Origin: Edaphochlamys debaryana
Lineage: Eukaryota > Chlorophyta > Chlorophyceae > Chlamydomonadales
Direction: 5' to 3'
Length of the DNA: 64,000 nucleotides
Assembly: GCA_016858145.1 (NCBI GenBank)
Contig: JAEHOE010000063.1
Location: forward strand, 62,001 to 126,000
Under the pieces are notes generated by a model. The model was given only the letters and a program-made list of their open reading frames with translations, searched no databases and was not told where the DNA came from. Numbering within the stretch: the stretch's first letter is position 1; each line of letters starts with the position of its first letter. Positions 1 to 64,000 of this stretch are shown here, in pieces. The position numbers and the translations under genes were made by a program.

Positions 1-255
1 GGCTTCAATTTCCCCAAATAATTCACCAAAAGAAGAAGAAACACGGGCAACCCCGCCCCACCCCCCCATCCTGCTGCAACCCCTGCATGCATGACTAACC
101 GACTCTCGCGCCTGCCGCCGCCAGAGCCCCCGCCCCCGCCCCAGCAGCGCTCTTCCCCTCAGCTCGTGACCGTCCATTGCTCCTCCCTCCTCCCGAACGC
201 CGCTCTCCGGCGGCCGCGTCATTTCCCCTTCAGCCCCTCCTGCTCAAGGGACCCC

Positions 256-360
256 GCCTGGGGCCTGGGGCCTGGGGCCTGGGGCCTGGGGCCTGGGGCC
301 TGGGGCCTGGGGCCTGGGGCCTGGGGCCTGGGGCCTGGGGCCTGGGGCCTGGGGCCTGGG
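256..360. repeat. 15-unit GCCTGGG heptamer array in the ODC 3' UTR
   Basis: Fifteen uninterrupted copies of GCCTGGG (CCCAGGC on the coding strand) begin two bases after the ornithine decarboxylase stop codon. They therefore lie in its 3' UTR or immediate downstream DNA. The plus strand has runs of four G every seven bases, so this strand could form G-quadruplexes. It is not the Chlamydomonas-type telomere repeat (TTTTAGGG). Confidence 0.9.
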
Positions 361-362
361 CC

Positions 363-3300
363 TCACTCCTCCTCCTCCTCCGTTGTGACGCCCTCCGCGG
401 CCCCCTCCGCCTCCTCGCCCTCCTCCGCGCCGTCCCCCGGCGCCGACGCATCCGGGCCGTCCACCACGCTGTCGCTCCACACGTACACCTGACGGGGCGG
501 GGGCGGGGGGGCACGGGGGCGGAGGCACGGGGTTGCAGTGGGGGTTGGTCACTCCGTCCATCCGAGCATCACGCAACCCTCCACTACGGGCCCCGCTTTC
601 TGCTCGCTCCCAGCACCCTAGGACACACGGCCGGCGCCCTGCTGCCATCCCCGGGGCCGGGTGTGGCACCTTGCGCGGGTGCGTGAACTCGATGCCGTTG
701 AAGTCGCAGGCGCCGGCCACCGTGTAGGCGCCTGGGGGGGGGAGACGGGAGGTGTTCGAGACTCAGCGTCCGCGTGGAGAGGGAAGGTGGGGAGGGTAAG
801 AGGGCTAACCATGTCATGCGGGGAAAGAGGGGCCGTGCATCCCGCGCATTCTCCGGCCTACGGGACTTCCCCCCCAGGACTGCCAACACCGCCCCCACCT
901 TGCCCACCCCGCCCCCCAGTCCCCCACCCGCGTTGGGCCACTGCAACCAGTACCTCCCACCCCGCCCCCAGTGCCCCACCCGCGTTGGGCCACTGCAACC
1001 AGTACCTCCCACCCCGCCCCCAGTCCCCCACCCGCGTTGGGCCACTGCAGCCAGTCCCCGTTGCGCAGGGGCGGCAGCGCCACGTCCTTGTACACCACGT
1101 CGGCGGAGTCGCAGGTGGGGCCCCACAGGGTGGAGAGGTAGGTCTCGGGGTCGCTGTGGAGAATGGGGGAGAGGGGGGGGAGGGGAGCAGGGTTGGAGTT
1201 GAGCGGGGGGGGGGTCTGAGCCTCTTGACGGGAGAGATTGTGTGCGGGTGCCTGTGTTTGCGGGTTTGGGAATCTTCTGATAGGCGGGTGGGTGGGCTGG
1301 GTGGGAGGATGGGGGTCAGGGCGGGAGCGGGAAGGAGGACGGCGCATGGAGCAAAACCCCCAGAGCCACCAAACACACACACACACACACACGCCCCCCC
1401 CACCCACCTGGTCTCGGGCGGCGGCAGCTGCGGCGAGCGCAGGATGCGGTACTCGGGGTTCTGGCCGTCGTACACGATGCTGCGCGACAGTTGGTGGTTG
1501 GGAGTTGGCGGTTGGCGGTTTGGGTCAGATGCGGAGGGTTCACAGCAGGGCGGTTGGCGAGCAGTGCCCCGTTGCGAGGTCCACCGCCCGCAGAAGCTCA
1601 GAAGATTCGTACATGCAACTTAGCTCCGTACGGCTCACCAGTTGAAGCTGCCGTACAGTCCGTCCGTGAGCCAGTAGTCCTTGTGGATGGATCCGTCCTT
1701 GATGATGCGGTCGCGCTGGCCGATGACGGGCGTGAAGAGCGTGGAGGAGGCCTAAGGGGTTGAGGATGGTGAGGGGTTGGGGATGGTGAGCGGTCTTTGA
1801 TGGATTGGCGGTGGGGGTTGGGGGTTCGCATTGGGTGGCGTCGGTCTTCAAAGAACCAAGACCGAGTCACAGTGCCCCCTCCTGGCGTGTCCATGCGCCC
1901 CCCAGCGGCCCCTCCTCACTGCGGTCACATTACCAAACACAGGCCCCACCCCGCCTCGTCTACCCCTGCATCACATGCACGGCCCGCCTCCGCCCATCCC
2001 CTTCCCCCTTCCCCCCTCCCTTCCCCCTTCCCTATTCTCATCTTTTCCGCACCCCCCGCCCTCCCCCCACCTCTGCGAAGTAGCGCCCCGGTTCCGCGAT
2101 GACGCGCACCTCCCCCCCCTCGCCCCCCGGCGGGAAGTGGGCCGCCAGCGCGGCGTTGATGGTGGTGGCGATCTCCCCGAACATGACGTTGCCCAGGCCG
2201 TCGAAGTGGCCCGTGAAGCCGCCGCCGATGTCCAGGAGGTCCATCTTGAAGCCCAGGGCCGAGGCCTCGTCGAAGACCTGAGGTTGGGGGGGGGGGCCAG
2301 GGGGGGGGAGAGGAGGCACGAGGGGCAAGCAAGGAAGGAGGTGAGAGAAGGAACGTGTCAAGCTCGGGTTCGTCGACAAGCCTAGGGCCGACCATGCGCA
2401 ACGGCAGGAGGCCCGCCTCAACCCAGGCCCCCACCTTGCGCGCGTTCTCGATAGCGTTGGTGAAGGTGGCCAGGTTCTTGGCGGCGGAGCCCACGTGGAA
2501 GGACACACCCACCACCTGGGGGGGGAGGGGGAGGGGTTGCAGGGGGGTTGAAAGGGGGGAAGGGGGTTTGGGGTGCAGGAGTGTGTGTGTGTGTGGGGGG
2601 GGGGGTGCAGCAGAGGGGGCCTACAGGAGAGGGTGGGCAGCTGGGGCAGCATGCGGCGCTGGGGCGGGAAAGAAGGCTCGGCAAGCCCGGGGCTCGGCAA
2701 GGCTTGGCAAGAGCTTTCCGTTGCATGTCTGCAATCAGGCCTGGGGATACCTTCCCATGGCTTCTCCCCGACTCGACCACCCCCCCTCCACCCCCCACCT
2801 CCAGCCCCAGCTCCTTGGCCTCCCGCAGCAGCCCCCCTCACCTCCCCCCCCTGTCAGGTACCCCTCCCCCCCCCACCTCCAGCCCCAGCTCCTTGGCCTC
2901 CCGCAGCAGCCCCGGCGCCTCCTCCACCTCCGCCCCGTACTTGAGGCCCAGGGGCACGCGCGCCCCCGGGTCATCGGCCCGGATGCGGAGCACGAGCTTG
3001 AACTCGGGGTCCATCTCCGCCACCTGACAGGGGGGGGGCAGGGGGTAGAGGGGAGGGCTAGGGGGTAGGAGAGGGGGTAGAGGGCAAGGGGGAATGCGGA
3101 GGACGAGCTTGAACTCGGGGTCCATCTCGGCGACCTGACAGGGGTTAGGCAAGGGTTGTGCGTTTGTACGGATTAGGGGCGCGATACCGTTATCGGCCTT
3201 GTTGAGTCAGCTTATGCCCATCCTCCCCTGCAGCTTTCCCTCCCTTTGCCACCCCCCTCGCCCTCTCCTCCCCCTGACCTTGTGAAGCTCGGAGGAGGTG

Positions 3301-5799
3301 TCGAACTGAGGGGGGGGGCAGGCGGGGTGCGGGAAGGGGTAAACACAGGAGCAACGAAGGTCAGGCGGGCCGTCAAGGGGAGGAACCACCACGCCTGCCC
3401 AGCCTCGCGCCCGGGGACTTACCCGGAGGGACGCTGTGCAGCACTGCACAGCAATGTACCTCCTCCACTCCGAGGCCCCCCTGCGTCTCGCCCCCCTTGC
3501 CTCCCCCCCTCCCCCACCCCTCACCGTGGTGTGCTGGATGCCGTACTCCCGCGCGTACCGAAAGTCCGCGCCCCGCTTGCATGGGTGCGCAAAGATGATG
3601 CGGGACTGAGATACGCCCATGCGCAGCATCATGTCCAGCTCGCCCTGACAGGGGGGGGAGGAGGAGGGCAGGCAAGCATGGGCGAACCTCCCTCCGCCCC
3701 CTTGTGCAACCCAAATAGCCCCCCGCCAGCCCCCAGCCCTATCCCTCGAAGCGGACCCCATCCCCCCGCCACCCACACCCCCAACCACCACCACCACCCC
3801 ACCCACCTTGGACGCGCAGTCGAAGCCCGCCCCCAGCGCGATGAGCAGCTTGAGGATGGCCGGCTCGGGGTAGCACTTGACGGCGTAGTAGGGCAGCACG
3901 CGGGGCATGGCGGCGCGCCAGGCCTGGGGGGGCGGGGGGGAAACAGGGGGGGAGCCGAAGTGTGGGGAAGACACGCGCCACAGCGAGCATGGGGCAGGGC
4001 GGGGCGGCCAGGAGGGTGTAGGGAAAACTTAGGGTCAGCACCGTTCAGCACATTGGCGGCAGGGCGCGGCCCCAATCCCTCGCGCAAGCACCAGATTCGC
4101 CAACACCGATACCCCCTTTCCACCCCCACCCGCCTTGAACAGGCGGTAGGGTGCGGCCAGATCCACCACGTAAATGCTCTCCGAGTCCACGTCTGGGGGT
4201 GGGCGAGGGGTGTGTTGGGCAACGAGGAAGCCGTAACAAGCAGAAAGCCCGGCGAGACACCGGAGGGGCGATGCAAGGGGTGTGTGTGTGTCTTCCGGGC
4301 GAATCGGAAAGCAGATGAAGAGGAGGACCGAAAGCGGGGTAGGGGAGAGAGAGAGCAAGCGCCAAGCCGCCCCGAGCTCCCCTGGCACCACCACCCGGGT
4401 GACGACAATGCGCTCCGTGGCACGCCGCCAGCCATTCCGCGCCGCAAAGCCTGCCCTGCCACGCCCCCCTCTGGGCCCCGCCGCATGCTGCCGACCACAC
4501 CCTCCCAGTGCGCCCTGCTCGCCCCCCTCGAACCCACCGAAGATCTCCCCACCCCGGATCTCCTTCCCCCCCCCCCCCCCACCGTGGCGCAGGATGTGCT
4601 GCACCGCCACCGCCCGTGTGCCCCGGGGGCCGCCGCCGCGGATGTGCAGCGCTCCCACCTCCTGCGGGGGCACGGGGTGACCTTTGACGACATGGGAGCC
4701 GGAAAGGAAGGTTGTGGCGGCAGTCAGCGAGCCGCCGCGCACCGGCCCGTCAGTCCTTCCCGGCCCATCACCTCCCGGACCCCCGCCACCCCCCCGCCCC
4801 GCCCCCACCTGCAGCACCTCCGCCACCGCCGCCTTGCCCGTCACCCGGTACTGCCAGGAGGACACGCACACGCACCCATACACACCTCCCCAACCCCCGC
4901 CACCCCCCCACCCCCGGCCCCACCTGCAGCACCTCCGCCACCGCCGCCTTGCCCGTCACCCGGTACTGCCAGGAGGACACGCACACGCACCCATACACAC
5001 CTCCCCAACCCCCCCACCCCCGGCCCCACCTGCAGCACCTCCGCCACCGCCGCCTTGCCCGTCACCCGGTACTGCCAGGAGGACACGCACACGCACCCAT
5101 ACACACCTCCCCAACCTCCGCCACCCCCCCACCCCCGGCCCCACCTGCAGCACCTCCGCCACCGCCGCCTTGCCCGTCACCCGGTACTGCCAGGAGGACA
5201 CGCACACGCACCCATACACACCTCCCCAACCCCCGCCACCCCCCCACCCCCGGCCCCACCTGCAGCACCTCCGCCACCGCCGCCTTGCCCGTCACCCGGT
5301 ACTGCCAGGAGGACACGCACACGCACCCATACACACCTCCCCAACCCCCGCCACCCCCCCGCCCCCGGCCCCACCTGCAGCACCTCCGCCACCGCCGCCT
5401 TGCCCGTCACCCGGTACTGCCAGGAGGACACGCACACGCACCCATACACACCTCCCCAACCCCCGCCACCCCCCCACCCCCGGCCCCACCTGCAGCACCT
5501 CCGCCACCGCCGCCTTGCCCGTCACCCGGTACTGCCAGGAGGACACGCACACGCACCCATACACACCTCCCCAACCCCCGCCACCCCCCCACCCCCGGCC
5601 CCACCTGCAGCACCTCCGCCACCGCCGCCTTGCCCGTCACCCGGTACTGCCAGGAGGACAGCAGGGCGCGGCTGGCGTCAGAGGGCGCGCGCGCGGGCCC
5701 CGCGGCAGTAGCGGCGGCGGCGGCGGCCCCGGCAGTAGCGGCCGCTGGGCCGCGGTCCACGGGGTGGGTGCGGGCGGCCTTCGCATCGGGCCAGTCGAT
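363..5799 (-). CDS. ODC: Ornithine decarboxylase (multi-exon; 5' end unresolved)
   Basis: PLP-dependent fold-III decarboxylase that converts ornithine to putrescine, the entry step of polyamine synthesis; cytosolic. Reading the minus strand, the exons give in order: EIFDVDSESIYVVDL, LPYYAVKCYPEP (PLP lysine), FAHPCKR, AEMDPEFKLVLRIRADDP, SFHVGSAAKN (His and Ser of the active site), DLLDIGGGF (phosphate-binding Gly loop), IAEPGRYF, VYDGQNPEY, LWGPTCDSAD (catalytic Cys-Asp) and GAYTVAGACDFNGIEF. The last exons are 670-731 and 363-488, ending in an acidic EEEEE tail before TGA at 363-365. The most upstream exon I can support is 5605-5799 (IDWPDAKAARTHP...). No convincing ATG exon was found upstream. 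The intron after PYRLFK seems to use a GC donor. Several exon ends are duplicated in tandem in the introns (separate entries). All key residues are present, so the enzyme is probably active. Confidence 0.92.
905..1056 (-). repeat. Three copies of the ODC exon end 'LQWPNAG' plus donor
   Basis: The 3' end of the penultimate large ODC exon (encoding LQWPNAG, followed by GTGGGG) occurs at about 1031-1056 and again near 978-1003 and 926-950, with a period of about 53 bp. Frame and phase fit the first copy splicing to the exon at 670-731 (GCG G|GC GCC TAC). The other two copies are therefore intronic but keep a usable-looking donor. Confidence 0.85.
2798..2935 (-). repeat. Duplicated ODC exon end (REAKELGLEV)
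   Basis: The stretch encoding LLREAKELGLEV and its following GTGGGGGG donor is present twice, at about 2876-2913 (continuous with the coding exon) and at 2798-2835. The period is about 78 bp. The downstream copy lies in the intron. Confidence 0.85.
2980..3144 (-). repeat. Duplicated ODC exon start (acceptor plus AEMDPEFKLVLRI)
   Basis: The acceptor CCCCCTGTCAG and the exon start encoding VAEMDPEFKLVLRI occur at about 3093-3144 and again at 2980-3036. Only the second continues into the coding exon (RADDPGARVPLGLKYG). The upstream copy is a partial exon with its own acceptor. Which acceptor is used cannot be seen from the sequence, but the coding continuation favours the lower-coordinate copy. 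Confidence 0.85.
4805..5657 (-). repeat. Eight-copy, about 115-bp array of an ODC exon end plus splice donor
   Basis: Eight near-identical units, at about 4805, 4920, 5027, 5141, 5256, 5371, 5486 and 5601. One unit is about 8 bp short. On the coding strand each has an exon tail encoding SSWQYRVTGKAAVAEVLQ, a donor CTGCAG|GTGGGG, a G-rich stretch, and a spacer with the core GTGTATGGGTGCGTGTGCGT. The unit nearest 5601 is continuous with the upstream exon 5605-5799. The array therefore offers up to eight alternative donors for one exon. The near identity points to recent expansion or homogenisation. Confidence 0.92.
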
Positions 5800-7541
5800 C
5801 TGGGTCGGGGGGTGGGTTGGAGGGTGGAGGGGCAGGTGCAGGGGGTGAGCACGTGGGGCAAGGGGCAGGTGTGTGTGTGGTCGGTGCCCCACTAGCCCCT
5901 GTGCAGGCCACCGGCAGCAAGGCTACCTAGCATGACATGATACGGAGCGAAATACGCGTGACTATCTATGATTGGTTGCAGCTGAGCACGGGATGAAGAC
6001 AGGGGGTTGCGACTGATCTGGGTTGGGGTCCATGTCAAGCCCAAGCAAGTTTGTGAAAGCAAGAGCTTTGAGAGCCCTACCGCGCGGCAGTTCAGGTGGA
6101 GCGCTGGACAGTGCTGACTGAGACGCCCCGGTCCGTGTCTTGGCCCCGGACCAAGCCAAGCTGCAGTAACGTGAAGCCCCGATCGAGGCCGTGATCTATG
6201 TTGGGGGCTTGCGCGGGTGCTGGGCAGGCCGCGAGGTGCGGGACCGCGGGGCCTCAGGAGCGGCTTCCGCCACCGCCCCCACGGTTCGGGACGTGCCAGC
6301 GGAGGCGACCGGGCTCGTTACGCAGGCTTCCAGGTGGCCCCACACGAAGCGCGGACCCCAGGGTTTGGTCAAGCTAGCTGCTGTACGAGCCCCTGAGCGA
6401 GGCCTGCGTGACGACGTCGCGACCACGCGGAGCGCATGGCCCGACATGGCCCTAGCGTTTCGCCCCTACAGCTTCGCTACTTACCGAGGTCCTGCCCAGG
6501 TCCCCGCGGCAGTTCCTGGCGGAGGAATTCCGAGCGAGGTCGGGCTGGGCTCCAGCTTCGACCTGGGGCCCCTGAGCGCCCTCGTGGTGCGCCGGGCTCT
6601 GCTGGAGCTCGCAGGAGCGCTGGAGAGGCAGCAGAACCTCCACCGGCTGGGACATTGTCCTTCTGCGCGCAACACCAAGCGAAGATGCCCTTTAACCGAC
6701 CAGCCCGCACAAGGGCTTTACGCGTCGGGGACGGCAGCTGACGTCCGATACAGACTCACGTTGCGGAAAGTGGAGCCGGAATGCAGTCAGAATGCGCCTA
6801 CGCGTCGCTCGCGAGTATGGGGTGACCCTTTTGGTTGGTTCGTTTCTTGTTGCGAGAAGTACCGGCTGGCGAGTTGCCTGTGATGAGATGCAATGCTCAG
6901 CGGCGCGGAGCAGAAGGCGGCGGGCATCAACGCCCCGAAGTGGGGCATCAGGTACGGGGCTCGTGCGCTTTTTGACACAGCCGAACCGTCCAGCAGCACA
7001 CGCGGCTGATGCCGCTCCCCAATCTGTATATATGCTCCAGCACGGGCTGCAGTTCGTCGTGTTCGCCAACCCCCTGAACTCGCGCGCAACCCCGTGGCCA
7101 TCTTAACCTCTCGACTGTCTCGACCTCTCAAAACAACAACAGTAGCTTGCACAACCAGCGAGACGACTGACCTGAGCGCCTGCACTGGGCCCGCCTTGCG
7201 CGTGGTGTACCCAGTCCCGAGCTCGCACACGCGCCAAACTCACGTCTTCCGGAGCCAACACCACGCCTCCGCCGCCACCGGGCTCCCCTCGGGCCCTCCT
7301 ACACGCCTCGGTGCCAACCAACCCGGCAACACGGGCTCCGCAGGCCCTCGCCTGAACCAAGGTCCCGAACCTGTCGGGCCAAACCCGCGCCTTTCTTGCG
7401 CTTCAACAAGTCTTGACTCAGATGCCACCACAATCAGCGGAAGTAGGGTGCTGGTGCCCAGAGGACGGGCCCAGAGCCGCCCAACCCGCCCCAGGCCCCA
7501 GGCCCAGGCCCCAGGGGCCCGCTCCAGCGCTCCCCTCTTAC
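5800..7541. other. No supported gene; probable 5' region of ODC
   Basis: Lower in homopolymers than its surroundings. Open frames exist (for example 6191-6883, plus) but resemble no family and have no splice-linked neighbours. It should contain the promoter, 5' UTR and perhaps the first ODC exon (minus strand) together with the 3' UTR of the upstream minus-strand NLR-like gene. No ODC start codon could be assigned here. Confidence 0.5.
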
Positions 7542-10500
7542 TCATTCCTTGCCGTACACCCTGCGTGGACCCGAGAGGGGAGCGTTGGCAGCAACAGGGC
7601 CAGCAGGGGACAACTGAGCTAGCCGGCCGACGGCCACGGAAACCTATCGTGCTGGCTAAAACCCAAATGCGGTCGGTCCCCTCTCCCCTGCCTTCAGAGC
7701 TGTCCCTATCCCCTTGCCTTCTCCCCAGTTGCTCTGCCCCCCCCCCTTGCCCTCCCCCCCCTTGCCTCCGCCCCCCTGCCTGATGGTCATGTCCCAGGAG
7801 GCGGTGGCCAGCTGAGCGCCGTCGGGGCTCCACACGCACTGCCGCACCGCCTCGGAGTGGCCCTGGGGGGGGGGAAGGCGTCGGAAAGGGGGGGCAGGGA
7901 GGACAGGGGTAAGGTATGGTAGGGAGGCCCCTGCACTCACAGAACCGGCACCGCCGCCCGCCTGGCTCCGTGAAGCGAAGGCGTGCAGACAAGCGCTCCT
8001 GTGCCCCTGACGCCCCCTGACGCCCCCTGACGCCCCCTGACGCCCCCTGACGCCGCCTGCCCCCCTTCCAACCCATGGCGTCGTATCCAGACCTCTGACG
8101 CCTCCCCCCGTGCCCGTGCCTCTGGTCAGTCCACTGCAAGTGTGCAACCTCACCCCCCCCCTCGGATGCAAGCACCCTCACCCCCCCTCTCACGTGCATG
8201 ACTGCGAGGCACTGCTCGTGGGTGGGAGACCACAGCCGCAGCGTCCTGGGGGAGGGGGGGTGCGAGGGGCGGAGAGGGGTTCCAGGGGGGGGGACTCAAA
8301 GCCAAACCCTCGCAACTCGCCTTTGATTCCGCCCGCCCCCACACACACCCCGGCACCCATTCATCCGTCCCCCGCCCCACCTTCACACCTGCGCCCGGCC
8401 CTCCCCCCACCCCCCCAACCCCCCCACCTGTCCGCGCCCCCCGACATGAGGGTGGCTCCGTCGGGGCTCCAAGCCACACACAGCACCTCCTCCGTGTGGC
8501 CCTGGGGGGGGGGTGGGGATGAGGAACGGGGGGCGAGGTTACGCTTAAAGCAAGGGGGGGCAAGGGGGAAAGCGAAGAAAAGAGGGGGCAACGGACGTGT
8601 GGGCTTCGTGGGCCGAGCGCGGGACGTCTGGATGCTGGCAGAAGTGCACGGAGAGTACTTCCCTCCAGGACCACTAAAGAGTCACAGAGATGCATCACAC
8701 CTGGAACCTGCCGGAACCTAAGCCCCTCCCGACCCACATCCCCTGACCCCCCACCTCCAACTGGGCGCACAGGGTGGCAGTGATGGAGTTCCACACTCGG
8801 ATGGTCTTGTCGTCACTGCGGGGGGGGAAGGGTGGGAGGGGGGGCACGGAAGAGTAGGGTGTTTGTTGCTGAGCGGGATCGCGCCAACGCCAGGAAGAGT
8901 AGGGGGTAAGGGGTCGAGGGGTATTGGAGTTCCACACTCGGATGGTCTTGTCGTCGATAGGGGTGGTGGGGGGGGGTTACGGGAGCGGCAAGCAGGGGCA
9001 GGGGGGTTCAGCCCGGCTAACACTGCGGCGTGCAGACCCCTTGTACGATCACAGTCAGATCCCAAGTTCCCCCACCCTGCCGTGCTGATCCGATCCGAAT
9101 CGTGGATCTCGGATCTGCGCCTACCTGGCGCTGGCGAGCATGGATCCGTCGGGGGACCAAGCGATGCTCGTCACCTCGGCCTTGTGGCCCTGAGAGGGAG
9201 TACAGGGGAGGGGAACGGGGGAGGCAAGGAGAGGGGGCGATGAGAGTCCCGAGGAGAAGATGTGAGCAGGGAATCAGGGGGCCTGTTCGCCTCGGTCCCC
9301 GCTTGCTCTTGCATCGGCACCCCAAGCCAGGCTCCCCTCCTCACCCGCAGAGTGAAGATGACCTCCCGAGTGGCGGCGTTCCAGATCTGCACGGATCCGT
9401 CGTACCTGTACGGAACAGCATGAATGCGGCCACTTTGAATCGAGACAAGTCACGTATCTAAACTGCAAGTCAAGTACTCCCTCCCCAGCCCGCACGCGAG
9501 CATCAGCACCCACGCCATGGCGAAAAAGCTGGCTTTCCCCTCCTCACCCCCTCCCTGGACCCACCTGCCGCTCGCGACCCGAAGTCCCTCGGGGATGGTC
9601 GGCCGCGCGGGGGCCTCAAATTCAGAATCCAAACCAGTGCCAGCCCCGGCTCCGGCTCCTCCCCCTGCCCCCACCCCCGCCCCCACCCAGCCCCCCACGC
9701 CCGCGCCCGCAGCGCCGGCGCCCACGCCCGCTCCCGCCGCCCCAGCCCCTGCCCCCGCCGCCCCTGACCCCGCCCGTGAGCTCTGCCGACTGGCCCCGGC
9801 GCTGGGGGCGGCGCCGGCGCGGGCGGCGGTGGATGAGTCAGTGTGGGGCCCCTCGGGGTGGGGCCCGTCGGCCGTGGTCAGCTGGGCGGGGCACCAGGCG
9901 ACACACGTGATGGCCTGCTCACGGGGCTCCTGACCGGCAGAAGGGAAGGCAGGGGGGGGGTACTCGGTAGGTAGCGAGAGAGTGGGGAGGGGGTAAGGCA
10001 GCAGCAGCAGCAGCAGAGACTAGCGTAGGGGGACCTGGAGGCCACTCCCCTTTCCCCGTTCCCCCTTCCTCCTCCCTCCCCACACACCTCCAGTGTCGAC
10101 AGGATGATCCCGTCCCCTCCCCAGTCCCCACCCGTACCGCCCCCCTCCCCTCCCTCCCTCCCTCCCCCTGCACCGCCCCCTCTCCCCCCCTCCCTCTTCC
10201 TCCCCTTTACCCCTCCCCACCCCTACCCCCCACACCTCTAGGGTGGACACAAGGATCCTGTCCCCGCCCTGCACCCCCCACAATTTCCCCCTCTCCTCTC
10301 CTCCCTCTTCCTCCCCCTTCCCCCTTCCCCCTCCCTCCCCACACACCTCGAGGGTGGACAGAAGGATCCAGTCCCCCCCCTGCACCGCCCACAGCTCCCT
10401 CCCTCCCCTTGCTCCCCCCCTGCCCCCAAGCCCCCCCCTCTACCCCTCCCACCTCTAGGGTCGACAGCAGGATCCAGTCCCCCCCCTGCACCGCCCACAG

Positions 10501-13500
10501 CTTCACGGCGCCGTCGCGGCTGCCCGAGGCAATGAAGGCTCCGTCGGGGGAGAAGGAGCAGCCGGTGATGGACTTGGAGTGGGCCTGGGGGGAAACGGGG
10601 GAAACACGGGGGGAAAGCGTGTGTGTTTCGTGACACGCGCACGTGGCAGGCACCGTCGGGGGAGAAGGAGCAGCCGGTTGTTGACATTGGAAGGGGAACA
10701 GAGAACCGTTGAAACGCATTGTACGGCATGCTGTACGGCATGCCGTACCTTCATAGGCTCGCTGTAGTCACCGCGGCCCGTGTCCCAGTACCGCAGCGTA
10801 CGGTCGTCCGAGGCGGAGAGCAGGGAGGCGGGCAGGTTGGGGTGGAAGGCAAGGCAGTTGACGTTGTTTGTGTGGCCCTGACAGGGGGGGGGGGAAAGGA
10901 GGGGGGGGGAGGGCAGGGAGGGGGGAGAGCAGGGAGGCGGGCAGGTGGAGAGAGAGAGAGCGGTGAAGGGTGCAGGGGAGGCCAGCAGGGCATGGCAAGC
11001 CGCCCTGCAATCCGTAACTATCCGATCAGTGCATCCAAACGCTGCCAACTGCTCAGTCCCTACCTCGAGTTTGCCGATGTGCCGCCCTGTCTCTGCGTCC
11101 CACAGGCGGATCAGCTGGGCGAGATGGGGAGGGGGGGACAAGAGTGGGAGGACGGTTAAGGGGGGAGAGGGGGGAGAGGCGGGCGAGGGGGGAGAGGCGG
11201 GAGACGGGGGAGAGGCGGGCGAGGGCGGGGAGGCGGGCGAGGGGGAGAGGCGGGCGAGGGGGGGAGGCCACACGCAGCAGCTCAGGGGCAGGAAAGCTAT
11301 GACGGGAGATGACGCCAATACTGAGAGGGGGAGAGGATCGAGGCAGGGGGGGGGGGAAGCACGGCAACGCAGGCCAAAGCCCCCACGCTCGTGTGCTCGT
11401 GCCTGGAACCCACCCCCCCACCCCCGACCGCACCTCGTCCCGTCCCCCGCTGGCCAGTGTCTTGCCGTCGGGGCTCCAGGCCAGGGCGAACACGAAGGCG
11501 GTGTGGGCCTCCTGGGGGGGGTGAGTGGAGTGGAGTGGAGGGGCGCGTTGGATGAGGGGTAAGGCACGCAGTGTCTTCGCTACCGAGACCTGGCCTCTAA
11601 GTGCAGCCGGCCTCCCGAAAGCGAGCCGTTTCTCTCCTTTCCTCACTTGCTCGCTTCTTCATTCCTCTCACATCAACCCTTTTGTCCATGTATGCAGCGG
11701 CGCTCCTCCACTTGAGCCGACTGCCATAGCCTCCTCGAGTTCTTGAGCACCGCCTCCCTCCCTCAACCTACCCCTATGTGCACGTCTACCCGTGCTCCCT
11801 TAGTCCCTTCCCCCCTCTCCCTCCCTCCATCTTTCCATGTTAGCCCGTCTACCCTTGCCCCCCATTGTCCCTCCCCCCTCTCCCTCCCTTGCCTGCGGCG
11901 CCTCCTCCACGTGCGCCGTCTCCCACAGCCGTACGGTCATGTCCCATGACACCGAGGCGAAGCGGGAGGGGTGGGCGGGGCTGAAGGCGCCGGCGGTCAC
12001 GATGTTGGTGTGGCCCTGTGTGTCAGGGGGGGGGGATGGCGAGGCGTGAGGTGAGGCGACGCAGGGGGGGGGGTGAAGGGGTGAGAGCAGAGAACGGTGG
12101 TGGCGAGGTAACATGGAAGCATCGTGTCTGCACAGCCCCTCGTGCCTCGCTACGCCCCCCCTGCCCGCCCCCCCTTCCCCTCTCGCACGTGCCTCGACCC
12201 GCCCCCTCCCTCTGCCCCCTTACCTGCCCCCATCCGCCTCTCCTCTCAGGCCCATCCCCCACTCCTTGCCCTCCCGCGTACCTCCAGGATGCCCGCGCTC
12301 TAGACATGTGCCTCGACCCCCCCCCTCCCTGTGCCCCCCCCCCCCCAACCGCCTCCCCTCTTAGGCCCCCCCCCTCCACCCTCGGCCACGCACCTCCAGC
12401 ACGCCCGTGCACTTTCCGGCGCTGGGATCCCACACTCGGACCGTCTGTGGGGGTGGAGAGGTGCGGCGGTAAGCGGGGTAGGGCGAGGGGCACATTGAGG
12501 CTGGGACCGGGCATTAGGCCAGAGTAAACAAGTCAGCGAGCCCAGCCCCAGCCGGGGCTGGAGGGGGGGTGAGGGCCCACCTCGTCCTAGCCGCAGGAGG
12601 CCAAGTCCCCCTCGGCTGGTACGCCACCTGCCTCCCACCCACCTCGGCACACAGACCCTCCCTTCCTCTCATCACCCCGCCCCCCCCCCCACCTTGTCCT
12701 TGCCGCATGATGCCAGGGTGGCTCCGTCGGGGCTCCAAGCCACCCCCAGGACGCTGTAGCGGTGGCCCTGGGGGGGGGGGTCGGGGGGACGGGTAGGGGG
12801 AAACGGACGTGTGTGTTTCGGGCCAAAGACGTGGAGTGGGAACGTCGGGGCTCCAAGCCACCCCCAGGACGCTGTAGCGGTGGCCCTGGGGGCGGGAGGG
12901 CGGGGAAGGAAGGGCAATGCAGAGGCCCGAGGCCCCCCCGTTGAGCCTCCATGAGGAAACTCCCCCACCTGCAGCACGTGCAGGCATTCTGCTCCTGCAC
13001 CCCCCTCCGCCCCCACACCTGCCCTCTCCTTACCCCTCCCCCCCCCCCCCCCACCCCCCCACCTGCAGCACGTGCAGGCACTCCCCGGTGCCCGCGTCCC
13101 ACACGCGGGCAGAGTAGTCGTCGGAGGCGGAGGCGAGGCGGGAGCCGTCGGGCGCCCAGGCCACGGAGCGTACGCCGTTGGTGTGGCCCTGGGGGCAGGG
13201 GGGGTAAGGGGCGGGGAAAGGGGGGGGGGGCGCGTGTGTTTTATGACGCGGGCACGTGGGGAGGCAGGAGCCTTCGAGCCGTGTGGGCCTGCCGCAACCC
13301 TCCCGGTGCGCTCCCCCGGCAGCTGTCCATCGCGCAAACCGCCTCCCCCAACGCGGCCCTACCCTCCAAACCTCTCTCCCCCTCGCCCCCCTGCCCCCTG
13401 CCCCCCCCCCCCACCTCCAGCGTGTGGGTGCTCTGACCCGACTCCCCGTCCCACAGCCGCACCGCCCCGTCCTCCCCCCCGGAGGCAAGCAGGGGCCCCC

Positions 13501-16500
13501 CGGGGCGGCGCCACGCCACACACGTGGCCCGGCCCGAGTGGCCCTGAGGGGTTTGGAGAGGGGAAAGGGAGGGGAGGGGGAGGGGTAAACGTGTGTGTTT
13601 TAAGACGCGGGCACGGCGGTCGGTAGGCGGCGCCACGCCACACACGTGGCCCGGCCCGTGTGCCCCTTCGGGGGGGAGGAAAGGGAGGGGAAAGGGAGCG
13701 GAAAGGGAGGGGAAAGGGAGCGGAAAGGGAGGGGAAAGGGAGCGGAAAGGGAGGGGAAAGGGAGGGAGGTTGGGTGGGTTGGAGGGTTGGGCGTTAGGCG
13801 GTGGCCATCCCTCCTCATCCCTTTGCGCCTCCCAGCCCTCGCGCCCCCGCTCCCGCGCCCCCGCCCCCTCTCCTGGTTCCCCCGCCCCCGCCCCCCCTCA
13901 CCAGCAGTGTCTCCGTGCACTGCCCACTGGCTGGGTCCCACATCATAAGCGTGCGGTCGTCACTGGGGGGTGATGGTTGGGGGGGTGGGGGTGGAAAGCC
14001 GGTGGGGAGGGAGGGTTGGAAGGGTGGGGAGGTGTAGGGTGCGCTCCGAGCAAGGGGAGGGGGGGGGGCGGGGGGAACTACGACGTGTGCATAAGCGTGC
14101 GGTCGTCACTGGGGGTCGGGGAGGGGGGGAGGGGGATGGGAGGGGGGGGGGGTGGCAGTGGGGGGTTGGAAGGGGGTGGGGCGGACCGGGGGGTGTTTCG
14201 AGTAAGAGGCAATGCGGGAGGATCCCATGAGCGCTGGGGCCTTTGGGGGCAAGCGCATCGGGCTGGCGATGCGGGAGCCGTCCATCTTCGGCCACGAAAC
14301 ACACACGTTTCCCACTTGCCCCCTCACCCCCTACCCCCCCGACACCCCCCCCATACACACCTGGCGCTGGCGATGCGGGAGCCGTCTGGGGCCCAATCCA
14401 CGCACGACACGCCCCCGTCGTGGCCCTGCAGGGGGGGGGGCGGGTCGGGGGGGCGGGGATGGGGGGGGAAACGTGTGTGTTTCGTGGCCGGTGAGGGTAC
14501 ACGACCGCGCACGACACGCCCCCGTCGTGGCCCTTCAGCAGGGGGGGGGCCCTTTCCCACCCCCGTCCCCGTCCCCTTGCCATTCCCCCCTGGTCCCCCC
14601 TCCACCCCCCCCTTTAGGGCCCCACCAGCAGGGTGGTGAGGATGCGGGCGCTGGCTGCATCCCACACGATGATGGACTTGTCCGCGCTGGGGGGGGGGGG
14701 AGACGGGTGACGGGGAGAAGAATCGAGTTGTGCACAGTAAACCCCCTTCCTCCTTGCCACGCGGCCCTATCCCGACCCTACTTCTTACGCCCTTCCTCCC
14801 TGCGACACGACAACCCCCTTCCTCCTTGCCACGTGGCCCATCCCCCGGGCCCATGCTCCGACCCTGCCCCCTACCCTAGCTGGGGGACACGTGCAGCTGT
14901 GTATTGCATTGCCCCTCCCCCCCCTTCATGCACCTGGCGCTGACGAAGCGGGTGCCGTCGGGGCTCCAGCAGGTGGAGGAGACCAGGGCCTGGTGGACCT
15001 GACAGGGGGGGAGAGGGAGGGGGGGCCCGGGCGACAAGGAGGGATGGGGGGCGACGAAGGGATTGGGGAGGCAATCAACCCCCCAGTCGAATGCGGGCAA
15101 GACCTTGCACTGATCAGTTCTGCCCCCCCCCCCCTCCGCCCCTGCCCCCTACCTTGAGCTTTGCCAGGGGCTCGCCAGTCCGCGCATCCCACAGCCGCAC
15201 CTGTCAGGGGGGGGGAGGAGGGGGGGGGTGAAGGGATGAAGGGGTGAAGGGTGGAAGGGGTGAAGGGTGGAAGGGGTGAATATATGGCAGGGGGAGGGGG
15301 GATGGCCAGGTAGGTCAGGGGGAGGGGGGAGCGAGCACCCTGCTGCCAACGACATCCCACCCCCGTGCCCCCCTTTGCCCCCGCCCCCTCCAGCCCCCTA
15401 CCGTGGAGTCGTCTGCGCCGGTGGCGAGGCACCGGCCGTCCGGGGAGAAGGACACGGCCCGGGCCATGTCGGTGTGGCCCTGGGGGGGGGGCGCGGGGGG
15501 GAAACGGGGAGAGACGGGCGTGTGTGTTTCGTGACACGCGGGCACGTGGGGCCGTCCGGGGAGAAGGACACGGCCCGGGCCATGTCGGTGTGGCCCTGGG
15601 GGGGGGGGGCGGGGGGCAAGGGGGAGAGAGGGGCGTGTGTGTTTCGTGACACGCGGGCACGTGGGGCCGTCCGGGGTCCGGGGAGAAGGGCACCCCTAGT
15701 ACCCGGCACGGCCCTTCCAACCACGACCCGCAACCGCAGCTTGCGACTCCGCAGTCGCCCGAAAAGCACCCTCTCTTGCGCGCCGGGGGAAGGGCCGTCA
15801 ACCGCAAAGCGCAGCCCCCTTCCTCCCCTCCCCCGCCATCCACCCCACCCCACCCCCCCACTTCGCCCGCCCCCTCGCTGCCCCCACCTTGAGCGTTGCC
15901 GCCAGGGGGGGCCACGACCGCCTCGCGCCCAGGTGATGCCTCAGCCGCCACCGGCCCCCTCCACCTGCACCTGCCCCTGCCCCACCTGCCGCTTTCCCCC
16001 CTCCTGACCCGTCCCCACACTCTGTCCCGCCGCCTGCTCCGCCCGTGCCCCCGGCCCCGGCCGCCGGCACCGCCTCCTGCGCCCTCTGGAAGGTGGCGGA
16101 AGCTAGGGGACAGCACAGCGCCGAACCCGCCACGCCCTCCCCCGACAGAGGGTTGACAGCCCCCGCCGCCCCCGCCGCCGCCGCCCCCAGCTCCGGCCCC
16201 CGGGCCAGCAGCCAGCGCTGCAGGTCGGACAGCAAGCCATAGGCGGCGGTTGCTGACGACGGCGACGACGGTTGACCGTTGGCGGTTGGCGGGCGAGCGG
16301 CGGTTGGGGCGGAGGTTGCGGAGGAGGGGGCGGGGGTGGAGGTGGCGGGGTAGCGCAGCGCGTCGCGGCAGAGTACGGAGGTGCCGTACCCCTGACTAAA
16401 GGCGGCAGCCAGGAAGCCGTACGCGCCGCCGCCCAGCAGGTCGGTTAGGCCGCCAGCATCACGTGCTGACGTCAGATGGCGGGCGGTGTACTTGAGGGCG

Positions 16501-19500
16501 TATGGCGGGGCCGTTGCGCCTGGACGTGAAGGGGGCGGGGGCATCGTGGAGATGTTTGAGCTGAAAGAGTGGGGGGTTGTAGTGTGCAGGGGCTAGGCGG
16601 GGGAAGCAGGCGAGGTGACACTAGGGCGTAGGGCGGTCTGGGCCGGAGGAAAGCATCCTTTGTGAAGGGGCGAGGTCGGGGGGGTTGGGGGTTGGGGGTA
16701 AGTTAGCGTCACGCATCAGCGGCGGTTGGGGGCTGGGGAAGGGGGGTTCAGGCAAGCGATGTGAAGCGGGGCACGGGAAAGGGTTGGGCCGCACGACTGG
16801 GTGTCTGCCATGACACGCCAGACGAGCAGCGTGTCGTACCGTACGGCAGCCGCGTGCCGTACCTGCCGTGCTGTGTACGGCGCGCGCCGCCTTGAGCAGG
16901 TGTCGGCCCAGCAGCGAGTGCCCCCTCACGGGGTCCACCGCGTGAGCCCCGGCCTGAGGGGGGAAGGGGGAAGGTGTGTGTGTGTGGGGGGGGGGGGCAG
17001 GCGGTTCATTGAAGCGTCATGGGATGGCCAGGTGGGAGCGGATGCCCCTCACGACCACAGACCCCACCTCAGACCCCTTCACACCCCTCATCACCTCATC
17101 ACCTCAGCATATCCCGCGTATACGTATATGACACCGGTAAGGTAAGATAGCAGCAATGTCCAATCTCCTGGTGCTGTCTCGCTTGCCGGTTCCTGCGATA
17201 CCCCACGCGGCCCAGCACACGCCCCTCACGACCCCCACATTCACCGGTCCCATGACACCTTCCCTACTCGAGCAGCGATTCGGCCAAGCCATCCTCAGAC
17301 CCCTTACGTATACCAGCACATTGTCCATTACTATTCATGTCAGACTCACCTGCGGGCTCCGCAGCCACTCGGCCAGGCCCCGGCTGAGCGCGAAGGCGGC
17401 GGGGCCCGCGGCGGCGGGGGCGAGTGTGAGCGGCGCACCGGGCAGCAGCGGCAGCGCCGGGGCCAGGCCCATGCCGGCCAGCAGGCTGCGGGGGAGCGGC
17501 TCCTGAGATGGGGGAAAGCAAGGTGGGAGGAAAGGGGGGACGTTTCAAGGAGGAGAGACGGGGAGAGGCACTGAAGGCGTAAACCGTGGTCACCCTGACG
17601 CGTCGGCAAAACACACACACGCTGCCCACAGCCCCCCCTTTCCCCCCACCTGCGCCGCCAGCAGCCGGCCAGCAGGTCCCGCACCGCCCCATCACGATGC
17701 GTCGGCAAAACACACACACGCTGCCCACAGCGCCCTCTCCCCCCCGTCCCCCCCACCTGCGCCGCCAGCAGCACCGCCAGCAGGTCCCGCACCGCCCCAT
17801 CACGACGCGTCGGCAAAACACACACACGCTGCCCACAGCCCCTCTCCCCCCCGTCCCCCCCACCTGCGCCGCCAGCAGCACCGCCAGCAGGTCCCGCACC
17901 GCCGCCCGCTCCTCCGCCCCCGGGAGGGCCCCTATGGCCCTGTCAAAGAGCCTGGAGCCGGGGACGGGACGGAATGGGGTTGGCACAGGGGGTTGGCCCT
18001 TCACAGGCCGGCAGCAGTTCCAGCGCCTCCCCTCGACTGCCCACCGTCCAGAAACCCACAACACCTTTCCCTAACCCCAGCCCCTCCCCACCTCGTGTAC
18101 AGGCCGTGGACGTCCTCCAGCGAAGGCGGCGCCGCCAGGCCTCCCCCCGCCCACGCCCCCGACCCCGACCCCGCCGCGGCGCAGGCTCTGCGCACCGGGT
18201 GGTACAGCAGCACCCCCCCGGCCGGCACCTGCACCGTCACCGGCCCCTGCACCGGCCCTGCCGCAGCCCCCGCGGTGCCGCTTGCTGCGGGGGCCAAAGC
18301 CTGCGCCGAGGGCGGACGCGACCCGCTCTCCCCCGCGCCCGCCGCCAGCGCGGAGGCCGGACGCGAGCCGCCCGCTCCCCCTCCTGTCCCCCCCCCTCCC
18401 CCCCCTGCCCCAGCCCCACCCCCAACCCCAGCTGAAGGCCCCGGGCGGGGCCCGGCCGCGTCCGGTCTCAACAGCTGCCGGGGCTCGAGGAAGGTGACGC
18501 CGCCGCCGGGGCCCAGGGCGGCCTCGAGGGCGGCCCGCGCGGCGCCGCCCAGACCCGTGGGTCGGCAGGTGAGGACGAAGCGCACGCAGGGGGGCAGGGC
18601 GGCCAGGGCGCGGGCCAGCAGCTGGTAGAGGCGGTTGCCGCAGACCTCGACGGTTGGGGCGGTTGGGGCGGTTGGGGTGGTTGGGGTGGTTGCGGATGTT
18701 TGGACGGGGTCGGCCTCGTCCAGGCCGTCGATGAGGATCACGACCTGGGGGATGAGGGGATGAGGGGATGAGGGAAGGGACTCAGAAGGATCTGAGGAAG
18801 TGGTGTATCCAGAGGGGTGATCAGGGAAGGGGGATCATCTCCTACCCGCTCACGCCCCAATAATTCCCTCCGTCCCCCTCCGCCCCCCACCTGCTGCCCC
18901 TCCTGCAGCTGCCCCAGCGGCTTGAGCAGCACCTCCGCCACCGCCGCCTCCCACTCGTCCCCCGGCAGCCCCGCCAGCCGGGGGGGGTCCAGACGGAGCA
19001 CGTGGGTCCGCACCGCGGGGACACTTCGGGGGTGTGTAACGGGGGTGAGACACAGCTGTCACAACAATAGCAGGACTTCCCTCTCCCATCCCCTCTCCCA
19101 CCCCCCCACCATCCACCCCTCTACTGCCCCCCCCTTGCTCCTCCCCCCCCACCCCCACCTGTCCGCCAGCTGGTGCGCCAGGGACTTGACCAGTCGCACT
19201 GGGTCGCAGGAGCGCTGGTCGGAGGCGGTCACAAAGTGGTAGGCCCTGGGGGGGGGGGAGAAGGACAAGTGATAGTGGATGGGCAGCCATGCCCTTGCAT
19301 GACCGGATAGAGTCCCTGCCTCAGAGCAGCCCCTGCAGCTCCCCGGCTCGGCACCGTTGCTCCTGCTCCCAAGCCCCCGACCAGACCGCTGACCCCACAC
19401 CGCCTGCATTCACTCTCGTGCCCTTTGGTTGAGCCCCTCGCCCTCTGAGGACCATCATCGCCCCTGCCACTCCCACGCACCCGATCCTGCTCCCCAGCTC

Positions 19501-22500
19501 GGGGCTGGCGGTCAGCGCCGCCGCAAAGGCGCTCTTGCCCTCCCCCGCCCCGCCCAGCACACAAAGCGCACGCCAGCCCGCACGCGAGCCGGCGGCAAGC
19601 CACTGAGACACGGGCTCAAAGTCCCAACACGAGATCGCCGCTTGGTACGGATCGGCGCCTGATCCGGATCCGGTTTTGTCGGCTTCGGTGGATCCGGATT
19701 CGGTGTTTCCATTTGGTCCGGGATCCGAACCGTACAGGCGTGCGACCTCCGCGAGCCTCGCGTCCCGGACCGCCATGTACGGCAGCGGGTCGCAGAGCAG
19801 CATGAGCCGCATCTGGGTGTCGTACGCCTCGTAGCTGCCGTACATCGCGGTGACGTCGCGCTGCGCGGCCGTACGGTCGGTCGGATCTGTCGTATCGGCG
19901 CGCCGAACGTCCATCTCCTCGATCAGGGCGAGGCGGTCGGGGGTGCGCGATGGCAGGAGGAGGCGGTCGGTGCCGTGGATCGAGAGCGTGTGGGCCCACT
20001 CCAGCATGCACCTGGGGGGGCAGAGGTCAGGAAGTGGTAGGCGGGGGAGGAATGGGTTGAACGGCGTTTACGAGACAGATATGCAGACGGCGCAGACCAA
20101 GCAGACCGTGCTCGTTGCCCCCGCCTCAAGCCCATACCCGCCCCCCCCCCGCCAAACACACACCATGCCCGGTGGCAGGGGTTGCAAGCCCCCAGGTCCA
20201 TCACCACAAGGGTGCCCTCCACAGCCGCCTGCCAAGGGGGGAAAGAGGGGGACCAAGGGAAGAGGGGGCAGAGGGGGGAAGAGTGAGGAGTGGTGGCAGG
20301 GGGGGGGGGGCGGCGGGGGCCCCAGAAGACGGACAACGGAAGGAGAGCAAGGGGTGATGCGGGCGTGCGGGTGCGCTGTATCCGTCTCTCCGCCCGACCT
20401 CTCTGCGAGTCTCGCCGGTAGGCAGCCTCCAGCTGCCCTCGCCCTGTTGTGCAAGGTCCCCGGCGGCCCTGATCATCCCCCCCGTACCACACCATACCGA
20501 CCTTGCCAAGGCCACACCACAAACCACGACACTTGGTCCGGCCCCCTCTCCCTCTTGCCCCCCCACCTGGATGACCTCCCTGAACGCCGCCACGTCAGCC
20601 TCGTGGTGCTGCGTGTCCTTTTGCTGCGGGTGTGGGGGCGGGAGGTGCGAGTGCAGGGCATGCACCGGGGTGAGAGAGGCTGGCTCTGGCTGCTACGTGA
20701 TCCTCTCCGCCCGATATTCCCCCATGACGTTCAATCTAGAAACATACAACCCACGCACATACGCCCCCCCCGGCCCCCCTCCTGCCTGGTTGACCGCCGC
20801 CACGTCCAGCCACACACGCGTGTCCTCCGGCGCGGCCGCCAGCATCCCCTCCACGGCCCGGACCGTGTGGGCGAAGCGGCCCTTCCTGGGGGGCGGGACA
20901 CGGTTTGGGGGACTACCATCGCCAGTACCCATGACCGACCAAGCGTTGATCCCACGGCGCTCCCCCTCCTCCAACTACCGCCAACTACCTACTCCCAACT
21001 CCAACTGCCAACTCCCAACTCCCAACTGTCAACTGCCAACTGCCAACCCACCATGCGTGGCTGACGAAGAAGTGGGGCTCGCCCACGTCCTCCGCCTCGA
21101 TCTGGCAGGCGTTACGCGGCGAGGCGAGGAGTGGAGGCATTGGAGAGGGAGGTCAGGGGCGGGCCAGGCCTCAGGCGAGCCAGAAGCTGGCTAGAGGCTG
21201 GGACAGGGGCTGAGCACGGGGTTCCGCGCAGGGAGCAGAAGGCAGCACAGCCAAGGCCGGCCGGGAGGGTGCATACCAGCAAGGCACGCCGGATGCTGGA
21301 GGCGAAGTGTCGCTCGGCACGAAACACATCTGGCAGCCCCCTCCGCCCCTCCCTCCCCCCCGCCCCCATCTCGTTGCGGTCCTCCGCCAGACGTCAACAG
21401 CGCTTGCACACGGTGCACACCGTGCCGCCCGGTGCGTGCCTGACACGCGAAACACATCTGGCAGCTCACTGCGCCCCCCCCTCTTCCCCCCTCCCCCCAC
21501 CTCGTTGCGGTCCTCCGCCAGGCGGCACCAGTTCTCGTCCGTGATGGGCATTACGTAACGCGCCACCACGTCAGCAGTGGTGATCTTGTCGTACTCCTCC
21601 CCGAAGTGGGCCGCCACCTGACAGGGCAGGGAGGTGGGGGGGGGGGGCGGGGGGGGGAATTGGTACCGCGCGAGGAGGCCAGTGCCAGCGGCGCAGCCTG
21701 GGCCTGCCTGCCCTCCTCCCGGCGCTCTCGCTTTCCCTCTCTCTGCTTCAGTATGGCCCAGTACAGTCCTGTTACCAGCCCCCCCCCACACCCATTGACG
21801 CCTCCCCGTGCACCTGTTGCAGTACAGCGTACGGCACACACACTCTGCGGTATGTCATCAACCCCCACCCCCCACCCCCAAACCCCTCCCCACCCTCCAC
21901 CCCACCTTGGCTGCTAGCCTGCGCAGGCCGCGGAGGGTGATGGCCTTGGACACAGCCGCCAGGGGGCTGTCATCTGGGGGGGAGAGAGGGGGGGTTGACT
22001 TTCTGACAGACTGGAGGGAGCGGAAGGAGAGCAGGGAGGGGGGGGACGGGCAAATCCGGAAGGGCAGGGGGATCAGGACGGCGCACGCACGCAAGGGCTG
22101 TCAGGCCGCACACACATTGCAGTGCCCTCGCCGCACAGTCTGCGGACGACCCGCTCCCTCCTAGCACCCAGCACCCAGCACCCAGCACCCAGCACCCACC
22201 CTTGTGCACCGGGACCTTCGCCTTCTTAGGCTCAGCCGGGGGGGCCTTGAGCACGGGCTGTTGGGGCCGGGGCGAGAGCAGGACGGGCCAGGGCGGTAAG
22301 GCATCGGGGGGGGGCGCGGCGCTCGCACGAGCGTCCCGCGGCGTAAGACGGGCTCCTAACGCCTCCGAGCATTGCCGTAGGAATCCGTGCCAACCCGTCA
22401 CCCCGATAGCCCGACGCCCTCCGCTCCCCCGGGACTGCGGGACCCGGAGGACCTAGCCCGGCCCCTGGGCGGCAGCCGGCCTCCCGGCCCCCCGGCCTCC

Positions 22501-22742
22501 CTCCTGCCTCGCCCGAACGTAGCGGGGTTCCAACGGGTCGAGAGCTTCCGTACCCAACCCCCGACCCCACCGACCCCCCGGCCCCACCGGCTGCGCCCGA
22601 GCCGCCACGGACGCGCTGCACCCCATGGCCCCGGTACAGACACGCACACGCACCCATACACACCTCCCAAACCCCCCCGCCCCCCCCCCCCCCCTGGCCC
22701 CACCGGCTGCGCCCGAGCCGCCACGGACGCGCTGCACCCCAT
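7542..22742 (-). CDS. NLR-like STAND protein: MGCSAS / FVSHAW module / P-loop NTPase / WD40 repeats
   Basis: One large minus-strand gene of roughly 35-45 exons and an estimated 1,600-1,900 residues. The start exon 22742-22704 encodes MGCSASVAARAQP: Gly2, Cys3 and Ser6 suggest N-myristoylation plus palmitoylation, hence membrane anchoring. Then come PVLKAPPAEPKKAK and DDSPLAAVSKAITLRGL, the FVSHAW module, an NTPase with Walker A (GGAGEGKSA) and Walker B (VVILIDGLDEA), a post-NTPase linker (YALKYTARHL), and about 16 WD40 repeats. The last repeat ends DMTIR and may splice, through a GC donor, to a 19-bp exon giving VYGKE and TGA at 7542-7544. The domain order is that of STAND or NLR-type signal proteins, where repeats sense a ligand and the NTPase oligomerises. 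The ligand and output are unknown. Continuity across all introns is inferred from domain order and frame; two or three adjacent genes cannot be fully excluded. Confidence 0.82.
8001..8058. repeat. 10-bp tandem repeat CGCCCCCTGA
   Basis: Four exact units at 8011-8050 with degenerate units on both sides. It lies in an intron of the WD40 part of the NLR-like gene. Confidence 0.9.
8801..8962 (-). repeat. Duplicated WD40 exon start with an intervening family-3 element
   Basis: The exon start encoding DDKTIRVWNS is present at about 8780-8816 (coding) and again at about 8925-8957. Between the copies lies a spacer with the core GCGCGATCCCGCTCAGC (8869-8885, reverse strand) and a C-rich acceptor. The same core occurs in an intron of the eIF2B alpha gene near 26,772-26,788. 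Confidence 0.85.
10083..10500 (-). repeat. Four copies of a WD40 exon end (WILLSTLEV plus donor)
   Basis: The tail of the exon encoding AVQGGDWILLSTLEV is found at about 10,450-10,500 (coding) and again at about 10,341, 10,231 and 10,083. Copies become more degenerate with distance. The spacing is about 110-150 bp, and each copy is followed on the minus strand by a GTGTG or GTGGG donor-like sequence and a purine-rich G/A stretch. Confidence 0.88.
10541..10690 (-). repeat. Duplicated WD40 exon start with family-1 element
   Basis: About 24 bp of the exon encoding GCSFSPDG is repeated at 10,541-10,564 and about 10,652-10,675. Between the copies is a spacer with GTGTGTGTTTCGTGAC (10,618-10,633), an imperfect CACGTG, and the C-rich acceptor of the coding exon. 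Confidence 0.85.
11160..11262. repeat. G-rich minisatellite (GGGGAGAGGCGGGCGA-type units)
   Basis: Imperfect units of about 16-19 bp repeated six times in an intron of the NLR-like gene, between the exons for LIRLWDAETG and TLASGGRDE. Confidence 0.85.
12715..12900 (-). repeat. Duplicated WD40 exon start (GHRYSVLGVAWSPD) with family-1 element
   Basis: Forty-plus bp encoding GHRYSVLGVAWSPD occurs at about 12,716-12,770 (coding) and 12,846-12,892, each preceded on the minus strand by its own C-rich acceptor. The spacer contains a family-1 core (CGAAACACACACG, reverse strand, near 12,810-12,822). Period about 125 bp. Confidence 0.88.
13500..13668 (-). repeat. Duplicated WD40 exon start (GRATCVAWRR) with family-1 element
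   Basis: The exon start encoding GHSGRATCVAWRR (about 13,505-13,545) recurs at about 13,627-13,665 as GHTGRATCVAWRR with small changes. A spacer carrying AAAACACACACG (reverse strand, near 13,590) and a pyrimidine tract lies between. The intronic copy shows drift, so the event is older than the ODC array. Confidence 0.85.
13676..13768. repeat. Purine minisatellite (GGAAAGGGAGC-type units)
   Basis: Alternating GGGAAAGGGAGC and GGAAAGGGAGGG units of about 12 bp (24 bp composite), directly beyond the duplicated exon start. On the coding strand it is a long pyrimidine tract just before a duplicated acceptor. Confidence 0.85.
14250..14540 (-). repeat. WD40 exon duplicated at both ends, with oppositely oriented family-1 elements
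   Basis: The exon encoding GHDGGVSCVDWAPDGSRIASAR (about 14,361-14,430) has its start copied upstream (about 14,500-14,535) and its end (DGSRIAS) copied downstream (about 14,259-14,285). On the coding strand the upstream spacer reads CACGAAACACACACG before the acceptor. The downstream spacer reads CGTGTGTGTTTCGTG after the donor. The core therefore points towards the splice site on both sides of one exon. Confidence 0.87.
15425..15680 (-). repeat. WD40 exon start (GHTDMARAVSFSPDG) in tandem copies with family-1 elements
   Basis: The coding copy is at about 15,425-15,480. A second full copy lies at about 15,553-15,597, and a third, short copy (FSPDPGR-like) near 15,667-15,690. Each is separated by an almost identical spacer with CACGTGCCCGCGTGTCACG, then AAACACACACG, a C-rich tract and CAG. 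Period about 115 bp. This is the cleanest example of the element. Confidence 0.9.
15897..18734 (-). other. NTPase C-terminal half and linker exons of the NLR-like gene
   Basis: Reading the minus strand: the exon at about 18,094-18,744 begins with Walker B VVILIDGLDEADP, followed by a sensor-like VRFVLTCRPTGLG, and carries a Gly/Ala/Pro-rich insertion of roughly 90 residues before LEDVHGLYT. Then come LFDRAIGALPGAEERA (about 17,866-17,953), EPLPRSLLAGMGLAPAL (about 17,351-17,503) and AGAHAVDPVRGHSLLGRHLL (about 16,860-16,953). The long exon ending at about 15,897 carries YALKYTARHLTSARDAGGL, typical of the helical segment between NTPase and WD40 in STAND proteins. Confidence 0.8.
17600..17910 (-). 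repeat. Three copies of the exon end DLLAVLLAAQ plus donor and spacer
   Basis: The exon tail encoding VRDLLAVLLAAQ with its GTGGGG donor occurs at about 17,866-17,910 (coding) and again at about 17,755-17,800 and 17,650-17,690. Each copy is followed on the coding strand by the spacer core GCGTGTGTGTGTTTTGCCGA. Period about 110 bp. The core has the orientation expected for a family-1 element next to a donor. Confidence 0.9.
19480..20012 (-). other. Walker A exon of the NLR-like gene
   Basis: A long exon that completes the N-terminal module (CMLEWAHTLSIHGTDRLLL...), passes through a segment with GSDPGPNGNTESGSTEADK, and ends in WRALCVLGGAGEGKSAFAA, a P-loop in which GxxGxGKS is intact. The next exons give AYHFVTASDQRSCDPVRLVK (about 19,160-19,243) and RTHVLRLDPPRLAGLPGDEW (about 18,890-19,021), as expected between Walker A and Walker B. 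Confidence 0.85.
20160..21113 (-). other. N-terminal FVSHAW / VWLDVAAVNQ / RAW module of the NLR-like gene
   Basis: Exons encode in order ACQIEAEDVGEPHFFVSHAW (about 21,054-21,113), RVWLDVAAVNQ (about 20,790-20,888), TQHHEADVAAFREVIQ (about 20,565-20,620) and LVVMDLGACNPCHRAW (about 20,165-20,232), continuing as CMLEW. I recognise this combination from uncharacterised algal and protist proteins. A TIR- or HET-like fold is inference. Before it, EYDKITTADVVARYVMPITD (about 21,500-21,620) is part of the same module. Confidence 0.75.
21360..21540 (-). repeat. Duplicated exon end (LAEDRNE) with family-1-like spacer
   Basis: The exon end encoding LAEDRNE with its donor lies at about 21,500-21,527 and again at about 21,368-21,394. 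Both copies are followed on the coding strand by CTGCCAGATGTGTTTCG, a variant of the family-1 core in donor orientation. Period about 130 bp. Confidence 0.85.
22162..22198. repeat. Five-unit AGCACCC heptamer repeat
   Basis: Five tandem copies (GGGTGCT on the coding strand), starting about 10 bp after the donor of the exon encoding PKKAKVPVHK in the NLR-like gene. Confidence 0.9.
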
Positions 22743-22752
22743 GGCCCCGGTT
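22578..22752 (-). repeat. Duplicated start exon (MGCSAS) with family-2 element
   Basis: About 55 bp containing the ATG, the 39-nt coding start exon and its donor are present twice, with ATGs at 22,742-22,740 and 22,626-22,624. Between them lies a spacer with the core ACGCACACGCACCCATACAC (plus strand, about 22,639-22,658) and a poly-C stretch. The same core is the spacer of the eight-copy ODC array 17 kb away. Confidence 0.9.
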
Positions 22753-25004
22753 CGGTCTCCTGCTCCTCAGCCCGCGGCCAGCCAAGCCCTGCTGCTGGCT
22801 CCGCTGCAGCTCCTGCCGCCTTAAGGCTCCTCCTCAAGTCGCCGATGGGGGTTATCTTTGAGACCTGGTGCTCGCCCCCGGCTTCCTCCACGGGGTCCCC
22901 GCCGCTGTTCCAGGCCCCCTCTGATGACACAGCCCCGCGCCTCGCTCCCAGCCGCCGCGTCCCAAGCGTTCAGAGCGGCCCCGAGCCAACCGGCGTGACC
23001 GGCTCCCGTCCTGTGAAGAGGCGCGTTTGATCTGCGAGCATTTGTCAAGGACAGCACGAGGGGCGTGACATGGGGATGCGCAGGGACTCCGGGATGTGGG
23101 ATGGGGCCAAGGGCCGGAACCGGCACGTCAATTGTGTGACATGTGTAGTTCCCGTCTGCTAGCTGCCCCAATGCAGTGAGTATAAGGAGTGGAGGGTTGA
23201 TGTTATCGGGCCAAGGCGACGAGGGACTGGACACTTGAGGCGAGGGACTGAGGTCAGGGGCAGGGAGTCCCCCCGCGGCGTGGCAGCGGCCTGCCGCGCG
23301 AAGCCTGTCCCCCTTGGCTTGCCGTGACCAAGCCATGCCAGCTCCGCACCTCGCGCTTGCAGTCGCGGCACTTCAAGAGCCAGAGGTCGCAGTGCGCATT
23401 CCGGGCATGCGCGAATGCACGACGCGAGCCTCACGCCACGGTGGGTGGGGTGCCACCGCAATGGCCAGGTCTAGTTTGCCCGGACCTATCGGGCCACGCT
23501 GTGCCTGCACTGCTTGCGCGGAACGCGCGCTGCAGTCCTCTCGAAGGCTTCTAGCTCCGAGAGAGGTACGTTCCTTTGCAGCTCGCTTCTGTCCCGAATA
23601 TCCCGTGCGACGCAAGCGATAAACGGCTGATATCTGGTAGGTCGTGTGCGAATGCGTGCGAACTGGCGTGAGCTACTTGCACGAATGCCGGGTGGTCGCA
23701 ACCTCACAGTAGTTGACTACTGATGGCTATGGAGCACTTGACATATATCTGGCATGCAATTACTCTTGATGTGGGGGAGCGATACGGGAGCTGTGGCAAG
23801 CACACGCGCTGATCCCGCGCACGCAGCGTCAGCCTTCCCCCGCAGCCCCGCAGGTGGGGGAGGCCCTCCCTGCTGCCCCCTTTGCACCGTCCTCTCCTCG
23901 ACGTCTTCACACCATATAGGCCACGCTACCCGTCTCCACGTGCTGCCTTGGGGCCTGAGCCGGTCGGAGGCTGCCCTCCTCATGCACCCCGACCCGTGAC
24001 TTCAGACCTGTCACCCCGACGTCCAGCCCAACCGCCGAACCGAAGAGCAGAGGCGGCTGAAATCTGACCTCTGTAGCCTGTACTTCCACCTCGCTAGGGG
24101 CCCCTGTAGCTAAGTACAGCTCAACATGCATAGTCTCCTCTATACCTTGCACGCCTCTGGGCCACTGGCCGGCCCACTGTACCCGTTCGTCCAGAGGCAA
24201 GCGACTGGTTCAACGAGCCCTTGTGCCCTCGTACGGGGCAGTTGGGGCTGTCGGGCCCTGCAAAGTGCCAGTTTGGGGCTCCTGCTGGCGTCCTCGTCAA
24301 GTCGCGTCGAGCTTTCTGGTCACCAAGGTTACAGCGCGTACTGCTAGCACCCTCATCACTTGATGATTGTGGATGGAATCCCTGACCGCTGACCCCCCCA
24401 TGCAGACTGCACGAAGACTCACGTTCCCTCCTACCTTCCCTTCAAGGCACAGCCTCCCTCAAGCCCAGCCCCCACCTGAGTCCTCCAGCCCCCGCCCGCA
24501 GTCCCTCCCAAAGCCCGCCGCTCCTACCGGCGCGGCTGCCGCTACTTTGCCCCCTCTTCCCGCACGGGACGTCCCCATGTCGCAGCTAACGAATGCGCGC
24601 TGACACTGCAGCGCAGGGCACCGCAGCACAGCAGCCCTGGGCCAAGTCGTTCTCCTGCCCTCGTCCTTCACGACGCCACTCACCCACTACCTCAATGGTC
24701 AATGCCCTCGCTGCCCGGGGCGCCCTCCGCACCCCATCACCACAGGTCTGCCAAGCACTACGCTGCGTCCCCCCACCCCCCTGGGCCCTGCCACACACGA
24801 CCAGAGCGCGGCGTCCCTCACCCCCCTCCCGCGATCCCGCTCAGCAACCAACCCCCGCTCCCTCTCCACCCCTCGCAACGGAGCTGCCTGGCCCCGCCCA
24901 CCGCAATCGCCTGCTCCGTGCCGCAGCGGAGCTGCCGTGCCCACCCTCCGGCCCCTTTCAGGCCCCTCCCACGCCACCCGCAGGCCCCTCTTGCGCGCTC
25001 CAGA
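22753..25004. other. Intergenic: 5' region of the NLR-like gene and 3' region of eIF2B alpha
   Basis: No family recognised in any frame. Both flanking genes are on the minus strand, so the part near 22.8-23.7 kb should hold the promoter and 5' UTR of the NLR-like gene, and the part up to 25.0 kb the 3' UTR of eIF2B alpha. A TTACA at 24,329-24,333 (TGTAA on the minus strand, the usual green-algal polyadenylation signal) lies about 670 bp past the eIF2B alpha stop. It is only a weak candidate. Confidence 0.5.
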
Positions 25005-28000
25005 TCAGACGTACAGCTGGATCAGCTCGTCCGACACGGCCGCCGGCGTGAGCACGCCCAGATCCGTGACGAGGAGTGAGATGCACTGGGGGGGCGTGTA
25101 GTCCCGGGAAGGGTTGATGACCTGACAGGGGGGGGGGCGGGAGAGATGGGTTTTGGGGTAGAGCAGGGAAGGGGGCGGGGGAGATGGCGAGGCGATAGGT
25201 GTTTGCGGCAGGCGCTCCGCAACCCCGAAGCCCCCCAAATGGCCTCCCTTCCTCCCCTTCCGCCTCTCCCCCCTCCACCTCTCCCCTCATTCCCCCGCTC
25301 ACGTTGGCCCGGGGCGGCAGCATGGGCCCCACATCCAGCGGCTTGCGCTCCTCGGGCAGATCGGCCTGGGGGGGGGGCGGGGCGGGGTGGAGAGGGAGGG
25401 GGTAGGGGGTAGGGGTAGGTGGAGAGAGGGTGATGGGAAAGCAGGCAGCTGGCGCGAGCTTGTAGCTCTCCCTGCTCCCTGCTCAGTGCTGCAGCCCTCT
25501 CCGCTCCCTCCCCCCACCCGCCAGCCCCCCACCCCCCAGTCCCACCTGGCCCAGGGGGTACAGGCGGCTGAGGGAAGGCGGGGCGGCCTGCCTTCAGTCC
25601 CCCCCCCCGGCCCTCCACCCCCCCCCCCCCACACACACCCAGCCCCACCTGCCCCAGGGGGTACAGGCGCGCGAACTTGTAGCTCTCGGCCGCCACGTAA
25701 AAGGGCTTGGAGGCGGCCTGGGGGGGGGCGGAGGGGGTAAGGGAGCGTGTGTGTTTCGTGCCGTCACGTGCACGTTTGAGGTCCCGTTGGGGCGCAAGGG
25801 GCCTGGGGGGGGGGGGCAAGAGCGTGTGTGTTTCGTAACGTCACGCCGGGGGAAGAAGGAGCACTGTGTGTTTCGTAATGCCAGGGGTAGCGGCCAGGGA
25901 TGATTGAGGGCAGGGCGTGGGCGCAGGGCCATTGGCTGTGGCCAATCCATGACGGACCGAGGTCCCACGGCCGTTCCCCTCACCTATGTCTACAGAGCCC
26001 CCCCACCCCGCTTACTAAGCCCTTACTAACCTGCGCCGCCAGCGCGATGCCGTACGTCCCGAGCTTGTTGATGATGCCGCCGTTCTCCACCACCGCATCG
26101 GCGCCCACCAGGACCATGTCCACCCTGACAGGGGGGGGGATGAAGGGAGGGGGGGTTGAGGGCGAGAGCGAGAGGCTGGATGATCCCAACACAGATCCAG
26201 ATCCAGATACCGATCCAGATACCTGTCCATGATGTACGCCACGCAGGAATCCAGCACCAGCGTCACGGGGATGTTCTCCGCGTCCAGCTTCTTGGCCATG
26301 GTGATGCCGGTGCCGTCGGGGCGGCCCTCGGTGACAATCACACTGAACTGCAGGCCCTGTCAGGGGGGGGGAGGGGTGGGGGGAGGGGAGGGGTGGGGGT
26401 GAGGGTGAGGGGTGCGGAGTAGGGTTGAGTGGTGAGGGTTGAGTGGGGGTGAGGTAGGAGTGGGGGTGAGGGGTGAGGGGGCATGCCAGCTCCCCGCCTG
26501 CAAGCCCCTCCCAGCCCCGCCTTCCCCAGTGTCCCCCTCCCGCCCCGCCCCGCCTTCCCCACTGTCCCCCTCCCGCCCCGCCCTCCTCCCCCCCCCCACC
26601 AGCCCACCGAGGAGAAGGCCGTCTGCAGCAGCCGCAGCACCACCCGCGAGTAGCCGTGCGTGAGGACCACACAGTTGGAGCGGATGAAGCGGGACCCCAG
26701 CTCGGCAATGGTCTGCCGGGCCCTGTCAGGGGGGGGGAGGAGGGAAGGGGGTGCCAGGAAGGTGTTCATTGCTGAGCGGGATCGCGCCGACGCCAGGGAA
26801 GCATAGCTTGCGAAGCTTTGCAAACATACCAACGCGAAGGGGCAAGGGAGGGGGCGTCAGGGAGGGGTCAGGGGCGACGCCCTCCCCTCCGGGTCCTGGC
26901 CTGCGGGTGGCCCCTCCGGTTCTGGCCCGCGGGCAGCCCCCCCCCCCCCCCCCCCCGAATGCCCCCTCCCGCTCGCAGCTTCAAGCAGCCCCGAACGCCC
27001 CCGGAACGCTCTGGGGTCCGGACCTTGGCGCGCATTGGGCTCGCTGGCTTCAGCCACACCTCTTGTCTCCGGATTCCACGTCGTCAGAATAAACCCCCCA
27101 TAGCTTCCCAAGCCGTACAGCACTGCGCGCAAGCGCCTCAGGCCCCCAGCCCCCTCACACTCTCCCCTCAGGACCTCCGCGCCCCTCCTCCCCGCACCCC
27201 CCCGGGCCCCACCGGGTGCTGGTCTCCGCGAAGTGCAGCCCCCGCTCGATCAGCCGCGCCTTGGCGGTCTCAATGTCCTGTGCACGGGGGGGGACCGGAA
27301 GGGTGCAAGGCTCACAGAGTGCCAAGCCGGGTCGGTGGCCAGCCGCTCCACGCCGTCCCCCTCGACATGACACCCCTCGCTGGCCCTCTCTGACTGCAGG
27401 CAACCGGCACCCACCGTCCCCCTCACCATAACCCCCTCTCCCTCTCACCCCCTCCGTCTCCTCCCTCTTCCCCGCCCCCACCTTGAGCTCCAGGGCGCTG
27501 GTGCGGGTGGTGTAGCGGAGGAAGAGCTCGCAGCCCGCCTTGAGCGAGATGTTGGTGGGGTTCACCCTGTGGGGGGCAGGAGGGGAGGGGAGGGGCCGGG
27601 TGGGTCTGGGGGGCACAGGCGGGCAGGGCCCCAGCGGAAGGTGAGCCGGCGGGCTCACTTGCCGGGGAGGGGAGGGGAGGGGAGGGGAGGGGGACAAACA
27701 TGTGAATCCTCGCCACCCATATCCGCCCCCTCAACCCGCCCCACCTGAGCCCTCGCCCCTCGCCGACAGCCCCTCGACATACACACCGCACAAACAGCAC
27801 CCAGCGCCCTTGCCGCCTGCCCGAACCAGCACACCGCCGCCTCCCTCCTCCCGTACGACCTCTTCAGCACATCAGGCCTGCCTTCCAGCTTGGGGCTGTG
27901 GGCCCCTGGACTGGCATGGTGAAGCGTGCAGGCCCCCCCTCGCCCCCGCGCCTGTGCTGGGCCCTGGCCCACGCAGCTACTGACCGGCGGGGCCTAGCCT

Positions 28001-28865
28001 GGGCCCCCCTTCACAGCGCTTGCCCTGGAGCTACTGCGGGCAACCTGACTCGAACCCAGCCCCTGTGCCCCGTTTGCGGGCGGCCGGAATCCTGCACCGA
28101 TACCTGCTTTCAGCCGCAGCGCTTAAGCCCGGTCCTCGGTAAGTCTCCGCGCCCCCCACGCGCTCACCGCTGCGGCGCCCGGGCGGCGTCCTCCAGCTCC
28201 TGCCCACCGGCCATGTGCGGTCCACCAGACCCTAAAACCGGAATGCCACCCCTTGCTGTACTCATATAGCCTCAGCGCTGCAGCGCCTGCACCGCGTCCT
28301 CTGGCTCCTCTCTCACTCCCATGAGGGCGCCTTGGAAAGTTTGAGGCTCTGAACCCCTCACGCCCCCCCGCCCTTTGCTGTGGCCTTAAACTCGTAGCGC
28401 CTCACCGCTGCAGCGCCTGCGCCGCGTCTTCCAGGCCCTGACTCTCTGGCCAGCCCCTATGCCACCCCCTTGCTATGGTCTTAAACTTCTATTCCCTCAC
28501 CGCTGCAGCGCCTGCGCCGCGTCCTCCAGCTCCTTGCTGACGCCCATGAGCGTGGCGGCCGTGCTGCGCTTGATGACGGCCGTGAGCGCCATGATGGCGG
28601 CCACCGCGAACGCGACCTCCTCGTCGCGGCTCAGCGCGTCGTGGAACTCGCGAACCGCGATGTCATTGAGCGTGCTGAGGGGGAAACGGGGGGTGACGGG
28701 GTGGAGAGGGGGGAATCGGGGGCGGGGGCGGGAGGCGGGTGGGGGCGGAGGCGTGCGACGCGGGGCGAGAACACACGGGCCCGGGGCCAAGCGACGCGAA
28801 GCTAGGATGGGCTGTCGCGCAGCTCACCCTTGCGTGTTGGCCTCAAACCCCTCCGTCACGACCAT
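25005..28865 (-). CDS. EIF2B1: Translation initiation factor eIF2B alpha subunit
   Basis: Regulatory subunit of the eIF2B guanine-nucleotide exchange complex that recharges eIF2 with GTP; cytosolic. Ten exons were read on the minus strand: 28865-28828 ([15 protein letters not shown]), 28674-28501 ([18 protein letters not shown]), about 27568-27482 ([16 protein letters not shown]), 27275-27213 ([14 protein letters not shown]), 26725-26606 ([17 protein letters not shown]), 26361-26222 ([17 protein letters not shown]), 26128-26030 ([18 protein letters not shown]), 25720-25650 ([18 protein letters not shown]), 25368-25305 ([11 protein letters not shown]) and 25122-25005 ([18 protein letters not shown], ending LIQLYV and TGA). 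The total is about 324 residues, close to the usual length near 305. All family blocks are present and phases agree at the junctions checked. Confidence 0.96.
25550..25882 (-). repeat. Exon-end duplication (ARLYPLGQ) and three family-1 cores in eIF2B alpha
   Basis: The exon tail encoding RLYPLGQ with its donor at about 25,645-25,680 is copied at about 25,545-25,575. Upstream of the same exon, on the coding strand, are three family-1 cores (plus-strand GTGTGTGTTTCGTGCC near 25,748, GTGTGTGTTTCGTAAC near 25,826 and CTGTGTGTTTCGTAAT near 25,864), each beside a C-rich stretch. Confidence 0.8.
26763..26808 (-). repeat. Family-3 element copy in an eIF2B alpha intron
   Basis: TTGCTGAGCGGGATCGCGCC followed by GACGCCAGG(G)AAG on the plus strand matches 8,867-8,898 in the NLR-like gene with only a few differences. 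It lies about 40 bp from the acceptor of the exon encoding [12 protein letters not shown]. No exon copy is visible beyond it here. Confidence 0.85.
28156..28540 (-). repeat. Four copies of the eIF2B alpha exon-2 end plus donor
   Basis: The end of exon 2 (encoding [10 protein letters not shown], then GTGAGG) at 28,501-28,535 recurs near 28,395-28,425, 28,265-28,300 and 28,160-28,195. The copies are increasingly diverged and spaced about 105-130 bp. Each unit also keeps an intron stretch with CTTGCT(A/G)T. The gradient of decay suggests successive duplication followed by neutral drift. Confidence 0.88.
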
Positions 28866-29325
28866 TTTGCCCTGGCTAGGAGTCTTCCTTTGCATGCCTC
28901 CTTTGCCGCCGCAAAGGATCGAGCTCCAATTCTCCCTGGAAGGCTGGACGCAGGGACTAGTCTGCTTGACGCTATGGAAGCAATGTGGAAAGCAGCAGAT
29001 GTGGGCCTTGGGCTATTTCGGTCGGTCGGCAAGTCGGTGCGGGGCGGGGTGAAGAGGCAGCGTGCAGGATGTGAACAACTGAGTTGCTGCTTTGTAAACG
29101 AGTGTTGTGGCGGTGAAATTGCTGCGAAACGCTTCGCGGGGGCCTAGGCCCCATGCAGCTTTCCAGCGGGATCGCCGCTGCGGGGTGTGCTGGAGCGTCC
29201 CGTGGCAACCTGAACAGCACACGACTTTCGCTCTGCAATCCTTTGCAAACTTCTTTCATATCACCTGCCAGAGTCGCCCGCGATGCCGACTAGTTGACCT
29301 CTGTTTCGTTACTCCGCTAGGGAAG
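28866..29325. promoter_or_regulatory. Divergent intergenic region between eIF2B alpha and the coiled-coil gene
   Basis: Only about 460 bp separate the two divergent start codons (28,865 minus, 29,326 plus). This segment must hold both 5' UTRs and probably a shared bidirectional promoter. It is visibly less C/G-homopolymeric than the introns. No firm TATA box was identified. Confidence 0.6.
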
Positions 29326-32300
29326 ATGGCGTCGGCAGCATCCGTGCTGCCGCCTGTCACGGAGGCCCTGAGCCTGCTGGACGTATCGTTCGTGAACAAC
29401 GAATGGCGAGTAAACAGCATTTCGGTCAAACATGTTGCGCCAACAGCGTCTTTACCTAGGGCCCTGGACGCTGGACAACCCCTGAGCATGATGCGTGTGT
29501 CCAGCCTGCTGGATGAACCGGGAGGCTGTCAGCTGGGGACAGCTGCGATGGACGCGTGCCGAACCCTCAACCCTCTCGGGCACCCTCTCACCGCGGGCGC
29601 AGGCACGGGACGCCAGCCACCATCCGGCGCAGCATACAGATTCTCGTGGACCACATCTCCGTGCAGAATATGCAGATGAGGTGAGGGCCGCAAAGCCTCA
29701 ACAAGGCAGTACAGCGGCAGACGTGCTGCTGGCCATCTTGGCCTCGCCGTTCGTGAACCCTGCCGCCACCTTCCCCCACAAACACAGCCGGGTGGAGGAC
29801 ATCCTGGCGGCCTTTGGCAACCCCACGCAGCAGGGCGGGACAGTGTGGAGCAAGGTGCGCGCCCTCAAACCCCCCTTCCCCGCAGCGGCCGGGGAGCTTG
29901 GGAGCCGGGGCCCTCATTGCGCTGTCGTGCGGAGGGCGGGGCCTTGTCGAGTCGAGCCTCACCCCACCTCCGACGTTGGAGGGCTGGGGGAGCGCGGCAG
30001 GGTGCAGTCTCGAGGGCCTCACTTCCTGCTGCTCACGTTACCACACAGCTTGCCACCAAGGCCGACCTCAGCCGGCTTGAGAAGCTGGAGGCCCAAGTGG
30101 ACTCCGTCCTAAACGACTGCGCGCAGCTGCGCTCGCAGCAGGTGGGTGGGTGGGGGGCGATAACAGGTTGGGAAGGGGCCTGCAGGCCAAACCTGGAAGC
30201 CCCAATGGGCCGTCTATGTGGAAGGCGCCAAGCGCGCGGCCGGGGCCGCCCGCAAACACCCCTTCCCTGACCGTGGCCGCCTCAGGCAACCCGGCTGCCG
30301 CCGGCTCTGCTGTTTCTCAGCCCCCCACCCCCTGACACCCGCTTCCGCTGCCCCTCTCTTCCACCCGCCCCTGTCTGCAGAGCGCCGCGGCGCATGCCCG
30401 CGACGACACGGCCTCCCGCCTGGACCTCCTAAGGGAGGCCCTGGGCAGCCTGGAGGCGCGCCTGGGCACCAGCTACGCACCCGACAGCAGCGGGTGGGGG
30501 TGGTGTGGTGTGGGGTGTGGGGTGGGGGAAATGGGGGTCGGCGGGTGGGGGTTGGAGCGGGTGCGGGTAGACTCTCGCGCCTCTCGCGCTGAGCGGTTGA
30601 GCCGACATCGGGCCCACGCCGTCACCGCCCGCTCTGCCCTGCATTGCCGTGCTCCACCCGGCCGGGCCTTGTCCCGCAGGTGTGACCAGTACGGTGGGGC
30701 CGGGGCCGGGCGGCGGGGCCACGGCGGCGGCGGCGGGGGCGCCTACTCGCCCAGCAAGCTGGCGCTGGCGGCGGCGGGGGGCCGGGGTGTGCCCAGTGTG
30801 CCCACGGGCTCCATCCTCGACCGCATCTCCCGCCTGGAGCGGAGGGCAGACGCTCTGGCGGAGATGGGCGCACGTGCAGAGGTGCGTGCCTGCGGGCAGG
30901 GGGGGGAGGGGTGGGACGGGGGGGCGCTGGGTGTGGTTGAGCGAAGGCCGGCAGTGCGCCGCTAGTGCGCCCCGCAGAGGGTTTCTCACGGCAGGTAGTG
31001 CATGGGGCATTTGAGGGGGGGCTTGAAGAGTAATGGTGATGGCAGCGCCGGGCCCGGGGGTGGAGGTGGTGGGGTCGGGTGGGCTTTGCCTATGCAGGGC
31101 GTCAATTAGGAGGGTCCAGCAGGGCGGCGAACGCAGAGGCGCGCCCAGGATTTGCACGGCGGCGCGGAGGGAGCATCGGGGCCGCAAAGTCAATTCCATA
31201 CTGTACGGCACGGCACGGCACCCACCTGAGCCGACCCACATCGCCCCGCAGGATGAGTCATCGATGCTGGTGGGGCGGCTGCGGGAGATGGAGCCGCGGA
31301 TCGAGGTGGGCGGCTCGGGGCCTGCCGGGACCTTACTCGGGCCCTGGTGGGGCCTTGCTCGGGGCCCAGCGGGGACCTTGCTCGGGGCCTGGCGGGGCCT
31401 CACGGGCCTGTGTTGGAAGGGGACGGGTGGTCATGTGCGGGTCTACAGCCGCAGGAGAGGCTCCGCGCCAGACCGCGCGCCCAGTGCCCGGAAGGCATTG
31501 CACCGGTGTTCAGCCCGCATGGGCGCTACCCCTGCACTCACTTGGGCGGGGGCGGGGGCAGGGTTCGATGGGCTGCAGGGTCTGCATCTGCGTCGAGTAC
31601 GTGGGAGGTGGCGAGTGGCTTCCTCAGGCCACAAGGGACGTGCGGCGACCCCATGCCTCACACAGCCCCATTGCTACTGTCTTCCCTGGGCTTCAAGGCA
31701 CGTGGCTTAGACGCCCCCTGGCCCGCTCCCCTACCGCAGGCTCAGCTCGGGCACCTCCGGGGCGACATCAAGCAGGTGCGGCCTGGGTGGCGTGGGTGCG
31801 GCGGAGGAAGGCAACGGGTCACACCCACCAGGGGCTAGCCAAGCCGGCCAGACCACCTTGGTGTTGTTTTGACGGTGCCGGTGCTACTCGCTTGCACCAG
31901 AATTTCGCATGGAGGCTGACGTGGAGAGCTCCTCCCACCCCCTTACAACCCTGCCCACTCCGCCCTCTCCTCCCCTCCCATCTCCCCTCTCCTCCCCTTG
32001 CCTCACCCCAGGCCCTTGCCCTGGCCGCCGCCTCTACCCGCATGGAGGCTGACGTGGAGAGCTCCTCCCGCGTCAAGGAGGCGGAGAAGCGTCTGTTAGC
32101 GAGACTGCAGAGCGTGGAGGCGGGGCTGGAGGGGAAGATCGCAAACCTGTCGGCCGCCTCGGGCGTGGCGCTGGCCAGCGAGCTCGACAAGCGCCTCAAC
32201 GGCGTGTACGACCACGTGGACATGCAGGTGCGCGCGCACGTGTACGGCATGGGCACGGATCGGCCGTACGGTGCCGTACCGCGCGGGGCAGGGCCCTGCA

Positions 32301-35300
32301 GGGCAGGGCGTGCACGTGTGGGTTTGGTGTCAGAGGCTGGGTGTCTGAGCCACCGATCGCACAGCCGTGGGCCTTGTCGCCAGCGACGTGCGCACAGACA
32401 GCCCCACCTGCCCCCTTCCAACCCCCCCCCCCCCCCTCCCCCCCCTGTCAGGTCCAGCGCCTGGGCTCCGACGTGGACCGCCTGGCCCGTGACAAGGTGG
32501 ACCTGGCCTCCCTGGAGCACTACTCGCAGCGCGTGTCGGCGCTGTTCGAGAACGTGGCGGGTGGGGTGTGTGTGTGTACTGGGGGGGTGGGTGGGGCACC
32601 CTGCCACCCTCGTGCATGGACGTGGCGGGTGGGGTGCGTACGTTGTCAGCTTGGGAGGACGCGCAGGAGAGCACCCCTGGCGCAAGCTGCAACACCCCCA
32701 TCATACTCGGTTGATTCTGTGGTGTCGGGGTGCGGGGTGCGGGAAGAGCTTCGGGTTGGTGTGTCGACTCTGTTTGAGAACGTGGCGGGTAGGGGGCGGG
32801 GGTCTGGTGAGGGCTTGGAGGGGTGTGGGGTGGGGTGGGAAAGTCCCATGTGCGTGTTGATGTGTTGACGCTATTTGCGCCCTCGTGCAGCCTCTGCAGC
32901 CATAGGAATCTGCCAGCGTCACGGCCCAACACCCCTGTCGCGCTCCGCGTTCCCCGCCTCCTGCGTGCCGTCAGCTCCTTCCTCCCTCTTCCCCATCCCT
33001 TAACCTCCCCTCTTCCCCCCCCTCCCCTATGCGCCAGGGGGCCTGGCGGACGAGGTGGCGGCGCTGGCCGGTCAGCTGCGGTCTGAGGTGGCCGGCGTCG
33101 GGCGGGAGGTGGAGGAGGCGGCGGCCAAGGGGCAGGTGGGCGGACGCGGGGGGACCTGGAGCTGGGGCTGGGCCTGGGGTTCGTGGACGCGTGGGGCTTG
33201 GGAGGCCCCACGGCGCCCTCGCCGTGTGGGTTGCAGCGTCAGGATCCCTTCGGGGCTGTGCGGATGCGTTGCGGCGCTCTGCGGTGAGTGATACCTGGGC
33301 GCCGCTTACCCACGCGTACCGCAAGCGTCTCATGCGTGTTCCTGCACGCCCCCCCCTACTCTCCCTCCCTCCCTCTGGGGCTCCCAACACACAGGCGCTG
33401 CAGTCTACAGTGCGGGAGGAGGCGGAGGGTCTGCGGGCGCTGTCGGAGCAGGTCAAGGAGGCGGTGGCGGCGGTGCAGGTGGGGCATTGGGGGGAGGGTG
33501 GTAGGGAGGGTGCTGGATGGGGGCAGGGCGAGGAGTACGGAGCCTAGTGCCGTGGAGGGCCTGGGGGGAGGACCTTTCTGGCCAAGGCTTCAGCGCAGGC
33601 GGGAGCTCAGGAGGGCTTCCCCGCCTTGGGACTGCCTCTTGCTTGGGTCATCTCTTCCTGGCCAGCCATCCACCTGCTACGTCCCTGTTCCCCTCATCAT
33701 GCCCCTCCATTCGACCCCCGTCCCTCCCACCGCCTCCCAACTCCCAACCGCCAACCCCCAACTCCCAACCGCCCCCCAGGAGTCCCTGTCCGCCACGCCG
33801 CGCATGCTGGAGGAGAACCGCTCGCTCGTACGGCAGGCCATGTCGGACAGCGAGCAGCTACAGCGGGCCGTGGCGGGTGAGCGGTGGGGTGGGGTGGGGT
33901 GGGTGAGCGACGCAAGGGTACAAGGGTGCTGCTGAAGGCTGCACAGTTGACTGCCATATTCATGCGGCGGGTGAGCGGGGCGGGGTGGGGGTGGCGGCTG
34001 AGCGGTGGGGTGGGTGGGCTTTCGCCTCTCATAGCGCCCTGGAGCTGCAGTCTCACTCCCCCCCTTACTTACCCCCCTCCCCCCTCTTGCCTCCCCCCCC
34101 CAGGCCTCAACTCCGCCATGTCCTCCACCTCCAGCGCCCTGGAGCTGCAGTCCCACAAGCTGGGGCAGGTGGGGCACAAGCTGGCGGGGCTGCAGCAGGA
34201 CGTGGCAGGGGTCAAGGACACGCTGTTCGGCGGGCTGGCGGCGGCGGCGGCGGCAGCCGCCGGCGAGTACGACAGTGGCGGCGGCGGAGGCGGCGGGCCG
34301 TCGGCATCTGGGTCATCGGTGAGTGGAGCGGGGCGTGGCGGGGGCGGAGGGTTGGGGAGGAGGGGTAAAGTCCGGCGGGAAGGGGCCTGCGGGGTCCGCT
34401 TGCTGTGCCCGTTTTGTCTGCCCTGCACCGCTTGATTGGCTCCACTACCCCGCTACGTGTTTGCAACCCCCTACCCCGAAACACCCCCCTCAACCCCCCA
34501 AATCCCCCTTCCCCCCCCCCAGCTGGTTGCCAAGATCGCCGCCCTGGACCGAGCAGTGCAGGACCTGCACGGACTGGCCAGCGGCAAGGTGGGGAGGGAT
34601 GGGCGGGGGCACGGGGCGAGGGTACGGACGGGGGGTATGGAGGGAGGCGGGGGCAGTGCCTGAGGGGTGGAGGCAGAGGGCGTGGGGCCTGGGAGGGGGG
34701 GGGGCATCAGGGAGGCGGCGGGGACATGCTACCGAGAAGGCGGCCAGGTGGGAACGTGCGGACGGCTGTGCCAGAAGGGTATCCTCACAGGTGCGATCCG
34801 GTGGCCTGGGTCGCCGTACCCCTGTCGCTTTCCGACCCTTGCTGACCCGACGCCCCCCGTGCCAATGAATGGGCTTGCCCCCGCCTGCCCCTACGCACCG
34901 CCCCATGACTGCCCCCACGCCACACGCAACCCATACCCGCACCCTACCCACCCCTCTTGCCCTCCGCCCCTCCTCCTCCCGCCCCAAAGGCGGAAGACAC
35001 CCTCGCCCGCGACCTGGAGCGCCGCCTGCCACAGCCCAGGCCCGTACACATCCCCCTCCGACCCACTCCCTGTTATCCCCCCCCTCTCCTGCCTCCCACT
35101 GCCGCCCCCCCCTTACCCCCCCTTCCCCTTAGGCCGATGACGCCCTGGCCCGCGACCTGGAGCGCCGCCTGGCCTCCCTGTCCCGGCAGGCGGACGTGAC
35201 GGCCGAGGGGCTGCGCTCGCTCTCGTCCACCGCCTTCAAGCGCGCGGACGAACACGCGTCGGCCATACAGCGACTCACGCTGGTGGGGGGGGGGCGTCGC

Positions 35301-37259
35301 GGGGTGGGGGGTGGTGTTCTGGGGGGTGGGAGTTGTGGGTGGCACGGTGGGTGTTTGAGGGTGGGGTTTCCCGGGGTGCATGTGAAGCCGCCGCGGGGCC
35401 CTGTGGTGTGGGGTTGAAGGGTGTGGTGGTTTGGCAGCACCGTTGCGCTGGTGTTGTAGGGGCGCCTCGCGCAGTGGAAGCGCGGTGGCAGGTGGCGGGT
35501 GCGGTGCAGGAGGGGCAAACTTGTGGCACTCTTCCTCCCCCCCCTCTTCTCCATCTTCACCTCCACAACCTACCGGTATGCATACCTCCCCATGCCCCCT
35601 TCCCTTGCCCCCCCTCCTCCCCCCCCACACCACACAGGCCGTGACGGGCAACCTGGAGGAGCGGCCCACCACCACCACCGTCAAACACCTGATCGAGACG
35701 GCGGCACTGGAGGCAAGCGGGCCGGGGCCGGGAAGGGCTGGGGCAGCACGTGGGTAGCACTGTGCTACTCCTTGGCCCCAGAGCTCACTGATGCCCACGC
35801 TTGAGTCTGGGGCTTGATGTCTACCGCAAGTCTGGGTCGGCACACGGCCCCCTCTCTCAACCTCCTGGAAACTCAGCCTCGTGCCTCGGCCGGGGTTGAG
35901 AGGAGGTCAATGACTCGAGGGCGGGCCTTGGGGCTGCCGGCTTTGCCTCCCAGCCCCTCTGCCCCCTCGCGCCCCTTTGCGTCCCCAACTTTGCCTCCAA
36001 CCCCTATCCCTAGCCCCTTCCATCTTGCCCATCCTCCTCTTGCCTTCCTCCCTCCCTCCCTCCCCCCCTGTCAGGTCCGTGAGCGCTGCGACAACGCCCT
36101 GGCCCCCCTGTGGGACGCCGTGCGCATCCTGCAGTCGGGCCTGAGGGACGCGGCGGGGGAGCTCAAGGCGGTGGGGGCGGCGGTCGGGGGCGTGCAGCAG
36201 GCGCAGGTGCGGCTGGACGGGTAGGGGAGGGGAGGGGAGGGAAGGGGGCAAGGAAGGGTGCCCCAGGTGGGCGAGGTCTGGCCCACGCCATCATGTGGCC
36301 GTGCTATGCCATGCTGCGCTGGGGGGGGGCCAAGGATTGCAGCATTGACACAGTGGACACTGGGTGTGGCCGCTTTGCGACCCGCCCGTGCTGTGCCGCG
36401 CTATGCTGTGCCGTACCATGCTGTGCCGTGCCATGCTGTGCCGCAGACGGACGCTCGGTCCAAGGTGGCCACGGACCGGTCGTCCGTCATGGCGGCACTC
36501 AGGAAGGTGGGCGGGGCCCAGGTCCTGGCAGGTACCCATACAGTCACGCGGTTTCCTTGGGCGCCTTACCAGTTCCTTCTCTCGGCCCCCCGGCCCGCCC
36601 TTAACCGTCTCGTCCGCCCGGTCTTGTCCCCCCCCTCGTCCCCTCCTCCCCCCCCCCCCCCGCGTCCCCTCCTCTCCCCCCCCCTCAGGCCCTGGACGAC
36701 GAACCTTCCGCCCATCCCTCTCTTTCCCTTTCCCTTTCCCCTGTACCCCCCCCCCCCCCTTCTCCCTTCCCAGGCTCTGGATGACAAACCATCAGCCCAT
36801 CCTCCTCTCACGGTACCGCCACGGCCCCCTTTCCCCGTCCCCCCCCCCTCCTCCCCCCCCCCTCTCAGGCCCTGGATGACGAGGTGGGCGCCCTGCGCTC
36901 CCAGGTGGAGGCCCGCCTGTCGGGCATGGAGGGCGATATACGGCAGGCGGCCGAGCAGCTCGAGCTGCACGCACAGGTACGGCACGGCACGGCAGGTCGT
37001 TAGCGGTGCCCACGTGCACTGGCCTCAGGCGCTTGGGGGGCCAGCAAATTCAATCCTCCTGTCCGGGATCCCTCCCTCCCTTTCGACTTCCTCCCTTTCA
37101 CAACCGCAAGACACGTTCCAAAACCCACCTCTTTGCGCCCCCCTCCCCCCACCCCCCCCTCAGCTCCAGGACCGGCTCACGCGCCTCACCACGGCCGTAG
37201 AGGAGCAGTTGGCCACGCAGGTGGGGGGGGGGAAGGAGAAGGGGAGAGTGGGCTGGGGG

Positions 37260-37294
<35 letters not shown>

Positions 37295-40200
37295 TCGGAC
37301 GCGTCAAAGGTTAGTGCCCCCGAGCGTTGATCGCCGCGGCTTCTCCTTTGCCTCATGTAGAACACAGCGGAAACGACCCGGTGCCCTTCATGCCTCCCGG
37401 TCTCGTTGTGCCCCTCCTCTTGCGGAAGGGTCGGCCCTGTCACCACAATGACAACCCTGCCTGCCCCCCCCCCTCTCCTCATCCTCAGGTGGCGGCCTGG
37501 CGCACCGGCACCCAGCAGCTGCGCTCCGAGCTGGGGGGCCGCGTGGAGGCGGCGGCGGCGGGGCTGGGGGCGCGGCTGGAGGCGGTGGAGGCGGAGTCAC
37601 GGCGGACGGCCGAGGACCTGCAGGTCTGTTTGTGCGGGGAAGCGGGGCAGAGTGGGGGTGGAGCCAAGGCGCTGTGGTGCCGGATGCTGTTGCCGAACTG
37701 CCGCGCGCGCTCAGCCTGCCCCAGCCCCCGGCAGGCCTTCCATCACCATCCCTCCACACACACCCCTCTAACCCCCTCCCCCCTCCTGTCAGGCCGTCAC
37801 CGACCTGGCCGCCTCCAAGCCCGGCGAGGCGGCGGTGCGGGAGCTGTGCGGCTCCCTGGCCCGATCGCTGGCGAGGCAGGAGCTGGCGAGATACGCGGAG
37901 AAGGACGAGATGAAGTGGACGGTGAGAGGGGGGGGAGGGGCGTTGGATGAATGGAGGGGGTGGTGTAGCTGGGTGGGAAAGGGGGCTGGCGCGAGTGCCG
38001 CGTCGCGGCCAGAGTAGCAGCCGGGGTAGTCTCGCTCGGTCGGATTATGACGGAGCGAGACTGACCTGGGTGCTGCTCTGGCGCGTGTGGACTGAGGCTG
38101 GGAGATGGAGGTGGAGGTCAGGGACACAGGGGTATCACGGTGAGAGACGCACATCACTGCGCTTGGCTTGGACCCACGTTGCATGCCGTGTCAGCCCCGC
38201 CGGCGTACCGCCTCAAATCACACCGCCCCTCCCCCTCGTCCCCCTCCCCAACCCCCCCCCCCCCCTCAGGTGTGGCTGGAGGAGCAGAGCCGCCACCAGT
38301 CCCACCTGGTGACGCAGGGGGACCTCACCTCCGCGCTCGAGACGGCCTCGCGCCAGATAAAGCAGGAGCTGGACGGCACCGCAATGACGCGCGCGGACGA
38401 GGTGGGGGTGTTGATGGACGGGGGTACGTGGGAGGGCTGAATGGGGGGATGGATGGATGGGGTAGGGGGGACGGAGGGGGTCGGAGAGGGGGGCGTATGT
38501 GAGGAGGTCAGGCAGGAGCTGGACGGCACCGCACGCAATGACGCGCGCGGATGAGGTGCGTGCCGGCTCGCTCCCATATCCACGCGCTCCTGGCTGGTGT
38601 CTGTAGCTCCCACCACCCCGACCTCAGCCTAGGGCGCAGGGGAAACAGTTTGTGGTGCAGGTCTCAGGGGCCCCAGGGCAGCCGTTCACACGGGAGGATC
38701 CTCGCACGTGAACAAGAGGGAACCCCAGGGCAAGCGGGTGAGGTGCGTGCCCCAACCCTCACCCCTCTCCTGGTATCGACTCCCAACTGAACCCCCCGCC
38801 CCCACCCTGCTAACCCCACCCCCGCCCCCACCCCGGCCTCCACCCCTCCGCCCCTCCTCCCCTGCAGCTGCGGCGCGGCTTTGCCTCGCTGCGTGGGGAG
38901 GTGGACGCCCGACTGCGGGCCACGGGCAGCAAGGTGGAGGTGCAGGAGATGCGGGTGCAGGTGGGCGGGGGGGAGGGTGGAAGGGGTGGCTGTGGGGGTG
39001 CCGAGAGGGCTGCGTGGGGCTGGGATTGCTGGCGTCAAGGAATGCAGCTGCGGCTTTCTCTGAACCCCTAGGGATCCTCAGCACCCTGTCTTGGATTCCC
39101 TCGCCGCACCGCAGGACCTGGAGACGGCGGTGGCGGCGTGTGCGAGCAAAAAGGTGCGTGGGGCCCTCCGGTGGTGCGCTGGCTCACCGCACTCGCCAGC
39201 CCAGTCGCCAGTCCTCGGCTGGTCCCTCCGCAGTCGCCAACCCCCTAGCCTCGCAATGGACTTGTTCCCCCCCCCCCTCCTTCCACCTCCCCCCTCCCCC
39301 CCTCCTCAGGAGGTGGAGGAGCTGGTCACCTCAGTCATCGCCGCCAGGGCCGACCGCGCGGGTCTGGAGGCGCGGCTGCAGCAGGTGGCGGAGGAGGCGG
39401 GGGAGGCGGGGGCGGGGCTCACGGTGCTGAGGGCGGAGGCGGTCACGCGCAGGTGAGGGCGAGGGGTGGGGTGGGGGGGCGATGTATAGGGCGGTGGGAG
39501 GGGGGAGGGGGGCCTTAGGCGCAGATGGGGACGTCACGCGCAGGCGAGGGTGGGCCGAGGGGTGGGGGCGCCGATGCCGACGCAGGGGCCGTGCTTGTTT
39601 AGCAAGGGTGAGGTTTGCGGGGATGGCTTTCTTCTGCATCTTAAGGCCGTGATCCCACCTAGCTGGCTGACCTCCTCAACCCCCCCTCTACCCCTCTCTC
39701 ACCCCCCCCCCCCCCACACACACAGTGAGATGAACGCCGAGCTGGCCCGCAAGGTGGATCTGGCCGCCTACCTGGCGCAGGGGAGCGCACGGGCGGCAGC
39801 AGCCAACGCAGGTGGGGCGTGCGCGTGCGCGTGCGCGCGTGCCCGTGCCCGTGCCCGTGCGTGTGTCGTCAGGATGGTATTTAGTTCGCGGCCGTTGCGG
39901 GAACGGGGGCAGAGGGCCCTCGGTCGTGGAGGGTCGTTGGGAGCAGGGCACAAAGGGCTGCAGCTGGTGCTGGTGCTGGGGCCCCGAGCTGGGGCCGGGG
40001 TCGAGTTGAGGGGCCTGGCGCTCTAGGTTCATCCTTGCGTGCCGTCCGCCTTCTTCCCCCCCCCCCCTGCGCAACCTGCCCCGTGAGATCAATGCTCTCT
40101 CGCCGCTTCTTGCCCCATTGCAGGGGCTCTGGTGGGGGCCGCGGCGGCCGCGCTCTCGCCGCCCCCCTCGCCCCCGCGGAGAGCAGCGCGGGAGGACCGC

Positions 40201-40320
40201 GAGAGGGACCGGGACCGAGCCGCCGGGGCCCTGGACCTGGCGGCACGGGCGGGGCTGGGGTCGGGGGCCGCGGCGGCGGCTCGGGCAGTGGAGCGGCTGC
40301 GGCTGGGGGGTCAGGCGTGA
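29326..40320 (+). CDS. Large coiled-coil protein of about 28 exons, unknown function
   Basis: Starts at ATG 29,326 (MASAASVLPPVTEALSLLDV) and ends at TGA 40,318-40,320 after RAVERLRLGGQA. About 28 short exons, nearly all flanked by phase-0 introns, give an estimated 1,100 residues. Supported exons include 29,604-29,854 (ADVLLAILASPFVNPA), 30,049-30,141, about 32,012-32,226 (KEAEKRLLARLQSVEAGLE), 33,394-33,478, 34,104-34,318, 35,134-35,281, 36,870-36,975, 37,488-37,622, 37,793-37,921, 39,310-39,453 and 40,123-40,320. Most carry amphipathic heptad-like Leu/Ala/Glu/Arg/Gln patterns (ISRLERRADALAEMG, LRSELGGRVEAAAAGL) typical of coiled coils. No enzymatic motif, signal peptide or membrane segment is seen. 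A structural or cytoskeletal role is possible but not shown. The junction near 29.5-29.7 kb is ambiguous in frame. Several junctions are duplicated in tandem. Confidence 0.7.
31320..31400. repeat. Imperfect G/C-rich tandem repeat
   Basis: About four units resembling GGGGCCTTGCTCGGGGCC in an intron of the coiled-coil gene, after the exon encoding LVGRLREMEPRIE. Confidence 0.75.
31909..32069 (+). repeat. Duplicated exon segment (RMEADVESSS) in the coiled-coil gene
   Basis: About 30 bp encoding MEADVESSS at about 32,039-32,069 is also present at 31,909-31,938 in the preceding intron. The copies are separated by a pyrimidine tract and the acceptor CACCCCAG. Confidence 0.85.
34024..35180 (+). repeat. 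Two further exon-start duplications in the coiled-coil gene
   Basis: GCCCTGGAGCTGCAGTC occurs at 34,041-34,057 and in the coding exon at about 34,136-34,152. The exon start encoding ADDALARDLERRL (about 35,134-35,172) has an upstream copy at about 34,989-35,028 (ADDA changed to AEDT). Pyrimidine tracts with an acceptor lie between the copies in both cases. Confidence 0.83.
36383..36445. repeat. Four-unit GCTGTGCCG-type repeat
   Basis: About 15-bp units (CATGCTGTGCCGTGC and variants) in tandem, directly before the exon start encoding TDARSKVATDRSSV in the coiled-coil gene. Confidence 0.8.
36685..36892 (+). repeat. Three copies of the exon start CAG|GCCCTGGATGACGA
   Basis: Acceptor plus ALDDE-coding start occurs at about 36,687-36,703, 36,771-36,790 and 36,867-36,885. 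Only the last continues into coding sequence (ALDDEVGALRSQVEARL). All three have long C/T tracts upstream, giving three consecutive acceptor-like sites. Confidence 0.85.
37261..37292. repeat. (TG)n microsatellite
   Basis: About 14 TG dinucleotides after the donor of the exon encoding LTTAVEEQLATQ in the coiled-coil gene. Similar short TG/CA runs are at 1,372-1,393 and 2,579-2,594. Confidence 0.95.
38376..39560 (+). repeat. Two exon-end duplications near the 3' part of the coiled-coil gene
   Basis: The tail encoding ELDGTAMTRADE with its donor (about 38,368-38,401) recurs at about 38,514-38,553 with a small insertion. The tail encoding VTRR (about 39,433-39,452) and its G-rich intron start recur at about 39,531-39,583. 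Confidence 0.82.
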
Positions 40321-41309
40321 TGCGTGGGCGCGCGGGCGGGTGGGTGGGTGGGGGGCTGCTCGCTCGCTTCCAGCGCGCTAGCGCCTGCGCGCGCGGAGGT
40401 GCGATGCCGGGGGGAGAGGGCTGGAGCTGGCGCGGACGGCTCGTGGGCGTTTGGGGCCCTGGAGCGGCGCGGATGCCGTACAGCTGTCGCGTGGATCCAG
40501 GATTCAGTGGTGGGGCCACTGGTTCCGGATCCAGGATGCGATCCCAGGACGCTGGGCTGGAACTTGCCCGGTGGCGGCGCCGGCGCGGCCCGCGCTGATG
40601 CCTGTGGGGCCACCGCGTGCGAGGACGGACGCGGGGCTCCGTCAGCCGCGGCGGCTGGCGTACCTCCTCCGAGGTACCGTACGGTACGGTCCGCGTCCGG
40701 CGTCCGGCGTCCGCGCAACCCCTCCGAGGGCGGCAGGTGGGCGAGGAAGGGCGGTGGCGTGCGCGAGGGCAAGCGGGCGAGGGCAGGAACGGCGCGGCGG
40801 GGGGCTTGTTGTGCCAGGTGCCGCGGGCTGGGGAAGTGCGGGAACACGCCGGGGCTGAGGAGGGCGTCTCATTACTTGACGTGCCATGACTGTACACCGC
40901 GTTTAAAGCAAGTGACGGAACGCATCACACTTGCGCTGCTGCAGAGCGCTTGTGCCAAGAGGGCGCAACGGGTGGAGGTACGGATCAAAGCACAAAACTC
41001 CATAAAAGGCGTTTTTGGGCAGCGTTTTGCCGGCAGCCTGACAACTTCCCAACAGCTTTGCATATGGCGTGTGCAGCAGCTTTCGCGCGATTCAGGAGCG
41101 ACTGAGCGACCTGAGTAAAGTGCGTTCCCGTGCGCGGTCAATTACGGGTGAAGCCGGCCGCCCACAGCGCTGGATTACCATGGTCGACGTTCTTTTCTCA
41201 GCCGAAAGCTTAGTTAGACAATAGCGGTACCTGCTACCGGACCCCGTCGCTCGCTCGCAAACAATAGCCCACACGCCGGAGTGGTAGGGGGGGCGCGTTT
41301 CAAGCGTAT
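40321..41309. other. Intergenic region upstream of the first cyclase
   Basis: No gene recognised. It should hold the 3' UTR of the coiled-coil gene and the promoter of the cyclase. A TATA-like CATAAAAGG lies at 41,001-41,009, about 300 bp before the cyclase ATG; its use is unproven. Confidence 0.5.
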
Positions 41310-44300
41310 ATGGAGCCGCTGCTCCTCGCAGTGAGTCCAGCTGGACTCGCGAAGCAGTTCGGTGACGACCGCGATGGCAATTCCGGCGCAATTTTGGTCC
41401 TGACGCTATGGACCTCAAGGGCTAGCGCCAACGCCAGCGCTCAGAACATTGATGGTTCTGCCCATCGCGGTGGCAGCGACGACAAGCGACCCGAGGCAAA
41501 AACTTGTGGATGGCGGGTCGAATGGGCCAATTCGGCGGCCAGCCGAACGCTCGCTGGCGTAGCCTCGGACGGTGACATCGCATCCAGGTTGATGCAGCTC
41601 ATCGGACCGGAGGCTGCAGCTGAGCTTGAGCGGGCGGCCGTGAACACGGCGTCAACCCGAGCTTTAACGGTTCACCCGCGCCACCCGAGCACGCTCGCCC
41701 AGCCTCGCAAGACCTTCAGTCTCGACTTCGTCCCCTGTCGCTTCGATCAAGGCCCCGGTTACGACCACGACCATTCTTCCTCCCTAAAACGTCGGCTCAG
41801 CTCGCTCCTCGCGTGCCTCCGCCCCAGCGATGCGGTCGATGCGCGGCGCTTCCCCGCCCAAGCACACGGCCTCGGCACAGTCCTCGTCCGGTTCAGCTTC
41901 GTCGATCGCGAGGCAGGCGACAGCACCGGCGAGCATTCGCTCGCGCACGCCTCCGCATACAACAGCACGAGTACGGCACCGCCGTACCCGCCGTACAGCG
42001 TCGCCGCTGGAGGCACGACGAACTGCACGACGGATGCCTGTACCACGCGGCAGCTGTCGGCATGCCAGACCGCTTGTGCCGATGCCAGGGGCTCGCAGGC
42101 GCGGCGGCAGGATGCGGCCGAGCGCGGGTCGACGCTGCTGGACCTGGCCTGGGAGGGCCTGCCCGCGTGCGTGACGGTGTTCACGGCCGAGGGCGCCGTG
42201 GCCTTCCAGAACGCAGCGTCGCGCACCTACATGGGGTGAGCGGGCAGCGGGGGGAGCGGGGCTCGGGGAGCAGGTGTGGTGGCCTGCCATCGCGTAAGCC
42301 GGGGTTTGTGTCGAAGGTTGGGACTGAGGGGGCAGAACGGGGAAGATCCGATCGAGGGAGGGTAGCGAGGGGCCGGTGGCCAGCAGGGGCTCGCTACTAC
42401 CCCACACTGACCGGCGCCTCGCCCTCTACCGACAGGGATCGCGGCAGCGCGCCAAGCGCTCCGGAGGGCCTGGTCCGCATCCCCACACCAACGGGCCCAG
42501 ACGCCGAGGCGGCATCGGACGAAGACCCCAGCTGCCGACAGCTCCTGCGCCTGCTGTCGAGAGCCGACTGCAGGGCCCTGGGCCTGAGGGAGCCGAGCCG
42601 CGCGGGGCCGCGCGAGCGTGCGGGGGCCAGCGGGGAGCAGGATGTGGCGGGGGCGGAGGTCCGGCTCGAGCTGGAGGGCTGCGAGGAAGGGGGCGAAGGC
42701 GGCGGTGGCATGCTGTCCGGTCTGTTTGCGCTGGACCCCTCCAAGCTGGAGCAGCTGCTGGAGGCGACGCAGCTGCTGGGGCGGAGGACGGCGCGGGGGG
42801 CGTGGGAAGGTGAGGTGCGGGCTGCTGGGGCGGGCAAGAGGGCCCACGAGTGCCGTCAAGGGGCTGGACGCAGAGGGCAAGGGTGTATCGGCGGGGGTAG
42901 CGCCACGCCACGCTCTTGTGCCCACCCCACCATGCCCTACCCTGCTCACTCCTCCAGGCATTGTGCGAGTGCCGGCCACCCTCAACCCCGCCGGCCTGCC
43001 CCCGACCGGCACCGACAGTTCGCTCCACCGCTCCGGGCTCGACGATGTCAAGGCCAGCGCCCGCATCGCCCGCGCCGCCTCCTCCCTCCTGTCTTCCGGC
43101 AGCTTCCGCGCAGCTTCCCCCAGGGCGACCGTCACCGCCACCGCCACGCCCCCCGACATCCGCCGCGCGAGGGGCCGAGCGCTGCACGTGCTCAGCCACT
43201 CCCGGCTCGCCTCGGCGCGCACCGCCCTCGACAGCTCGGACGCCGGCGCCGCCACCACGCCGTCTGAGCCCAGCGAGCCGTTCTGTGCCCGTGCAGGGGC
43301 CGCAGGGCGCACGCAGCCCGGCGCTGCAGCCGGAGCGGGCGCGGCAGCGGCAGCGGACGGCGGAGGGCGAGAGCCGGGGCGCGTGACGCTGCGCAGCGGG
43401 CCCCGGCGGTCGTTCAGCCTGGATGCCGCCAATGCCTTCGGCGCCGCCCGGCCGCCGGCAGGGCCGGCGGGGGCGGGGCCGCAGCCCCGGCCGGTCACCG
43501 CTGTGCTCGGCAGCGCGTGGCGCGGCGGCCGGGGCTGCGGCTTGGACCGCCGCCTTCGCGGCAGCGCAGGCGGGGCGTCAGGCGGGGCTGCGGGCGGGGT
43601 TTCTGGCGAGATTGCAGTGAGGGGCGCCGAGACCGAGGCAGGGTCGGAGGAGGCGGCCTGCCATGTGCCGTCGGTGCTGCGGACCTCCACGGCCAGCCTG
43701 CTGCTCAGCCCCGACCTGGGCCTGGGCCTGGGCCCGGGCCCGGGCCTGGGCTTGGAGCTGGACACGTCGTCGGGGCGCAGTGGCGGTAGCTCGGCGAGGG
43801 CGACGAGGCGGCACTCCCGGCGCCTCAGGTCAGTGTGCGGGCGGCACACGGCGGCGTGTGGGCGGGGCCTCTGGGCCAAGTGTGGGCTGGCGGTTGGTAG
43901 CCAGCTGGCGGTTGCACCGACGATGTTTCCCGGCGCGCGTTCCCTCAACAGCCACGGGCCTGGGCTCGGGCCTGTGGGCCTCTTGCGGTTGGAGCCTGGC
44001 GCTGATGGTGCCCTCGCCCTCCATGCATCGCCCCTCCCTCCGCCCCCCCCCCCCCCCGCCCCGCAGCTCCACCCGCCGCTTCACGTCCATGTCACCTATG
44101 GCCACCTCCACCTGGGGGGTGAGTGGGCGGGGCGTGCTGCGTGCTGCGTGCTGTGCCCTGTGTGCTGTGTGTGCTGTGCCCTGTGGGCTGTGCTTTGCAT
44201 GTGCTGCGTTGCGCCAAGCGCGGTGATGCTACGTGCGCAGCCGTTACACAGCACCCCTGAAACCTACCCCCACCTGAACGACGCGTGGGGGGATCGTTGT

Positions 44301-47300
44301 AGAGCTAGCTTTGGTTGCGTGGGTGGGCGGGTGGGTGGGTGGCGCGAGCATGTGGGCTATGCTGACTTGGCCACGCGGCTACACCCGCTCTGTTCCGCCA
44401 TTCCGCTGCCGGCGGAGGGGGCCCGGATTGACACCAGCTGCTCTTGCCACCCCTGTCCTGCGTGCCCCGCTTGATCGTAGCCACGTCCCCCCTGGCTGAG
44501 TGCCAACCCCCCTAACGTGCCGTCCGCGATCGCCGCCCCCTCTCGCCGCTCCCCACGTGCAGTTGCTGGGCTCGTTCCCGAGCGAGTGGCCCCCGGAGCA
44601 GGCGGCTGCAACCGACGTCGCTGCCCTGAGCCCGCGAGCCGGTCGGCCCCACAGCCTCCTGTCCCTGCAGGGCCTACAAGGAAGCCCCAGAGCTCCCATC
44701 GGGCAGCCCCAAGGCCGCCAGCTGGCAGGCCCAGGCCCAGGCCCAGGCCCAGGCCCGGGCCCGGGCCCAGGCCCCGTATCTGGACCCGTATCATCGGGCC
44801 CAGGCCCGGGCGGGCCCGACGAGCGGCCTGCGTCAGCAGGCCGCGCTTGCGCCATTCCGCAAGACGTGTTGGCGGCGCTTGAGACCAACGACGGCAGCCG
44901 CGACAGCAGCACAGATGTGGACCGAGACCCACACCTGGGCGGAGGCCAGGGCCCGCCACAAGGAGTGGACCGGTCGTCCGACCCCGCGCACACGGACACG
45001 TTGGGGCCCCTCCTTGACAGCGCCAGCCTCGCCATACGCTCTCGCTCCCGTTCCCAGCGCCGAAGCTCCCTGGCACAGCCGGGGCCAGGGCCGCTGTGGG
45101 GCGGCCGGACCGAACCCGGACTCTTCTCGCGCTCCTCGCCCGGTCCGGAAGCCCCCGTTCTGGAGGTGGAGGTGGAGGCGCGGGCGGAGACGGAAATGGA
45201 TCAGGCCCATGTGGGCTTGCGTGGCTCCTGGGTGATGTCGGGGCGGGGCCGGCCCGCACCAGAACTCCCGGCGCCGGCTCAGCTCTGCATGGAGCTTCGC
45301 GCTCGGCCGCTCTCGGGGGGGCCCGAGGGCGCCGCCGGCCATCGCACGCAACCGGCCCCCGCGTCCCCCCTTATGGAGCCCGTGACCCGACCAGGCAGCG
45401 CCTTGGACCAACGCCACCACCAACACCAGCACCAGCACCACCCAGCTGATGGAGCAGGGTTCACGGACGGAAAGCCGCCAGACGCCCTGCACGGCGGAGA
45501 ACCGGCGTTCCAACGGGCGGCCCCGGGCTCTGCTGAGCGCCGGCCGAGTCGCCTCAGCACGGCTTCCCCTTCCGCCTTCGCCAGGGCGGCTGCAGTCGAC
45601 GGCGGTCCGCCGACGTCAAGCGCCGCACGCCAAGCTCCGCCGTGCGGGCTCCCCGAGCCGTGTCGACCGGGCCGAGACGCGCCGGCCTCGTCCCGGGGTT
45701 CCCCCCGCATTCTGCAGTTCGCCACCTCCCTCCGCAGCTCGGGCACCGCCCCTGCCCCGCCTCGCCACAGCTCCGAGGGGGGGCGCAGCAGCGCCCAGGG
45801 CAGCCTGACGCTGGTCGTGGGGCGCACGGAGTCGATCCTAGTCACCGCGCACAGCACGCACGACGGCCTCTCGACCTCGCCCGCCTCGCCCCTCGGCCTT
45901 GACGACGTCGCCGTACATGCCGTACAAGCCGTGCGTGCCGTGGACGTTGCGTCCAACGCCCCGCCGAGCTACGAGTCCTCGACCCCCTCTGAGGAGTCTC
46001 GCATGTCGCTGCTGACCCCGCGCGGCGCGTCGCCCCGCCTCCTGCAGTTTGCAACCTCGCTGGCAAACGCGCCGCCCCTGTCTCAGCCGCACCGCGGCAA
46101 CCGACGGAGCCTGGTTCTCATTCCAGGGGCGGACTGGGGCGCCAAAGGCGACCGCGGCGACGTAGCCCCGCCCCAGAGCGGGCGCCCGGCCGGCGGTCAC
46201 CAGCAGGTCAGCGGGGCGTCTCCCAGCCAAGCGAGTCTGCGGCGCGCAAGCACCGCCGCCGGGATAATCGACGAGGCGGCGGGAGTGGGCAGTCCCACGG
46301 ACGCGGGGGGGCTCGTGCGCTCCAGGTCGTGCCTTCACCTCAGCTCCATGGCTGCGTTGGCGGCGCTGGAGACCCCAGCAAGTGCCTCAGGACTGGCACG
46401 CCGCGCTCAGCACGCAGGGCAGTCGGCGACAAGGACGGCGCAGCAGGCAGAGGAGGGAGAGCAGGGCTCATGCGTCCAAACCCCCCGCCAGCCCTTCCGG
46501 GGGGGCTGCGACAGCAACCGGCGGATGAGGCCGCAAAGGAGGCTGAGGCCGCGCAGGCGACGGCTGGGGATGCACGGTCGGATCTGGCTTGGCACGAGGT
46601 GCGCGCCGCTGCGGTGGAGGACCCGGACAGCGGCGCTCGGTACCTGGTGGTGATGCAGAGGGACGTGACGGCCAAGGTGGAGGCGGAGAGGCACATCGCG
46701 CAGGTGGGTCGGCTGGGGGCAGGGAGGTTTTGGGGAGGATGGCAAGAAAGGGGACTGCTAGGATAGGTTAGAGTGTTCAGCCTTCACTGATTCAGCGTCC
46801 CTTAACCTTACCTCTACGTATCCCCCCTCCCCACAGGTCTCCGAGATGGAGCATCGCCTCCTGGAGCAGGTCTTCCCTCGCCACGTGCTCGCATACATGA
46901 CGGAGGAGGGCTGCCAGCCCGCCCCAGCGCCTGAGGACGAGGGCCCAGGGGCCGACGATGCAGCAACCCCCACTCCCACCTGGCGCCCCCAAGTGCGGGA
47001 CTACACGCGCCTGGCCACGTGGCACCCCCAGGTCACGATCCTGTTTGCCGACATCCAGGGTGCGTTGCGGATAGAGGGAGAGCGGAGTAGAGGGAGAGCG
47101 GAGCAGAGGAAGCGCAGAAGGGCTTTCAGGACGGTTGGCTTGAAGCAACAGCTCAACGACTGAAGGCTGAGCCCCATGCCCCCGCCCCTCCCGTGCAGGC
47201 TTTACGCCCATGTGCAAGCAGCTGCCCGCGTGCGTGGTCATGAAGTTCCTCAACGACCTCTTTGTGCGCTTCGACTCCCTGCTCGACGTGCACGGCGTGT

Positions 47301-48140
47301 ACAAGGTGGAGACCATTGGCGATTGCTACGTGGTGGCTGGGGGCCTGATCGCCGAGGACGCGGATGGCATGGCGGCGGTGCAGGGCGGCGGCGTGTCGGA
47401 CCCGCGACAGGCGGACCAGGTCTTCAGCTTTGCGCAGGTGGGCACAGAGGCTTGGTACGGCAACCTGCGTTAAGCAACCTGCGCTCAGGAGGCAGCGCTC
47501 GAAAGGATGAGGCTTAATGCTCCGCCTCCGCTCCCCTTCCCTGCAGGCCATGCTGCACGCTGCCGCCGCTGTGACCCTGCCCACCACGGGCGAGCCGGTC
47601 CGGATCCGTGTGGGCATCCACTCCGGCCCCGTGGTCAGCGGCGTGGTGGGCACCCGCATGCCCCGCTTCTGCCTGTTCGGAGGTGGGTCTGCTTGTGGAT
47701 GGCGGGGCAGGGTCAATGCGATGAAGAGAGGTTCGCCCGCATATAAAGCGCTGACCCCTTCCAACATGTGTTTGCCAACCCCTTGCCCCCTCAGATACGG
47801 TCAACACGGCCAGCCGCATGGAGAGCACTTCGCAGGCGGGGGCTATCCACGCCTCGAGCGACACGGTGGGCGGGGAAGGGCTTTGGAGCAGGGGCACACA
47901 GGGCGCTGGACGAAAAAATAGGACTTCGAGCCCCAACTCCCTCCACTCCTCCCTTTCCCCTGACGTCCCGGCCCTCCTCATCCCTTTCCCCTGACGTCCC
48001 CGCCCCCCTCTTCCCTCCCCTTGCAGTTTGCGCTCCTGTCCCCTGACCAGCGCCAGGGCTGGGCGCCCACGGGCGGCATTGAGGTCAAGGGCAAGGGACG
48101 CATGGACACGTTCCTGTGGGGAGGTGACGGTGCAACCTGA
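41310..48140 (+). CDS. PAS-domain guanylyl cyclase, copy 1 (possible 1-bp frameshift)
   Basis: Class III nucleotidyl cyclase, predicted to convert GTP to cGMP; soluble, no membrane segment. Exons: 41310-42235 ([13 protein letters not shown] to PAS start [13 protein letters not shown]), 42436-42810, 42958-43828, 44065-44116, 44563-46703, 46837-47059, 47199-47437, 47547-47682, 47795-47865, 48027-48140 (TGA). The catalytic core has [12 protein letters not shown] (metal Asp), [12 protein letters not shown] (second metal Asp; Glu that selects guanine), [19 protein letters not shown] (Cys pairing with that Glu; Asn and Arg of the transition state) and [15 protein letters not shown]. The PAC half of the PAS domain ([33 protein letters not shown]) is in exon 5, over 1,000 residues after the PAS start. 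Within exon 5 the open frame shifts by one base between about 46,440 and 46,590, where the other two copies stay in frame. This could be an assembly error in C/G runs or real damage. Confidence 0.93.
44727..44775 (+). repeat. In-frame CAGGCC/CGGGCC hexamer repeat (Gly-Pro run)
   Basis: Eight or so hexamers encode alternating Gly-Pro in the Ser/Pro-rich insertion of cyclase copy 1. A related GGCCTG run at about 43,720-43,757 encodes Gly-Leu and Gly-Pro in exon 3 of the same gene. Confidence 0.85.
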
Positions 48141-51100
48141 GGAGGAGACGGGTGGGACGAGGCACCCCGTGTCCACGTGGTGGGCCCTTGTCCGCACGCA
48201 TGGGAGGCCTGGCGGCCAGCTGGGTGGGTTTTATGAGGAGCAAGTGCGGGGGCGTACGCGTTTGTGGGTAATACCGGCGCGCGGGTCTGCAGATCTAGTA
48301 TAGTATGATTAGCAACATTCTGGAGGTTATGACTGCGAGAGCTAGGGCCCAGAGAAGCACTGGCCACGCCGTGCGTGGGGCTAACATGTGAGCTGAAACG
48401 TTTCATTGCTGGGCTGGGCGTGCGTGGCTGAGCGCGTTTCATCATTACGAGCGGTACGGTACGAGCGGTTGGGGAAACGATAGGGAGCGGCAGGGATTCA
48501 GGATGGGTGGAGGCTGGACGAGTGTGAACAGCGACTGCCTGGGGAGCAGCAGAGCGCACTGTTGCTTGACAATGATGCGGGGACTGCGTAAGGCATAGGG
48601 ATTGCTCTCCTGTTATCTGCCTGCCGGAGGTTCGCTCCGAGAATAATGCCGACCTGTGATTTTCTGGGCTGAGCCCCTTGGGCTTCGGGGGTGTGGCGAG
48701 GCCCCCCTGGATGGCTGCCCGCCTGCCTGCCGCCCTCCCTCTCTGCCTTCGCGTTGGAGGGGGGTGCGGCGTTTGGCGGCGTTTGGCGTGTGGGCGTTAG
48801 TGAGAGGTGGGCATCCTCTCGTCATAAGCAACCCGTGGTGTGATGTGCCCAACCGGCTAAGCCGCACGCGCTTTGCGTGCGCGGCCCCGGCGCTGTGAGC
48901 AGCGCGGGGTTTGGTGATCGGACGGACCCCCTTCGAGTGTTTCCGATAGAGTTAGCTGACGTGATTGCTTAACATCGGCGGGATGGGGGGGACGGGACGA
49001 TCACCCTTGTTGACAATCACAATGCATGGCCATTTCATTATGGAACTTGAGAGTGCTAGAGCGTTTGACCACGTTGAGCGAACGTTTAGATGAAGTAAGA
49101 CTGCTCGTTGTGGCGAGAAGACGGGGTGCTGCTGGTTGTGTCTGGCAGATCAGCGGCTACCGATACTCGAAAGTGATGGCAACAAGAGTCAGGATGGATG
49201 GATGGATGATGGATGGATGGAGGGGCCCCATGCGAGGTAAGCGACACTTGCCTGCACGGCAGAGGGTACTCCACCGTTAGCTTGATTAATTACACGTGCG
49301 GCTGAGGGCATGGTCCCCTTGGATGGGCCTGGCGGCTCGGATGTGCTGGTTTGGATAGATCTGACGCTCGTGTCAAGTGGCGCGCTGTTTCTCATTGCAG
49401 CGGCGTGCTCACCGCATGACTCGCTAATAAACGGCCGGGGGAGGCCGCCTGTCCATGTTGCTCGTGCCTGCTTCTGAGGGAGATGGAATGCTGAGGGGTC
49501 AAGTACGCTGACAGAGTTGAGCGGAGTGGGGCGCTTTTTCATTGCTGTATTTGCTGAACTTCGGTTTCGTTCATGGGCTGCTGCTCCCTGCGGCCTGGCC
49601 CTGGGCAGCCGAGAGTAGTTCGAGGGCTTCTTATTAGGTGGGACCACTGCTCTGGCAGACGCAATGATTCTAGTACGCCTTGACGCTTGAGGCTTATGAT
49701 TGCCCTTGCTGCGGAGCTTTTACGGCTGGGCGGGGTTGCTCGTCCAGAAGCCAGCGGCTGGCGAAGGGATGCCAGTATTACGAGCTGAGTAGGGGGTGCC
49801 GTGCGCGAAGGGTGCACGGCACGCGGGGCTACGAGGGCAGCCGCGAGGGTGCTGAGGGCGAGGGCGGATGCGAGGTGTGCACGACGCGGAGGGGGGGTAG
49901 GGAGGCGTGCGCGCGGGAGGTGGAGGAGCGGAAGCAGAAGGGCGTGCATGCAGGCAGGGGCAGCGCATGTAGATGGCTGGCAGATTGATCTGACGTACAC
50001 CTGGGCTTCTGAGAAATCGCACTCGGGCTTGGGGCGGAGACGTGGCGGGCTCGAGGCCATGCAGTGCGTGTGGGTACCCGCTGTTGTGGTGCCTAGGTAC
50101 TGCGGGTCTTTTATCTGCGGGTGATGCAACTCGACACGCACTTGGGACGTGTGTGGAAGGTTTCGCGGCTCGCGAGCAGTGATGCCTGACGCAGTAGTGG
50201 CCGGCTGGTGCGAGGGCACATTCCGGGCTGAGGAGGAAGGAAGGCAGGGGTGCGGTGGGAGCAGGGGCGCAGGCGGGTGCAGGACGATGGCGCCGGTCGG
50301 GTCAGGCGGGCGGGCCGCCCGTTGGGTCTGTAGGTGGCCGTTCTTCGTGCGTGCCGCGCGTTGCTTGACGTCATCAGGTTCGTGGCTTTGTTGGTCACGT
50401 GAGGGTCCAACAGGGGCTGGTGCACGCCGGGCCTTTGAGCTGGGTTGGCGCGCGGCCGTGGGACGGCGGGAGGCTACAGCAGTCGTCGTGTGCGGCGTCG
50501 TGTTGGCTGTTCTGTCTGCTAACAATGCGTGGCGGGGCGCTTTCCCCGCCGCTTTGGGCGCTGGGGAGCAGAATCTCTCGTGGGGCTGCCTGGCTGCTCC
50601 GCATGCACGCACGTACTGGCTGCTGCATGCTGGGCATACCCACGGGGCACTCCACTCCACCCCCATGTAGCCTCCTCACGGCCACGACCCATGAACCGCC
50701 CGCTAAACTTCGATCTTGCTACACGGGCCCCTGTTGTCAGGGGTCCCCGCGCCTCTGCATCCCCTTGCATCGTTGTGCATCCGAATGAGGGCCTCCCTGA
50801 ACATCGGGATGCATACTACAGCTGGAGTGGACGGACGGGAAACTTGCAACTGTGGACTTTGTTGGACTACTGGGGTGGTGAGGTTTGATTGCAAAACATG
50901 GGGGCCCAAACTTCTCGGTCGGTCGTCGGTCGGGGGGGGTCGGGGAACTTGAGGAGGCTGTGTGGCGGAACTTTGTCACCGCGGCGTAGAGCAGCGCCCA
51001 GCATTGTCACGCACGCCCCGAGCACGCAGCAAGGCACGACCATATGCTGGCAAGTTGCTGATACCCTTCCAGCGGTGTTAAGGGGTCGGGACCGGTGGGA

Positions 51101-52298
51101 CATGTCGGCATACCGAGCCCCCCCGGCACCACCTGGGCACCACGCGGCCACCTGAAGGCGTCTCCAGGTGCTCCCGGAAGCCCCCCTTCCATTCCCGCGC
51201 CTTATACCGCACAATGATCACAAATCACAGCCCTCATATCGCCCCTCGGTGCCGAGCCGTTGGTCGACTGACGGGTCGGGGTTCCGTGGCATGTTCGATC
51301 GTTCCCGACCAACGTGGGCCACCGGGAGTGGTGTGCGCGCCCATGGATAGAGCACACGGCCAGCAGTCCAGCGAAACGCGAAAGGCATAAAAAAAGAGTA
51401 CGTACAGGCCATATACGACAGTGTCGTACACTGTACGGGTCGGTCGGTCGTCGGTCCCGGGGAGTCGGGGAAGTTTGTGGCATGATATCGGGCAACTTTG
51501 TTTGTACCCCCGCCCCCCTCCTGCCCTCCTGCTCCTGGAGGGCTTCGTTATGCTGCCTGGTAAGGTGACGCCGCATTAGGCTCGCAAGAGCAGGGCTGCG
51601 GATAGTTGCCGACCAGTGCAATCGTTGCACTTTGCTGGCCTGCTTTTCGCGTAATTCGTCTCCCGTGTCTCCTTTCCCCCTCCTGCCCCCCCTGGCACGA
51701 GAGGGTGCGAACGTTTACTATTGTTTAGTGTCGTCCAGTGCACTGATAAGACTGGGGCACAGGATGAGGGGCGGCGGGGGGATTTACGATTTGAGTCTGA
51801 CTCTGTGGAGCCCCTCTCAACCACAAGCCAGCGCCACGGGGAAACCGGGGGCGAAACCCGCCTAACGTGGCCCGTACCGCATCCTTACTTGCGCGCGGCA
51901 AGAGCGCGCGTTCACTCCTTGCTCGTTTGCAGACTGTCAGAGCCTTGTTAGCGCCAGCTTTTCCTTAACTCCTCGGTCGCTCAGCCGGCCCAGTCCAGAC
52001 GGCGGGGGGGTGGGGGCCGTTTGATACTTGAAGCAACGGTCGCCTGAGCCTAGCCGGTACTAGCAGTGTGCGGGGAGTCTTCGTCGACGACCTGCCGGGC
52101 GCGGGAGCCCTGCGACGCAACGTCGACATTACACGGGCGACGGACTCTGCAGCAGTAAGCTTCGCAAGCTGCGTGTGCTTCCTAGACCGCATGCAAGATA
52201 TACGAGTGATTAGTCGCCTGCCTCTGTGCGTGTGCAGCTGCAAAACCCGTGGTCGCGATTCCTCTTCAACGGCCGGCGTGGTGGCGCTCGCGCCCTCA
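48141..52298. other. Intergenic region between cyclase copies 1 and 2; no gene supported
   Basis: Less GC-extreme than the introns to the left. Long open frames (for example 49,539-50,666, minus) are compositionally biased and match nothing I know. There is a (GGAT)n-like run at about 49,194-49,222. A 40-50 bp segment with GGTCGGTCGTCGGTC followed by GGGG and GTCGGGGAA occurs at about 50,919-50,952 and again near 51,436-51,475, which hints at a short dispersed repeat. The last 300 bp should contain the copy-2 promoter and 5' UTR. Confidence 0.5.
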
Positions 52299-55200
52299 AT
52301 GCGGCCACTCTTGCTTTCTGTGAGCCCTGAAGGGCTTGAAAGGCAATTCGGTCGCAAAAATGTGGCCGTCATCGTCCTCTCGGTTTCAGCCCTCAAGGCC
52401 GAAGCGCGCAGCACCACAGGGGCCAGTCCTTGGATGTCGCGTGGCCTTGAAGTCGGCGATGTCGGGAGCGCGGCTGGTGGCGGCGAGCGGGCCTGGTGCG
52501 TGCAATGGCGCAATCCCGCCGCGACACACTTTCTCCGGACCGGCGGAGGCGACGATGGGGCCCGCAGCCTCCTACGCGCTATGGGCCCCGATGCTGCCGC
52601 TCAGCTCGAGCGACTGGCCGTGACGGGGGCGGTCCAGCCGGTGCCGCCCCAGACGCTGCGTGGAGTCTCGGCGGCGGCTGGGTTTCCCGCCGTGACGCTT
52701 GACGTGATGCCCTGCCTCTTCGACCCCCAGTCCCTCGATGGCTCCTCGCACGCTCCCACGGGGAAACGCGGGCTCGGCTCCTTCCTGTCGTGCTTGCGCC
52801 CGGCGGTCCAGGGCCGCTCCGCTCCCACCGGCTCCGGGACGGCCGCTGGCGGCGCCTCGGCCCCCCTGGGCACAGTTCTGGTCGTCCTCTCCCTCCAGCC
52901 CCGCGCCGGCGCTCTGGAAGCATCGGCAGTAGTGCCGCCAAGCGACAGCGCAAAGACGGCGTCACAGTGCGGGCCGCTGACCGCAACTGCCAGCAGCGGC
53001 ACGGAAGGCCGGCCGTGGGCTGCGGCCCTGCAGCTATTGGACCTGGCCTGGGAGGGCCTGCCCGCCTGCGTGACGGTGTTCACGGCCGAGGGCGCCGTGG
53101 CCTTCCAGAACGCAGCGTCGCGTACCTACATGGGGTGAGCGGTGCATGCCAGGGGTGGTAGAGATGCGATTATGGCATGGGATTCAGGGGAAGGCACTCG
53201 CACAGTAGTGTGCCCGTGCCCTATGGAACCCGAATGCATCAGCGTTGTGACGAACTCACAGACCAGCCTGCATCCCTCCCTCCCTCTTTTGTGCAAAATG
53301 CAGATCCCGCATTATCACCCCCAGCACACAAGACACCGGCCTTTCACTTGAGCACTCACTCAGTTCCGGGGGACAGGAGGACTGCGATGGCAGCAGCAAC
53401 AGCGGCCGTGGCATGCTGTCCCGGCTGTTTGCGCTGGACCCCTCCAAGCTGGAGCAGCTGCTGGAGGCGACGCAGCTGCTGGGGCGGAGGACGGCGAGAG
53501 GGGCGTGGGAAGGTGAGGCGCCAGGCATGGGGACAGTTTGTAGCGAGGGGAGTGGCGGCAGTGGGTGCTGGGTGCAGAGCCGCAACGGCTACAACGGCGC
53601 CCATGCATGCTCGCTAAGGGTTCTCCGCGGTTTCCTCCGCACCCTCCATCCCAGGTATCGTGCGCGTGCCGGCCAGCCTCAACCCGGAGGGCCCGCCCCT
53701 GACCGGCACTGACAGCTCACCCCAGCACTCGGGGGAGGAGGGGGTCCTCACAGCAGCTGGTCCACCCACTGGCCGAGTGGCACGTGCCGCGGAGTCTCTT
53801 CTGGGGGAGCCAAGGCCAGGTGCCCCATCCCTGGCGGCGGCAGGACACGGGAGTGACACTGCCTGTGGTACGGGTTGCCTCGAGCCCAGCGGCTGGACGA
53901 CCCTGCAGCGGTCGGGCAGCGTGCTGGGTCGGGGACAGGGCTTCAGTGCCAATCCCACGCACAGCGTCTCTCACCGCCCGCTCTCCAGCAGCAGCAGCAG
54001 CAGCAGTAACAGCCGCTCGGATCAAGAGGCCCGCGGGTCCGGACTCATGGGCAGCCTCCTGGGCGTGGACGTGGAGACGGTGCGGGTTGCTGAGCTGTTC
54101 ATCAGCAACGGTGGCACGCCTCGGCAGGAGTCCTTCCGGCGGCAGCAGAGGTGAGTGCTTGGCAGCTCTGGCTGGTTCAGGAGGGAGCTGGCCAAGGTAT
54201 GTGCCAACGACAGTGTTTGCGGGCCCCCAAAGCAACTTGGTTTCCTCCTTCCTTCATCGCCGCAGCTCGAAGCGGTTCACGTCCGCGGCTCCCATGGCAA
54301 CATCCACATGGGCGGTGAGTTGGCCCCGGCCGCGTCGAGGGAAGGACCTGGCATGGGTGTATGCCCACCTAGGTGACACGGCCAAGCTGGGTGGGAATGG
54401 GCAAGCTCACCTGTGTAGTTGTGCATCACATACACACGGGCTAGGCTGCTGGGTGATGTGTCTGCCCGCCTGCCCGGCTACTAGCGCACTTCCGTTCCCG
54501 TGCAACTGTCTTCCCCACGCTTCCACAGCTGATGCTTCCAGACCTGGACGCGTGCTCGACAACGACCCCCATCAGCGTGGGACGCCAGCCATCGGTAAGC
54601 GCTCTCACGCGCCCCCGCGGCGTCCTCGGACCGCCGCCTCTCTCCAAGGCCGTGTCAGACAATGTGGCCGGCTTGGCCAGCGCCTGCACACGCGACGGCC
54701 ACAGCATGAGCTCAGCCCTCGCGTCCGCCGCAACAGCTGCCGCGACCACCACTGCCGTGGATGTGCGGTCGGGTGACGATGCGTCCTCGGAGCTGCTCCA
54801 CACGGACCGGCTGGGCCCGCTGCCGTCCCACCTGGCGAGCGCCGCCCGCGCGAGCGTTACGCTCCGAGGAAGCAAGTCATTCACGCTGGGTCGCCGCGCG
54901 ACCGCGCCACAAGACTCTCCTACGGAAGCTTTTGCACAGCCGAGGCGGCCGCTGCTCGATGCGACCCCTGGCTCGAGCATGTCCAGGAGTCGGTCCCAGA
55001 CCGCGCTCAATGCGTTGGACCCACCGCCGCCTGATGAGCTCGGCGCTCCGGCAACCGCGGCCAACGCGCGCTCCGCCGCTCGACGGCACAGCGTGCTCAG
55101 CCTCCTCGCCGTCGGCTCCAGGGAGCACGCGGCAGACAGCGGCGGCAGCACACACAGCGGCGCGCCCCGGCTCCTGCAATTCGCGAGCTCCCTAGTCAAT

Positions 55201-57140
55201 GCGCCCACTGCGTCTGGCATGGAGGGCAGTCGGCTGACCAGCCGGCCCTCGCGCAAGGCTCTGGCCCTGCGCACTGGAAGCGGGAGTGTGGCGGCAGGCG
55301 GAGAAGCCACCGGCGAGGACGAAGACCCCGGCCTCTCATCGGCGGCGAACATGGTAGCTCGTCTCCGGACTTACTCATTCAGGGCACCGGCGGTACCGGG
55401 GGCCGCTGACCGGGCGCGTTTGGCAGCTCTCGCGTCACCCACAGAGCATCCCAGGCAGGTGTCACTGAGGGCCGCCACAGGTAAAGGGGAGGCGGAGGAG
55501 CAGGGGCCCACGCAGCAGCAGCAGCAGCCAGAGGCTGAGGCCGGCGTGGCAGCGGCAGAGGCCAGGGCGGGTCCGGAGACTGGCCGGGCGTGGCACGAGG
55601 TGTGCGCCGCTGCGGTGGAGGACCCAGACAGCGGCGCTCGGTACCTGGTGGTGATGCAGAGGGACGTGACGGCCAAGGTGGAGGCGGAGAGGCACATCGC
55701 GCAGGTGGGAGGGGCACAGGGCCAGCAGGGAACGAATCCTGGGAAACACAGGGGCCCGCAGTACTGGAAGTGTAGGGAGCTCGGCCTTCAGCATCCCGTG
55801 ACCTTCCTTGACTTGACTGCTATCTCTGCTTCCCTCCTCACGACAGGTCTCCGAGATGGAGCATCGCCTCCTGGAGCAGGTCTTCCCTCGCCACGTGCTC
55901 GCATACATGACGGAGGAGGGCTGCCAGCCCGCCCCAGTGCCTGAGGACGAGGGCCCGTCTGACGGTGACGCTGCCCCCCCCACTCCCACCTGGCGCCCCC
56001 AAGTGCGGGACTACACGCGCCTGGCCACGTGGCACCCCCAGGTCACGATCCTGTTTGCAGACATCCAGGGTGCGTGGGGGATAGAGGGAGAGAGGTGCCG
56101 CAGGGTGAGGGCACAAGGGCGTGCTGGGCTGGCCTTGATGGTTGGCTTGAAGCAACAGCTCAACGACTGAAGGCTGAGCCCCATGCCCCCGCCCCTCCCG
56201 TGCAGGCTTTACGCCCATGTGCAAGCAGCTGCCCGCATGCGTGGTCATGAAGTTCCTCAACGACCTCTTCGTGCGCTTCGACTCCCTGCTCGACGTGCAC
56301 GGCGTGTACAAGGTGGAGACCATCGGCGACTGCTACGTGGTGGCTGGGGGCCTGATCGCCGAGGACGCGGATGGCATGGCGGCGGTGCAGGGCGGCGGCG
56401 TGTCGGACCCGCGTCAGGCGAACCAGGTCTTCAGCTTTGCGCAGGTGGGCACAGAGGCTTGGTACGGCAACCTGCGTTAAGCAACCTGCGCTCAGGAGGC
56501 AGAGCTCGAAAGGATGAGGCTTAATGCTCCGCCTCCGCTCCCCTTCCCTGCAGGCCATGCTGCACGCTGCCGCCGCTGTGACCCTGCCCACCACGGGCGA
56601 GCCGGTCAGGATCCGCGTGGGCATCCACTCCGGCCCCGTGGTCAGCGGCGTGGTGGGCACCCGCATGCCCCGCTTCTGCCTGTTCGGAGGTGGGTCTGCT
56701 TGTGGATGGCGGGGCAGGGTCAATGCGATGAAGAGAGGTTCGCCCGCATATAAAGCGCTGACCCCTTCCAACATGTGTTTGCCAACCCCTTGCCCCCTCA
56801 GACACGGTCAACACGGCCAGCCGCATGGAGAGCACTTCGCAGGCGGGGGCCATCCACGCCTCGAGCGACACGGTGGGTGGAAAGGGGCTTTGGAACAGGG
56901 GCACCCAGGGCACTGGGCGAGAAGATAGGACTTGGAGCCACGTCTCCCTCCATTCCTCCCTTTCCCCTGACGTCCCGGCCCTCCTCCTCCCTTCCCCTGC
57001 AATCCTTCCCCTTGCAGTTTGTGCTCCTGTCCCCTGACCAGCGCCAGGGCTGGGCGCCCACGGGCGGCATTGAGGTCAAGGGCAAGGGCCGCATGGACAC
57101 GTTCCTGTGGGGCGATGCGGTGGCTGTTGCTGTGGAGTAG
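52299..57140 (+). CDS. PAS-domain guanylyl cyclase, copy 2
   Basis: Same architecture as copy 1, about 1,170 residues. The start at 52,299 ([17 protein letters not shown]) is chosen because it aligns with the copy-1 start; an in-frame ATG at 52,068 is less likely. Exons: 52299-53134, 53364-53512, 53655-54150, 54266-54314, 54529-55703, 55847-56069, 56206-56444, 56554-56689, 56802-56872, 57018-57140 (TAG). Phases match copy 1 at every junction. Exon 1 ends in the PAS start, exon 5 ends with the PAC half ([19 protein letters not shown]), and exons 6-10 form the cyclase core with all metal, guanine-selecting (Glu, Cys) and transition-state residues. No frameshift is seen. The insertion within the PAS domain is about 580 residues, half that of copy 1. 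Exons 6-10 and their introns are nearly identical in DNA to copies 1 and 3. Confidence 0.95.
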
Positions 57141-60100
57141 TAGGTACACCGGCCACGGGGGTGTGGGTCCATGCCGGCTGGCAGCGGTCCAGCCACCTCC
57201 TGGGGAAGGGACAGGCCAGAGTCCGCACCGTCTTCCCTGTTGTGGTGGACGCTGCTGTCACATTGGTGGTTAGGTACGTGAAACCTGGGAGCCAACTGGC
57301 GCAATTCCTTCAAGGTTCCAATAAGCTCGGCTGCAATTTCTCTGGGGCTTGGGCGCATTGAGAGAGGGCTTGGGCGCATTGAGAGAATGTGAGAGTTCTG
57401 ACTCGTGAACGGCTGCTGTACAGCAGCCCCTCGCGTGAGGGCCATGGTAGGATTTGCGTTTACTAGCCTATGGTGGCCATAATAGGGGTGGGCAGGCAGG
57501 TGGCAGGCTGGTGCGGCTCCCACCAATGTACGTTGGTTGCAGAGGGCATGGCCGCTGTTTGCTATTGCATGCATACGCATGCACTGGATGACTGGCGGCA
57601 CTGCTGCTGCGGTCAGTCGTGTCTAGCTTTTAGGCCAAAGTGAGATGACGGTGCGTCCTGATGCTATGCTTCATCGATCCCTGGATTAATCGTCGATGAG
57701 CTAGCGAGGAAGGGGAGAAGACTAACGTAAATGAAGGCGGGAAATCAATAAATTCAAGGAAGATGACACGCTGGGCACTGCCGGAGAGAGGGAGACAACG
57801 CGTTGGTCTGGCGGTTGGGTGCTGCCCCCAAAACGTAGCCAGTAGGTCGCTCGGCTGTGTGGTCATCTTCCAGACCCCACTCGCCGCTTTTCGCTGGCTA
57901 GCAATGCTTAGATAGGAGCGAGGTCATGATGATGAGGGACTGTAGGGATGATTCGGATAAAGGGCACGGGGTACTGTACGGCGGGTGCAGGTCAAGATCT
58001 GTACTGAAGCCAGGCTTTTGTCGGTCTGGGGCCGAGCACCGCTGAGATGTGTGCTGGCCGGGGGTATCAAGGATGCGGTGGGAGCTGGGTGATAGATATG
58101 TGCATGCGTGCATGACTGGGGGCGGGGAGGAGCGATGGCGTGCCTGGGTTGCGGCGACGAGCCCTGTGGTGAGGTGAAAGCTTGGTGCTGCTGGAGCTTT
58201 GCCCTGCTTTAGTTGTTGTGGCGTTGTGCTGACGGTTGAGGCCCGGCGCTTGGCATTTGTGCTGAGCCCTTGCTTCATTCGGCAGGGCCACGCTCCAACC
58301 GCATGGCCACAGTAGAGGCGGCCACCTGGCGATGGGCGTAGGCGGCGTGTCCGGAGCAGATCCCATCACATGTGGCCATTACAGAGTTGAACTAACTATT
58401 GACAGATGAGGGGGCGCCGAATCTGGAGGGTGGTGCTTTGGAGTTCATCCTTTGCGTTGCGATGGGAGCCTTTCACCTGGGACGGTTGGCAGGTAGGGAC
58501 TATAGGGACACTGAGTGGCAAAGGAAGGAAGGGCGCAAGTACCCATCAACCACCTTGACGTCGGAGTGGATCGGTGTAATTGTGAGCAGGTTGAGGCCTG
58601 TGTAGACCCAACTAAGCTGTGCACTGCATGGCAGGAAGGTCAGAGGTCTCCGTTCGTCTAGGCTGTGTCCTGGGGTGGCCTCCAGGGTGCCAGGGACCTG
58701 CACGCACCCAGCGCAGTACGTGTGTACAATCCGAGTGGGGGGAAGGGGGGGACTTTTGCTTGGAGGGCGGTTATTCGACACCTCGATGAGGCTGATGGTC
58801 TTAGGACAGCCCCCTGCTAAGATCCTTTACTTGTTGCCGTTTCCCGTGCTGAGAGGCTGGCCAGCCCCTGGCCGCGCCCCCCCCAGATAGATCTGACCTC
58901 TACCCCAGACTCTACATGAGTGTTTGCCGATCAATTGATCGTGGGATGGAGTGCGCCCACGAAGTGTTTCGAACTGGATAGAGGCACGGACGACTCACCA
59001 TGTTAAAGGTTCTGACGCAACAATACCACCCTGATTGAGCTGTTCCTTAAGGTCGCACGAGGGCTGCAGCAACCAAGGCCGTACCCATGCCAGAGTGCCA
59101 GCAGTGCCAGCAGGGGCCAAAATGGGCGCATGACCTCACGTCGCAAGAGCAGTACAGCACAGCTACTTCTAAGTCACGGCATCGACGAAGAGCCTGAGAC
59201 GGGTGAGATCCATGACACCTACCGACACATGGAACAATGCCACTCTATCTCACACCTTCAGCAATTAACAATAGCCAGCTTCCTTCCTCTTGGTGCTCTT
59301 GCATTCATGAATTGGCTGCAAGGTTGGTAGCTTTCAGGGCAGTATCGGAAGCTTCGAGCACAGTACTCGAGGGAGACTGCAAGTGCTCATCCTTGCACAA
59401 TGCTTCGTCCCCCAAGACCTCAGCGAGACACGACACGCGTGCGCGCCCAACTCAGCCTGCGGTGTGCATGAACATGTGCTCCCAATAGCAGGGCTGCACG
59501 CACGCACGCACGCACGCACATTAGCCGAACCCTCATACCGTCAGGCATCACTGCTTATCCAACCGCATCCCATGCATGCTACTTCACGCGCTTGTGCATG
59601 TTGAGGCCCAGCCGGGCCGCATTAGTAATGAGCACCATCCCCATCCCATGCATCTTTGCTTCACACTTGTACAGCCAACTCCCCCATCCGCCTGCAGTGC
59701 AGCGTTAACGTACATCACAGCGCCCACCGCCGTCAACTTGAAGCATGCACACCCGCGGAGGCAAAGCGAAGGCCGCTGGCCCCAGTTAGAAGAACCAGAG
59801 TCCCCACGTCCACGCACATGGTGACCACATCCCTCGCTTTGCAGCGGGCAGGTAGGGCATAATACATCAAGGCAGGGCAGATAATCTCGCACCCTGCCCC
59901 ATGATGTAAGCAAGGCGGCAAAGGCCACAGGACGACGGCTTGCCGGGGGCTCAGTCCCAAAGCCCGGAATCCAATTTTGATCAAGCAGAGAGGCCGCCGT
60001 TCCCCTCCCCCTGACCAGCATGCTACAAAGCATGCAGCATGTAGCATCCCAGAGCTACAGCAACGCTGAGTGAACCTGTTTCAGTGCGCAGCAGCCTTAA

Positions 60101-61215
60101 ACAAACACCGAGAGGGGCACAACGGTGAAACCTCCTAAACGAGTGACAAGCCCTCGCAATGTTGAACTGGATGTGGATGCACGCAATCGAGCTACGCTAG
60201 CGGCAGCGTCAAAGCAATCCTTGACCCCATAGGCCGGAAGCGGCAGCAAGAATGGTGCTCCATGCGCCTCCATCCTGAACTGCTCGTAATACCCTATCTA
60301 CGTCATCAGCCGCAAGCGGCAGCAAGAATTGTGCTTTGTTAACCTCCATCCGTCTCTCCAGCAGAGATGAAAGATGACATGCGCATCCACAGCCCACACA
60401 ATCTATTCCAGCCCAGCATCTCTCAGGGCCTGATCTCTGGCAAAAAGAACAGAGAGCTCGGTAAGGCATCTTGAGTCAGCCATGCGAGCGTGATACAAGG
60501 GACCACGTCCCGGCATGCATAAGTGCATAGTGCCAAGGCCAAGTGGACACGTAGAGGGATGCCCATACGCGAAAAAGGGCTGAGCCAATCAACCCCTCGC
60601 TCGGGCAGGACCGGACCTTTCCCAAGTGGATAGATGGGCTGCTGGAAAGGCATCATGGCATCCCGTGCCCGAGCAATTATCAATGTCTCAAGTACGCATT
60701 GATACCCATTGGCTCATTCCCTGCTGGAATCAAACAATCCAGCGGCTGCTTCTGCAATCCCTTCCAATTCGTGACTCCCGTGTTTTTGCAGACCCGCCTG
60801 GCACCTACAATGCAAATGCTCTCCTGCCGCTATCAAGCAGTAGCCCGACACGCTCGCCGCTGATCCACCTTCCCGATGCTCGTGCCCAACCGTCCCCGGC
60901 CGAAGTAACGACCCCCGAAACGGGGTGCGCGAAACTGCACAGAGTGAATTCCCCTCTTGATTGGGTTATGAGCCCAAGTTACGAGGTCCCCACGTGCGTG
61001 TACCACGTGCCCTCCCGTAATAATAGGATATTAGCAAGCGCTTAGCATCATCCTTCTGCTACTTGTGCATGCAGGGGCTAGTAGCCCTCCGGATTCGGGC
61101 CTGACACAGCCAAGCCCACGGCGATGGCCTCCACATGGCACCACATGAGGTGGCTGGACCGCTGCCAGCCGGCATGGACCCACCCCCTCGTGGCTGGTGC
61201 ACCTAGTATCAAGAG
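57141..61215. other. Intergenic region between convergent cyclase copies 2 and 3; no gene supported
   Basis: Comparatively AT-rich for this window, without poly-C introns and without a convincing coding frame. It contains both 3' UTRs. A segment of about 45 bp at 57,163-57,205 (GGTCCATGCCGGCTGGCAGC and onwards) is repeated in inverse orientation at about 61,146-61,187, so paralogy extends past the stop codons of copies 2 and 3. A short (ACGC)n run lies at about 59,498-59,519. Confidence 0.6.
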
Positions 61216-64000
61216 CTATTCTATGGAGTTGGCCTCAGCACCTCCCCACAGGAACGTGTCCATGCGGCCCTTGCCCTTGACCTCGACGCCGCCCGTGGGC
61301 GCCCAGCCCTGGCGCTGGTCAGGGGACAGGAGCGCGAACTGCAAGAGGAAGGAGGGACAGATGGGGAAGGGCACGAAGGGAGACGTGGGCCGGGCACGGT
61401 ACCTAGCATTTGCCCCGCAATACTTCCCATTCAGTTACATCCTGCCCTTGGCACCCTATCCTATGGAAAGGGATGAGGAGGGCCGGGACGTCAGGGGAAA
61501 GGGAGGAGTGGAGGGAGACGTGGCTCCAAGTCCTATCTTCTCGCCCAGTGCCCTGGGTGCCCCTGTTCCAAAGCCCTTCCCCGCCCACCGTGTCGCTCGA
61601 GGCGTGGATTGCCCCCGCCTGCGAAGTGCTCTCCATGCGGCTGGCCATGTTGACCGTGTCTGAGGGACGGAGGAAGGTGTTGGCAAACACATGTTGGAAG
61701 GGGTCAGCGCTTTATATGCGGGCGAACCTCTCTTCATCGCATTGACCCTGCCCCGCCACCCACAAGCAGACCCACCTCCGAACAGGCAGAAGCGGGGCAT
61801 GCGGGTGCCCACCACGCCGCTGACCACGGGGCCGGAGTGGATGCCCACGCGGATCCTGACCGGCTCGCCCGTGGTGGGCAGGGTCACAGCGGCGGCAGCG
61901 TGCAGCATGGCCTGCAGGGAAGGGGAGCGGAGGCGGAGCATTAAGCCTCATCCTTTCGAGCGCTGCCTCCTGAGCGCAGGTTGCTTAACGCAGGTTGCCG
62001 TGCCAAGCCTCTGTGCCCACCTGCGCAAAGCTGAAGACCTGGTCCGCCTGACGCGGGTCCGACACGCCGCCGCCCTGCACCGCCGCCATGCCGTCGGCGT
62101 CCTCGGCGATCAGGCCCCCAGCCACCACGTAGCAATCGCCGATGGTCTCCACCTTGTACACGCCGTGCACGTCGAGCAGGGAGTCGAAGCGCACAAAGAG
62201 GTCGTTGAGGAACTTCATGACCACGGCCGCGGGCAGCTGCTTGCACATGGGCGTAAAGCCTGCACGGGTGGGGCGAGGGCATGGGGCTCAGCCTTCAGTC
62301 GTTGATGAGCTGTTGCTTCAAGCCAACCGTCCTGGAAGCCCTTCTGCGCACCCTCCGCTCCGCTCTCCCTCTACTCCGCTCTCCCTCTATCCGCAACGCA
62401 CCCTGGATGTCTGCAAACAGGATCGTGACCTGGGGGTGCCACGTGGCCAGGCGCGTGCAGTCCCGCACTTGGGGGCGCCAGGTGGGGGTGGGGGGGGCAG
62501 CGTCACCGTCAGACGGGCCCTCGTCCTCAGGCGCTGGGGCGGGCTGGCAGCCCTCCTCCGTCATGTATGCGAGCACGTGGCGAGGGAAGACCTGCTCCAG
62601 GAGGCGATGCTCCGCTTCAGCAACCTGCAGCGGCGGGAGGGGCACCACGACACGCGAGGGTAGGCTAGCGTACCAACGTGTGTCTCCTAGCTGCTTGCAG
62701 AGAGACTCTCGGGTTTGCTCCCTAAGCCTCCCTGCCCAACCCCGCTGCCCCACCTGCGCGATGTGCCTCTCCGCCTCCACCTTGGCCGTCACGTCCCTCT
62801 GCATCACCACCAGGTACCGAGCGCCGCTGTCCGGGTCCTCCACCGCAGCGGCGCGCACCTCGTGCCACGCCAGGCCAGGCTCCGGACCCGCTTGATCCCG
62901 CCTGCCCCCCCCCGCCTCCTCCTCCACGTCCTCCGCCGCCTCCGTGACTTTCCAGGGGGGCGCATGCTGCCGCTGCTCAGCCGAGGGCTGCCCCGCGTGC
63001 TGTGCCTGCTGTGCTGTGCCTGCCTGCCCCTGCCCCTGCCCCTGCCCGGCAGGCGACGGCGGCGCCTGCACCTGCTGCTGCTGCTCCAGGGTCGAAGGCG
63101 CGGGCTGCTGGGGCCGCACGTCGCCGTCCTTTGCAAGCGTGTCCACGCTCCGCTCTAGAAACGAGATCGCCCGTGACAGAACGGCGTCCGGCTTCGGCTG
63201 ATTCTGGGGCTTCTGATTCTGGGGATGTGCTGCGGATGCCGTGGCGCTGCCGGCGGCGCCTTCAGCGGCGTCGCCGCCGTCCGGTAGCTCCGCTAGCAGG
63301 ACCGAGCCTACTGCGGGGGTCATGACCGCGCTCCCTGGCCCGCTTGCCGCGCTTAGACCGCCCCGGCTGCTGAACTGTCCAGACGCCAGAGACGGGGTTG
63401 CGTTGCGCAGCGAGTTGGCAAAGTGCAGGATTCGAGGGCCGACGCCGCCCGTCGAAGACATGTCCAGCGCTGAACCTCGGCGCGCACGCGCGCTCAGCAG
63501 GACGTCGGTCCCTTCTCTCGAGCGATAGCTGGAGCTCGGTGCGTGCGTCATGTACGCGGCAGCAAGCGCGTTATTTGCGGCGACCGGGCTCACCAAGCTG
63601 AGCCGGGTCGCGCGGAGCATGGCGATTGAACCTCCAGAAGTGATGGGCCGTGGCGCTGACCCCGCCGAGCCGAGGAAACCGTGCTCCTCACACCGCTGAG
63701 GCCCGCTGTCCTCGTCGCGTGACTCAGCTGTGGGCCCCGCTGGGCCCGGGTTGAGCGTGGCGTGTGACCGCGAGCGCAGCAGCCTCGACGCCTCGTGCCG
63801 CGCGTGCGGCGGTGGGTCCGTGCAGGGCCGCGCAGAGGGGGCCGGTATCAGAGACGCGCTGCTCGGCTGCGGTCGGGTCTGGGGGGGAAGCACTGGCGCG
63901 GGTCGCCTGATGGTGAAGGAGTGGCTGCCGCCAAAGGCCCCTGTCGCGCGCCGCCTGCTGCATGCCATGCTCAGCCCATCCAGCAAGGGGCCCAGCTGAT
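61216..64000 (-). CDS. PAS-domain guanylyl cyclase, copy 3 (5' part beyond the window)
   Basis: Third paralogue, inverted relative to copies 1 and 2. Exons on the minus strand: 64000 (edge) to 62754 (Ser/Pro/Ala-rich insertion, then PAC half [19 protein letters not shown]), 62624-62402 ([29 protein letters not shown]), 62259-62021 ([20 protein letters not shown]), 61911-61776 ([23 protein letters not shown]), 61659-61589 ([11 protein letters not shown]) and 61338-61216 (ending [15 protein letters not shown]). Exons 6-9 have exactly the same lengths as in copies 1 and 2, and all catalytic residues are kept. The intron before the last exon is longer (about 250 bp versus about 150). The N-terminal PAS start and first exons lie outside the window. 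Confidence 0.94.

Follow-up and report, generated by a model that had tools for sequence, protein, structure and literature searches.

A short dispersed sequence tag facing duplicated exon edges in the genome of Edaphochlamys debaryana

Introduction

Within the 64-kb stretch of genomic DNA analysed here (‘the window’), a short sequence ‘tag’, which we call family 1, recurs in introns of different genes. The question raised is whether this represents a splicing signal, a simple repeat, an intron-creating element or the trace of a process that acts upon exon edges. The reading we prefer, to which we assign a probability of about one half, is that very short inserts of several families, family 1 among them, find their way into the genome at the edges of exons.

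The tag in the window and in the genome

The original prediction named 16 places in the window at which a common core, CACGAAACACACACG, recurs; all of them hold either the core itself or a recognisable variant (six exact, two with one mismatch, eight variants), grouped as follows:

10586..10690 (-): WD40-gene acceptor with a family-1 insert; pyrimidine tract 10,586-10,617, exact core 10,618-10,632; exon-edge copy upstream, including 10,653-10,678, a copy of 10,541-10,566 (p 0.005)
12775..12892 (-): family-1 insert at an acceptor; one-mismatch core 12,808-12,822; 12,843-12,892 copies 12,725-12,774
13192..13258 (-): family-1 variant CACGTGCCCGCGTCATAAAACACACGCG before an acceptor, core ~13,231; edge copy decayed, seen by eye only
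13547..13657 (-): family-1 variant before an acceptor; core 13,590-13,604; 13,626-13,657 copies 13,504-13,535
14262..14360 (+): family-1 insert after a donor of a minus-strand gene; exact core 14,293-14,307 (+), tract to ~14,360; intronic 14,262-14,282 copies the exon edge 14,366-14,386 (p 0.010)
14428..14534 (-): family-1 insert at the acceptor of the exon whose donor has the preceding insert; exact core 14,472-14,486; 14,508-14,534 copies 14,401-14,427 (p 0.005)
15487..15700 (-): tandem pair of family-1 units, each bearing the local 30-base tag; tags 15,519-15,548 and 15,634-15,663 (exact cores at 15,519 and 15,634); exon edge 15,434-15,486 copied at 15,550-15,602
17597..17866 (+): three tandem units with the variant core GGCAAAACACACACACG after a donor; cores 17,605, 17,704 and 17,812 (span 17,605-17,828); no edge copy visible ahead of the first tag
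21317..21500 (+): two units with the variant core CGAAACACATCTGGCAG; cores 21,320 and 21,448 (span 21,320-21,456); 21,370-21,390 copies 21,501-21,521
25732..25877 (-): three cores before the eIF2B alpha acceptor; exact 25,746-25,760, one-mismatch 25,823-25,837, variant ~25,867; edge copies weak

With up to two mismatches allowed, the core matches the window 11 times (0.04 expected), three of these matches (1,367; 8,596; 32,315) being additional to the places first named. Across the 142-Mb genome there are 237 exact copies and none of the reversed control; core plus pyrimidine tract gives 446 matches against 3 for its control, and core plus purine tract none against 1. The extension said to precede the core, CACGTGCCCGCGT, is present in the window, but the full 30-mer that the two form is a local version with just two exact copies in the genome, both of them here; outside the window the commoner 5' extension is CACGCGT, as found in the 22-mer CACGCGTCACGAAACACACACG, which occurs at 329 places with at most three mismatches (control: 2). 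The 5' extensions are variable and the pyrimidine tail is present, whilst the constancy of the core is partly a matter of design, the sites having been picked by means of it.

Slippage of a (TG)n repeat can be rejected, given the 15-22 constant bases that lie beyond the CA run and the 0-3 matches seen for controls. Three foldings of the tag proved no better than many shuffled sequences (z -0.67 to -1.10), giving no sign of a hairpin, and the exact 22-mer was found in 0 viral contigs. Penelope-like ‘Chlamys’ elements were among the candidates considered. A search of the literature, its coverage excluding supplements, preprints and most subscription papers, found no earlier description of the tag in this alga.

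Position, orientation and duplication at exon edges

The geometry of the family was examined at 44 independent exact-core sites, a non-random sample taken from early listed contigs and a few later ones, with exon edges placed by eye at all 44 and splice positions, likewise by eye, at 22. At 42 of the 44 the tag faces an exon edge, comprising 18 acceptors and 24 donors; the remaining two face none. As the same strand faces both kinds of edge, the tag is no RNA-level acceptor signal, and a role as branch point or splicing enhancer is rejected on the same grounds; its orientation, described correctly for donors and acceptors at the window sites, follows the exon edge and not transcription. The exons that adjoin the tags fall into different, unrelated Pfam families (of 20 peptides chosen, 12 have a hit at E<0.05, among them 10 with E<0.001 and 6 that clear Pfam's own cut-off; the other 8 have no match or only one above E 0.05). 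Within the window, a WD40-repeat gene, first labelled NLR-like, lies at 10-16 kb, and eIF2B alpha was rightly named as a host. The description ‘introner-like’ stands as regards dispersion through the introns of unrelated genes and the facing of exons; the accompanying idea, that the element ‘brings its own splice signal’, is unsupported in that form.

At the sites read by eye, tag, tail and copy together make up one end of a longer intron, and no element amounting to a whole intron was seen among them. At 27 of 44 sites the sequence downstream of the tag has a significant second copy on the tag's upstream side (p ≤ 0.005), with 12 of 44 lacking such a copy even at p ≤ 0.05. The copy extends 26-66 bases beyond the splice site in 20 of the 22 sites measured, the number of exon bases duplicated being 10-84 with a median of 41 (22 sites; the values for four array sites with a gap of 0 are overestimates). 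Identity between edge copies ranges from 75 to 100% (29 sites), a spread that fits events of widely differing age. The bracketing exon repeat first noted in the window is real at most sites there but weak at 25,760, a C-run accounting for most of the match; at L024 and L032, as at 25,760, the copy score comes mainly from G- or C-runs.

Loci with a single tag carry two copies of the edge, which places the tag at the new junction. A copy lies ahead of the first tag in all seven exact-core arrays, as predicted for insertion with target duplication (at L013 and at 15.6 kb in the window, the match includes the tag's own 5' extension). Arrays can be long, one on C2 having 54 tags, and regularly spaced, with 52 of 53 intervals at L009 measuring 104-117 bases. 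Two further tag families display the same geometry at some places, again with edge copies, and family 1 thus appears to belong to a broader process of insertion at exon edges, be it retro-type insertion or templated repair.

Origin of the tag and rival explanations

In our preferred reading, an insert would have a constant part of some 15-30 bases and, after it, a pyrimidine tail of roughly 23-66 bases, this tail becoming joined, at the splice site, to the exon. The edge would be duplicated upon insertion—some intron bases plus, usually, 26-66 bases of exon—such that the old edge would pass into the intron and the edge on the insert side would become the working splice site; in genes beyond those checked by homology, it is presumably this new edge that splicing uses. 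The process would operate at the level of DNA and be blind to the direction of transcription, taking donors and acceptors equally as targets, and the direct repeats left behind could later expand into arrays. The most likely step, we infer, is that a G-rich 3' end, once exposed at an exon edge, acts as the primer and the pyrimidine tail of an insert RNA as the template, in the manner of target-primed retroposition, the second strand being cut further in, tens of bases inside the exon. The sequences themselves show how the sites are built, how widely they are dispersed, which way the tags face and that an edge copy leads the first tag of arrays; such copying, and the mobility of the insert itself, are inferred. 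A bolder proposal, which we advance tentatively, is that these are recently active, tiny mobile inserts of several families served by one machinery, able to recognise exon edges in DNA and to rebuild both donors and acceptors by inserting a tailed tag and duplicating tens of target bases.

In favour of short inserts we count the genome-wide matches set against their controls, the facing of exon edges, the upstream copies with their range of identity and their place ahead of the first tag of exact-core arrays, the two further tag families, and L023, where the old edge is without a pyrimidine tract and the new edge has one. Against them we count the very short constant part and the length of the duplications, tens of bases being unusual in retroposition; the copy-less sites (12/44), the non-edge sites (2/44), the copy scores owed mainly to G- or C-runs, the matches at L013 and 15.6 kb that include part of the tag, and the array at 17.6 kb with no copy ahead of its first tag; and both the pyrimidine tracts already present at the old edge in many of the 22 sites examined and the clustering of loci, 22 of 55 same-contig neighbours lying less than 20 kb apart, perhaps in part through gene duplicates.

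These last two observations lend themselves to DNA-templated repair, an explanation we regard as possible, if on the doubtful side. Here, a G-rich 3' end released by a break at a G/C-rich intron edge would invade a tag-side pyrimidine tract elsewhere, copy both tract and tag, then re-anneal within its own exon, some tens of bases in—the process invoked being microhomology-mediated template switching, with the tag as a passenger that has no machinery. The same structure is predicted, pyrimidine tracts pre-exist at many target edges, and the window is rich in close tandem pairs that lack family 1 (10 of 16 loci). Inverted tag pairs speak both ways: those at C94 and C134, 182 and 191 bases apart, have rare tag variants in common, whereas the pair at C90 has differing ones. 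The search for sources counts against this explanation. The base preceding the core is common to 10 of 22 neighbour pairs with 9.97 expected (p 0.57; a weak test of one base, using 78 rows from the first 100 listed places with array members omitted, or 76 after collapsing), and local copying between neighbours is rejected for want of an excess, a result that favours dispersed over local sources. No donor locus was found for the 5' filler of L017, the youngest-looking insert (7 genome matches with at most three mismatches against 7 for the control, the best other match having 2 mismatches), and tracing of the insert at 28,429 matched only itself. Moreover, hundreds of copies of one tag would require a strong preference for it among the many pyrimidine tracts available.

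That family 1 is a classical introner, i.e. an intron-creating transposable element carrying one or both splice sites, seems unlikely. Similar sequences do lie at the intron ends of unrelated genes, direct repeats are present, and known introners may supply one of the two splice sites and co-opt the second (PMC9860276); against this, both strands of the element serve as an edge, the element at the sites read forms only an end portion of a longer intron, and the exon duplication, usually of 26-66 bases, exceeds the 3-9 bp reported. A simple tandem duplication of the boundary between intron and exon, or slippage there, with the tag inside the original repeat unit, would account for the regular array spacing and has a precedent across such a boundary in potato (PMC4974935), but is very improbable given that single-tag loci have two edge copies and one tag, located at the new junction and not ahead of the first copy, and that the same tag appears in unrelated genes, so that the repeat unit holds more than the duplicated locus.

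Discussion

The replacement of intron ends and their splice signals is rarely observed under way. The sites described here preserve many scars of different ages, in which the edges on either side of exons have been duplicated and the splice site shifted to lie beside a foreign tag. Were the process enzymatic, it would represent a new way of reshaping introns; were it repair, it would mark splice sites as a mutational hotspot. In either case the loci provide natural test cases for how splicing selects one edge among many that are near-identical. If a system of active inserts did prove true, many intron ends would have been remodelled over time and some introns left with dozens of decoy splice sites, as in the array of 54 tags.

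Retroposition of the SINE/LINE type generates direct repeats of the target and a simple-sequence 3' tail, with the tail attached to whichever terminus of the copied target it resembles. Family 1 has target repeats around the insert in common with this (27/44, p ≤ 0.005), but is set apart by its very short constant part, a tail of pyrimidines as opposed to A-rich sequence, the long duplication and the targeting of exon edges.

As described by Gozashti et al. (2022, PMC9860276), introners resemble family 1 in being short intron sequences dispersed through many genes, with direct repeats from insertion and sometimes a single splice site; their family median lengths start at 30 bases and their target duplications, where present, are of 3-9 bp. 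Family 1 differs in lying, in either orientation, at an end of a longer intron that already exists, usually with 26-66 exon bases duplicated. The intron gain reported for a potato RdRp gene (PMC4974935) arose by tandem duplication over an intron-exon boundary and likewise spans intron end and exon start, leaving a former piece of exon inside the intron; it is, however, a single case with no recurrent foreign tag, whereas the family-1 tag is found in many genes and at donors too. Finally, Rogers and Bendich (2025, PMC11782384) document direct repeats of 4-30 bp (mean 11.4) near splice sites, which, as with those of family 1, sit at intron borders and are interpreted as scars of insertion; the repeats of family 1 are usually longer, and have one copy buried within the intron beside a constant tag.

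Abundance and form of the family-1 tag

The assembly spans 141.9 Mb in 502 contigs, with a GC content of 68.0% in the window; the genome is described in PMC8226300 as 142.14 Mb in 527 contigs with 67.1% GC and (TTTAGGG)n at contig ends. TTTAGGG-type repeats lie at the start of contig C56 and also at 609.7–610.2 kb of C76 (among the first 100 of 243 places). Within the window, near-identical stretches occur three-fold and on both strands (46882, 55892, 62567 and 47767, 56774, 61685), suggestive of a repeated gene or transposable element.

Family 1 is a dispersed tag—a 15-base core, then a pyrimidine tract or tail—found at intron ends with its tail adjoining the exon. At ≤2 mismatches the core matches 11 times in the window (0.04 expected), and all 16 places named in the original prediction carry it or a variant of it (6 exact, 2 with one mismatch, 8 variants). 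Genome-wide, the exact core occurs 237 times against none in the control (the reversed sequence, searched likewise), and the 22-mer CACGCGTCACGAAACACACACG, with ≤3 mismatches allowed, is present 329 times (twice for its control). Allowing ≤2 mismatches, the core plus 12 pyrimidines is found 446 times (3 for the control), a figure that counts mismatched cores and is thus not a fraction of the 237; the core plus 12 purines is found at none (control 1). Among 44 independent exact-core sites (later tags within an array being collapsed), 34 are at least 80% pyrimidine over the 30 bases 3′ of the core. At window 1367–1393 and ~37235–37293, AAACACAC tags continue into a longer (CA)n and then a C-tract; the latter, with GACGCGTC just before it, resembles family 1 with its CA run expanded.

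Tags face exon edges

Judged by eye, the tag faces a splice-like exon edge at 42 of the 44 sites, as had been claimed. This edge is an acceptor in 18 cases (tract-AG|exon) and in 24 a donor, which reads exon|GT on the opposite strand (exon|GC at site L012). The exceptions are L014 and position 8452 of L010; at L002 the tag-to-edge distance is ~158 bases. The exact core is absent from six arbitrarily chosen 10-kb stretches scanned (L037–L042). In the window genes at ~10.3–16 kb and 25–27.6 kb, read by eye without a count, C-tracts lead into the acceptors of many exons and G-tracts follow their donors, with C-run-TG(A/T)CAG at some of the acceptors. Tags also occur in opposite orientation ~180–190 bases apart:

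C94:408866/409048, rare tag variant common to both members
C134:21581/21772, rare tag variant common to both members
Window 14293/14472, flanking one exon

Twenty peptides from tag-facing exon edges were scanned against Pfam: 12 gave a family match at E<0.05, 10 at E<0.001 (Tam41, DEAD, MoCoBD_1, MoCoBD_2, leucyl-tRNA synthetase editing, alpha/beta hydrolase, AAA lid, RFC1, WD40 and IF-2B) and 6 above Pfam's cut-off; ankyrin and LRV were weaker matches, and 8 gave nothing under E 0.05. The predicted location within an intron of eIF2B alpha holds: the protein (98% identity to one named from Chlamydomonas reinhardtii), spliced at the insert-side acceptor, aligns gap-free across the junction, so the tags and edge copies there are intronic.

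Exon-edge copies and arrays

The proposed exon-edge bracket is borne out at most sites, the sequence downstream being copied 5′ of the tag at p≤0.005 in 27 of 44 and p≤0.05 in 32 of 44 (200 dinucleotide shuffles per site); the true number is slightly lower, since the copy at L024 depends on a G-run and those at L032 and window 25,760 mostly on C-runs. In the 29 sites at p≤0.01 copies are 75–100% identical and, in 27, offset by 85–131 bases; L002 and the doubtful L024 give 243 and 274. With splice positions set by eye, the duplication takes in 10–84 exon bases (median 41; 26–66 in 20 of 22 sites) plus some intron sequence (median 13 bases), lengths that at array sites L016, L025, L028 and L034 include the tag's own 5′ extension. 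At L023 the ‘old’ (upstream) edge is AAGAAACACCTAG and the ‘new’ (insert-side) edge a long C-tract, which therefore arrived with the insert; at many others of the 22 examined a pyrimidine tract is already present at the old edge.

Each of the 7 exact-core arrays read has a copy ahead of its first tag, although at L013 and window 15.6 kb the match takes in the 5′ extension of the tag itself; a variant array at 17.6 kb has none. Such n tags with n+1 edges fit insertion with target duplication, and argue against plain tandem duplication of an ancestral unit in which the tag pre-existed. One array is:

L009 1912–7764 (C2:3,100,911–3,106,763), 54 tandem tags over ~5.8 kb

Its unit is a tag plus the repeated exon end with donor (exon-edge/donor string ×52 by pattern count), at spacings of 104–117 bases in 52 of 53 cases and 215 in the other. 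Such n tags with n+1 edges fit insertion with target duplication, and argue against plain tandem duplication of an ancestral unit in which the tag pre-existed.

Other tags

By a strict count the window holds close tandem pairs at 16 loci, whereas ten block shuffles and two equal brackets set at larger distances all gave 0; from their coordinates, 6 contain family 1 or a variant, 2 a second tag, 1 a third, and 7 lack a recognised tag.

Window 4870–5567 (array) and 22648–22664, second tag ACGCACCCATACACACC, with exon-edge copies
Window 8866–8885 and 26769–26788, minus strand, third tag (around GGCGCGATCCCGCTCAGCAA) before pyrimidine tracts
Window 24828–24847, plus strand, third tag (around GGCGCGATCCCGCTCAGCAA) before a pyrimidine tract, edge copy not seen

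With ≤1 mismatch allowed, the second tag occurs 56 times across the genome (8 for the control), with copies at p≤0.01 in 10 of 11 places examined; 7 of these 10 share one array and another, at 14,345, is contained within a family-1 insert, so that 22,648 and one in L027 remain as further loci. The third was discovered by a genome search with the insert at 8.8 kb, which yielded 330 first-look candidates, of which 40 were scored (all E≤1.1e-10, the query's own place included); of 13 places at ≤4 mismatches in the stretches read, 3 show copies at the p≤0.01 level. A genome search with the insert at 28,429 returned that insert alone. Before 989 tract starts away from exact cores, AAACACA (44 versus 9.9 expected) and ATACACA (13 versus 1.9) are enriched, a figure biased by the selection of these loci for family 1.

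Possible mechanism

We put the probability that family 1 arose by insertion at about 0.5, a matter of judgement, as is our grading of repair. A tailed RNA would be copied by target priming at the exon edge, with the second strand cut at a distance from the priming site to give the target duplication. In favour of such copying, a single tag reaches hundreds of copies and several families share one geometry; we also count for it that neighbouring sites agree in the base preceding the core no more often than by chance (10 of 22 neighbour pairs versus 9.97 expected, p 0.57).

Template-switching repair, whereby a G-rich end moves onto another tagged tract and then back into the exon, seems to us less likely than insertion. 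In its favour, the tag is very short and has no known source, the loci are clustered (22 of 55 neighbour distances <20 kb, perhaps inflated by gene duplicates), and the inverted pairs of C94 and C134, 182 and 191 bases apart, hold their rare variants in common; C90 is a counter-example to such sharing. An RNA signal does not account for the pattern, since tag orientation tracks the exon edge on the DNA whatever the direction of transcription.

Comparison with known systems

Searches of open papers brought up no prior description of a family-1 system, and the word ‘introner’ is absent from the main text of PMC8226300. In potato, a duplication spanning an intron–exon boundary has been reported (PMC4974935); unlike family 1, it is described there without a recurrent tag. 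Introner families with target duplications of 3–9 bp, in which one splice site may be carried, are documented in PMC9860276. The original ‘introner-like’ reading stands in part: family 1 shares with introners its dispersion and direct repeats, but its duplications are longer (26–66 exon bases at 20 of 22 sites), and none of the sites read has an element that makes up the whole intron.
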